Below are positions 1-40,438 of a DNA stretch of 40,438 bases, piece after piece. Both the position numbers and the translations under genes were made by a program. The stretch covers positions 1 to 40,438 of IMG/VR virus record IMGVR_UViG_3300046411_000602; one strand, 5' to 3'. This DNA is from a virus. Each line of letters begins with the position of its first letter. The first letter of the stretch is position 1. The notes below the pieces were generated by a model. That model was not told the DNA's origin. It saw only the letters and a program-made list of their open reading frames with translations, and did not search any database.

Positions 1-1
1 T

Positions 2-424
2 AATATTATTCAATTCGCAGAAGTAGGATTAGGACCAACAGGTTCTGCTATGCTTACTCAGTCAACGTTGGCAAAACAATTCCCTACTGTAGCGGCACAC
101 GTTAAACAACCAATTAGTGATAACCAGGCATCTGCTTTATTAATATTAGCGGATCATGTAGGACCAGACGCATTTGCTAAGAGCCCAGCAGTGAAAGAAC
201 TTAACAATGGTAATTATGCAGACGTACCTAGAAACTTAATGGCTCACACACAACAACTAGAAGGTGGCAAGCCTGTTAAGAGGGCAGACCATGAACAAAA
301 AATGCAGTATTGTGGAGAGCTATTCCGTACTCCAGATGCTATAAAACCAAAAGCCTCTGACGATAGAGTTACTTATAAGTCAGCGGCCGCCGATCTCATC
401 AAGCAAAGATCAACTTTAATCTAG
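2..424 (+). CDS. Lysozyme-like protein, C-terminal part (5' end outside window)
   Basis: The reading frame is open from the first bases of the window, so the N-terminus is missing and the ATG at 50 is probably internal. About 140 residues are visible. They resemble the C-terminal half of GH24 phage lysozymes: a helix with QASALLILADHVG (family pattern: core helix, then a Gly), F-x-K-S, a helix ending ELNNGNY (compare LNAGDY in P22-type enzymes), then GGKPVKRADHEQKM (compare GGK...GL..RR..E). The catalytic Glu/Asp/Thr of GH24 would lie upstream and cannot be checked. A lysozyme beside gp25 and gp6 fits either a gp5-like tail lysozyme that cuts peptidoglycan during injection or a separate endolysin. 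The C-terminal tail after the domain is short, so a gp5-type beta-helix does not follow it here. Its stop shares the CTAG palindrome with the stop of the convergent minus-strand gene. Confidence 0.55.
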   Translation, partial: NIIQFAEVGLGPTGSAMLTQSTLAKQFPTVAAHVKQPISDNQASALLILADHVGPDAFAKSPAVKELNNGNYADVPRNLMAHTQQLEGGKPVKRADHEQKMQYCGELFRTPDAIKPKASDDRVTYKSAAADLIKQRSTLI

Positions 425-588
425 ATTCCGTATCCCGGATAACTTACACATGATTCGATATGATTCGCTCCTGGTGTTGCGTCTATCATACATGGGTGTA
501 TTATGTATCCGTTGATCCCTGCGTAAATTAATAATGCTATGTATCCTAGCACTACGCTAATTGCAAGTGATATTTTAAGTTTTTTCAT
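421..588 (-). CDS. Small single-pass membrane protein, 55 aa, unknown
   Basis: This 55-residue frame begins MKKLKISLAISVVLGYIALL: a short basic start followed by one hydrophobic helix (about residues 7-30). The rest is a short polar tail with two cysteines (near residues 33 and 47), likely outside the cytoplasmic membrane if the positive-inside rule holds. Its ATG overlaps the stop of the upstream coiled-coil gene as ATGA, with AGGAAG directly before the ATG, which points to coupled translation. It is the last gene of a three-gene minus-strand operon and ends tail to tail with the lysozyme-like gene in a shared CTAG. No family is recognised. A holin or spanin role is conceivable next to a lysozyme but not supported by length or motif. 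Confidence 0.7.
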   Translation of the reverse strand: MKKLKISLAISVVLGYIALLIYAGINGYIIHPCMIDATPGANHIESCVSYPGYGI

Positions 589-812
589 CTTCCTGTTATT
601 ATATCTGCAGAATCATAACCACTATTGCTGGCTTCTTTTTGAAAATCTGCAAGTTGTTTCCAAGCCTTATATCTCATAGCAGTTTCTTCAGCAATCATTT
701 TATGTTGCATTGCTATTTGAGATTCTAAGTCTCGTATTTGATCACGCAATTCGTGAATTCGTTGATTAGCACTAGACAGGCTGTCGTAACTATCTGTGGT
801 CTCGTTGTACAA
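585..812 (-). CDS. Small coiled-coil protein, about 75 aa, unknown
   Basis: The frame is rich in charged heptad-like sequence (for example RIHELRDQIRDLESQIA), predicting a soluble coiled coil over most of its length. I place the start at the TTG at 812-810 because TTGGAG lies 6 bases upstream. An in-frame ATG at 860 would give 91 residues, but it sits inside a perfect 14-bp hairpin (832-864), lies within an AATAAATA string, and has no Shine-Dalgarno sequence. The frame also stays open up to about 1067, but that part overlaps the better-supported gene 868-1122 and looks unlike a protein. The stop overlaps the next gene as ATGA. No homology is recognised. Confidence 0.55.
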   Translation of the reverse strand: MYNETTDSYDSLSSANQRIHELRDQIRDLESQIAMQHKMIAEETAMRYKAWKQLADFQKEASNSGYDSADIITGR

Positions 813-831
813 ATGTGTTCTCCAATATAGA

Positions 832-864
832 AAATATGTGTGTAGTTTGCCTACACACATATTT
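832..864 (-). terminator. Perfect 14-bp stem, 5-base loop hairpin after gene 868-1122
   Basis: The arms 832-845 and 851-864 are exact reverse complements around the loop 846-850. On the minus strand the hairpin starts 4 bases after the stop of gene 868-1122, and TCTATATT follows the T-rich end of the second arm, so it could terminate or attenuate the operon. The T-tract is imperfect, so partial read-through into the two downstream genes is likely. It could equally be an RNA-processing or stability element. The candidate ATG at 860 lies in the stem. Confidence 0.5.
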
Positions 865-867
865 ATT

Positions 868-1122
868 CTAGCCTGCGTTTTTAACCATGTTTTCCATAGA
901 TATGAGCTCAGCCGGCTTTTTGCTCTTATCGTAACGGAAGTTACCTGCAAAGTTAACTGTATCAAACAGCTCATACTTCTTGGTAACAGAGTCATACAAC
1001 CCAACTGTAACAAACCGCTTAGACTGTTGAAAAATCTTGTGGAACCGTTGTCCCCCAGATTTTGCATTTACAGCCTGTGCTTGTTCCCAGATTGAGTCAA
1101 ACTCGCGTGTTAATTTAAACAT
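868..1122 (-). CDS. Conserved-looking small protein, 84 aa, unknown
   Basis: Begins MFKLTREFDSIWEQAQAV and has the composition of a folded protein: an amphipathic N-terminal helix, a basic SGGQRFHKIFQQSKRF segment, then beta-like sequence (FVTVGLYDSVTKKYELFDTV). A GTG directly before the ATG is an alternative start (1125). AGGA lies 9 bases before the ATG and 6 before the GTG. It is the first gene of the minus operon, about 75 bases downstream of the sigma70-type promoter at 1203-1230. No family is recognised; the basic middle would permit nucleic-acid binding, but that is only a guess. Confidence 0.7.
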   Translation of the reverse strand: MFKLTREFDSIWEQAQAVNAKSGGQRFHKIFQQSKRFVTVGLYDSVTKKYELFDTVNFAGNFRYDKSKKPAELISMENMVKNAG

Positions 1123-1202
1123 CACTGTTTATCCTAACTATCTGTATGAATTTAATGGGTATGAAACCCGGTTTCTGTGTTAGCAACAACACATTATCTA
1201 CT

Positions 1203-1230
1203 ATTATACATGGTCATACATTGATGTCAA
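1203..1230 (-). promoter_or_regulatory. Near-perfect sigma70-type promoter for the minus operon
   Basis: On the minus strand TTGACA (1230-1225) and TATAAT (1208-1203) are separated by 16 bases. This is the full consensus of both boxes with a spacer one base under the optimum. It points at gene 868-1122 and implies early expression by unmodified host polymerase, in contrast to the late-type boxes on the plus strand. The rest of 1123-1282 shows only short weak hairpins (such as GGGTATGAAACCC near 1160). Confidence 0.8.
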
Positions 1231-1269
1231 CCTTTTTGTTCAGTCATTAAAACTATGGTTAATGAAATA

Positions 1270-1277
1270 GATAAATA
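1270..1277 (+). promoter_or_regulatory. T4-type late promoter box GATAAATA upstream of gp25
   Basis: GATAAATA matches seven of eight bases of the T4 late consensus TATAAATA. Start of transcription is expected about 6 bases downstream, that is at or next to the ATG at 1283. No Shine-Dalgarno sequence is present. Confidence 0.7.
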
Positions 1278-1282
1278 TGAGT

Positions 1283-1651
1283 ATGGCAACATTATTCAGA
1301 GGATTCAACACAGTTGACAGGGTTAAGGCACCCTTTACCCTCAATGACGTAGATTTAGTAAAACGTGATTTGTTGAATGAATTTTATACTCGTAAAGGTG
1401 AAAGACTTATGAGACCAAATTACGGTAGCATAGTATGGGACTTACTTATGAACCCAGAAGACACTTTTACCAACGATGAAATCAAAGAAGACATCCAAAG
1501 AATAATCGACAAAGAACAACGAGTAGAATTAAAAAACATAGATATCTTTACATCCGACCATTCTATCAGAGCAGAAGTAGAATTAAAGTACGTTGTACTT
1601 AACAGTGAAGATACATTATATTTAGAATTCACTAGAGAAGAGCAGGTATAA
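1283..1651 (+). CDS. 25: Baseplate wedge subunit gp25-like
   Basis: A 122-residue protein of the gp25/IraD-like (GPW/gp25) family, a sheath-initiating wedge component that sits under the tail sheath in contractile-tail phages. T4 gp25 is 132 residues. Visible landmarks: the central TRKGERLMRPNYGSIVWDLL segment, matching the conserved TRKGSRPFDPEFG region of T4 gp25, and the C-terminal beta part with alternating hydrophobics. It is followed 3 bases later by gp6, its known wedge partner. An in-frame ATG at 1277 would add two residues, but it overlaps the GATAAATA box and could not be in the transcript if that box is the promoter, so 1283 is chosen. There is no Shine-Dalgarno sequence, and the mRNA may be leaderless. 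Confidence 0.9.
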   Translation: MATLFRGFNTVDRVKAPFTLNDVDLVKRDLLNEFYTRKGERLMRPNYGSIVWDLLMNPEDTFTNDEIKEDIQRIIDKEQRVELKNIDIFTSDHSIRAEVELKYVVLNSEDTLYLEFTREEQV

Positions 1652-1654
1652 TAA

Positions 1655-4600
1655 ATGGCACTAGTAAACAGACAAAATAATTTATTTGCGGCGGAAGACT
1701 GGAAAATTGCATACAAGGCATACAGCGAAGTAAATTTCCAAGCATATGATTTTGATACTATTAGATCAGCTCTAGTAGATTATGTGCGTGTCAATTACCC
1801 AGAATCATTTAACGATTACACTGAAAGTTCTGAATTCATTGCTATCATTGAATTGTTAGCATACTTGTCTCAGACACTTACATTTAGAATGGATCTTAAT
1901 AGCAGAGAAAACTTTTTAGAAACTGCAGAAAGAAGAGATTCAGTATTTAAACTTGCAAGACAGTTAGGATATAATCCACGTAGAAATATATGTGCAAGTG
2001 GATTAATGAAGTTGGTTGCGGTTAGAACATCAGAGCCATTACAAGATAGTTTAGGCAATGACTTAAACAATGTGAATATTTTTTGGGACGACGCAAATAA
2101 TTCAGATAGTTACGAGCAATTTATTACAATACTTAATGCGGCAATGTCTAGCACAAACAGATTTAGTTCTCCAACAAAGTCAGGTAAAGTTGCAGGCATT
2201 AATACGGACTTGTATGAGATTAATACTCCGCTAACATCACCTGTTGCTTTTGATTTTAATTTAACAGTAAGTGGTGTTGAACGATCGTTCCAAGTTGTCA
2301 ATCCAGATTTTGAGGACGGCGGAGTGTTTAATGAAAGACATCCTGATCAGTTAAACAACTTTAATTTAATTTACAGAAATGATGGCGCCGGTATAAGCAG
2401 TCCAAAATCAGGATTCTTTGTGATGTTCAAGCAAGGACAATTACAGTTCCAAGATTTTGATTACTCTTCTGCTGTTAGTAGTAGGGTACAAGAAATAAGT
2501 GAATTGAACATTAATGAAACAGATGTGTTTGTACAAGAGATAAACACTAATGGAGCAACAGTTGCTAAGTGGACATCAATTCCAAATACAGTTGGGCAAA
2601 CACTAAACTACAATGACGTTGCATTTCAAACGAGAACATTGTATGCAGTTGAAAACTTAAACAACAGCGGCATCAAAATTAGATACCCAGACGGAAACTT
2701 CGGTGATATACCGTTTGGCAGATTTAGAACTTACTATAGAACAAGTGATCCTGAGAACTATACTATCTCACCAGAAGATGCAAGAAATGTAAGAGTGACT
2801 ATTCCTTACAACAATGCAAAAGGTACTAAGTTTAATTTAACACTTACATTTAGTTTACAGGAGTCTGTAAACAATAGTTTACCTCAGGAAACATTAACAG
2901 CAATTAAACAACGAGCACCACAAGTATACTATACACAGAATCGTATGGTAAGTGCTCAAGACTACAATATTTTTCCTTTTAGTCAAACAACCAATTTGTT
3001 AAAACTAAAAGCAATAAACAAAACACATGCAGGCCACAGCAGATATATTGATATCAACGATCCAACAGGAACATATCAGAACTTAGAAACATTTGCTAAC
3101 GATGGTTCGTTATTCATTGAAGAAAAGACAACCACTACAAGTATTTCTATAACAGAAAACAATACTGTGGTTGAAGCAGTAGATTATGACATACCATTAA
3201 TATTAAAAGGTCGCGAACTTAATAATTTTATATACGAACAGTTCAGAGATAGTTGGACAGAGAATGATGTAAACAAATTTGATAACAGCACAAAGAATGC
3301 TATATGGAAAACACTTCCTGTTGTGCTAGGAGAAGCTGCAACAGGTTACTTCCTAGAAACAACTTCCGATCCAGGTAACTCTGTTGTAATGGATACAACC
3401 TTTGGTTTAGGGTTTGAAGAGTTTGCAGAAAATAACTTTATTAAATTTGTTGACCCAAATGATTCAACAAGATGGAAGTGGACAAGAATTACAAGTGTTG
3501 CAAACAACGGACAATTAAGCAGTGGACTCAGCACATCAACAGGTCCATTTGCATTATCAGCAAAAGTACAAGACGGATGGAGAGCAGAAGAATATATTGC
3601 TACAATGCGTAAAATTATTGCTACTAGCGAAAAAGCAGAAATACGAGCAGAGATGCAAAACAAAAGAACATTTGGTTTAGGCTTTGATCCTGCTAGAGAC
3701 AGATGGTATGTAATACTTAATGCAAACTTAGATAAAACAAGTAAGTGGAACCCACAATCAGCAGGCGATACATCAGGCGCAGGAATTGATGCTAGTTGGT
3801 TACTACTGTTTACATATACTGCTATCGATTCTAACAACTACAAATTTATTGTTACAGCAAGAGGACAACAGTATGTTGTACAAAGCCGTGCAGATTTAAA
3901 ATTTTATAACATCAACAATGTTAAAGTAGCAGACAGCGACAATCAATCTTCAAGAGATCTAATACAGTTTACCACATTAAACTACAAGCCTGGCAGTGAA
4001 GAAGTATTCAGTTGGGAGCCAGATGATGAACTATATGGTGAAATATGGGTAAGTGGTGAGACTGGAGAAAAGTACACACCTAACTCATATGATCCAGGTC
4101 TGTCATTAAGAACAAGAAATTTGAAATGGTTTGATGTTGAGGTAGATTATCTTACAAGTGCAGGTATATATCGTGACGGTAATTCAGTTGCTAATGCTTT
4201 TGTAAACAGTGCAACAGTATCATTAAATCCTTATTTTGCAGACGGCACACAGGCAAGTATAAACACAAACAATGTTACTATTGCAAACAATTCTGGTAGA
4301 ATAAATTCATTACCAGCAAACATCACTATCCCATTTAGCAATTTAACTTTTGGTTACAATATTTTAGATGGCAGTGGAGAAGTTGTTTACAGAGATTATA
4401 ATACCGCAACAAACACGTTTGAAACTTATAGAGCTTCAACAACCGGCACATACAGTTATGGTAATTCAAATTCATCTAACACAGGTGCTGTGGGGAGAAT
4501 TATACTTGCTAATGTAGATACTTCTGCACAAACAGGTAATTTAATAATAACTAATATGTTTGATAACAATTACACTTATGCATTTGACAGCACAGGACAA

Positions 4601-5806
4601 GCAACACAAGACAAATTAGTTGTCAAGTATAAGAATTCAAAAGAACAATTAGATCAAAACATAAATTGGAATGTTGTTGCACCAATTAAATATTCAGATG
4701 GATATACAGACAATAGAAAAGTTGTTGTGTCTCCTATAGACAAAGACGGTGATTTAGTTCCTGACTACCCATTACAGTTTAGAGATTTTGTTGGCTCGGA
4801 GGATTTAGTATTCTTTGAGAAGTATACAGACTTTGATGGTTACTCGTATGACAGACCACTTTCTGGTAATATTGCAGACTTTAGAAACGACAACGAAGTT
4901 GTATTTGACTATGCTGGCGATACAATGCAACCAGGGGGCTTACCAAACCCTACAACAATTAGTACAACCAAAGTATTAATTTTAAAAAACATATCTATGA
5001 TAACAAATGTTTCTACAGCACAAGGTATAGATAATGTACGTGGATTAATAGTTTACGATTACACTAATGACAAGGTATATCAAATAACTCCTAACAGTGC
5101 AGGCACCTTAGCAACACCAGTAGAATCAACAGATTGTTATGTGCGAAACGGTAGAGCCGCAGGACAAAACACTGCATTAATAGAAGAAGATGATGTCATT
5201 TTTAAATGGAAACATGTTGCACCTAAAGATGTAAGAATAGATCCTAGTATCAGCAACATCGTAGAAATGTTAGTGCTAACAAATTCATATTACGAAGAAG
5301 TACAAAAATATAAAAATGTACCGGGTACAGAGTATCCACTATCACCTACACCGGCTCAACTTGGAACCGAATTTAAAAAGTTAAACGAATTTAAAAATGT
5401 TAGTGACTCTTTAGTATTTAAGAGTGCAGACTTTAAACTTTTATTTGGCGATGATGCTGAACCTGAGAATCAAGCAAAATTTAGAATTGTTAAATTACCA
5501 GGAACCACAATAAGTGATAATGAAATAAGAAGTAAAGTTATTAATGCGTTTAACGCATACTTTGCCGTTGATAATTGGGAGTTTGGAGAGACTTTCTATT
5601 TCACGGAATTGAGCAGTTACGTTCATCAACGATTAGGTAGTAGCATAGGCAGTATTGTGATTATACCTAAAAACAGTGGAGGCAGTTTTGGAGACTTATT
5701 CCAAATTAAAGCAGATCCACATGAGTTATTTTTGAATACTGCAAAAGTTACGGACATAGAAATAGTAGAGAAGATAAGTTCTCAGACATTAAGAGCTGAT
5801 AGGTAA
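1655..5806 (+). CDS. 6: Baseplate wedge subunit gp6-like, enlarged (1383 aa)
   Basis: The N-terminal 450 residues and C-terminal 150 residues look like T4 gp6, the baseplate J-type protein that forms the wedge ring. The J-like landmark is the stretch near residues 415-440 with APQVYYTQNRMVSAQDY. The C-terminal part has the SDNEIRSKVINAFNAYF and DNWEFGETFYFTELS pattern of gp6 dimerisation domains, ending in DIEIVEKI. T4 gp6 is 660 residues; here the region between about residues 440 and 1200 is an expansion rich in Asn, Thr, Ser and Asp with beta-like sequence, probably extra domains on the outside of the baseplate. Start: ATG with GAGCAGG upstream, directly after gp25. The giant protein starts 8 bases after its stop, so the three are probably cotranscribed. 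Confidence 0.88.
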   Translation: MALVNRQNNLFAAEDWKIAYKAYSEVNFQAYDFDTIRSALVDYVRVNYPESFNDYTESSEFIAIIELLAYLSQTLTFRMDLNSRENFLETAERRDSVFKLARQLGYNPRRNICASGLMKLVAVRTSEPLQDSLGNDLNNVNIFWDDANNSDSYEQFITILNAAMSSTNRFSSPTKSGKVAGINTDLYEINTPLTSPVAFDFNLTVSGVERSFQVVNPDFEDGGVFNERHPDQLNNFNLIYRNDGAGISSPKSGFFVMFKQGQLQFQDFDYSSAVSSRVQEISELNINETDVFVQEINTNGATVAKWTSIPNTVGQTLNYNDVAFQTRTLYAVENLNNSGIKIRYPDGNFGDIPFGRFRTYYRTSDPENYTISPEDARNVRVTIPYNNAKGTKFNLTLTFSLQESVNNSLPQETLTAIKQRAPQVYYTQNRMVSAQDYNIFPFSQTTNLLKLKAINKTHAGHSRYIDINDPTGTYQNLETFANDGSLFIEEKTTTTSISITENNTVVEAVDYDIPLILKGRELNNFIYEQFRDSWTENDVNKFDNSTKNAIWKTLPVVLGEAATGYFLETTSDPGNSVVMDTTFGLGFEEFAENNFIKFVDPNDSTRWKWTRITSVANNGQLSSGLSTSTGPFALSAKVQDGWRAEEYIATMRKIIATSEKAEIRAEMQNKRTFGLGFDPARDRWYVILNANLDKTSKWNPQSAGDTSGAGIDASWLLLFTYTAIDSNNYKFIVTARGQQYVVQSRADLKFYNINNVKVADSDNQSSRDLIQFTTLNYKPGSEEVFSWEPDDELYGEIWVSGETGEKYTPNSYDPGLSLRTRNLKWFDVEVDYLTSAGIYRDGNSVANAFVNSATVSLNPYFADGTQASINTNNVTIANNSGRINSLPANITIPFSNLTFGYNILDGSGEVVYRDYNTATNTFETYRASTTGTYSYGNSNSSNTGAVGRIILANVDTSAQTGNLIITNMFDNNYTYAFDSTGQATQDKLVVKYKNSKEQLDQNINWNVVAPIKYSDGYTDNRKVVVSPIDKDGDLVPDYPLQFRDFVGSEDLVFFEKYTDFDGYSYDRPLSGNIADFRNDNEVVFDYAGDTMQPGGLPNPTTISTTKVLILKNISMITNVSTAQGIDNVRGLIVYDYTNDKVYQITPNSAGTLATPVESTDCYVRNGRAAGQNTALIEEDDVIFKWKHVAPKDVRIDPSISNIVEMLVLTNSYYEEVQKYKNVPGTEYPLSPTPAQLGTEFKKLNEFKNVSDSLVFKSADFKLLFGDDAEPENQAKFRIVKLPGTTISDNEIRSKVINAFNAYFAVDNWEFGETFYFTELSSYVHQRLGSSIGSIVIIPKNSGGSFGDLFQIKADPHELFLNTAKVTDIEIVEKISSQTLRADR

Positions 5807-5814
5807 AACCAAGC

Positions 5815-8800
5815 ATGGCAGACAAGATTTATAATCAGTTACCTGTAGTCCTGCAAACTAAGGCTATCAAAAACTTTTTTGAAGCAACAGTAGAGCAGTT
5901 ATACAGTGAGGCTAATATCACACCTATAAATGGTTTTATTGGCAAAAAAACTGGCGAAGATACAGGAGTATCTGGTGCGTTCATAGAAGAAAATACTGCT
6001 GACAGAAAGCAGTATAATCTTGTACCTGCTGTCAATAACTTAAATCCTTTGACCGGTGAAAGTGAAAACTTAATGTTCTACGATGAATTCATAGATACAT
6101 TAGGTGTTTACGGAGTCACAACAACAAACCACAACAGAATATTTGGTAGTCGATACAGAGTGTTCATGCCACCCATCGACATTGATAAATTTATAAATTT
6201 CCAAGAGTACTACTGGCACCCAGCAGGACCAACAACAATTACAATTACAGCAACACTTGATAAGCCACTTAACCTTGACATCGACGTTATTGGTAAGAAA
6301 ACATTTACATACGGTAGTACAACATTACGCAACGGTATGATTATTACGTTTGCAAATAATGACAACACAATACCTACAAATTCCTCTACCACGGGAGTAC
6401 ACAAAGCAGGCGTTGATTATATTGTTGAAGGTGTTGGCGAAAGTATTTACTTGGTAGAGAAAGCATTATCGGATTCTACACTTTATGGCGGCAGTGATGT
6501 TGCTAAAAAAGATTACATTTTAATCAAAAGAGGTGCATCAAATGCTACAGCATGGAGTCGTGTTAATCACTGGCATCACAGAGATAATTTCCTAGATGCA
6601 GGCGACGAGTTACCATCAAGAACATACCGCGGCAAAAGACCTATTATTGAGTTTGATAAAGATCTTGAAATGTATAACCAGGGTACAAGTAACTATGATG
6701 TTGCACATGTAGCCGTTACATCATTAACAATCGCAGATATAGCAACTAACCCGAGTGCAACAATTGACACAAGAGTTTTACAAAATGATGATATACTATT
6801 CTTTCCAAACGAAAGTGATAGTATAAAAACTTTCTTGTATAAAGTTAGTGGTGTAGGTACTGCTATAACTTTAACACCGACAAGTTCAACACCTATTGCA
6901 AAAGGTCAAACTGTAGTAATTGCTAAGGGTAATGTATTTGAAGGTGCTGACTATCTTTACGATGGTTCGAAGTATGCACAGGCTCAAAAGAAAATTCAAA
7001 TAAACCAACCGCCATTATTTGTGTTATATGACGACGCAGGCAATAAGCTCAGTGACACTGGACTTTATACTAACAGCACATTTGAAGGCAGTAAAATATT
7101 TGGTTACAAAGTAGGCACAGGAACACCAGATACTGAATTAGGATTTCCTTTAACTTATACCCCGTACAAAGCAGTAAGTGAAATAACATTTGAAAACTTC
7201 ATACAAACTGATGCAGTAGAATATAGATCATTTGGTGCTACATCAAGCACGTCTGTGTTAGGTAGTTACTATTACAAGTTAAATAAAGCCACACCCGAAT
7301 ATCATTCATACTGGAAACTTAGTGGCGATAAAAATGAACAAAAGATTATTACAACACATTATATTGGGCGTGATGAACTAGACGACGAAACATTGATATA
7401 CAACATTGGTGCAGTACCTAATGCTAGTACTATTACCTCTAGTGGTTACGATATACTTGTAAAGGTAAATGGTGCTATTGTAACAAACTATACTTACGAA
7501 GCACCTAGCTCAATTAAATTTAATAGTTTTACATTTAGTAAGAGTGACGTGATTGATGTTGAAGTAACAAGTGATACTGGTATAACAAAAATATCAGATA
7601 GCCGTTATGAAATTCCTTTAAGTTGGAGAACAAATCCATTTAACGAAGAAATTGAACTAGTTGCAGAACCACAATACTTGTCGCACTTCAAGCGATATAT
7701 TGAAAGACAGGAAGGCTTTACAGGAGATCCATTAGGGTCTAATAATTTTTCTAGTAGTGCAAAAGATTTAAAACATGCTAAAGATATTATACAAACTGAT
7801 CAAGATATAATACTTGCTGCATACTTACTGGATGATCAACCTCATAACTTTATAGATAGCATACGTTTTTCAGCAAGAGAGTATGAAAAGTATAGAACAA
7901 GATTAATTAATGAAATAACAAAATACTATAACGATTTTCCTGTAGATAATTTGAGCAATGAATACATTCTAGAAAGAGTGTTGCGTAATCTTATTTCATA
8001 CAGTGTAGGTAAAGATGTTTTTGGCACAACTTATGTTTTACCATTTGGCGATAATTACAAAGAAGAAAGTTTTGATGTAAGTGATTTAGCAGCTACATCA
8101 TACACTATGACGAACTATGCAGACTTAGAAACAATAGAAAACAGTCTGTTAGTATACTGGTTAGATGCTCTTAATGGAACACAGGAATTATTAACAATAG
8201 GAAAAGATTATACACTTTCTAGCACAAACCCAATCACTGTCGATGTAACAAGAAGTATAGGGCTAGGTGATTCTATTATTACAAAGTTATATAATATAGA
8301 CAGAGATAGTGCAGAGTGTCCAGCAACGCCTAGTACAATGGGACTATATCCATTGTTTACTCCTGGTATTGAAACAGACAACAGTTTCCAAACACCACAA
8401 CAATTACTAGTTGGCCATGACGGAAGTAAAACTGCATTAACTGGTACCACTGTTGATGATGTACTTTTAGAATTTGAGAAGAGATTATACAACACCAGTA
8501 TGCAACAGTTCAGAGACAGAAACAGTCTGCCTCGATTAAATGTTGGCGATATACGCTCAGGATATTTTAGAACTGACAACTTCTCTAGCAGAGAATATAC
8601 CGACTTACTTAGAAACAGTTTTACAAACTGGCTTGGTGCAAACAAAGTTGATCATGTAACAAATGAATTCTATGATGCAACTAACACATGGACTTGGAAC
8701 TACAGAGGTAGAAAAGATTTACCAGGACACTGGAGAGGCTGGTATGAATATTATTATGACACAGTAAGACCGCATACGCATCCATGGGAGATGTTAGGAT

Positions 8801-11800
8801 TTACAGAAGAACCTACATGGTGGGATTCACAGTACGGCACGAGCTATGGTTGGAAAAACTTTGCTATGTGGGAAGATTTAGAAAAAGGTATTATCAGGCA
8901 AGGCCCTAGAGAGAATATCACAAATAGTGAATACTTATCTGACAATAATTGGGCAAGACCTGGGTTGGTAGATTTAGTACCTGTTGATGAGAATGCAAAC
9001 TTGTTAGCGCCAGGAAAAATTACAAACACTGGTTCAACAAACAACGTTGAAGTGTATGCTAACAGAAGACAAGCAAATCAAGATGTAACAGATACTTTTA
9101 GAGATGTAACAGGAAATAATAATTTACCTAATGGTATAACATTAACGTACGGTTCTTCTGATGCATCAAGAGTATTGTTTGATGCAAATGCTGCCCCACA
9201 AGCAGGAACATTTTGGGATTACGATGGATTAATAGCAGGTAATGTAAACGGTAGCGGATTTGCAGAAGGGCTTGACGGATTTACAACTCCGTTTGTGTAC
9301 GTCGAAGATAATATTACAAATAAAAATTATCAGATATACAACTATAAATTTACTAACCTTACTCAAGAAGCAAGTGTTATTTTACAAAATCCAGCGCCAA
9401 TTACATTACCAGACAATGTAATAGGTATCACAGTCACAGGAACGCCCATTTTAAATCCTGGAAATGTATCTAGTTGGAATAATGAAGGGCAGTATTATCA
9501 TTCAAATACTTTTAGAGATAATGTACCAGACAACGGCACATATTTTATTGAACCTAAACATGCAGGCTTATCAGAATGGAGCACTACTGAGCATTCCCCC
9601 GTAGTTGGATGGTCACTAGATGGTTTGCCAATATATGGCCCATATGGCTATACAACATATGACAACAGTGGACAAGTAGTAGATAGTACTATTACAAGAA
9701 TTAATAGTTGCTTTAAGTTAAGACAAGGCAACAGACCAGATGGTCCAGGAGGTGCATTTACAGGAGAGTTTGTACAAGATTACACATTTAGTCCAACAAA
9801 TGCATCTACCTTTGCAGGTGAAACAGGGTCTCCTGCATTACCGGTCTCAGGACAGTATAATATGCGATTTGGTGTTACACCAGATAGCCCAACAACTCCA
9901 ATTTACTATTACGTTGCTACAGTTGATAATGACGGTAGTCCTATGTTCCCATATTGTATTGGAGGCACTGAATCAAGTACTAATACTTACTTAGGACAAT
10001 ATTTTACAATACCAATTGAGCCTGTAAAGAACAATACAGGTTCAATAACAGATACAGGTCCTCTAGTTGCAGTATCAAGTTCGTTGCTTATCACAGCAAC
10101 AACAGATGACACTGTAGATAATGTGTGGAGATTTGGCGACGGTGCACCAGCAGAAAATGCATGGAAGTACAGTTGTGGTTATCCGTTTGCCGTAGCAGAA
10201 GCATTGTTTTTAGCCAAGCCAGGTAAATTTGTTACATCATATTCAGACCCAACAAGAATTACAACACCTGTATTAGACAAGTTTAAAATTATTAATAGTG
10301 TAACTAGATCACCATTTAGTTTTACAGACCCAGATCATTTTTGCATACACGGCTCTGTAGACAGCAACGGTAATACTGTTAAGAATGTTGGCTATACTCA
10401 ATTTATTCACAGTTGGTTAAAGCATCAAGATCTCAATACAACAACAGATTATACTGACAAATTGAGAAAACTTAATATTAAATTAGCACACAGAATGGCT
10501 GGCTTTACTGACAAAGATACATTATCTGTAAGAGCAGATCAAACCAGTGTAACAACAACTTCGCAAAGTTTAGTTATACCTAATGAAAACATTGAAGTTG
10601 TAGTACATAGTTCACCTTATAAAACAAGAAACTATTATACAGGTTTAAGCATACAAAAAACAGTAGGCGGATACAAAGTAAAAGGTTTTGATAAAAACTT
10701 TGGTTACTTTAATGTGCTACGAAGAAACTTAGTTGGTAATACAAGTTTAGTTGAAGTAGGCGGCGAAGCATCAGACTATGTTGTGTGGCAACCACTCACA
10801 AGTTATCCAAAAGAAACTATTGTAAGTTATAATAACAGTTACTACAGAGCACCTACACTTGTTCCTAGTAGCGAATCATTTATACCAAGTCTATGGACTC
10901 GGTTGCCAAGTCTTCCGCAAAAAGATGCAATCAGAGCAACACTCTTCTTAGACGACTTACCTTATGTTGATAGAGTAGATTATCAAACAGAATTTACTTC
11001 ATACCAAGAAGTTGTAGACTTAATTGTTGGTATGGGTGCTTATCAAGAAAGTATCGGATATGACTTTGGCGATTATGATAATAGTATTAATGATGTTCGA
11101 AACTGGAACTACGTTGTTAGACAATTCTTGTTCTGGGTATCCGGCGGCTGGGAAACTAATAACACATTAGATCTAAGTCCGTTAGCAAACAAAGTATCAT
11201 TTAATAGTACAACTGGAATGATTGCTGCCATCAACAGAACAGATAAAAATCAGTTTACATTGTTAGATCAAAATGCCGCAGCAATTAATCCAAAAGAATG
11301 TGAAATAGTTAGAGAAGGAAATAGAATTGAAGTTGTACCACCAGAGGGTATACAAATTTATGGTGCATTACTATTCACAAAAGAAATTGAACATGCGTTA
11401 GTGTTTGACAATGTTACAGACTTTAATGATGTATTGTTTGATACAGTACACAACCATGCACAAACAAGATTAAAAGTTAAGGGTAAAAAAACTGCTAACT
11501 GGAGCGGATTATTCAGCACAGAAGGTTTTATTATACAAAATGATGAACTGAGACCTAACTTAGATAATATGGCACAGAGTTTAGGCCGTTATCATGAATT
11601 AGGTTTTGTTCCTGTAGAAAAGCAAATATACGAACAGGCACGAGGATTGTTTGGATACCAAGAAAGAGAATATTTAAACAACTTAGAAATTGAAGATGAC
11701 GACCAATTTGAATTCTATAAAGGTATGTTACAAAGCAAGGGTACTGCACCAAGTTTAGGAAAAATTTCTAAGAGCAGTAATATTGTACAAGGTGAAATGA

Positions 11801-14800
11801 AAGTTTACGACGAGTGGGCTCTCAAAGTAGGCGACTTTGGTGATTTAGAAAATGATCAAACTATAGAATTAAAATTAGAAAAGAGTGACGTTAGAAACGA
11901 TCCTCAAATGATTACACTGGTATTCCCAGAAGATACTACGGGTGTTATTGATTATGTTAAACTGATACAGCCAAAGCATAAGTACCATGCCGCACCTACT
12001 GTAGAAATAGCAGCACCATCAGGTACTCCTGCTGTACAAGCAACAGCGGTAGCAGAACTTGAATCAAATGGTGTACTTAAAGCAATTAATATTACTAATG
12101 CAGGTTCTGGTTATTCTCAACCTGTTAGGCTAACAGTTATTGCGGGTAGTACAAGTATTGCAAATGTTAATACAGTTTTTAATACACCTAATGCAACAAG
12201 TACTGTAGCAGTACCTAGTGCAAACATAAATTCATTAGGCTCAATAACTATTGACGGAGTAGCAGTAAACTTAAACAGTGCGACAGTAATGTCTAATGTT
12301 GTAACTGCAATTAACACTGATGCAAGTGTTAATTCAAGTGTTACAGCAAGTTTTATTACTAATCCAAACTCATCAACAGTTTTAACACTAACAGGTGCAG
12401 ACTTTACACTAGGTGGCGCTGCACTTGCTAACTTAAATTTAGCATCAGGTAATTATCAACCAAGACAACGTTTTAATATTGCAAGTGTTGATAATCATCC
12501 AAGCACAGGCACAGGTGCAACAACAGTAAGTGATATTGCTGTAACAGTTGATGGTGCAACAGTGGCAGGTTCTTTTTGGGACTTCGATGCAGGATCTAGA
12601 CAAGCAATACCATTTAATGTTGGTACAAGTCAAAACATAGATACAAGTGATGATGATCAGTTTGTTAATTCTGGCGATGTTGTTGTGCCTCTAGGTACAA
12701 CACTAGATGCAAATAATATTGTAAAAGAAAATAACTTAACATATAGTCATGCTAATGTTTTTGTAAATGGTGCAGAGTTGATAAACATCGTAGGAGATCA
12801 AAAGTATACTCTCACAACAAATCAACTAACAATACACAATGTTCAAAATTTACCTGGTAGTAGAATACAATCAGGCGCAAATGTTTACGTTATAGAAAAT
12901 GCAACGGTACAATTAAAATCAAATTACACCGGCGACTTGCCTGGAGCAGATCTAAACATTAAAGTATCAACATCAGACGACATTGCAATTATTACAAAGT
13001 CTAAGAGATTATTTGATATAACACCAGACGTTAAAGAAGATGATACAATCTTAATTGACATTGATGATTCGAGTCGTTTCCTCAAAAAGCCAATTGGCGT
13101 TAGAGAACAAAACTTGTGGCCTACAACATCTAATGTAAGTTACACAGGAATGACTAGCGATAGATTTACTAGCATACCTAATGCAGGTTATGTGAATAGT
13201 TCAAATGTTGACTTTAGTTCTTTTGATGTTCCTAGTATTGCTGATATGTTTAGAGATGATTTCTTAATTCAGCCAGATACGAACAGTATAGTGCATGTTG
13301 CTGTTAGTGATAACAAAGAATGGAATGTATATAAATTTAAAGAAGCAGATACAGATATAAGTTTTGTAGAAATGGAAGGCGATGATTCTACAGCATACTT
13401 GTATTCAAATGTATCTTTGTTTAATTATACAGATAGCAATCAAATTGGCAACACAGATTTAGGCAGATTCTTAGACTACCATATTGCAGTTAAAGATGCA
13501 GTAGTAAGCGACAAGTTTGTTCTTTGGGTTAACGAAGAAGTTGTAAATAACAAACAGGTTAGATTGAGTAATATTACACCTGTAGCAATGACAGAAGAAT
13601 TTATCAGTAGCATTGGACCAAGGACATTAAAAACAATTACCAATATTGAGCCAGGTGTAAGCAGACTTGCTAGTGCATTATTAGAGCCTGTTGGCAACGA
13701 CACAGTAAAAGTTTTTGCAGACACGGCATTGCTTAATGCTGATGTTAATCCTCTTGTAAGATTTAACACATCAAATATCACTGTAGATGAACAATTAATA
13801 TTTGGTCAGCAATATTCAGTGTCAAACATTAATGTAACTGAAGGATCATTTACATTTACTCAAGCAGGATTGAGTGCAAACATTGCACCGCCTAATGTGT
13901 CAGTTGAGTTTTTTGGTAGAACACAAATTACATCTACTGACCACGGATACAGCTCGGGGGATCTAGTTAGAATTGTAGCAGGTAATTACAGTGGAACATA
14001 TCAAGTTGAAATGGCTAGTGCAAATACATTCTGCATTGATACGCCATACATACAAAGTGGCGTTACAGCAGGTAATATACTTTCTTCAGAAATTAAAATT
14101 GTTACACAGAGAGATCACGGAATTGCTTCAGATTACAACGGCAAAAAAATTGCACTGCATCAAACAGGGTTTGAATACTACAATCAAGTATACACTGTAA
14201 GTCGTCCTCCTAGAGGTAATGAAATTATTGTAAGAGGCGTTCCGTATGATGACCAAGCAAAGTCATTAAGTGCTAATACAGCGGTGATTACAACATTGGA
14301 TCATGATGTAATATCTTTGAACAACTCAAATATTAAGATTGACAATATCACAAGTTTAGAGGGCATGATTGAATCTTTAAATAGAGGTTTTGATTTGAGA
14401 CGTGGTTGGGTAACGCATCGAGGCAGTTTCCAAATGCGTATACCTATGTTGAACACACCTTACAACAAGCATACAGGTATTACACCATTACAGGTTAAAG
14501 GTACTACTCCTTATGTGACAAATTTCACAGGCGTAAATACAAAAGGTGTTGTATCAACAGGGGCAATATCAGTAAGCAAGAGTGTAAACTCTAAAAAAGG
14601 ATTTAATAAATTAAAGAACGGTACACCAGCAGCTAAGAAAATTAGGGCGAAAAGAGGTAAGTTGGCTTCAGGAGTTGTAGCAGGCAGACATACTACAACA
14701 CAAAATGTATCTCCATTTAATCCTGTGTCAGCGGTAGCATCGACTGCGGTACAAAATTATACGCCTACATTCCCTAACGGTCAAATAAACACTAATCCAG

Positions 14801-17800
14801 GGAGCCAGGCACAAACAACATTTAATAACTTGTTGAATACAACTTTAGGTTTCCTTAATGGTAACAATACAACAGCAGGTACAACAACCACTACAACAAC
14901 TACTAATAATGTAAATATTCCTACTATTAGCACTGGCCCAACCAACATGACTAACAATTTAGGTGCACCTGTGTTAAGTGGTGCAGCTCTTGGTGCCGCG
15001 GCGCCAGCAAACTGTGGAGAATTAATTGTAGCACAGCCTCCAATACCACCCAACGATCCACCTGATGCATTGGACCAAATTCTTACAACAGGATATGAAA
15101 CAGCAATTACAGGAAACATGTTGCAAAATGCTTACGACCCAGATGGCCATCCTATAGAACTAGCAACCACTGGTGGAGATGTTAACACTGCAATAATAAT
15201 GCAACCATCTCACGGTACACTAACTAATTTACAAACAGACGGTTCGTTCACTTATACACCTGAGGCTGGGTTTGAAGACAACGTTGACTTTTTTAGATTT
15301 AAAATTAGAGATATACCTCCTGTAACAACTCCACCAACACCAGTACTGGAAGATATGGGGGAGATTACAATAAATGTTGGAGTAAAGCCTGCTATTCCAC
15401 CAACACCAACAGTATTTGAAAAGTGCGAGTTAACAGCACAATCAACTAACTCCAGAGGTGTAGACGATCAGTGGTTCTACAGAATTGAACCAACAGGCAA
15501 AGTTAAATTGATCATAGACATGGATGCCGCACACGACGCCTTGACTGCTTATCAAGTAGTTAGTAGGACCAGCGGCGGCGGTACAAAACGAGTTGCTACT
15601 GGCGATGCTAATCTGAGAAAAGCAACATCAGCAGAAAAACAGATGCTGATAGATCAAAGAGGTCTTGCAGGCCATAACCAATACGGACAGTACAGCCAAC
15701 ATTATCAACCATCGGTGCAAGATTTCTCCAGAGGAGGAAACGGTTCTTTTACAAACAGTATTAAGTACTGTGGCGTATTAGAATTTGACTTCGATCCTAC
15801 ACAAGGCGAATATTTAAGAGTTGACGTAGAAAAGAGAAGTAGTGTTTATAGATATGTGATTTGTTACCCAACATTCACAGACCCAGGTACACTCACAACT
15901 CCACCGGGTGCAGGAGCAGTTGCAGGTGGTGCCACAGGCGGAGGCACAGGTAACTCGCATACAAGAAATAGCGGCAACGGCGGTAGACGCGGTAATCCAA
16001 AGAGTACACCAATATTTAATCCTACTGGTAATCCAACAACCAAGACTAAAGCAACAGGTGGTACAAGTGCTGCCGCTGGTAACAGTTGGCACAAATATGG
16101 TGGACCAGGTCCAACTTTCTCACACAACTTTGGTGGTTTTAGTTTAGCACCTATGGCGGGCTATACTCACATGCCTAGCATATTTAAGAAAACAGTTAAA
16201 ACAGTCAACCCACAAAACGTTGGTAGACTACAGCCACTTGAGGACGGACGTTATGTAAACGTTACACAACAGCGTGTAACAGGCGGTAGAGTGATACCTC
16301 TTGCTGCACCTATGCCAGCACCAATACCGTTTGTACAACGTGCTATTAGAGGCGTAGACATAGCATTAGTTCCTGGGGGTGAAACGTTTGGTAATTCTAA
16401 ATACTGGGGTAATGATTTAGTAGACAATCAAATACTTAAGATTGCAAGTGATGGTTATTCATACCACTCTATTAGTGTACCAGGCTTAGACGGCTTCGAT
16501 GGCTTCAACAATGATGGCTTTTCAAATGACGGTAGTTCTAGTGGCTATAATCAAGCAGGTGTTGACGGAACAAGATCAGTTACAACTTTAGCAGGAGCAG
16601 GACCAAATGTTATTCCTGGCAATCCTGTTGTTGATGGCACAATTCAAACACTGTCAAATCAAGCATTAGCAGGAAGCCTATTTAGCGATACATTAACTCC
16701 AGGAGAAAATGTTCCTAGTGAAGATGCACCTCTAGACCCAGATGTTGCATACACTAATAGACCTATTATAACAATACAGCCTAAACGTAAAATTAACGAC
16801 AGGTACGTTCCTGCAGGGCCAAAAGCAATTTGTGGCCTAATCAGACCGGGGCCACAGATAAAACTTACAGAAGCAGATTTTATAGGGGCAACACCGGGTG
16901 ATCAAGTAATTATCAATAACCAAACAATTACTATACAAGGTACTCCTGCAGCCACACTTAAAGAATTTGAATGCTCGGGTGGGTTTGGATATACAGCCAC
17001 CAGCACTAGCACTCTCGAGGGTGCCGCGGTAGTTATTGATGCTTGTGGTAATGTCCCACTAACAATCAGAGATGGTTGTAGAGGCGGAACATACAAAGAA
17101 GTGTTAGACTTCCATGTTGTTAAAAACTTCTCATTAGTTGATGTAACAGTACCAGAAATACTTACACCTGGTAACAGCACAGTAATTTCACAACAATTAC
17201 CAGTTACATCGCATACAGCAGGAACACATGTTGCAGGTTCAACGTCAGTAAACGTTAATTACAACACAACAGCAAATGCAAACACCGTAACACAAAGCAC
17301 AGGAATAACAAATACTCTAACACCTGCTTATGTGCAAAAATCAAATCACACAGGTGGTAAAGGTTACTCTGTTGGTGACAGACTGAGAGTCGTAGGTGGT
17401 ACACCAGTAGCATCTCCTTTTGGTCCTATACATGAATTGTGTGTTGAAATACCTGGAATGTATTACTCCACAGGCACAGATGCAGAGAATATTCACGTGT
17501 TTATTGGAGACGGAACAACACCTGGTGCAGGTGCAGAAGCAGGACAGCCTGTCTTAAATGATCAAGGGCAAATACAACGTATTCCTATCATAAATGGCGG
17601 TTTTGGTTACGATCCCGCAAACCCACCTAAGATTAGAATCATAGATGGTGGGTCAGGTATGCCAGAGTTTGGACAAAAGATACCTGCAAAAATCAGACCA
17701 ATTATTAAAACGCAAACCAAAGGTGGCGATGGCAAAATGCATGATACACATGGAATGCCAGAACGTCCTGCTAAATTTATTGTTACAGCAGTAGACACTG

Positions 17801-20800
17801 ACGGTATTATTTTAAGTTTGCGAGTTATTGACAGAGGTATATACAAAGAATTCCCAGCAGACTTAGCAACTGGTATACCAATGGAATACGACCATGTACT
17901 GTTAGGTGATAACGACGCCATGAATTCGTACCCTCCAACTATTTCTAGTGGCTTAGGACAGTACGACCCTATAACAGGCGAAAGACTACCTTCTCCAGGT
18001 AATTATAACCCAATCGAAGGAGAATACGGACAGTACAGTGATCCACACAGTGGTGATACATTTGGTACTGGTGCCAGAATATTCTTAACAGCAAGAGAGA
18101 TACCAGACTGTTCAGAAAGAGCAGACGTTAGAAGTAGACTAGGCATCGATCCAGTTACACTAGAAATTCCTTATGTTGAGCATTTGGCTAACCAATTAAA
18201 CAATGCCTTACAAAATGCTGGATACGATCCTAATGATATTAACTTTACACCAAATCCACTTAACCCTGACATAGGTGAATTAGTATTAAATGCTCCTCCG
18301 TTTGACGGAGTTGAGTTTGATGAACTTACACCTGGCTTCTTAGATAAACTAGGAGTGCCACCAGGCGACTATAATCCAGATATGACTGAACTTGTTTCTG
18401 TTGATGCTACAAGTACTAACGATACAGACATTATTGATGAAGACGCTGATCCAGGACGTGATGGTTTGAGAGACCTAATTGATAACCCAGGTGGTTTTGG
18501 ACAAGGCAACTTTGGACCAGGCGGAAGAGGCAGACTTGGCTTTGGAGATGATGGTACTGTAGGATACAGTTTACCAGAAGAAGTTATGGCTATCTACGGG
18601 GTAGACATAGGCGGCTTTGCAAGTGATGGAAGTTCAATATTGGGTAATGCAAATGTAGTGTATGTTGGCGACTTGTTCCAATACGAATTAAGAAACTTAG
18701 ACGGCACATTTGTTGAGTCAAGCAGAGATGCAAGAGATTGTAGAGTACTGTACTTAGAAAGTCAACGTTATAATAAAGAATCAGATATAGCACTGGCTAA
18801 CACAAATTTTGTTAGTGCAAATATTCCTGCTACAAAAGAAGCATTTGATCAAGTGTGGATTGATGACGATGGAACAGGCAAATGGGCATACTACGAAGAT
18901 GGCTTAGTAAAACGTTCACAAGTACCATTAGTTGATCCTACATTTATTAAGAACACTATTGTATACGATAGCGAAACAGGCGAAAAAGATTATGATTACG
19001 ATATGTGGGATCCGTTCAAAGGCGTATTCCCAGCATTCGTAGATGCAGAAATAAAATACTTCAGCGAAAACGATCCTGTAGTGTATACAAGTAGACGTGC
19101 GGTATTTGGCCCCGATCAGGTAGGACAAGTGTGGTGGAATACAAGTGGTATACGTTACTACTGGTACGAACAAGGAACAAACAAAGAACGTTGGCTAAAT
19201 TGGGGTAAATCATTCCCAGGTAGCTCTATTGCATTATTTGAATGGGTAGAAAGCAAAGTACCACCGTCTGAATATAATGGAACAGGTATTCCTAAAAACA
19301 TTAGCGAGTTTATAACCGAACGTACTGTAGATCCATCTACAGGTAGATATGTTAATTGTTATTACTTCTGGGTGCAGAATGAAAGAGAAGTAAGTAATCA
19401 AGCTGCCACATTAGCAAAACGTAAATTTAGCACATTTGATTTAGCAAAATATCTTGCAGATCCTATAGGACAAGGTATTAACACTGTGAGTTTTATTAGT
19501 GCTGGTACACAAACTTCGCAAAACATTGCAAGTTTTGTTATGAGTAACTTAACTAAAACATTACGCGAAGACGAACAAAATATTCAAATTAATTTAAGTA
19601 GGAATCTAAATCCAATTGGATTAAAGCATACTTCATTTAAACTATTACGAGAAGAAGATAACAACAGCGATATACCTGACGATTTAGCAAACAAACTCAT
19701 TGACAGTTTAACAGAAATAGACTCCGCTGGTAATATTGTACCTGCAGATAATCTCAGTAATGTTGAACGTTACGGTATAAAGTTCCGTCCACGTCAAACA
19801 ATGTTTAAGAATGCTAAACAAGCAAGACGTGCCTTACAATATATTGTAAACGAAATACTAGCAGATGTCAAGTTAAATACATTGAATACTACATGGCAAT
19901 CAAGCATGTCGAGTATGAATATTATTGAAACTGTTAATTGGTATGCAGTAAAACGTATCGACGGTAGTACAAATGAAAAGATCAGATATGACAATACATA
20001 TAAAGCATCATTCACAGTATCAAGTGTTAGAGAACTAGATGCATTATCGAATGTATCAGATGGAACAATAGTTATGGTCCGTGCATCACAGTCTGATAGA
20101 TATCAACTGTGGATGTTTGAAGGTAAGCAAAACAGTTTCAAACAAATCGCAATAGAAAGCGAAACAGTAAGAATAAAAGATGATGTATATAATTATGATT
20201 TAACTGGTACAACGCAAACAGAACTTAGAGAATTTTTATATGTATTAAAAGATAATATATTTGAAGGTTCTGAAAACTTTAATAAAGTGTTCTTTGAATT
20301 GTTAAGATATGCATTGGGTGAACAACAAGAACTTGACTGGGCATTCAAAACATCATATGTTTACATTGAAAAAGAAGAAGAAGATCTTGTACAACGTGTG
20401 GGATATAGACCAGATAACTTTGAAAGTGTAATTGAATACTTGAATGAAGTTAAGCCTTATACTGCTAAGATAAGAGAATACAAGGACGGTAAACGTCCAC
20501 CTATGGAAGAAATCAAAGATCAAATGTTGAGCGATTTTGATGTTCCTCCATTTGCTGACAGCGACATAGGCGAAGTTAGATCATTAGACTTTAACTTTGG
20601 ACCAGATGCAGAATTAGCATCAAACAATGATGACTATAAAAAATCTTATGGCGGATTTGTTGCTGGGCAAACTCATTGGGATACCGCAAACGTTCCTGTA
20701 AGAACAGGTAATGTTAGTTTAATATTCGACAGAGTTGACTGGAGACTTGCAGAAACAGGCCATAATGTTGCGGCAAAAGCATACAGTGTAAGTATCGGTG

Positions 20801-22278
20801 ATATGATGGCAAATGTTAATGCCGCTGATATTGCCACTGTTACTAATACTGCAACAAATAATTATACAGCAAGTTCAAGAATATTCAAACTTGATCCTAC
20901 AGTGAGAGCACAATTTAATACAGACATTGATAATTATTTTGGAACAAATTCAAGTAGTAATACAAGCATTATTGAAAACGGTTCACAACTGAGTGTGGCA
21001 GTAGCGGCAGGAGCAATGAACGCAACACTAACTATGGTTAAGCAAAAAGTTGGTGGTACATGGCAAGGTGAAGAATTTGATGCTAATGTATTTACAAGAG
21101 TAGTATCAGGTAGTGATCCATTAGAATTACAAACAGCATATGGCTATGACAGCACACCATTTGATGCCACAGAAGGCTTTGGAGATAATTGGGATGAATA
21201 TATAAATGTTCAAAACTTTGAAGGTATATTTGCAGGCGACAGCACTTGGAGAGAATTTGGTGTTACTTACGACGGAGTAGATGGATGGACATTTAATCAT
21301 TTATTGTATGGCGAAGAAAGACCAGAAGAACTTGTATATCTAAGTCCATTAGAAAACTTAGTTATGCATGTTACAACAAGTCCAAATGCGTTTGACGCAA
21401 ATGGTTCTGTTGTAGACACAATCAGCGTAGGTCCATACACTGCTGACAGTGTTAGTACTAGTGATTCAAACAATATTATAACAGTTACAAGTGCTATTGC
21501 AGCACCATTGTTAAACAACGGTAATACAATAACATTAGCAGGCAGTGCCGCTACTTCATTAGATGGCGACTATGCAATATCTAATTTAACATCTACAACG
21601 TTTACTATCGAGAAAGCAGGCGTAACTGCAAACATCTTATCTAATGCAGGTGATGTTTCTATTTCAAGTGGTGTTGATGCAGTGACGGTTGAGTACCTTG
21701 TGCACCAAGACTTATTTGGCGGCACAGAATATTTGAGAATTTTAACTGACGGCTCCACATCAACTACAACTGCCAAAGTAATTAATTCTTGGGATACAGA
21801 GATTGAAGTAGTAGATGCTACTGTTTTACCACAGCCAACTCCAGGTATACCTGCTGCAGTTTGGTTAGATAACAGCGAACGTATCGAGTATAACAGAATA
21901 GTAGGAAACAAATTAAAAGGCATATCTAGAGGCACAAGAGGTACAACTATACCAAATGGACCTGCTTATGTATACAGCGGCGACCAATCAGTTAGAGGTA
22001 ATGCATACATTAGTCACCCAACTGGAGTAAGTGTAGTAAGTGCTGGTAATAAAGAAATATTTGATATGTCTGAAAGTAATGGTGGCTCAACAGGCTTTGC
22101 AGACAGAGATCCTGAAGTAGCAATGTGGTTAAAGTCAGACGGAACGACAAGATCGTTATCAGATCGTACTAATAGAAGTACAGTAACCACTATCGGAGCA
22201 TTCTTACACGGCGACTTAATATCAAGCATTGGATTTGATAGTATTGCTTGGGACATAGCAGGGTGGGACAGCATTTAA
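5815..22278 (+). CDS. Giant multi-domain virion structural protein (5487 aa), in the gp7 position
   Basis: One uninterrupted frame of 16.5 kb follows gp6, where T4 has gp7 (about 1030 residues). The start (MADKIYNQLPVVLQTKAIKN) and the C-terminal 1200 residues (Trp/Tyr-rich, from about 4280, including KPYTAKIREYKDGKRPP and ISRGTRGTTIPNGPAYVY) look like the shared framework of large structural proteins of marine T4-like phages. The middle holds mobile-looking domains: a YHYH-like domain at about 1205-1385 (VVGWSLDGLPIYGPYGY at 1263, FPYCIGG at its end); a flagellin-IN-like motif at about 2140-2215; a HGYSSGD...YSGTYQV repeat near 2710 and a related one near 5220; Thr/Asn/Gly-rich linkers at about 2940-3075 (with a run of eight Thr); a tandem-95/cadherin-like Ig domain at 3078-3170 (DPDGHP...GSFTYTPEAGFEDNVDFFRFKI); and Gly-rich linkers at about 3360-3430 and 3560-3620. 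There is no signal peptide or membrane segment. The likely role is baseplate wedge or peripheral adhesin; gp7 homology is inferred from position only. Confidence 0.85.
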   Translation: MADKIYNQLPVVLQTKAIKNFFEATVEQLYSEANITPINGFIGKKTGEDTGVSGAFIEENTADRKQYNLVPAVNNLNPLTGESENLMFYDEFIDTLGVYGVTTTNHNRIFGSRYRVFMPPIDIDKFINFQEYYWHPAGPTTITITATLDKPLNLDIDVIGKKTFTYGSTTLRNGMIITFANNDNTIPTNSSTTGVHKAGVDYIVEGVGESIYLVEKALSDSTLYGGSDVAKKDYILIKRGASNATAWSRVNHWHHRDNFLDAGDELPSRTYRGKRPIIEFDKDLEMYNQGTSNYDVAHVAVTSLTIADIATNPSATIDTRVLQNDDILFFPNESDSIKTFLYKVSGVGTAITLTPTSSTPIAKGQTVVIAKGNVFEGADYLYDGSKYAQAQKKIQINQPPLFVLYDDAGNKLSDTGLYTNSTFEGSKIFGYKVGTGTPDTELGFPLTYTPYKAVSEITFENFIQTDAVEYRSFGATSSTSVLGSYYYKLNKATPEYHSYWKLSGDKNEQKIITTHYIGRDELDDETLIYNIGAVPNASTITSSGYDILVKVNGAIVTNYTYEAPSSIKFNSFTFSKSDVIDVEVTSDTGITKISDSRYEIPLSWRTNPFNEEIELVAEPQYLSHFKRYIERQEGFTGDPLGSNNFSSSAKDLKHAKDIIQTDQDIILAAYLLDDQPHNFIDSIRFSAREYEKYRTRLINEITKYYNDFPVDNLSNEYILERVLRNLISYSVGKDVFGTTYVLPFGDNYKEESFDVSDLAATSYTMTNYADLETIENSLLVYWLDALNGTQELLTIGKDYTLSSTNPITVDVTRSIGLGDSIITKLYNIDRDSAECPATPSTMGLYPLFTPGIETDNSFQTPQQLLVGHDGSKTALTGTTVDDVLLEFEKRLYNTSMQQFRDRNSLPRLNVGDIRSGYFRTDNFSSREYTDLLRNSFTNWLGANKVDHVTNEFYDATNTWTWNYRGRKDLPGHWRGWYEYYYDTVRPHTHPWEMLGFTEEPTWWDSQYGTSYGWKNFAMWEDLEKGIIRQGPRENITNSEYLSDNNWARPGLVDLVPVDENANLLAPGKITNTGSTNNVEVYANRRQANQDVTDTFRDVTGNNNLPNGITLTYGSSDASRVLFDANAAPQAGTFWDYDGLIAGNVNGSGFAEGLDGFTTPFVYVEDNITNKNYQIYNYKFTNLTQEASVILQNPAPITLPDNVIGITVTGTPILNPGNVSSWNNEGQYYHSNTFRDNVPDNGTYFIEPKHAGLSEWSTTEHSPVVGWSLDGLPIYGPYGYTTYDNSGQVVDSTITRINSCFKLRQGNRPDGPGGAFTGEFVQDYTFSPTNASTFAGETGSPALPVSGQYNMRFGVTPDSPTTPIYYYVATVDNDGSPMFPYCIGGTESSTNTYLGQYFTIPIEPVKNNTGSITDTGPLVAVSSSLLITATTDDTVDNVWRFGDGAPAENAWKYSCGYPFAVAEALFLAKPGKFVTSYSDPTRITTPVLDKFKIINSVTRSPFSFTDPDHFCIHGSVDSNGNTVKNVGYTQFIHSWLKHQDLNTTTDYTDKLRKLNIKLAHRMAGFTDKDTLSVRADQTSVTTTSQSLVIPNENIEVVVHSSPYKTRNYYTGLSIQKTVGGYKVKGFDKNFGYFNVLRRNLVGNTSLVEVGGEASDYVVWQPLTSYPKETIVSYNNSYYRAPTLVPSSESFIPSLWTRLPSLPQKDAIRATLFLDDLPYVDRVDYQTEFTSYQEVVDLIVGMGAYQESIGYDFGDYDNSINDVRNWNYVVRQFLFWVSGGWETNNTLDLSPLANKVSFNSTTGMIAAINRTDKNQFTLLDQNAAAINPKECEIVREGNRIEVVPPEGIQIYGALLFTKEIEHALVFDNVTDFNDVLFDTVHNHAQTRLKVKGKKTANWSGLFSTEGFIIQNDELRPNLDNMAQSLGRYHELGFVPVEKQIYEQARGLFGYQEREYLNNLEIEDDDQFEFYKGMLQSKGTAPSLGKISKSSNIVQGEMKVYDEWALKVGDFGDLENDQTIELKLEKSDVRNDPQMITLVFPEDTTGVIDYVKLIQPKHKYHAAPTVEIAAPSGTPAVQATAVAELESNGVLKAINITNAGSGYSQPVRLTVIAGSTSIANVNTVFNTPNATSTVAVPSANINSLGSITIDGVAVNLNSATVMSNVVTAINTDASVNSSVTASFITNPNSSTVLTLTGADFTLGGAALANLNLASGNYQPRQRFNIASVDNHPSTGTGATTVSDIAVTVDGATVAGSFWDFDAGSRQAIPFNVGTSQNIDTSDDDQFVNSGDVVVPLGTTLDANNIVKENNLTYSHANVFVNGAELINIVGDQKYTLTTNQLTIHNVQNLPGSRIQSGANVYVIENATVQLKSNYTGDLPGADLNIKVSTSDDIAIITKSKRLFDITPDVKEDDTILIDIDDSSRFLKKPIGVREQNLWPTTSNVSYTGMTSDRFTSIPNAGYVNSSNVDFSSFDVPSIADMFRDDFLIQPDTNSIVHVAVSDNKEWNVYKFKEADTDISFVEMEGDDSTAYLYSNVSLFNYTDSNQIGNTDLGRFLDYHIAVKDAVVSDKFVLWVNEEVVNNKQVRLSNITPVAMTEEFISSIGPRTLKTITNIEPGVSRLASALLEPVGNDTVKVFADTALLNADVNPLVRFNTSNITVDEQLIFGQQYSVSNINVTEGSFTFTQAGLSANIAPPNVSVEFFGRTQITSTDHGYSSGDLVRIVAGNYSGTYQVEMASANTFCIDTPYIQSGVTAGNILSSEIKIVTQRDHGIASDYNGKKIALHQTGFEYYNQVYTVSRPPRGNEIIVRGVPYDDQAKSLSANTAVITTLDHDVISLNNSNIKIDNITSLEGMIESLNRGFDLRRGWVTHRGSFQMRIPMLNTPYNKHTGITPLQVKGTTPYVTNFTGVNTKGVVSTGAISVSKSVNSKKGFNKLKNGTPAAKKIRAKRGKLASGVVAGRHTTTQNVSPFNPVSAVASTAVQNYTPTFPNGQINTNPGSQAQTTFNNLLNTTLGFLNGNNTTAGTTTTTTTTNNVNIPTISTGPTNMTNNLGAPVLSGAALGAAAPANCGELIVAQPPIPPNDPPDALDQILTTGYETAITGNMLQNAYDPDGHPIELATTGGDVNTAIIMQPSHGTLTNLQTDGSFTYTPEAGFEDNVDFFRFKIRDIPPVTTPPTPVLEDMGEITINVGVKPAIPPTPTVFEKCELTAQSTNSRGVDDQWFYRIEPTGKVKLIIDMDAAHDALTAYQVVSRTSGGGTKRVATGDANLRKATSAEKQMLIDQRGLAGHNQYGQYSQHYQPSVQDFSRGGNGSFTNSIKYCGVLEFDFDPTQGEYLRVDVEKRSSVYRYVICYPTFTDPGTLTTPPGAGAVAGGATGGGTGNSHTRNSGNGGRRGNPKSTPIFNPTGNPTTKTKATGGTSAAAGNSWHKYGGPGPTFSHNFGGFSLAPMAGYTHMPSIFKKTVKTVNPQNVGRLQPLEDGRYVNVTQQRVTGGRVIPLAAPMPAPIPFVQRAIRGVDIALVPGGETFGNSKYWGNDLVDNQILKIASDGYSYHSISVPGLDGFDGFNNDGFSNDGSSSGYNQAGVDGTRSVTTLAGAGPNVIPGNPVVDGTIQTLSNQALAGSLFSDTLTPGENVPSEDAPLDPDVAYTNRPIITIQPKRKINDRYVPAGPKAICGLIRPGPQIKLTEADFIGATPGDQVIINNQTITIQGTPAATLKEFECSGGFGYTATSTSTLEGAAVVIDACGNVPLTIRDGCRGGTYKEVLDFHVVKNFSLVDVTVPEILTPGNSTVISQQLPVTSHTAGTHVAGSTSVNVNYNTTANANTVTQSTGITNTLTPAYVQKSNHTGGKGYSVGDRLRVVGGTPVASPFGPIHELCVEIPGMYYSTGTDAENIHVFIGDGTTPGAGAEAGQPVLNDQGQIQRIPIINGGFGYDPANPPKIRIIDGGSGMPEFGQKIPAKIRPIIKTQTKGGDGKMHDTHGMPERPAKFIVTAVDTDGIILSLRVIDRGIYKEFPADLATGIPMEYDHVLLGDNDAMNSYPPTISSGLGQYDPITGERLPSPGNYNPIEGEYGQYSDPHSGDTFGTGARIFLTAREIPDCSERADVRSRLGIDPVTLEIPYVEHLANQLNNALQNAGYDPNDINFTPNPLNPDIGELVLNAPPFDGVEFDELTPGFLDKLGVPPGDYNPDMTELVSVDATSTNDTDIIDEDADPGRDGLRDLIDNPGGFGQGNFGPGGRGRLGFGDDGTVGYSLPEEVMAIYGVDIGGFASDGSSILGNANVVYVGDLFQYELRNLDGTFVESSRDARDCRVLYLESQRYNKESDIALANTNFVSANIPATKEAFDQVWIDDDGTGKWAYYEDGLVKRSQVPLVDPTFIKNTIVYDSETGEKDYDYDMWDPFKGVFPAFVDAEIKYFSENDPVVYTSRRAVFGPDQVGQVWWNTSGIRYYWYEQGTNKERWLNWGKSFPGSSIALFEWVESKVPPSEYNGTGIPKNISEFITERTVDPSTGRYVNCYYFWVQNEREVSNQAATLAKRKFSTFDLAKYLADPIGQGINTVSFISAGTQTSQNIASFVMSNLTKTLREDEQNIQINLSRNLNPIGLKHTSFKLLREEDNNSDIPDDLANKLIDSLTEIDSAGNIVPADNLSNVERYGIKFRPRQTMFKNAKQARRALQYIVNEILADVKLNTLNTTWQSSMSSMNIIETVNWYAVKRIDGSTNEKIRYDNTYKASFTVSSVRELDALSNVSDGTIVMVRASQSDRYQLWMFEGKQNSFKQIAIESETVRIKDDVYNYDLTGTTQTELREFLYVLKDNIFEGSENFNKVFFELLRYALGEQQELDWAFKTSYVYIEKEEEDLVQRVGYRPDNFESVIEYLNEVKPYTAKIREYKDGKRPPMEEIKDQMLSDFDVPPFADSDIGEVRSLDFNFGPDAELASNNDDYKKSYGGFVAGQTHWDTANVPVRTGNVSLIFDRVDWRLAETGHNVAAKAYSVSIGDMMANVNAADIATVTNTATNNYTASSRIFKLDPTVRAQFNTDIDNYFGTNSSSNTSIIENGSQLSVAVAAGAMNATLTMVKQKVGGTWQGEEFDANVFTRVVSGSDPLELQTAYGYDSTPFDATEGFGDNWDEYINVQNFEGIFAGDSTWREFGVTYDGVDGWTFNHLLYGEERPEELVYLSPLENLVMHVTTSPNAFDANGSVVDTISVGPYTADSVSTSDSNNIITVTSAIAAPLLNNGNTITLAGSAATSLDGDYAISNLTSTTFTIEKAGVTANILSNAGDVSISSGVDAVTVEYLVHQDLFGGTEYLRILTDGSTSTTTAKVINSWDTEIEVVDATVLPQPTPGIPAAVWLDNSERIEYNRIVGNKLKGISRGTRGTTIPNGPAYVYSGDQSVRGNAYISHPTGVSVVSAGNKEIFDMSESNGGSTGFADRDPEVAMWLKSDGTTRSLSDRTNRSTVTTIGAFLHGDLISSIGFDSIAWDIAGWDSI

Positions 22279-22299
22279 TAACTGTACATAATGAAAAGT

Positions 22300-22307
22300 G
22301 ATAAATA
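22300..22307 (+). promoter_or_regulatory. Late promoter box GATAAATA
   Basis: GATAAATA lies 6 bases before the ATG at 22314, in the short gap after the giant gene. Expected transcription start coincides with the start codon. Confidence 0.65.
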
Positions 22308-22313
22308 AGTACA

Positions 22314-22952
22314 ATGCAAGATAGCAACGATAAAGACGACAAGAAAGTAGATATGAATGAGGATAAAGGCACAATTGATAACGCAGGTTTAAGCATGAAC
22401 GGGCATATTATTATCCGTGATAAAGAAACAGGCGAAGAATTTATCAATAAAAGAAATGCTATTCATTACGGCAATATGGCAAGAATTGTTGCACAGGCCT
22501 TGAATAACACTGCTGACTCATACATTAATTTTATTGCATTTGGGAACGGCGGAACGTCTGTAGACAGTAGCGGTGGTAAAGTAATTTACAGATCGCCTAG
22601 AGTAAGTGAAGCATACGAAGCATCAGCATCGTTATACAACAAAACTTACCACAAAGACATACAGGGATCGCAGGCAGATGAAGAGAATAAAATTGAGATT
22701 ATTACAGGTGCTTCATATACTGATATTAAAATGACCGTCACTCTAGGATATAGTGAACCCAGTGGCCAGGAAGTTTTTGATAGCAGTACAACAAACACAG
22801 GAGATTTTATTTTTGATGAAATGGGAGTGTTTACAAATGCAACTGATTTTAATAATTCAGAAATGCTTACACATGTTATCTTTCACCCAGTACAAAAAAG
22901 CCAAAACAGGGTGATAGAAATAATTTATACAATTAGGGTTCAATTGAGTTAA
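22314..22952 (+). CDS. Probable virion structural protein, 212 aa
   Basis: Placed between the giant baseplate protein and the tail fibre, so most likely a baseplate or fibre-attachment part. The first 30 residues are charged (Asp, Lys, Glu-rich) and look disordered. From about residue 27 the protein is beta-rich, with SYINFIAFGNGGTSVD and a C-terminal hydrophobic strand RVIEIIYTIRVQLS. The FIxFGxGG element and the C-terminal strand weakly recall T4 gp8, whose position this gene occupies, but gp8 is 334 residues and I do not claim homology. The ATG at 22314 has no Shine-Dalgarno sequence and sits 6 bases after a late box. An alternative ATG at 22353 would remove most of the charged tail. Confidence 0.7.
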   Translation: MQDSNDKDDKKVDMNEDKGTIDNAGLSMNGHIIIRDKETGEEFINKRNAIHYGNMARIVAQALNNTADSYINFIAFGNGGTSVDSSGGKVIYRSPRVSEAYEASASLYNKTYHKDIQGSQADEENKIEIITGASYTDIKMTVTLGYSEPSGQEVFDSSTTNTGDFIFDEMGVFTNATDFNNSEMLTHVIFHPVQKSQNRVIEIIYTIRVQLS

Positions 22953-22965
22953 AGAGGAAAATTAA

Positions 22966-25068
22966 ATGGCGTATTCAGTAACAACAAACGACGGCGTTAC
23001 AATAAGTGTAGCAGATGAGACTAAAGATAGTAGTTCTCTGTCGCTTACTGTTATTGGTAGGAACGCCACCAACTACGGTCAAAGTATTGTAACAAATACA
23101 ATCCGACACTTAGAAAATTTCGCAAGTAATGTACCACCTGCACCAACATATACGTTGACGGGTCAATTATGGTACAATAAATCAGAAGATAATTTGCGTG
23201 TATATGATGGTGCTACTTGGGGCAGAGCTTCTAAAGTTCCTGTTTCGGCAGCAGAACTAAGTACAGACTTAGTACCAGGTACACAGTATTTTAATTCAAC
23301 AGAAGACAAATTACAAGTTTACGATGGTTCAACTTTTAGAGATGCAGTATTACCAGGTGGTACAGTAACAAGTACATACTCAGGTAACGTTGCAGCAGCA
23401 GGTGGTGCAAACAACTACGGTGCTAAAGTTGAAACTATATTCTTAGAAAGTACAGAAGCAACGGCCAAAATGGTTCCGGTAATAGCACTTAAATACGTTA
23501 GTGACGGTGCAAGTTTACCTGGTGAATTAGCAGACTCGGCACATGATAGTGCTGGTGCAACAGTGATGGCAGTGTTCTCAGATAGATCATTTACACTTGC
23601 TCAAACAGATCCACATTATGCAACATTATCAGACAGTGGTAGTTTTGGTGCAACATTTACAAAAGGTATGAATCTACGTGCTGATTATACAGACAGCACT
23701 ATATCATTATCAGACAAATCAGAATGGGCTGACAAGGCAAATGCAATTTATACAGGTTCTGTTATTCCTGCAGGAGATATTATTCATGTAGGTTCAACAA
23801 ACTGGGTTCCAAGTGGAACAGTTAGCACAAACTATACATTAGGTACTTCATCAAATAAATTTGGTGATTTACACGTTGACAAGATGGCATTAGGTAGTGC
23901 CGGTGGTACAACAGAGACTCTTGCAATAGTAGGCACAGTTAACATAGGTACTTCAAGCAATCCAGTTAACGATATATATGCAAACAACGTATATGTTGAC
24001 GGCACATTAGATTTTGATGGTGTTAACTCTTTAACAAACCTAGAAAGTGCAGACATTGATGACGTAACATTAACAAGCGGCACAATATCAAGCTCTCCTA
24101 GTGGAGCCACTGACATTGCTAATAAGAGCTACGTTGATTCACAAGCATCAACAGCGACAGCGGCAGCAATTACATTAGTGCCAACTAACACTAGCACATC
24201 AACACATTTTCCAATATTTGTTGATAGTGGCTCAGGCAACGAACAAGCAAGAACAGACACAGGATTTACTTATGTTCCTACTTCAGAAACATTGCACACA
24301 ACAATATTTGATGGGACAACAGGTAACTTCAGTGGAACAGTTGAAGCAAACAGATTCACAGACGGCACATTAAGTATAGAAAATGGTGATATTACATCTG
24401 GCAGTGATGCTACATTTAGCAGTACTGTTACTGCAGGCACACTCACAGACGGATCTTTAAGTATTAACTCCGGAAGTATTACAGGTGGTGCAAGTGCAAC
24501 GTTTAGTGGTACAGTACAAGCATCTGCTCACACAGGTGTAAGTGCAACATTAAGCGGTACAGTACAAGCAGGTTCATTTACTGACGGATCAATGTCAATA
24601 ACAGGTGGTGCAATTACAAGTGCATCAACAGGTAACTTCAGTGGTACGGTTACTGCTAACTTATTTGACGGTGTTGCTAGTACAGCAAAATATGCTGACT
24701 TGGCTGAGAAATATGTTGCAGACGCAGACTATGAGCCAGGCACTGTGGTAAGAATAGGCGGCGAAGAAGAAATCACAATGACCACAGAGCATGCCGATGA
24801 AGAAGTATTTGGCGTTATCTCTACAGATCCTGCATACTTAATGAACAGCGACATAGAAGGATTACCAGTAGCATTGCAAGGACGAGTTCCTGTAAAAGTA
24901 ATTGGTAAAGTCCGTAAGGGCGAAAGATTAATTTCTAGTGACGTACCAGGCGTTGCATGGGGTGTGGCGGATGCTACAGCACCTATAGAAGCAGTAATTG
25001 GTAGAGCATTAGAGGACAAGGATGACGGCGATCAAGGTATGATAGAAGCAGTTATCGGAGTCAAGTAG
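22966..25068 (+). CDS. Tail-fibre-like protein with C-terminal processing-type domain, 700 aa
   Basis: The N-terminus (IVTNTIRHLENFASNVPPAP...LTGQLWYNKSEDNLRVYDG) is the attachment segment seen in tail fibres of marine T4-like phages. The middle is Ser/Thr/Gly-rich fibre sequence with 29-residue repeats at 24328-24672 (listed separately). The end (STAKYADLAEKYVADADYEPGTVV...VFGVISTDP...GRVPVKVIGKVRKGERLISS) resembles the C-terminal domain shared by many T4-like cyanophage fibre proteins, related to peptidase-G2/autoproteolytic fibre tips. I infer a role in trimer folding or tip formation and cannot show proteolysis. Start: ATG with GAGGA 9 bases upstream, 13 bases after the previous gene. Such fibres bind host surface receptors. 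Confidence 0.75.
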   Translation: MAYSVTTNDGVTISVADETKDSSSLSLTVIGRNATNYGQSIVTNTIRHLENFASNVPPAPTYTLTGQLWYNKSEDNLRVYDGATWGRASKVPVSAAELSTDLVPGTQYFNSTEDKLQVYDGSTFRDAVLPGGTVTSTYSGNVAAAGGANNYGAKVETIFLESTEATAKMVPVIALKYVSDGASLPGELADSAHDSAGATVMAVFSDRSFTLAQTDPHYATLSDSGSFGATFTKGMNLRADYTDSTISLSDKSEWADKANAIYTGSVIPAGDIIHVGSTNWVPSGTVSTNYTLGTSSNKFGDLHVDKMALGSAGGTTETLAIVGTVNIGTSSNPVNDIYANNVYVDGTLDFDGVNSLTNLESADIDDVTLTSGTISSSPSGATDIANKSYVDSQASTATAAAITLVPTNTSTSTHFPIFVDSGSGNEQARTDTGFTYVPTSETLHTTIFDGTTGNFSGTVEANRFTDGTLSIENGDITSGSDATFSSTVTAGTLTDGSLSINSGSITGGASATFSGTVQASAHTGVSATLSGTVQAGSFTDGSMSITGGAITSASTGNFSGTVTANLFDGVASTAKYADLAEKYVADADYEPGTVVRIGGEEEITMTTEHADEEVFGVISTDPAYLMNSDIEGLPVALQGRVPVKVIGKVRKGERLISSDVPGVAWGVADATAPIEAVIGRALEDKDDGDQGMIEAVIGVK
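24328..24672 (+). repeat. 29-residue (87-bp) tandem repeats within the tail-fibre gene
   Basis: Units start at 24328, 24415, 24502, 24550 and 24637, each opening with FSGTV or a close variant (FSSTV, LSGTV), followed by TDGxxSIxxGxIT. Units 1, 2 and 4 are exactly 29 residues. Unit 3 is a 16-residue remnant lacking 13 residues, and unit 5 breaks off into the C-terminal domain. The units probably build repeating shaft segments. Confidence 0.85.
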
Positions 25069-25075
25069 ATAAATA
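25068..25075 (+). promoter_or_regulatory. Late promoter box GATAAATA
   Basis: GATAAATA begins with the last base of the tail-fibre stop codon (25066-25068) and lies 26 bases before the ATG at 25102. That leaves a short leader containing the AGGAGA ribosome site, the ordinary arrangement. Confidence 0.7.
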
Positions 25076-25101
25076 CAATTATATATTAGTAGGAGATACA
25101 T

Positions 25102-26070
25102 ATGGCATCAGGAAGTTCAGTAGCACTATCAGGTGGTACAACAATGACACAAGTTGTCACCGGTGACGTTATCGATGACGCAGATTACAATAACATGCGA
25201 GACAATATTGAAAAACTGTTTGGAGAAGCACCGATTGTCGGCCTAGGAACATTTACTGCTTCTAACACTTACGGCTGGAATCAAGGTGGTTCAGGTGTTA
25301 GTGCTGTATCAGCAGGCGAAGTTGTTGACGCATCAAGTACAAACGGTTTTAAAGACTTACAAGACGACGTACAGGCAATGTGTGCATTCTTAGGAGTGTC
25401 TGTTAGAACTGGCGTAGGAAGTGATGTTACTAGCAGTGATACAATCACAGGAGCAACATGGTCTAACACTATGTTAAACATTCAAGATTGCTGGAACAAC
25501 AGATTTTCACCAGCAAGTAGAACAGCAGCAACGGACGGTAGCACAACAAGAACAGCGGCATGGACAAATACATTAACACAAGAAACTTCATTTGCATTCA
25601 GCAGTCAAGGTGCAGCCAGAGCATATTTTAATGCAGGTGGCGGTGTAGGTGTTGGTTCAAGCAGAAGTGGTGGTTCAAGTCACACTCAGAATACGCAGTG
25701 GACTAACAAACTAAACGCAATCAGTGACGTTTTCTTATATCATGACACTACATCAGGTAGTGCAGGTACAAGTGCAGGCATAGGATTTTACGAATTAACA
25801 ACAAGTTATCAGCAACTTCTGATTTATTACGGTGGTGCTTCACCATATACATCAGACTATGTTAAAGTAGAAGGGCGTGTTAATAGTGTAAGTGCTCCAA
25901 CTACAGTTTACATAAAAATAACACTGTTAGACGCAGGCGATAACGTACTTGACCAAAATGTAGATGGCACACTAACAATTAGTGCAAGAAGAAATTCACC
26001 AAATGCAAATGGTTCAGGATTTAGTTTTGCTAACCCAAGTGCAACACAAGGTAGCATTGTAGGTACATAA
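25102..26070 (+). CDS. Virion structural / fibre-associated protein, 322 aa
   Basis: Gly, Ser, Thr and Ala-rich protein beginning MASGSSVALSGGTTMTQVVTGDV. It has a short helical part (DADYNNMRDNIEKLFGEAP; later KDLQDDVQAMCAFLG and WSNTMLNIQDCWNNRF) that repeats a pattern of paired helices, a Gly-rich central hinge near residues 175-200, and a beta-rich C-terminal half. The composition and its place as the last gene before the terminator suggest a fibre or whisker-like part; no specific T4 equivalent is recognised. AGGAGA lies 6 bases before the ATG. It is preceded by its own late box and followed by the strong terminator at 26088-26123. Confidence 0.72.
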   Translation: MASGSSVALSGGTTMTQVVTGDVIDDADYNNMRDNIEKLFGEAPIVGLGTFTASNTYGWNQGGSGVSAVSAGEVVDASSTNGFKDLQDDVQAMCAFLGVSVRTGVGSDVTSSDTITGATWSNTMLNIQDCWNNRFSPASRTAATDGSTTRTAAWTNTLTQETSFAFSSQGAARAYFNAGGGVGVGSSRSGGSSHTQNTQWTNKLNAISDVFLYHDTTSGSAGTSAGIGFYELTTSYQQLLIYYGGASPYTSDYVKVEGRVNSVSAPTTVYIKITLLDAGDNVLDQNVDGTLTISARRNSPNANGSGFSFANPSATQGSIVGT

Positions 26071-26087
26071 TAAAAATAACTAACTTT

Positions 26088-26123
26088 AAAAAAGCCAGTA
26101 ATTAGTGTTACTGGCTTTTTTTT
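26088..26123 (+). terminator. Strong intrinsic terminator closing the virion block
   Basis: GCCAGTAA (26094-26101) pairs perfectly with TTACTGGC (26108-26115) around a 6-base loop, preceded by six A and followed by eight T. The A-run and T-run would also let it work on the minus strand. Confidence 0.93.
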
Positions 26124-26125
26124 GG

Positions 26126-26133
26126 ATTAAATA
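26126..26133 (+). promoter_or_regulatory. Late-like promoter box ATTAAATA
   Basis: ATTAAATA lies directly after the terminator T-run and 5 bases before the ATG at 26139. It is a weaker match to GATAAATA but has the same spacing as the leaderless arrangement at gp25. Confidence 0.45.
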
Positions 26134-26138
26134 TAGGT

Positions 26139-26498
26139 ATGAGTACACGACTAACTAAAGCCTTGGAGTTCGCTAACTACAGGGTTACATTAAACAATCA
26201 AACTGCCACATTAAAAGCAAAGACAGAAAACCTGTTGAGCTATAGTATTAATGGTGGCACTTTTCAAATAGACATTCCCTTGCTCACTTTTTGCAAACAA
26301 CTTTTAGATGAAAAACATGACGAAGTTGTTCTCTTAGATGTCTATAATAATCCTATCAAAGTAGAAGTAAAAGACTTCTATGAAGAAATACAAAGTCGAT
26401 ATTTTGAAGTAACGAATGATTATTATGCAGAATATGAGAAATTGAGAAAAGCAAGAAAAGTACATAAGGTATTAGATCTCAATGAAAAAGGAGAATAG
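26139..26498 (+). CDS. Conserved phage protein of unknown function, 119 aa
   Basis: Begins MSTRLTKALEFANYRVTLNN. Predicted beta-rich N-terminal half (YRVTLNNQTATLKAKTENLLSY), then a long charged helix from about residue 75 to the end with many Glu, Lys and Tyr. It has no membrane segment. It seems to be the first gene of the accessory operon and overlaps the glycosyltransferase by 17 bases. No Shine-Dalgarno sequence precedes the ATG. Function unknown; the ordered but motif-free sequence suggests a small accessory or structural factor. Confidence 0.75.
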   Translation: MSTRLTKALEFANYRVTLNNQTATLKAKTENLLSYSINGGTFQIDIPLLTFCKQLLDEKHDEVVLLDVYNNPIKVEVKDFYEEIQSRYFEVTNDYYAEYEKLRKARKVHKVLDLNEKGE

Positions 26499-27381
26499 TC
26501 GCGGCATATTAATGTTCGCACACAACAACGATGAAATAGATTATTTCAGATTGGCTGTTGTGAATGCTCTTCTTATACAAAAACACTTAGGTATCAAAGA
26601 CATCACTGTGGTAACAGATTCCCACAGTCTCAGTTATGCACAAGAACAAATGGGTGAAGATGTTGTTAATAAAGCAATAAACAATATTGTTTTAAATGAA
26701 AAAGACAGAAACTTCAAACGTGCAAATATTCGTGTGTACAAAGATACAAGCCATACAGCAAAGAATTTAAGTTTTTATAATGTAAACAGATGCGATGCAT
26801 ATGACATTTCACCATACGATGAAACAATCCTCATTGATGCAGATTATTTAATACTCAGCGACACACTAAATCAATGTTGGGGACACAACGAAGAACTGAT
26901 GATGAACTGGAAATGGCAGGACGTGATGTTCGAAAGAAAGTTTGAAAGTTTAGATAGGCTCAATGACTTAGGCATAACTATGTATTGGGCAACGGTTGTG
27001 TATTTTAAAAAGACACCATACGCAGAAAGTTTCTTTAACACTGTGAAGCATGTAAAAGACAATAGTCAATTTTACAGAGACTTATATCAGTGGAAGGGAA
27101 AACTTTACAGAAACGATTACAGTTTCAGTGTTGCGGCCCATTCTATGAGTGGATTTGTAGACAAGGGTATAGCACAACTGCCTACAACATTATACAAAAC
27201 ATTTGACACAGACGACGTACACAGTGCTTTAAGCAATGACACACTATTACTACTATTAGAAAAACCCAAAAGCCCAGGAGACTTCATGTTAACAAAATGG
27301 AGTGGTGTAGATTTACATGTAATGAACAAATGGGCCATAAATAGAATAAGCAACGGACTAATGGAGTACATGGATGCCTAG
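26482..27381 (+). CDS. GT-A-fold glycosyltransferase-like protein, 299 aa
   Basis: Has the layout of GT-A nucleotide-sugar transferases: an N-terminal strand (ILMFAHNND), a donor-site strand (DITVVTDS), and the metal-binding DxD motif in DETILIDADY (D119, D121), followed by an acceptor-side part with conserved Trp/Lys. It is a clear paralogue of the gene at 28409: both start with a [SK]G-xx-Ax-NN-xx-xDY pattern and share SPYDETxxxDxD. It probably transfers a sugar from a nucleotide donor in the cytoplasm; donor and acceptor are unknown. The ATG at 26482 overlaps the previous gene, and the alignment with the paralogue supports a start this far upstream. The stop overlaps the next gene by 8 bases. 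Confidence 0.75.
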   Translation: MKKENSRGILMFAHNNDEIDYFRLAVVNALLIQKHLGIKDITVVTDSHSLSYAQEQMGEDVVNKAINNIVLNEKDRNFKRANIRVYKDTSHTAKNLSFYNVNRCDAYDISPYDETILIDADYLILSDTLNQCWGHNEELMMNWKWQDVMFERKFESLDRLNDLGITMYWATVVYFKKTPYAESFFNTVKHVKDNSQFYRDLYQWKGKLYRNDYSFSVAAHSMSGFVDKGIAQLPTTLYKTFDTDDVHSALSNDTLLLLLEKPKSPGDFMLTKWSGVDLHVMNKWAINRISNGLMEYMDA

Positions 27382-27559
27382 GAGAAAGCCGCCAGAAATA
27401 GGTGACTACATAGAACATAGTGAGCCAGCATTTGACAGAGTGAACGAAGGTACAGTTGATCAATTGTTGGCTATGCAGTTTGTTTATGTAACACCAGACG
27501 GTCAACGTAGGCATTGTATGTTTACAGAACAATGGAAAATGAAAGAAAAGACTGGTTAA
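27374..27559 (+). CDS. Small conserved-looking protein, 61 aa, unknown
   Basis: Begins MPRRKPPEIGDYIEHSEPAF, followed by GTVDQLLAMQFVYVTPDGQRRHCMF, a compact beta-type sequence resembling small SH3-like folds. It overlaps the preceding glycosyltransferase by 8 bases (the ATG lies inside its last codons) and the following zinc-ribbon gene by 28 bases. This overlapping order suggests a coupled operon. No catalytic motif is visible and the function is unknown. The ordered sequence and lack of any competing frame make it likely to be real. Confidence 0.7.
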   Translation: MPRRKPPEIGDYIEHSEPAFDRVNEGTVDQLLAMQFVYVTPDGQRRHCMFTEQWKMKEKTG

Positions 27560-27696
27560 AATGTAATAATTATAAGCAATGCAAATATACAGGGCCTGTG
27601 TTGCATTTTGCTTTTATATATAATAAAACACTATGCCCAAAGTGTAGTACTAAAAGATTGGAGAAAGAGGCATGGCAAATAGGAAAAATGATATAG
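27532..27696 (+). CDS. Small zinc-ribbon-like protein, 54 aa
   Basis: Contains CNNYKQC followed about 18 residues later by CPKC, a four-cysteine pattern (CX5C and CX2C) that would bind one zinc. The remaining sequence is basic and aromatic. I start it at the ATG at 27532 (MENERKDWLKC), since the frame extension to 27514 has no better ribosome site. It overlaps genes on both sides (28 bases with 27374-27559, 25 bases with 27672-27842). Zinc ribbons of this size often bind nucleic acid or protein partners, but no target is visible. Confidence 0.6.
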   Translation: MENERKDWLKCNNYKQCKYTGPVLHFAFIYNKTLCPKCSTKRLEKEAWQIGKMI

Positions 27697-27842
27697 AAAA
27701 AAAATACGTTAGTATAGACGAACGTTGGAAAGGTATCAACTGGGACGTTATACAACGCATTAGGTTTATGAATGCTGATGCAGAAATACCGCCTGAAGAT
27801 AGTTTCACTGAGAAGTACAGAAATAAGAAGGCTGATGACTAA
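27672..27842 (+). CDS. Small hydrophilic protein, 56 aa, unknown
   Basis: Starts at an ATG preceded by AGAGG and reads MANRKNDIEKKYVSIDERWK, then GINWDVIQRIRFMNADAEIP, ending at TAA 27840-27842. The sequence is charged and helical, with two Trp and no Cys or membrane segment. It overlaps the preceding zinc-ribbon gene by 25 bases and the next gene by 8 (ATGACTAA), in keeping with the tight operon. Its shortness makes it easy to miss, but the ribosome site and interlocked overlaps support it. Confidence 0.65.
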   Translation: MANRKNDIEKKYVSIDERWKGINWDVIQRIRFMNADAEIPPEDSFTEKYRNKKADD

Positions 27843-28170
27843 CGACCTCGGGCGTAAGTTTTGTGCATTTTGGATATTTGTTATTTTCTTTTGGATGTGG
27901 CCGTATAGGTTATTAACAGAAAAAAATAACTGTTACTTCTGGACGTTAGAAAAACTAATTACAGAAGGCGGAAAAGTTAAGTGGTACAAGAGTCACTTAT
28001 GGTATGGATACCATTGTACTTGGATTAGTCCTTTAGGAGAGGAATGGGAATATACGTTGCCTAAAATGAGAAAAACATCATTATGGAAAGTTATGTGGTA
28101 TAACGGCAAGGTGCGTAAATTTACAAGAGGCAATAACTATTTTTTAAAACAAACTGAGAGCAAAGAATGA
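27835..28170 (+). CDS. Membrane protein with aromatic-rich body, 111 aa
   Basis: The start is taken at the ATG at 27835 (MTNDLGRKFCAFWIFVIFFW), with AAGAAGG 5 bases upstream. The longer frame back to 27772 would run through the 56-residue gene. One strongly hydrophobic helix lies at about residues 9-27, followed by a Trp/Tyr/Lys-rich domain (GGKVKWYKSHLWYGYHCTW). The cytoplasmic or outside placement is not certain. It overlaps the next gene, another membrane protein, by 4 bases (ATGA), so the two may work together at the membrane. No family is recognised. Confidence 0.68.
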   Translation: MTNDLGRKFCAFWIFVIFFWMWPYRLLTEKNNCYFWTLEKLITEGGKVKWYKSHLWYGYHCTWISPLGEEWEYTLPKMRKTSLWKVMWYNGKVRKFTRGNNYFLKQTESKE

Positions 28171-28412
28171 ACTGGTGGGATAAATTTATGGAATGGAGTT
28201 GGCAGAGAGAAGCCAACTTACAATTCGAAGAAGCACAAAAAGAAAATAAAGCAATTGACATTATGAAAGATGATGTTGATCCTAATGAAGTTACAATCGA
28301 AAATGCTTATAAGACTAGATGGATTTGGTATCACACAATTTTAGCAATTGGTATTTTCTTTACTAACATTTTATTAATAGCAATTTTAATAATATTAGCA
28401 ATTAAATTATGA
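28167..28412 (+). CDS. Small C-terminal-anchored membrane protein, 81 aa
   Basis: The N-terminal 50 residues are charged and aromatic (MNWWDKFMEWSWQREANLQF), and the last 28 form one membrane helix (WYHTILAIGIFFTNILLIAI). This gives a tail-anchored layout with the hydrophilic part probably in the cytoplasm. It overlaps by 4 bases at both ends (ATGA with the upstream membrane protein and ATGA with the glycosyltransferase). A role in placing the glycosyltransferase at the membrane is possible but rests on order alone. Confidence 0.68.
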   Translation: MNWWDKFMEWSWQREANLQFEEAQKENKAIDIMKDDVDPNEVTIENAYKTRWIWYHTILAIGIFFTNILLIAILIILAIKL

Positions 28413-29272
28413 GCAAAGGTTATATAGTCATAGCACAAAACAATGGGTCTGTTGATTACTTAGAGCAGGCTTATGCACTAGCACTAAACTTAAAACTAAC
28501 ACAAAGTAAAGTTAGTGATTTATCAGTGTGTGTAGACGAAAAAACCAAACAATTGATAACTTCAAAACACAAACAAGTATTCGATCAGATTATTGATATT
28601 CCTTGGAATGATGATGCAAAAGGCACATCATGGAAAATAAACAACAAATGGAAGTATTACTACATGTCACCATATGATGAAACAGTAATACTTGACACAG
28701 ACATGATCTTTCCAACAGACGTTAGCCATTGGTGGGATATGTTAAAAGAGCGTGATGTATGGGCAACCACAAATGTACTCACTTATAGAGGTGATATTGT
28801 TAGCAGTGATTACTATAGAAAGTATTTTGTTAAGAATGAATTACCCAATGTTTATACAGCATTCTTTTACTTCAAGAAAAGTGAATTAGCAACTGAGCTG
28901 TTTACAATGATTGAAGTCATATTCCAGCATTGGCAACGCATGTTCTACAAGTATATGCCACAAGGTAAACCTGCATGGTTAAGTGGTGACGTAGCATACG
29001 CTCTTGCTATGCAACTTCTTAATGTTGAACACGAGTGTACAAAACCGTTAACAAAAAGTTTTCCTACTTTTGTACACATGAAAAGTCATATACAAGATAT
29101 ACCAGAGACAATGGTAAATGACAATTGGACAGAATCGCTGCCAACATATTATGATTCATACAACAATTTTAAAATTGGAAACTTTCAGCAACTAATGCCA
29201 TTCCATTATGTAGAAAAAGATTGGATGGATGATAGCAAAATAAAGCAGATGGAGAAGGATCTTGGAATTTAA
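28409..29272 (+). CDS. GT-A-fold glycosyltransferase-like protein, 287 aa
   Basis: Paralogue of the protein at 26482. Shared features: N-terminal YIVIAQNNGSVDYLEQAYAL, the acidic donor strand SVCVDEKT, and SPYDETVILDTDM with the DxD metal site (D96, D98). The C-terminal half is rich in aromatic and Lys residues (a possible acceptor site) and contains FVHMKSHIQD. Likely a cytoplasmic nucleotide-sugar transferase; sugar and acceptor are unknown. The start overlaps the 81-residue membrane gene as ATGA, and the stop overlaps a 59-residue gene by 11 bases. Two such paralogues around a cluster of small genes suggest duplication within the island. Confidence 0.75.
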   Translation: MSKGYIVIAQNNGSVDYLEQAYALALNLKLTQSKVSDLSVCVDEKTKQLITSKHKQVFDQIIDIPWNDDAKGTSWKINNKWKYYYMSPYDETVILDTDMIFPTDVSHWWDMLKERDVWATTNVLTYRGDIVSSDYYRKYFVKNELPNVYTAFFYFKKSELATELFTMIEVIFQHWQRMFYKYMPQGKPAWLSGDVAYALAMQLLNVEHECTKPLTKSFPTFVHMKSHIQDIPETMVNDNWTESLPTYYDSYNNFKIGNFQQLMPFHYVEKDWMDDSKIKQMEKDLGI

Positions 29273-29441
29273 AGATGACTTTGAAACAGCCTTTAAACGA
29301 GCATTAGCTCGAGAAAGGGTTAAAGACTTGTTTGTGAGATACGATTTATCTAAACTTGCTGATCATGAAATGTCAGTAGAAACATATGAATATCATGTGA
29401 ATCAAAATAAACTTAAAGCGGAGAAAGAGCGTGGTATCTGA
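29262..29441 (+). CDS. Small helical protein, 59 aa, TTG start
   Basis: Starts at TTG with GGAG and AAGGA upstream; there is a stop in frame just before it and no ATG. It reads LEFKDDFETAFKRALARERV (the first residue translated as Met), then a charged helical stretch to ERGI. The frame overlaps the glycosyltransferase by 11 bases and the following GTG-start gene by 11 bases, filling a gap that would otherwise be about 160 bases. All-helical, no Cys, no membrane segment. Function unknown. Confidence 0.6.
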   Translation: MEFKDDFETAFKRALARERVKDLFVRYDLSKLADHEMSVETYEYHVNQNKLKAEKERGI

Positions 29442-30099
29442 AGCGGCACTAGCAAGAAAACAACGTTTTTTAGAAACAAAGCAAGAGCATGGCGGTTCCA
29501 TTAAAGACGTTACTAAACACTTTGAAGATTTAGACTGGACTTTGTGGCACGAAGAAGATGGAACCATTGTGTCTATGAGCAAAGAACCAAATGAAGAATT
29601 AAGTAAAAATTATGAAGTTGCAACATTTTCAAATGAACAGATTGCTATACTTCGAAATAAAAACACAAACATGTATCGCATAGATACAGATCCTAAAAAT
29701 AAACACGTTAAATATATACAAGTAAGACCAGTTGAAGTTGAAAAAGTTTCAACAGAAGATTTTTATTTGTATCAAGTTGACAATCAAAGTAAAAGAGTGT
29801 ACGATATAAAATTAAGTATGAGTAAAACTACACTAACAATCACTGCTCATGCTAATATTATCAAGGAATATGATGATGTGGAGATAAGTAGTGCTATAAG
29901 AAAAGGTCGAAAGATAATACCTTTTTATATTACAACTAAAAATGATCCAAGTTTTATGTTGCACTATATCAATTTATCTATGGAAGAATTGTTAGAAAAC
30001 AAACAAGTAGTTTATGATATGCCAGAAGATTATAGAGGAGCAAGTGTGTTTACATTAAAACTATTTGATAACTATAAGTTTGTAGAGGAGAAGAAATGA
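29431..30099 (+). CDS. Tandem-duplicated phage protein A, 222 aa, unknown
   Basis: Starts at GTG with GGAG 7 bases upstream. The N-terminus VSEAALARKQRFLETKQEHG is shared with the next gene (ISDAALARKKRFLEAKG). Both continue with a WxLxxxExGxIVSxx strand, NExIAxLxxKxTNxxxxxTD, a long beta-rich middle, then a SMxELL element about 35-40 residues from the C-terminus. This suggests a two-part beta protein of virion or assembly type. The end overlaps the next gene's ATG by 4 bases. No family is recognised, and enzymatic motifs are absent. Confidence 0.72.
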   Translation: MVSEAALARKQRFLETKQEHGGSIKDVTKHFEDLDWTLWHEEDGTIVSMSKEPNEELSKNYEVATFSNEQIAILRNKNTNMYRIDTDPKNKHVKYIQVRPVEVEKVSTEDFYLYQVDNQSKRVYDIKLSMSKTTLTITAHANIIKEYDDVEISSAIRKGRKIIPFYITTKNDPSFMLHYINLSMEELLENKQVVYDMPEDYRGASVFTLKLFDNYKFVEEKK

Positions 30100-30749
30100 G
30101 TGAAGGAATCAGTGACGCAGCATTAGCTCGTAAAAAGAGATTTCTAGAAGCAAAAGGTGATGCCGGCAGCTTCGAGCAATTAGTAGAAAAAACAGAGCGT
30201 GCCAATTGGTATCTCTACTTCGATGAGAGAGGTGATATTGTATCTTTATGTCACGATGCTCCTTCGGAAGTAAATCCTTTATGGCTTACATACGCATTTG
30301 ATCAGCATGAACTAGCAATGCTTAAAGACAAAGATACCAATCAATTTTGGGTAGTTACAGACAGCAAAGGTGTAAGCAAGATACGACTAAGACCGCAAGC
30401 CACAGTTTATGCGGCAATGGATACAGACGATGTAACACTTATAGACTTTGGCGAAGGTGATGCAGACTTATCTGTGAGTATAAAAGAAGAGTCCGCTGTT
30501 GTTAAATTAAGCAGTGAAGTAAAAGAGAAATTTAAAGGAGTATATCCTATACAGGCAACAGTAAAAGGTAAACGTATATTTAAACTCTTTGTAGCAGACC
30601 CAGACAATCAAAATATTATATATGATACAATAACAGTATCTATGGTAGAACTATTAACTGAAGAGGAAATTAATAAAGATCTTATTGCAGACCTGCGCCA
30701 TTGTCACGTATACACTGCTCCATTGTTCGATAAATACTTGAGAGTATAA
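30096..30749 (+). CDS. Tandem-duplicated phage protein B, 217 aa, unknown
   Basis: Paralogue of protein A directly upstream, with the same order of elements: AALARKKRFLEAK, a Trp/Tyr strand (NWYLYFDERGDIVSL), HELAMLKDKDTNQFWVVTD, then a beta-rich domain and VSMVELLTEE before the end. The pair have diverged strongly, so the duplication is old and each copy probably has its own role, for example as a heteromer. GAGGAG precedes the ATG. The promoter-like box GATAAATA for the next gene lies inside its last codons. Confidence 0.72.
   Translation: MSEGISDAALARKKRFLEAKGDAGSFEQLVEKTERANWYLYFDERGDIVSLCHDAPSEVNPLWLTYAFDQHELAMLKDKDTNQFWVVTDSKGVSKIRLRPQATVYAAMDTDDVTLIDFGEGDADLSVSIKEESAVVKLSSEVKEKFKGVYPIQATVKGKRIFKLFVADPDNQNIIYDTITVSMVELLTEEEINKDLIADLRHCHVYTAPLFDKYLRV
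30729..30736 (+). promoter_or_regulatory. Late promoter box GATAAATA inside the end of the upstream gene
   Basis: GATAAATA overlaps the last codons of the 217-residue gene and lies 27 bases before the ATG at 30764. The leader would contain the AGGAC ribosome site. The coding overlap makes a chance occurrence more possible here than in the intergenic copies. Confidence 0.5.
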
Positions 30750-30763
30750 ACAGGACAACACAT

Positions 30764-31780
30764 ATGGCTAAGATAGATGTCACAGAGCTAGACATTTTTT
30801 ACATTTCTTATGACGAACCCAACTGTGAAGAACATTGGGCTGATCTACTAAACAAAGTTCCTTGGGCAAAACGTGTACACGGTGTTAAAGGGTTTGATGC
30901 CGCACACAAAACAGCCGCAAATCAATCAGAGACAGAACGTTTTATCACTGTAGACGGTGATAATATTGTTATGGATGACTTTTTTGAACAAACATTAGAT
31001 GTACCTGATACAGATTTAGATGGTAATAATATATCAGAAAGTATTTTTAGTTGGAATGCTAAAAACTTACTTAACGGTCTAGTGTATGGTAACGGCGGAC
31101 TAAAGTGTTGGCCTACTGAATATACCAAAACAATTAACACACACGAAGCCGCAACTGACGGCGAGGGTATGGAGTTTTGTTGGAAACTTAACTATATACA
31201 ACTTAATGACACGTTCTCAGAAGTACATCAAACTGCTTCACCTTTCCAGGCCTTTAGAGCAGGTTTTAGAGAAGGAGTTAAAATGAGTCTAGATCAAGGC
31301 GAGTGGGTAGAACCTGATCTTTTTCTTGACAAAATATGGTATGGCAATTATAATAGACTACAAACGTGGTGCAACATTGGTACAGATGTTCCTAATGGCT
31401 TGTGGGCATTGTATGGAGCCAGACTAGGTTGTGAGATGACTGTTCTAACAAAATGGGACACTAACTTAATATCAGACTACGATTGGTTTAAAAACTTCTT
31501 TAACAATGAAGTTGCTCCACGTTTTGATGGATTGAATGACATGACATGCTCGTACACTAAATTAGAATGGCAACAGGAATTGTTATACAAAGAAGTATGC
31601 AGATTAGGGCATAGGCTCAACGAAGAGATCAACAGTATGATGCTATTTAATCCTAATGAACAAATGTGCAAGTTCTTTAAGAAAACATACGTTAACCCAA
31701 GAAGATGGGGTGCAATGATAAGAGAAAAGCAAATACAAGATTTGCTCGAAAAGGGCATGGCGGAATTAACACAATCATAA
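30764..31780 (+). CDS. Glycosyltransferase-like protein, 338 aa
   Basis: An N-terminal GT-A-like domain: the strand LDIFYISYDEPN, then WAKRVHGVKGFDAAHKTA and the acidic motif RFITVDGDNIV (D64, D66), which has the spacing of a DxD donor-metal site. The rest contains many Trp and Cys residues and an EQMCKFF region. It is not a paralogue of the two shorter glycosyltransferases in this island, since motif context and length differ. It probably adds a sugar, but donor, acceptor and even catalytic activity need proof. AGGAC precedes the ATG. The dehydrogenase-like gene follows after 12 bases, which fits sugar-nucleotide metabolism. Confidence 0.6.
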   Translation: MAKIDVTELDIFYISYDEPNCEEHWADLLNKVPWAKRVHGVKGFDAAHKTAANQSETERFITVDGDNIVMDDFFEQTLDVPDTDLDGNNISESIFSWNAKNLLNGLVYGNGGLKCWPTEYTKTINTHEAATDGEGMEFCWKLNYIQLNDTFSEVHQTASPFQAFRAGFREGVKMSLDQGEWVEPDLFLDKIWYGNYNRLQTWCNIGTDVPNGLWALYGARLGCEMTVLTKWDTNLISDYDWFKNFFNNEVAPRFDGLNDMTCSYTKLEWQQELLYKEVCRLGHRLNEEINSMMLFNPNEQMCKFFKKTYVNPRRWGAMIREKQIQDLLEKGMAELTQS

Positions 31781-31792
31781 AACGGTACGAGG

Positions 31793-32611
31793 GTGAGTCA
31801 GAATAATTTAAAACTAGGAGTAATAGGAGCAGGCTTTGTTGGAGGCAGTGTTATTAATGGTTTTGATAAGAATGTGAATATGTTTGTAGTTGATACAAAA
31901 CTACACCCTGAAAACACAATAGATCAATTAATAGAATTCAAACCAACCATCACATTCATCTGTGTTCCTACACCAAAAGCAATAGGCGACAGTGGCGAAG
32001 TAGACGTCAGCATTGTTAGACAAGTGCTAAGTGATTTGTATGACAGACGCTATTCAGGTATTGCTGTTATTAAAAGTACTATTACACCTAAACACTTAAC
32101 CAGAATGAAAAAAGACTTTGGTGTAAAAATTGTTTACAACCCAGAGTTTCTCACAGAAGCAAATGCACATCAAGACTTTTTAAATCCTAACATGCAGGTA
32201 TTAGGAGGTAAGTGGCGTGACTGTGATACTGTAGAAAAAGCATATAATAGACATAGCAGTGTTAAAGTTGTGCCCACATTCAAAGTAGATTTAATTACAG
32301 CAAGTATGATCAAATACACAATAAACAGTTGGCTTGCAACCAAAGTAACATTTTTTAATGAACTGCATGAATTACACGAAGCAAGTGGTTCAATGTCAGA
32401 TTGGGAATCCTTTACAAAAATGTTATCAAACGATCCTCGTATGGGTAACACTCACATGCAAGTTCCAGGACCAGATGGCAAAAAAGGATTTGGCGGGCAT
32501 TGTTTTCCTAAAGATACAGAAGCATTTCTATATTATGCAAACAAGAAAGGGAAAGATTTAAGTGTTCTCAAAAAAGCAGTAACACAAAACAATAAGACAA
32601 AGGGCCAATAA
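31793..32611 (+). CDS. UDP-glucose/GDP-mannose dehydrogenase-like, short form (272 aa)
   Basis: Has the N-terminal Rossmann domain (GVIGAGFVGG, the GxGxxG nucleotide site), the CVPTP motif, a KSTI and YNPEFLTEANA segment, and the catalytic-site sequence GFGGHCFPKD with Cys at residue 237. Family members oxidise the C6 hydroxyl of a nucleotide-sugar to a carboxylate in two NAD-dependent steps. Usual length is 390-450; this one ends soon after the catalytic Cys, so the C-terminal nucleotide-sugar-binding domain is missing. It may act only with a partner, or on a different substrate. Starts at GTG 31793 with GAGG directly upstream, an unusually tight spacing. It ends 15 bases before the convergent 40-residue gene. 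Confidence 0.8.
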   Translation: MSQNNLKLGVIGAGFVGGSVINGFDKNVNMFVVDTKLHPENTIDQLIEFKPTITFICVPTPKAIGDSGEVDVSIVRQVLSDLYDRRYSGIAVIKSTITPKHLTRMKKDFGVKIVYNPEFLTEANAHQDFLNPNMQVLGGKWRDCDTVEKAYNRHSSVKVVPTFKVDLITASMIKYTINSWLATKVTFFNELHELHEASGSMSDWESFTKMLSNDPRMGNTHMQVPGPDGKKGFGGHCFPKDTEAFLYYANKKGKDLSVLKKAVTQNNKTKGQ

Positions 32612-32626
32612 TTGACCCTCCGCATC

Positions 32627-32749
32627 TTAGAATGAATCAGAAATAACTCTATCTAAAGAGCCAGCCCTCATCATACGATCGAATTTTTTAAAGTAGTCCA
32701 CTGCAAATCTGTGAGTTGCATTGGCTACTAGTCCTATGGATTTCGCCAT
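32627..32749 (-). CDS. Small basic protein, 40 aa, unknown
   Basis: AGGAG lies 6 bases before the ATG, a near-ideal site. It reads MAKSIGLVANATHRFAVDYF followed by KKFDRMMRAGSLDRVISDSF. The sequence is one amphipathic, basic helix-forming stretch with no Cys and no membrane segment. It sits alone on the minus strand between convergent and divergent genes and is served by the minus-strand late box at 32864-32871. Function unknown. A regulatory peptide, an RNA-polymerase or host-enzyme binder, or a substrate for the nearby modification enzymes are all possible, and none is shown. Confidence 0.65.
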   Translation of the reverse strand: MAKSIGLVANATHRFAVDYFKKFDRMMRAGSLDRVISDSF

Positions 32750-32750
32750 G

Positions 32751-32807
32751 TCATTCTCCTGTTGTATGAACACAATGTGGATTAAACGAACCCGGAGCCT
32801 TCATCAT
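32751..32807 (-). CDS. Possible 18-residue leader peptide before the 40-aa gene
   Basis: A short frame MMKAPGSFNPHCVHTTGE ends one base before the ATG of the 40-residue gene (TGA, C, ATG), and its last codons contain that gene's ribosome site. This arrangement would allow translational coupling. Its own start lacks a good Shine-Dalgarno sequence, so it may be chance. The remainder of 32808-32903 holds the promoter box and nothing else I can name. Confidence 0.3.
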   Translation of the reverse strand: MMKAPGSFNPHCVHTTGE

Positions 32808-32863
32808 TACTATGAACCAGCAACCTTACTGCAATTCGTTATGTTACAATCGTGTTACAAAAC

Positions 32864-32871
32864 TATTTATC
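32864..32871 (-). promoter_or_regulatory. Late promoter box GATAAATA, minus strand
   Basis: TATTTATC on the plus strand reads GATAAATA leftward. It lies about 115 bases before the ATG of the 40-residue gene, giving a long leader that includes the 18-codon frame. Confidence 0.6.
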
Positions 32872-32903
32872 ATTAACTGATGTTTTATTAACTGAGTTGT
32901 GAA

Positions 32904-33407
32904 TTATAGGTAATCAATCCACATTGCAAGGGTCAAACGGGTGCCTGACTGGATAGTTTTAACTTTATGAAAACAAGTATTGTTAGTAAACAATACTGCA
33001 CTGCCTTTTTCTAAATCTATTGGGTATCTGTCTAAATACAGTTTACCACCAGTAAATTCATCATTTAATTGAATTATTAATGTGTCATCACATGGGTCTT
33101 GATGTAATGTTGCTTCGTCGCCTTCTTCATATTTAATTATGTACATACGGTCATCATATATTTTAAAAGGCTGACGCATGATTCTTTTTAACTTATCTAG
33201 TATAATGTCAGTAACTGGTAACTCAACTCTCATAGGCAAATATTCTAATCTATACCATACGCCTTCTGGTATATCAACTTTGGTTCTATCTAGCGGAGTA
33301 GTTTCGTTATATGGGGTAGGCTGTGGAATACTACTTAACAATGCATCGCATTCTTCGGCTGATAAAAAATTAGAATGTACACTATATCTAGTAGGCAGTT
33401 TGCTCAT
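32904..33407 (-). CDS. 2-oxoglutarate/Fe(II)-dependent oxygenase, 167 aa
   Basis: Typical double-stranded beta-helix oxygenase of the prolyl-hydroxylase-like group. It has the HxD of the metal triad at H102 and D104 (ATLHQDPCDD), an LNDEFTGGKLYL strand, the distal metal His at H147 (NTCFHKV), and the 2-oxoglutarate-binding Arg at R157 (GTRLTLAMWI), ten residues on. All active-site residues are present, so it is likely active in hydroxylating a protein, peptide or small molecule; the substrate is unknown. It starts at the ATG 33407, 6 bases after the minus-strand box GATAAGTA with no Shine-Dalgarno sequence. It is divergent from the second oxygenase-like gene, with only 56 bases between start codons. 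Confidence 0.88.
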   Translation of the reverse strand: MSKLPTRYSVHSNFLSAEECDALLSSIPQPTPYNETTPLDRTKVDIPEGVWYRLEYLPMRVELPVTDIILDKLKRIMRQPFKIYDDRMYIIKYEEGDEATLHQDPCDDTLIIQLNDEFTGGKLYLDRYPIDLEKGSAVLFTNNTCFHKVKTIQSGTRLTLAMWIDYL

Positions 33408-33413
33408 CTATTT

Positions 33414-33421
33414 TACTTATC
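33414..33421 (-). promoter_or_regulatory. Late-like box GATAAGTA for the minus oxygenase
   Basis: Reads GATAAGTA leftward, one base off GATAAATA, with 6 bases between box and ATG. Same spacing as the other presumed leaderless starts. Confidence 0.45.
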
Positions 33422-33450
33422 AAGAAGTAATACAAGAGTTTATGATGTTT

Positions 33451-33458
33451 GGTAAATA
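33451..33458 (+). promoter_or_regulatory. Late-like box GGTAAATA for the plus oxygenase-like gene
   Basis: GGTAAATA, one base off GATAAATA, lies 5 bases before the ATG at 33464. Together with 33414-33421 it makes a compact divergent promoter pair. Confidence 0.45.
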
Positions 33459-33463
33459 GATGT

Positions 33464-34186
33464 ATGCACTACTATTTAGAATCTAATGTTGAGTTTATGA
33501 CAAAGGAAATGAAAGATCATTTACGTGAACTTGCAGACAAACATACTGAAAAGTTAGAAGTACAACATCGCCCATGGAAAGAAATTTCGTATGCAGGCGA
33601 ACACGATCTTAGAGAAACACACACTAGAACAGAAGAACTTGTGGGTATCAAAGCAGCAAGGGAATTCAAACGCAGGAAAATATTGTTAGCAAGACATTTT
33701 GGTTATAAAGCAGAAGGCATGAAAGAAATGCAACTACATGCTTATCATATACCAGAAGACATTGCACAAGAACTTAAAAGTAATGCATCAAAGATGTTTG
33801 GTATCGAAGAAGATACAATAGACCCTATATTACAAATTCAAACTGAAGGCAATATACTTTATCCACATTGCGGACATAGTAGAGAGTCTAGCATGTTTTG
33901 TTTAATCGCAGGAGACGATGCAAAAACACAATGGTACGAAGAAACTGAACCATTTCATATATATGAAAATTGGCGTGTACCAGATGCTTCTAAAATAAAA
34001 GAAGTAGAAGAAGCACAATTTAGAATAGGACCTTGGTATACATTTAATCATCAACAATGGCATTCAGTTAAAAGGCCAGACAAATCAGTCAAACGAATTA
34101 ACATCAATCTTAATTTTACAGCATTATCATACGCAGACTTAGAGAAGAAACTGTTTGATATGGACGGTGTTGTAGAAAAATCCTAA
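33464..34186 (+). CDS. 2OG-Fe(II) oxygenase-like protein with HxG instead of HxD, 240 aa
   Basis: Aligns with the PHxDxxR-type oxygenases of marine phages. The motif here is YPHCGHSRESS with H135 and R140 in place, but Gly137 stands where the metal-binding Asp should be. The distal His (H200 in QQWHSVKRP) and an Arg eleven residues later (R211 in VKRININLNF) are present. In Fe(II)/2OG halogenases the Asp is replaced by Ala or Gly, which opens a halide site; loss of activity or a different metal chemistry is the other explanation. The N-terminal 110 residues are helical and charged, with no recognised domain. I use the ATG at 33464; a TTG at 33449 lies in the promoter box. No Shine-Dalgarno sequence is seen. 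A weak terminator follows. Confidence 0.7.
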   Translation: MHYYLESNVEFMTKEMKDHLRELADKHTEKLEVQHRPWKEISYAGEHDLRETHTRTEELVGIKAAREFKRRKILLARHFGYKAEGMKEMQLHAYHIPEDIAQELKSNASKMFGIEEDTIDPILQIQTEGNILYPHCGHSRESSMFCLIAGDDAKTQWYEETEPFHIYENWRVPDASKIKEVEEAQFRIGPWYTFNHQQWHSVKRPDKSVKRININLNFTALSYADLEKKLFDMDGVVEKS

Positions 34187-34212
34187 ATAAGAACTACTCA
34201 CATCTTGCCAAC

Positions 34213-34235
34213 AATAGTATAAAACTATTCTTTTT
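34213..34235 (+). terminator. Weak intrinsic terminator after the oxygenase-like gene
   Basis: AATAGT (34213-34218) pairs with ACTATT (34224-34229) around a 5-base loop, followed by C and five T. The stem is only AT-rich, so termination is probably partial. Confidence 0.4.
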
Positions 34236-34239
34236 ACTT

Positions 34240-34247
34240 GATAAATA
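34240..34247 (+). promoter_or_regulatory. Late promoter box GATAAATA before the full-length dehydrogenase
   Basis: Perfect GATAAATA, 40 bases before the ATG at 34288, serving the dehydrogenase and probably the radical SAM genes, which follow without a terminator. The transcript would start in or next to the hairpin at 34251-34268. Confidence 0.72.
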
Positions 34248-34250
34248 TGT

Positions 34251-34268
34251 GTGTACTTAATAGTACAC
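34251..34268 (+). other. 7-bp hairpin at the expected 5' end of the transcript
   Basis: GTGTACT (34251-34257) and AGTACAC (34262-34268) are perfect complements around TAAT. It begins 3 bases after the late box, so it would form at the very 5' end of the mRNA, where stem-loops can shield against decay. It does not cover the AGGAG ribosome site. Confidence 0.5.
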
Positions 34269-34287
34269 TACAATTAGGAGAATACAA

Positions 34288-35616
34288 ATGGCCTCGATCG
34301 GATTTGTAGGCGTAGGTAAGTTAGGTCAAGCCTGTGCTGAAATGGTCGCCGAGGTTCATCAAGTTGTAGGATATGACGTTAATCCAGTAGAGCCTGAAAA
34401 CTTTACAATGGTTGACAATATGGAAGATGCTGTAAAAGGACAAGACATTGTTTTTGTTGCAGTACCTACTCCACATGATCCTCAATACGATGGAAAGGCA
34501 CCAACCAGCCATTTGCCAAACAAGGACTTCGACTATTCTATAGTCCGGCAAGTTCTTAGCCAGGTGAATGCTGTAGCGACCAAAGACCAATTAGTAGTAC
34601 TGATATCAACAGTACTGCCAGGAACAGTTAGACGAGAATTCGTCAATCTTATCCCAAATGCACGATTCGTGTATAACCCTTATCTTATTGCAATGGGCAC
34701 TGTAAAGTGGGACATGGTAAACCCAGAGATGGTTATGATCGGAACAGAAGATGGAGATGAGAGCGGAGACGCAAAAGAGTTGATTGACTTTTACAAAACA
34801 ATAATGCAAAATGAGCCACGTTACATAGTCGGCACATGGGATGAATGTGAATGTATTAAAGTCTTTTATAACACGTTTATATCTGCTAAGGTATCTTTAG
34901 TAAATATGATACAAGACGTTGCCGAAAAGCAAGGTAACATCAATGCAGAAGTTGTATGTGATGCTCTTGCTACAAGTGATAGACGTATTATGGGACCAGG
35001 ATATATGAAGCCAGGTATGGGCGATGGCGGTGCTTGTCACCCCAGAGATAATATTGCGTTACGTTGGATGGCTGAAGAACTAGACTTAGGTTACGATTTA
35101 TTTGATGCAGTAATGGAAAGTAGAGAAGTTCAGGCAGAGAACATGGCCAACAAATTAATGGAACTTGCAGGAAATGAACATCCAACTTTTGGATTAGTAC
35201 CTGAGTTGCCAATTGTTATTGTTGGTAAAGCATATAAACCTCTAGTAGAATACGAAGCAGGCTCTAGTAGCATGTTAGTAGGACATTATATTAGTAAAGC
35301 AGGATTTGATTTGCATTACTACGATGAGCAAACAAATGATATACCAGATGAAGAAGTATTAGATAGTTCAGCAGTATATTTGTTAGCACATAACCCAGAA
35401 GTAACTTACGGCGAACAATTAGATACAGTGCCGGGTTGGTATGATGATCACAATGTTTCTGATTGTGACACAGCACTAACAGTTAAAACTGGTAATGGTT
35501 CAGAATTAAATTTTGCACCAGGCAGTATAGTGGTTGATCCTTGGAGAAAGACGCCAGCAATATTAGATGTTAGAGTTGTACATTATGGCAACACAAGGAA
35601 AGAAGCACTTAGATAG
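34288..35616 (+). CDS. UDP-glucose/GDP-mannose dehydrogenase family protein, 442 aa
   Basis: Full-length member of the nucleotide-sugar dehydrogenase family. N-terminal Rossmann domain with GFVGVGKLGQ (GxGxxG) and the VAVPTP motif, a STVLPGTVRREF segment, a central helical domain, the catalytic-site region GDGGACHPRD with Cys at residue 250, and a C-terminal nucleotide-sugar-binding domain (IVIVGKAYKPLVEYEAGSSS). The catalytic sequence differs from the usual GFGGxCFPKD (Asp for Phe, His for Phe, Arg for Lys), so the substrate may not be UDP-glucose. It should make a uronic-acid-type nucleotide sugar in the cytoplasm. Start: ATG with TTAGGAG upstream, under its own late promoter; the first radical SAM gene follows after 7 bases. 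Confidence 0.85.
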   Translation: MASIGFVGVGKLGQACAEMVAEVHQVVGYDVNPVEPENFTMVDNMEDAVKGQDIVFVAVPTPHDPQYDGKAPTSHLPNKDFDYSIVRQVLSQVNAVATKDQLVVLISTVLPGTVRREFVNLIPNARFVYNPYLIAMGTVKWDMVNPEMVMIGTEDGDESGDAKELIDFYKTIMQNEPRYIVGTWDECECIKVFYNTFISAKVSLVNMIQDVAEKQGNINAEVVCDALATSDRRIMGPGYMKPGMGDGGACHPRDNIALRWMAEELDLGYDLFDAVMESREVQAENMANKLMELAGNEHPTFGLVPELPIVIVGKAYKPLVEYEAGSSSMLVGHYISKAGFDLHYYDEQTNDIPDEEVLDSSAVYLLAHNPEVTYGEQLDTVPGWYDDHNVSDCDTALTVKTGNGSELNFAPGSIVVDPWRKTPAILDVRVVHYGNTRKEALR

Positions 35617-35623
35617 GTGATTT

Positions 35624-37030
35624 ATGAGCGAACGATTAGAACGCATTAAGACAATTGATGTAATGATGACAGAGGAAGTTAGTCCTACATTCTGTTTGGC
35701 TAAATGGCATCATACAACAATTTACTTACACCGAGGGCAAACACATAGTTGTTATCACCCAAAACCACATGACATTCCTGTACAGGAACTAAAGTGGGAT
35801 CCAAGCGTCTTACATAATACTCCAACAAAAATTGATGAACGTATTCAAATGTTCAATGGCGAACAATGCGAAGGTTGTCAATACTGTTGGAATGTTGAGA
35901 ACATGGGTGAAGACCACGTTAGTGATAGGCACCAACGTAATGCTAGTATTTTCAAGCCGGATCGTTTAGAAGAAATTTTAAACAATCCTCCAGACTTCAA
36001 AGTAAATCCAGAATACATTGAGATTGCATTCAGTAATGAGTGCAATTTCAAATGTGGATACTGTCACCCAATGCATAGTAGTTTGTATCATAAAGAAATT
36101 AAAAAGCATGGACCATATGAAACAGTTAAGAATCACAGAAATGATATTGACTGGTTTGAAGTATATGGTGAAGAAGGAAATCCATATATCGAAGCATGGT
36201 GGAAATGGTGGCCAGAAGTTAGTAAAACGCTAAATATTCTTCGTATAACGGGAGGCGAGCCATTACTGCATAAATCAACATGGGGCATCTTTGAATATTT
36301 AATTGAGAACCCTAGGCCTAGTATTGAGATTAATATTAATACTAACATGGGGTATACTCCGAGACGTATGGAAAAACTAGTTGATGCAGTTACCAGAATG
36401 CGTGACAACAACTCGATTAAAGGATTTAAAATGTTTAGTTCTATGGACACATGGGACAAACGTGCAGAATATTTACGCACAGGACTAGATGTAGAGCTTT
36501 GGGAAAAGAACCAAGACATTTATTTGCGTGGCGTTAAAAGCCATATTACACACATGGTAACTTTTAATATATTAAGTGTTACTAGTTTTATTGACTTTTT
36601 AAAGAAAATTTTAGAATGGAGAAAAACATACGAAGACATTATTCCTAATAATTTAGGCACAGAGGAAAACGTTCGTAAGATAAGATTTGATACTCCATAC
36701 TTGAAAGAGCCTATTCAGTATGATATGCACATACTGCCTAAGGAAGAATTTTTACCCTACTTTGATAAGATATTAGATTTTATCAGAGAGAACGTTGTAG
36801 AAGATGATAGAACAATGTTCAGTGAATTAGAATATGAAAGATTTCGCAGAGTACGTGATTACTTTGCTAACGAACAATATTCAGAAGAACGTATTAAAGA
36901 AGGTCGTGCAGACTTTTATGGTTGGTTCTCAGAATATGATAAAAGAAGAGATGTATCGTTTTTAGAAACTTTTCCAGAGATGGAAAATTTTTGGAACCTA
37001 TGCAAAGAAGAGTATGAAAGACAAAATTGA
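35624..37030 (+). CDS. Twitch-type radical SAM protein 1, 468 aa (divergent member)
   Basis: Radical SAM core with CX3CX2C at C140, C144 and C147 (ECNFKCGYCHP), which binds the [4Fe-4S] cluster that cleaves S-adenosylmethionine, and the GGEP motif near residue 210 (RITGGEPLLHK). Before the core, cysteines at 24, 43, 82, 85 and 88 (FCLAKWHH, HSCYHP, CEGCQYC) look like an N-terminal auxiliary-cluster (twitch) domain, as in the N_Twi_rSAM family. The N-terminal motif differs from the next three (no LPWxHxxxxP), and the protein is longer, so it is a separate subfamily. Known relatives modify peptides or proteins; the substrate here is unknown. AGGTGA precedes the ATG. It overlaps the next gene by 17 bases. 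Confidence 0.85.
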   Translation: MSERLERIKTIDVMMTEEVSPTFCLAKWHHTTIYLHRGQTHSCYHPKPHDIPVQELKWDPSVLHNTPTKIDERIQMFNGEQCEGCQYCWNVENMGEDHVSDRHQRNASIFKPDRLEEILNNPPDFKVNPEYIEIAFSNECNFKCGYCHPMHSSLYHKEIKKHGPYETVKNHRNDIDWFEVYGEEGNPYIEAWWKWWPEVSKTLNILRITGGEPLLHKSTWGIFEYLIENPRPSIEININTNMGYTPRRMEKLVDAVTRMRDNNSIKGFKMFSSMDTWDKRAEYLRTGLDVELWEKNQDIYLRGVKSHITHMVTFNILSVTSFIDFLKKILEWRKTYEDIIPNNLGTEENVRKIRFDTPYLKEPIQYDMHILPKEEFLPYFDKILDFIRENVVEDDRTMFSELEYERFRRVRDYFANEQYSEERIKEGRADFYGWFSEYDKRRDVSFLETFPEMENFWNLCKEEYERQN

Positions 37031-38306
37031 TATTACACAAATAGACTTGCCTGCTATCAAAGAAAAATCTTTGTGTACATTGCCTTGGCTACACATACAC
37101 GTTACACCAGATCAAAATATTATGCCTTGCTGTATTGCAAACATGGAAAATGTTGATGATGTTAGAAGCACCATGGACGATAGCATAGAAGATTGGATGA
37201 ACTCCGATGCTATGAAAAAGATGAGACTTGATATGCTTAATGGTATACAGCCTAATGCATGTAAGACTTGTTATCATCAAGAAACAAGTATGGAAAGTTT
37301 TAGAAAAACTGCTCTACGAGAATACGATGAGTTTACATTAGAAAATCTTGCAAACACAAATACAGATGGCAGTATAGATAATTTTAAAATGCGTTATTTA
37401 GATATGCGTTTTAGTAACCTATGTAATATGAAATGTAGAACATGTGGTAGTGCATATAGTTCTTTGTGGGAAATAGAAGATGCCAAATACGGACATCATT
37501 TTAATGATCCTATAAATGAAATCAACAAACCTACAGTGTTTGAAGAATTGAAAGACCAGATACCTAACTTGAAGAAAGCATATTTTGCAGGCGGCGAGCC
37601 TTTAATCACAGAAGATCATTATATATTATTAGAAGAGATGATACGCAGAGGCAAAACAGATATATTCTTATCATATAATACTAACATAAGCAAGTTACGT
37701 TTTAAAGATAAAGATTTAACAAATTTGTGGAAACAGTTTAAACATAAAGTTCAGGTATATGCAAGTTTAGATCATTATGGTGCAAAAGCAGAATATATAA
37801 GACATGGAACAAAGTGGAACGAAGTAGAGCAAAATTACAAAACACTTTGGGAGTCAGACGCGGCACAACTAAACATAACAACAAGTGTGTCACTATTTAA
37901 TTGGCCTTCATTAACAGAATTTATAGAATATCTAAACAACGAAGGTGTTGCACCTTGGACAATAAACAATAAAGGTGCATGGCAAATTAATCCTATATAT
38001 GGACCAGAAGAATTTAGTTTCCAGGCATTGCCAGAGCAGTTTAAAAATGAAATTATAGAAGAACAAATATTATATATGCACAAACTTAAAAAGATGACTT
38101 TGACAACTAAGAATGAAAACATGGGTCATCAAATAGAATTGCTAATGAGTCAACTACACTCATTAGGTAAACTTGCTAAAACAAAAAATAGTTGGGAAGA
38201 GCAAAAATTAAAATTTAGAACCGAAGTAAGAAAAATAGATAGTAGACGCAAAGAAGATTTTAGTACAACGTTTCCAGAACTCGCGAGATTAATACATGAA
38301 GAGTGA
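37014..38306 (+). CDS. Twitch-type radical SAM protein 2, 430 aa
   Basis: N-terminal auxiliary-cluster domain with C21 (LCTLPWLHIHVTP), C39-C40 (MPCC) and C83/C86 (CKTC), the pattern of twitch-domain radical SAM proteins. The core follows with CX3CX2C at C137, C141 and C144 (LCNMKCRTCG) and AYFAGGEPLI. The C-terminal part has SLDHYG and a helical tail ending TFPELARLIHEE. It is a close paralogue of proteins 3 and 4. It overlaps protein 1 by 17 bases and protein 3 by 11, so the array is translated as a unit. Reaction and substrate are not known. Confidence 0.88.
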   Translation: MKDKIDITQIDLPAIKEKSLCTLPWLHIHVTPDQNIMPCCIANMENVDDVRSTMDDSIEDWMNSDAMKKMRLDMLNGIQPNACKTCYHQETSMESFRKTALREYDEFTLENLANTNTDGSIDNFKMRYLDMRFSNLCNMKCRTCGSAYSSLWEIEDAKYGHHFNDPINEINKPTVFEELKDQIPNLKKAYFAGGEPLITEDHYILLEEMIRRGKTDIFLSYNTNISKLRFKDKDLTNLWKQFKHKVQVYASLDHYGAKAEYIRHGTKWNEVEQNYKTLWESDAAQLNITTSVSLFNWPSLTEFIEYLNNEGVAPWTINNKGAWQINPIYGPEEFSFQALPEQFKNEIIEEQILYMHKLKKMTLTTKNENMGHQIELLMSQLHSLGKLAKTKNSWEEQKLKFRTEVRKIDSRRKEDFSTTFPELARLIHEE

Positions 38307-39543
38307 TTACATCAAAATAACAGATGTAGAAAAAGACTTCTTGTTAAACAAGTCTAAAACGTTCTGTATGTACCCATGGACGCATTTGAATGCTACACCT
38401 TTGGGTAATATATTTCCTTGCTGTAGTAACGACTATACTGATCCTATGGGTAACACAGAAGACATGACTCTCAAAGAAGCATTCAATAGTGATTACATGA
38501 AAAACTTGAGACTTGATATGCTGAATGAAAAGAAGCATGATATATGTAATTTTTGTTATGCACATGAAGATGCTGGCCCTCATAGTTTTAGAAAGTATAG
38601 TATAGAACACTTCGGTAAGTACTTCGATGAAAGCATTGGCATGACCCACGAAGATGGCACAGTTGATGAAATGAAAATGCGTTACTTTGATATACGTTTT
38701 TCAAATATATGTAACTTTAAATGTAGAAGTTGCGGTAGTGAATTTAGTAGCCAGTGGGCATTAGAAGATAAAAAAACTTGGAACCCGGATGGCCCTGTTG
38801 TAATACACGTAGATGAAGAGAGAGGAGGTATACTTGGGGAAATACTAGAACAGATAGAACATATAGATATCGCTTACTTTGCAGGTGGTGAACCATTGAT
38901 CACACCTGAACATTATATTATACTAGAGGAGTTAATAAGACTTGGCAAAACAGATACAGTATTAAGATATAACACAAACGCCAGTACTGTTTCGTACAAG
39001 GATAAAGACATTTTTGATTTGTGGAAACATTTTAGCAAAGTAGAACTGAGCTGTAGTATTGATCATTTTGGTCAAAGAGCGGAATTAATGAGAAATGGTA
39101 CTGACTGGGGAAGAGTAGAAAGAAACCTCAAGACATTTAGGAGTTTAGATTATGTTTCATTTCAAATGAACACAGTGTTAAGTATAATGAACTATTATAC
39201 ATTGCACGAGTTCTTTGAATATATGAGTGGGGTTGGCTTGTTTGATTACGACAAAGATTTTTATAATAGTTTGTACTTAGCAGCCAATCCTAAACATTAT
39301 TGTGCTCAGGCATTGCCTAAGCATATGAAAGAGATAGCAGCTGGTAAACTTATGAGCGGCTATAAAGAAGACAGAGCAGTGGACCAACTAATTAAAAGTG
39401 GAGTTGAGTTTGCCGCATTAAATGACACATGGGACGACGTCAAAAAAGAGTTCTTCCATATGACATATAGGTTAAATAAACTCAGAGGAGAAGACTTTTT
39501 TAAAGTTTTTCCTGAGTTAGCAGAATTACAGGACATGGAATGA
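38296..39543 (+). CDS. Twitch-type radical SAM protein 3, 415 aa
   Basis: Same layout as protein 2: C24 (FCMYPWTHLNATP), C42-C43 (FPCC), C84/C87 (CNFC), then the core CX3CX2C at C139, C143 and C146 (ICNFKCRSCG), AYFAGGEPLI and SIDHFGQRAE. The C-terminal helices end VFPELAELQDME, the same FPELA element as protein 2, indicating duplication. It overlaps protein 2 by 11 bases and protein 4 by 4 (ATGA). All cluster ligands are intact, so activity is likely. Function unknown beyond the radical SAM class. Confidence 0.88.
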   Translation: MKSDYIKITDVEKDFLLNKSKTFCMYPWTHLNATPLGNIFPCCSNDYTDPMGNTEDMTLKEAFNSDYMKNLRLDMLNEKKHDICNFCYAHEDAGPHSFRKYSIEHFGKYFDESIGMTHEDGTVDEMKMRYFDIRFSNICNFKCRSCGSEFSSQWALEDKKTWNPDGPVVIHVDEERGGILGEILEQIEHIDIAYFAGGEPLITPEHYIILEELIRLGKTDTVLRYNTNASTVSYKDKDIFDLWKHFSKVELSCSIDHFGQRAELMRNGTDWGRVERNLKTFRSLDYVSFQMNTVLSIMNYYTLHEFFEYMSGVGLFDYDKDFYNSLYLAANPKHYCAQALPKHMKEIAAGKLMSGYKEDRAVDQLIKSGVEFAALNDTWDDVKKEFFHMTYRLNKLRGEDFFKVFPELAELQDME

Positions 39544-40438
39544 CAGATACAATAGATGCTGTAAACATATTAGAAAACGGAGATCCGATTAAGGCTATCG
39601 CTGATAGTAAGCATTTCTGTATTCTACCTTGGATACATCTCCATGCGTGGCCTGATGATCGTGTAATGCCTTGTTGTATTGCAGACAGTGCCAAGCCAGT
39701 TGCCGAATATCAACCTGGTATGGACATTATGGACATAATGAATTCAGATGAATATAAGAACATGAGAAAGTTAATGTTGGCAGATGAACCTTATTCTCCT
39801 TGCCAACGATGTTATGATTTAGAAAAAGTAGGCACATGGTCATTGCGTATCAGTCAAAATACTCAGCAAACTAACAGAGAACGTAGTGCTGAGAATGTTG
39901 AAGAAAACTTACAAATGCTTGCCGACACTAAAGAAGATGGTAGTATAGACGAGTTTAAAATGAAGTACATGGATATACGTTTTAGTAATTTATGTAACTT
40001 TAAGTGTCGTAGTTGTGGACCAGGTTGTTCAAATTTATGGGGCGAAGAAAAAATTAAATTAGTAGACGATGGTGTATGGATTAACCGCAAAGGCAGAGAC
40101 ACATTGATGAGTGTTAATGCAGATGGCAGCTTTATGGAAAATTTAAAGCCATACTTGAAAGATGTACAAGAAGTTTATTTTGCAGGTGGTGAGATATTAA
40201 TCCACCCAGAGCATTACGAATGTTTAGATTACTGGATTGAAAATGGAATGGCAGACAAAGTTAGATTAAACTATACAACTAACATGAGTAAAATAAAATA
40301 TCTTGACAAAGTTAAAGGTGAACGTAATTTATTTGACTTATGGAAACACTTTCCTGATATTGAAATGTGGGCAAGTATAGATGCTATTGGTAAAGCCGGC
40401 GATGTTATTCGTAAAGGATTTAGATGGGAACGTGTGAA
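39540..40438 (+). CDS. Twitch-type radical SAM protein 4, 3' end outside window
   Basis: Starts at ATG overlapping the stop of protein 3 (ATGA) and is open to the window end, about 299 residues seen. C27 (FCILPWIHLHAWP), C45-C46 (MPCC), a CQRC pair, then the core CX3CX2C at C152, C156 and C159 (LCNFKCRSCG). The SAM-binding motif reads FAGGEILI, with Ile in place of the usual Pro of GGEP. SIDAIGKAGDVIRKG replaces the SIDHFGQRAE element of protein 3. Otherwise it resembles proteins 2 and 3, and further array members may lie beyond the window. Confidence 0.87.
   Translation, partial: MTDTIDAVNILENGDPIKAIADSKHFCILPWIHLHAWPDDRVMPCCIADSAKPVAEYQPGMDIMDIMNSDEYKNMRKLMLADEPYSPCQRCYDLEKVGTWSLRISQNTQQTNRERSAENVEENLQMLADTKEDGSIDEFKMKYMDIRFSNLCNFKCRSCGPGCSNLWGEEKIKLVDDGVWINRKGRDTLMSVNADGSFMENLKPYLKDVQEVYFAGGEILIHPEHYECLDYWIENGMADKVRLNYTTNMSKIKYLDKVKGERNLFDLWKHFPDIEMWASIDAIGKAGDVIRKGFRWERV

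Follow-up and report, generated by a model that had tools for sequence, protein, structure and literature searches.

An ordered array of N-twitch radical SAM genes in a T4-like phage and its probable role in glycan tailoring

What would a virus do with four consecutive radical SAM genes? The window, by which we mean the whole stretch of DNA analysed (40,438 nt; IMG/VR record IMGVR_UViG_3300046411_000602), comes from a large tailed phage and carries such an array right behind its tail-fibre genes.

The array encodes four N-twitch radical SAM proteins

We compared the four proteins with the NCBIfam model NF033640 (N_Twi_rSAM; curated cut-off 170 bits, whole-protein score), a search that a preliminary description of this DNA had proposed together with Pfam radical SAM. 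All four scored above it, and the alignments covered all or nearly all of the profile.

35624..37030, + strand: N-twitch radical SAM member 1 (slot W1), 468 aa; NF033640 296 bits; dN/dS 0.02-0.04
37014..38306, + strand: N-twitch radical SAM member 2 (slot W2/3), 430 aa; NF033640 349 bits; Pfam SPASM 25.0 bits, residues 21-87
38296..39543, + strand: N-twitch radical SAM member 3 (slot W2/3), 415 aa; NF033640 366 bits; Pfam Radical_SAM and N-terminal SPASM above cut-off
39540..40436, + strand: N-twitch radical SAM member 4 (slot W4), 299 aa, open at the window end; NF033640 258 bits

The match of member 4, whose gene is cut by the window end, spans 258 of 398 profile positions. These scores and the ORF coordinates agree with the four overlapping twitch-type genes first described, which successively overlap by 17, 11 and 4 bases. 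We also observed in each protein the N-terminal Cys-rich domain and complete CX3CX2C core that had been reported. The core motifs of members 1-4 are CNFKCGYC, CNMKCRTC, CNFKCRSC and CNFKCRSC, and four N-terminal cysteines (C21, C40, C83 and C86 in member 2) are invariant among them. Pfam SPASM exceeded its cut-off at residues 21-92 of members 2-4, and the auxiliary domain precedes the radical domain. Loss of the cluster cysteines in relatives, which the preliminary description had named as evidence against its reading, did not occur: the core cysteines were kept in all 245 proteins of the tree, and the N-terminal four-cysteine pattern was present in 230 of the 233 slot-assigned proteins.

BtrN is the twitch radical SAM enzyme of butirosin synthesis. 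Like BtrN and other twitch radical SAM sugar enzymes, the array proteins combine a four-cysteine auxiliary domain with a CX3CX2C core, and residues 18-87 of member 3 aligned to the BtrN twitch region, although not significantly (E 0.084). SPASM/twitch domains are described as C-terminal extensions (PMC9012708), whereas the twitch domain of the array proteins precedes the core motif (residues ~20-90). Our analysis found no NF033640 member with a known substrate, and the description of this model, whose cut-off the four proteins exceed, does not include ordered multi-slot arrays.

The copies are old lineages in a fixed order

Members 2-4 had been described as duplicates and member 1 as distinct. 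Sequence identities bear this out (40-42% among members 2-4; 24% between members 1 and 2) and, being only 40-42%, indicate that the duplications are ancient. In a phylogeny, as had been proposed, the copies resolved into orthologous slots shared across phages: five (R1-R5) in one phage group, and W1, W2/3 and W4 in the group of the window. For every window member, other phages contain separate orthologues, and slot W1, represented by member 1, formed its own clade as sister to slot R1. Slot order was fixed across loci, and dN/dS was 0.02-0.18 for the array genes. Recent tandem duplication was rejected because the slots are orthologous across phages, and the retained cysteines together with dN/dS led us to reject decaying gene copies. 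The N-twitch enzymes thus each represent a long-established orthologous lineage that purifying selection maintains.

Across loci, 84% of the array junctions overlap and 94% are at most 20 bp. This packing bears on whether the enzymes resemble RiPP maturases and modify a phage structural protein or peptide directly, through tail-fibre crosslinks, epimers or thioethers. Many SPASM/twitch enzymes act on peptides, the array lies beside tail-fibre genes, and peptide-maturase models match its proteins weakly. However, all of these matches are far below cut-offs, no small gene is common to all arrays, and the recurrent neighbours are sugar-type enzymes. The junctions leave no room for precursor genes, and a RiPP-type precursor gene within the array was rejected because neither the window nor the other loci offer intergenic space. 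We consider direct protein modification unlikely, and the virion crosslink chemistry suggested earlier gained no specific support. A tail protein encoded further away is a possible substrate of the radical SAM enzymes.

The array recurs in uncultured aquatic phages

The array had been suspected to continue past the window. In its best relative (L005), whose proteins are 80-95% identical to the four members, the orthologue of member 4 is full-length (447 aa) and is followed by a fifth, single-domain radical SAM gene and, further on, by a cobalamin-type radical SAM gene and an amidinotransferase gene. The window array is part of a larger cassette with other radical SAM types and sugar-type transferases. 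The earlier proposal of a multi-step or multi-substrate modification missed this cassette, but fits the intact, separately maintained enzymes and their conserved order.

Related IMG/VR loci (n = 73) carried 3-7 N-twitch genes each, save a few that were truncated, and single contigs reached 14 matches to the model, with up to 12 above cut-off. A search with C5, the protein that follows slot R5, returned at least 553 IMG/VR loci. Many uncultured aquatic phages carry the array with its gene order preserved, and the gene-neighbourhood comparison proposed earlier showed neighbours shared across loci rather than randomly scattered genes. A scan with member 4 gave only the nearest three contigs and one remote match because narrow patterns were used. 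Among 50,697 GenBank phages, neither C5 nor the C0 protein of the window (listed below) had a match at the limits used. The predicted structure of C5 is confident (pLDDT 89); the protein had no PDB relative by sequence or fold, and its sequence matches were unnamed viral proteins only. A presumed relationship to gp166 of Agrobacterium phage Atu_ph07 was not confirmed by profile comparison.

In 79 bacterial genome loci, N-twitch genes were scattered and mostly single, and most lay in mixed neighbourhoods with no obvious glycan cluster. We rejected a bacterial origin because an equivalent array was absent from these loci. A Bacteroidetes locus (L105) combined three N-twitch genes with relatives of the epimerase and the carbamoyltransferase. 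Three others (L079, L098 and L099) resemble phage contigs that were binned into MAGs.

The cassette follows a conserved tail-fibre module

Upstream of the array, the window contains the following features.

1277..5806, + strand: T4-like baseplate genes gp25 and gp6 (PF04965; phrog_10646, 1052 bits)
22314..26498, + strand: conserved tail-fibre module C12, C8, C3, C7, ahead of the cassette (phrog_11259, phrog_6427, phrog_19602, tail fiber; order conserved across loci)
26482..27381, + strand: C2 protein, of a conserved two-copy family of the tail-fibre module (54 loci; phrog_1903, weak)
28409..29272, + strand: second C2 protein (phrog_1903, E 4e-9, a family of unknown function)
30764..31780, + strand: C0 protein, probable GT-A-like fold (59 loci; ahead of the first radical SAM gene in most)
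31793..32611, + strand: short UDP-glucose dehydrogenase homologue, 272 aa (PF03721 and PF00984 only; without the UDP-binding C-terminal domain)
32904..33407, - strand: 2OG-Fe(II) oxygenase family protein (PF13640, 33.9 bits)
33449..34186, + strand: 245-aa protein (no family above cut-off)
34288..35616, + strand: UDP-glucose/GDP-mannose dehydrogenase family protein, hereafter UGD (PF00984 68 bits, PF03721 54 bits; phrog_9148 331 bits)

The baseplate genes gp25 and gp6 mark the window as T4-like, and the island follows the tail-fibre genes of the T4-like structural region, with the tail module first and the variable cassette after it. The host recognition cluster of pelagimyophages is likewise a variable island by tail fibres with UDP-glucose dehydrogenase and radical SAM cassettes, the latter mentioned in passing without order, slots or function (PMC7029224). 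However, the gp6 of the window is closest to that of PA5oct-type jumbo phages, and pelagimyophage membership is therefore unsupported. The window gave no tRNA-based clue to the host. Atu_ph07 also has tail-module families C12 and C8 followed by three radical SAM genes (gp165, gp168 and gp171), but their products are not of the N-twitch type.

The AlphaFold model of C0 (pLDDT 84.5) matched mostly glycosyltransferases or sugar nucleotidyltransferases among its top PDB folds, weakly (best E 0.0075). Pfam and PHROGs gave no identification of C2, and its glycosyltransferase nature was not confirmed. Of 80 loci found with C0, 30 had no N-twitch genes in their flanks. UGD ends 7 bp ahead of member 1; such a gene lies immediately upstream of W1 in 7 of 58 W1 loci, and in L016 it overlaps another N-twitch gene.

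Sugar-type enzymes accompany the array

Across loci, the N-twitch genes are packed in overlapping arrays and travel with sugar-type enzymes. A carbamoyltransferase of the TobZ/GdmN type was present in 75 of the 116 loci with at least four N-twitch genes, amidinotransferase C9 in 41, a DegT aminotransferase in 29 and the epimerase-like family C14 in 29, compared with none of the 26 loci without N-twitch genes for each; these counts pool related loci gathered by different queries, which inflates the enrichment p-values. The L005 amidinotransferase (C37) matched inosamine-phosphate amidinotransferase (E 9e-68). With 111 genes, C1 was the most frequent neighbour family. By eye it had looked like a glycosyltransferase, and we dropped it as evidence because Pfam, PHROGs and PDB profile searches with 44 of its members yielded no usable match. 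Vibrio phage K566 has five N-twitch genes interleaved with two Pfam GT8 and two GT4-like genes. In Vibrio phage nt-1, one small gene separates the N-twitch gene from that of a GT4-like protein, and PagP is encoded nearby. These enzymes are only ~20-26% identical to the window type, and three of the five from K566 and the one from nt-1 fall below the N_Twi_rSAM cut-off.

The same neighbours raise the question of whether the product is a bound glycan or a diffusible small molecule of aminocyclitol or guanidino type that affects the host or competitors. The inosamine-phosphate-type amidinotransferase, TobZ/GdmN-like carbamoyltransferase and DegT aminotransferase recall antibiotic pathways, and BtrN was the top PDB match of member 3, though insignificant (E 0.084). 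By contrast, the nameable recurrent neighbour families included no recognised exporter or resistance gene, the neighbours in K566, an independent phage, are glycosyltransferases, and the late structural position better suits a surface or virion product, making a diffusible molecule rather improbable. Carbamoyltransferases of this broad family can also modify bases, and viperin models matched weakly (22-50 bits), which would fit anti-defence, nucleotide or DNA modification through viperin-like chemistry or hypermodified bases. Window proteins reached at most 26 bits with viperin model NF038283, however (cut-off 180), the genes accompany tail fibres and not replication genes, and UGD and the amidinotransferase are not base-modification enzymes; this role is very unlikely.

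Genes for an MTA/SAH-type nucleosidase, SAM synthetase and an Fe-S assembly protein occurred only in loci rich in radical SAM genes, in counts that were not significant. This nucleosidase class also clears 5'-deoxyadenosine. Such genes have been seen as support for host metabolism, whereby infection boosts a cofactor pathway such as that for heme (AhbD) or PQQ: one study lists ahbD among globally conserved viral genes (PMC7288430), 261 Baltic viral ahbD cases are reported (PMC9301287), and radical SAM, SAM synthetase and nucleosidase genes were read as PQQ/SAM-cycle support (PMC7678222). However, two relatives scored only 19 and 31 bits with AhbD model TIGR04545 (cut-off 500), the four window proteins were not listed for it at E 0.001, and multiple orthologous slots with sugar-type neighbours misfit heme synthesis. 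We rejected heme synthase and viperin identities because of these low scores, and regard a host-metabolism role as highly improbable.

A probable glycan-tailoring cassette

The array is probably the radical-chemistry part of a multi-step cassette that tailors a glycan for tail fibres or the host envelope. This reading is based on family membership, intact cysteines, fixed-order slots, dN/dS and overlapping junctions, on the position after the tail-fibre module with UGD upstream, and on the sugar-enzyme enrichment, the C37 match, the restriction of SAM-cycle and Fe-S genes to loci rich in radical SAM genes, the independent glycosyltransferase context in K566 and nt-1, and L105. Our confidence is lowered by the unrecognised C1 and C2, the weak C0 matches, the mixed bacterial neighbourhoods, the inflated p-values, the non-significant SAM-cycle and Fe-S counts and the distance of the K566 and nt-1 enzymes, which are mostly below the family cut-off.

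In such a pathway, UDP-glucose dehydrogenase would supply UDP-hexuronate. Each radical SAM enzyme would then cleave SAM and abstract a single hydrogen atom from its substrate, which may be a sugar, a nucleotide sugar or a lipid-linked glycan. The predicted N-terminal [4Fe-4S] twitch cluster would relay an electron, as has been proposed for BtrN. The outcome may be oxidation, epimerisation or deoxygenation at successive positions, followed by further decoration by amidino-, carbamoyl- and aminotransferases. The glycosyltransferase-like C0, and perhaps C2, could attach the glycan to tail fibres or the host envelope, and SAM synthetase and the MTA/SAH-type nucleosidase, where a phage has them, would sustain the SAM reactions. 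The likely benefit would be a change in receptor binding, protection of the virion or exclusion of superinfecting phages.

The preliminary description rated the array as its strongest candidate for an undescribed system. We did not find ordered slots described in the literature on T4-like phages rich in radical SAM genes, but such phages are already in print (PMC5332604, PMC7029224, PMC7678222), so the claim needs qualifying. T4-like marine virus TARA_ERS488813_N000010 has 12 radical SAM genes, by description similar to the contigs here with up to 14 N-twitch matches, and Fe-S assembly genes including paaD; that paper treats an Fe-S cluster theme and does not analyse gene order or sugar context (PMC5332604). 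T4-like Lake Baikal virus VP_139 carries radical SAM, methionine adenosyltransferase and MTA/SAH nucleosidase genes, companions that match those of some R1-R5 loci, although they were interpreted as PQQ and methyl-cycle support for methylotrophs (PMC7678222). We infer that its radical SAM set belongs to the same system as the present array.

More tentatively, the slots may form a complete, ordered radical assembly line of large aquatic tailed phages, in which 4-6 radical SAM steps plus amidino-, carbamoyl- and aminotransfer build a novel virion or envelope sugar, with ahbD, metK, nucleosidase and paaD, each so far reported as a viral metabolic gene in its own right, as pieces of it; we hold this to be possible but doubtful. 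Such a sugar would be unlike any known from phages or their hosts. Should the glycan reading be right, scattered reports of radical SAM, SAM-cycle and Fe-S genes in T4-like viruses would describe one pathway, which would caution against interpreting such genes as heme or PQQ metabolism. It would also offer enzymologists about five ordered, uncharacterised radical SAM reactions, and would mean that one conserved system, found at no fewer than 553 IMG/VR loci, devotes much coding space to radical sugar chemistry.

Architecture and conservation of the rSAM array

The preliminary description had reported four consecutive radical SAM (rSAM) genes, and ORF analysis found all four as placed, with overlaps of 17, 11 and 4 bases and with the core and auxiliary cysteines intact in every member. 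A search with the N_Twi_rSAM profile (NF033640, cut-off 170 bits), proposed there as a check, returned all four above the cut-off with E-values of 1e-76 to 1e-109, so chance similarity is no concern. The window also encodes gp25, gp6 and tail-fibre-type proteins. Its main features are:

5815-22278: single ORF of 5487 codons, probably a giant baseplate protein in place of T4 gp7
31793-32611: short homologue of UDP-glucose dehydrogenase (UGD), 272 aa
35624-40436: array members 1-4, member 4 open at the window end

The gp6 protein (1383 aa; phrog_10646 match, 1052 bits) has its closest relatives in PA5oct-type jumbo phages, then in Atu_ph07 and others, at identities of up to 39%. Downstream of the conserved tail-fibre block (tail module) lie C0 and the short UGD homologue, then a 2OG oxygenase encoded on the opposite strand, a 245-aa protein, UGD, which ends 7 bp 5′ of member 1, and the array. 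The short homologue lacks the C-terminal UDP-binding domain and recurs as a 273-aa form in the related locus L006.

Using member 3 as the query, we matched 73 IMG/VR loci, all but a few truncated ones carrying three to seven N-twitch genes. Gene clustering gave a recurrent order of tail module, C0, R1, R2, R3, R4, R5, C5 and C6, where R1–R5 are orthologous rSAM slots; the slots of the window's own group are W1, W2/3 and W4. In a FastTree phylogeny of 245 proteins, R1 to R5 held 40, 42, 41, 39 and 35 rows, and W1, W2/3 and W4 held 9, 19 and 8. Local supports were 96–100 for slot clades and 87 for the combined W2/3 group, and W1 joined R1. Deep joins are uncertain because of long branches.

Searching with C5 recovered at least 553 loci; the best 80 contained R5 in 79, R2 and R3 in 76 each, R4 in 75 and C6 in 71. 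Member 1 recovered 58 loci, about 20 of which had W1 followed by W2/3, W4 and a single-domain rSAM protein (C16), others combining W1 with fewer partners. The R1–R5 type is therefore rigid and the window's type more modular. C0 alone recovered 80 loci. In 30 of these the flanks contained no N-twitch gene, so neither C0 nor the tail module is array-specific. We conclude that the array is genuine, occurs widely and is conserved.

We also observed several individual cases. A solitary W1-type gene lies in an unrelated neighbourhood, without other array members, in L351 and L352. The phage contigs of L035, L053, L063 and L166 each have 13–14 N-twitch model matches, many outside the array (12 above the cut-off in the L035 contig). 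On three MAG contigs binned as Rhodobacteraceae or Rickettsiales (L079, L098, L099) the rSAM genes occur together with C0 and the phage tail module, and these contigs look like phage sequence within bacterial bins. In L013 (887-2172), the first array member is broken into three ORFs, reflecting either decay or assembly error. C5 (for example L051:14307-15365, 352 aa), nearly always directly 3′ of R5, has a confident predicted fold with no PDB match; its relatives come from uncultured phages only, plus, presumably, one Agrobacterium phage protein by fold.

The CX3CX2C motif is kept in all 245 tree proteins and the four-cysteine pattern in 230 of 233 slot-assigned proteins. dN/dS was 0.02–0.18 among the window, L005 and L006 (unsaturated comparisons only) and 0.03–0.13 among three R1–R5 phages. 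Judged from sequence, the function of the array is under maintenance.

Neighbouring genes and a proposed pathway

The neighbour families include a carbamoyltransferase (C6, by Pfam, with PDB matches to NovN-type enzymes, GdmN and TobZ), an amidinotransferase (C9), a second amidinotransferase (C37, matching inosamine-phosphate amidinotransferase at E 9e-68), a DegT aminotransferase (C28), UGD (C13), SAM synthetase (C15), an Fe-S assembly protein (C20) and, by inspection of the sequence only, an epimerase-like family (C14). The searches gave no identity for C1, C2, C5 or C17, of which C17 is related to C0. A nucleosidase (C11) sits between R4 and R5, overlapping both, in L020 and L057. C16, C18, C21 and C36 are additional rSAM proteins; C18 weakly matches a B12-binding domain and hits models of cobalamin-type rSAM enzymes at scores under the cut-off.

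After removal of near-identical loci, we compared 116 loci with at least four N-twitch genes against 26 with none. Neighbour family C1 (93/116), C6 (75/116), C9 (41/116), and C28 and C14 (29/116 each) were all absent from the 26, counts that are indications only because the loci are related and were collected through different queries. Enrichment was not significant for the nucleosidase (10/116 versus 0/26), SAM synthetase (6/116) or the Fe-S protein (3/116) in the same loci. These analyses establish the families, order, selection and neighbours of the array.

The closest cultured systems found, which provide an independent comparison, were Vibrio phage K566 and nt-1. In K566, five N-twitch genes alternate with glycosyltransferase genes, two of them GT8 by Pfam and two GT4-like. 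In nt-1, a single N-twitch gene (132 bits, under the family cut-off) is separated by one small gene from a protein related to the GT4-like protein of K566, and PagP is close by. In cultured Atu_ph07, three rSAM genes of another type occupy the corresponding position behind the tail module (L318:16909-23070); the words radical SAM are absent from its genome paper.

The enzyme family was already known; what is new is the system and its reading. Earlier work mentioned rSAM cassettes in a host recognition cluster (PMC7029224), and described one T4-like virus with 12 rSAM genes plus Fe-S assembly genes (PMC5332604) and one with rSAM, SAM synthetase and nucleosidase genes, interpreted as PQQ and SAM-cycle genes (PMC7678222). 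ahbD has been listed as a viral gene (PMC9301287, PMC7288430), and some reported copies may be N-twitch rSAM proteins. The papers searched yielded no account of such ordered slots.

The best fit, which we consider fairly probable, is radical tailoring of a sugar within a glycan pathway. The array enzymes would modify the sugar by radical chemistry, the twitch cluster perhaps acting as an electron relay, and transferases would add amidino, carbamoyl and amino groups; the number of slots would correspond to the number of steps. The substrates and final target of such a pathway are inferred, and we favour neither of two candidate targets: the placement beside tail genes suggests a late product destined for the virion, and PagP next to the Vibrio homologue suggests the envelope.
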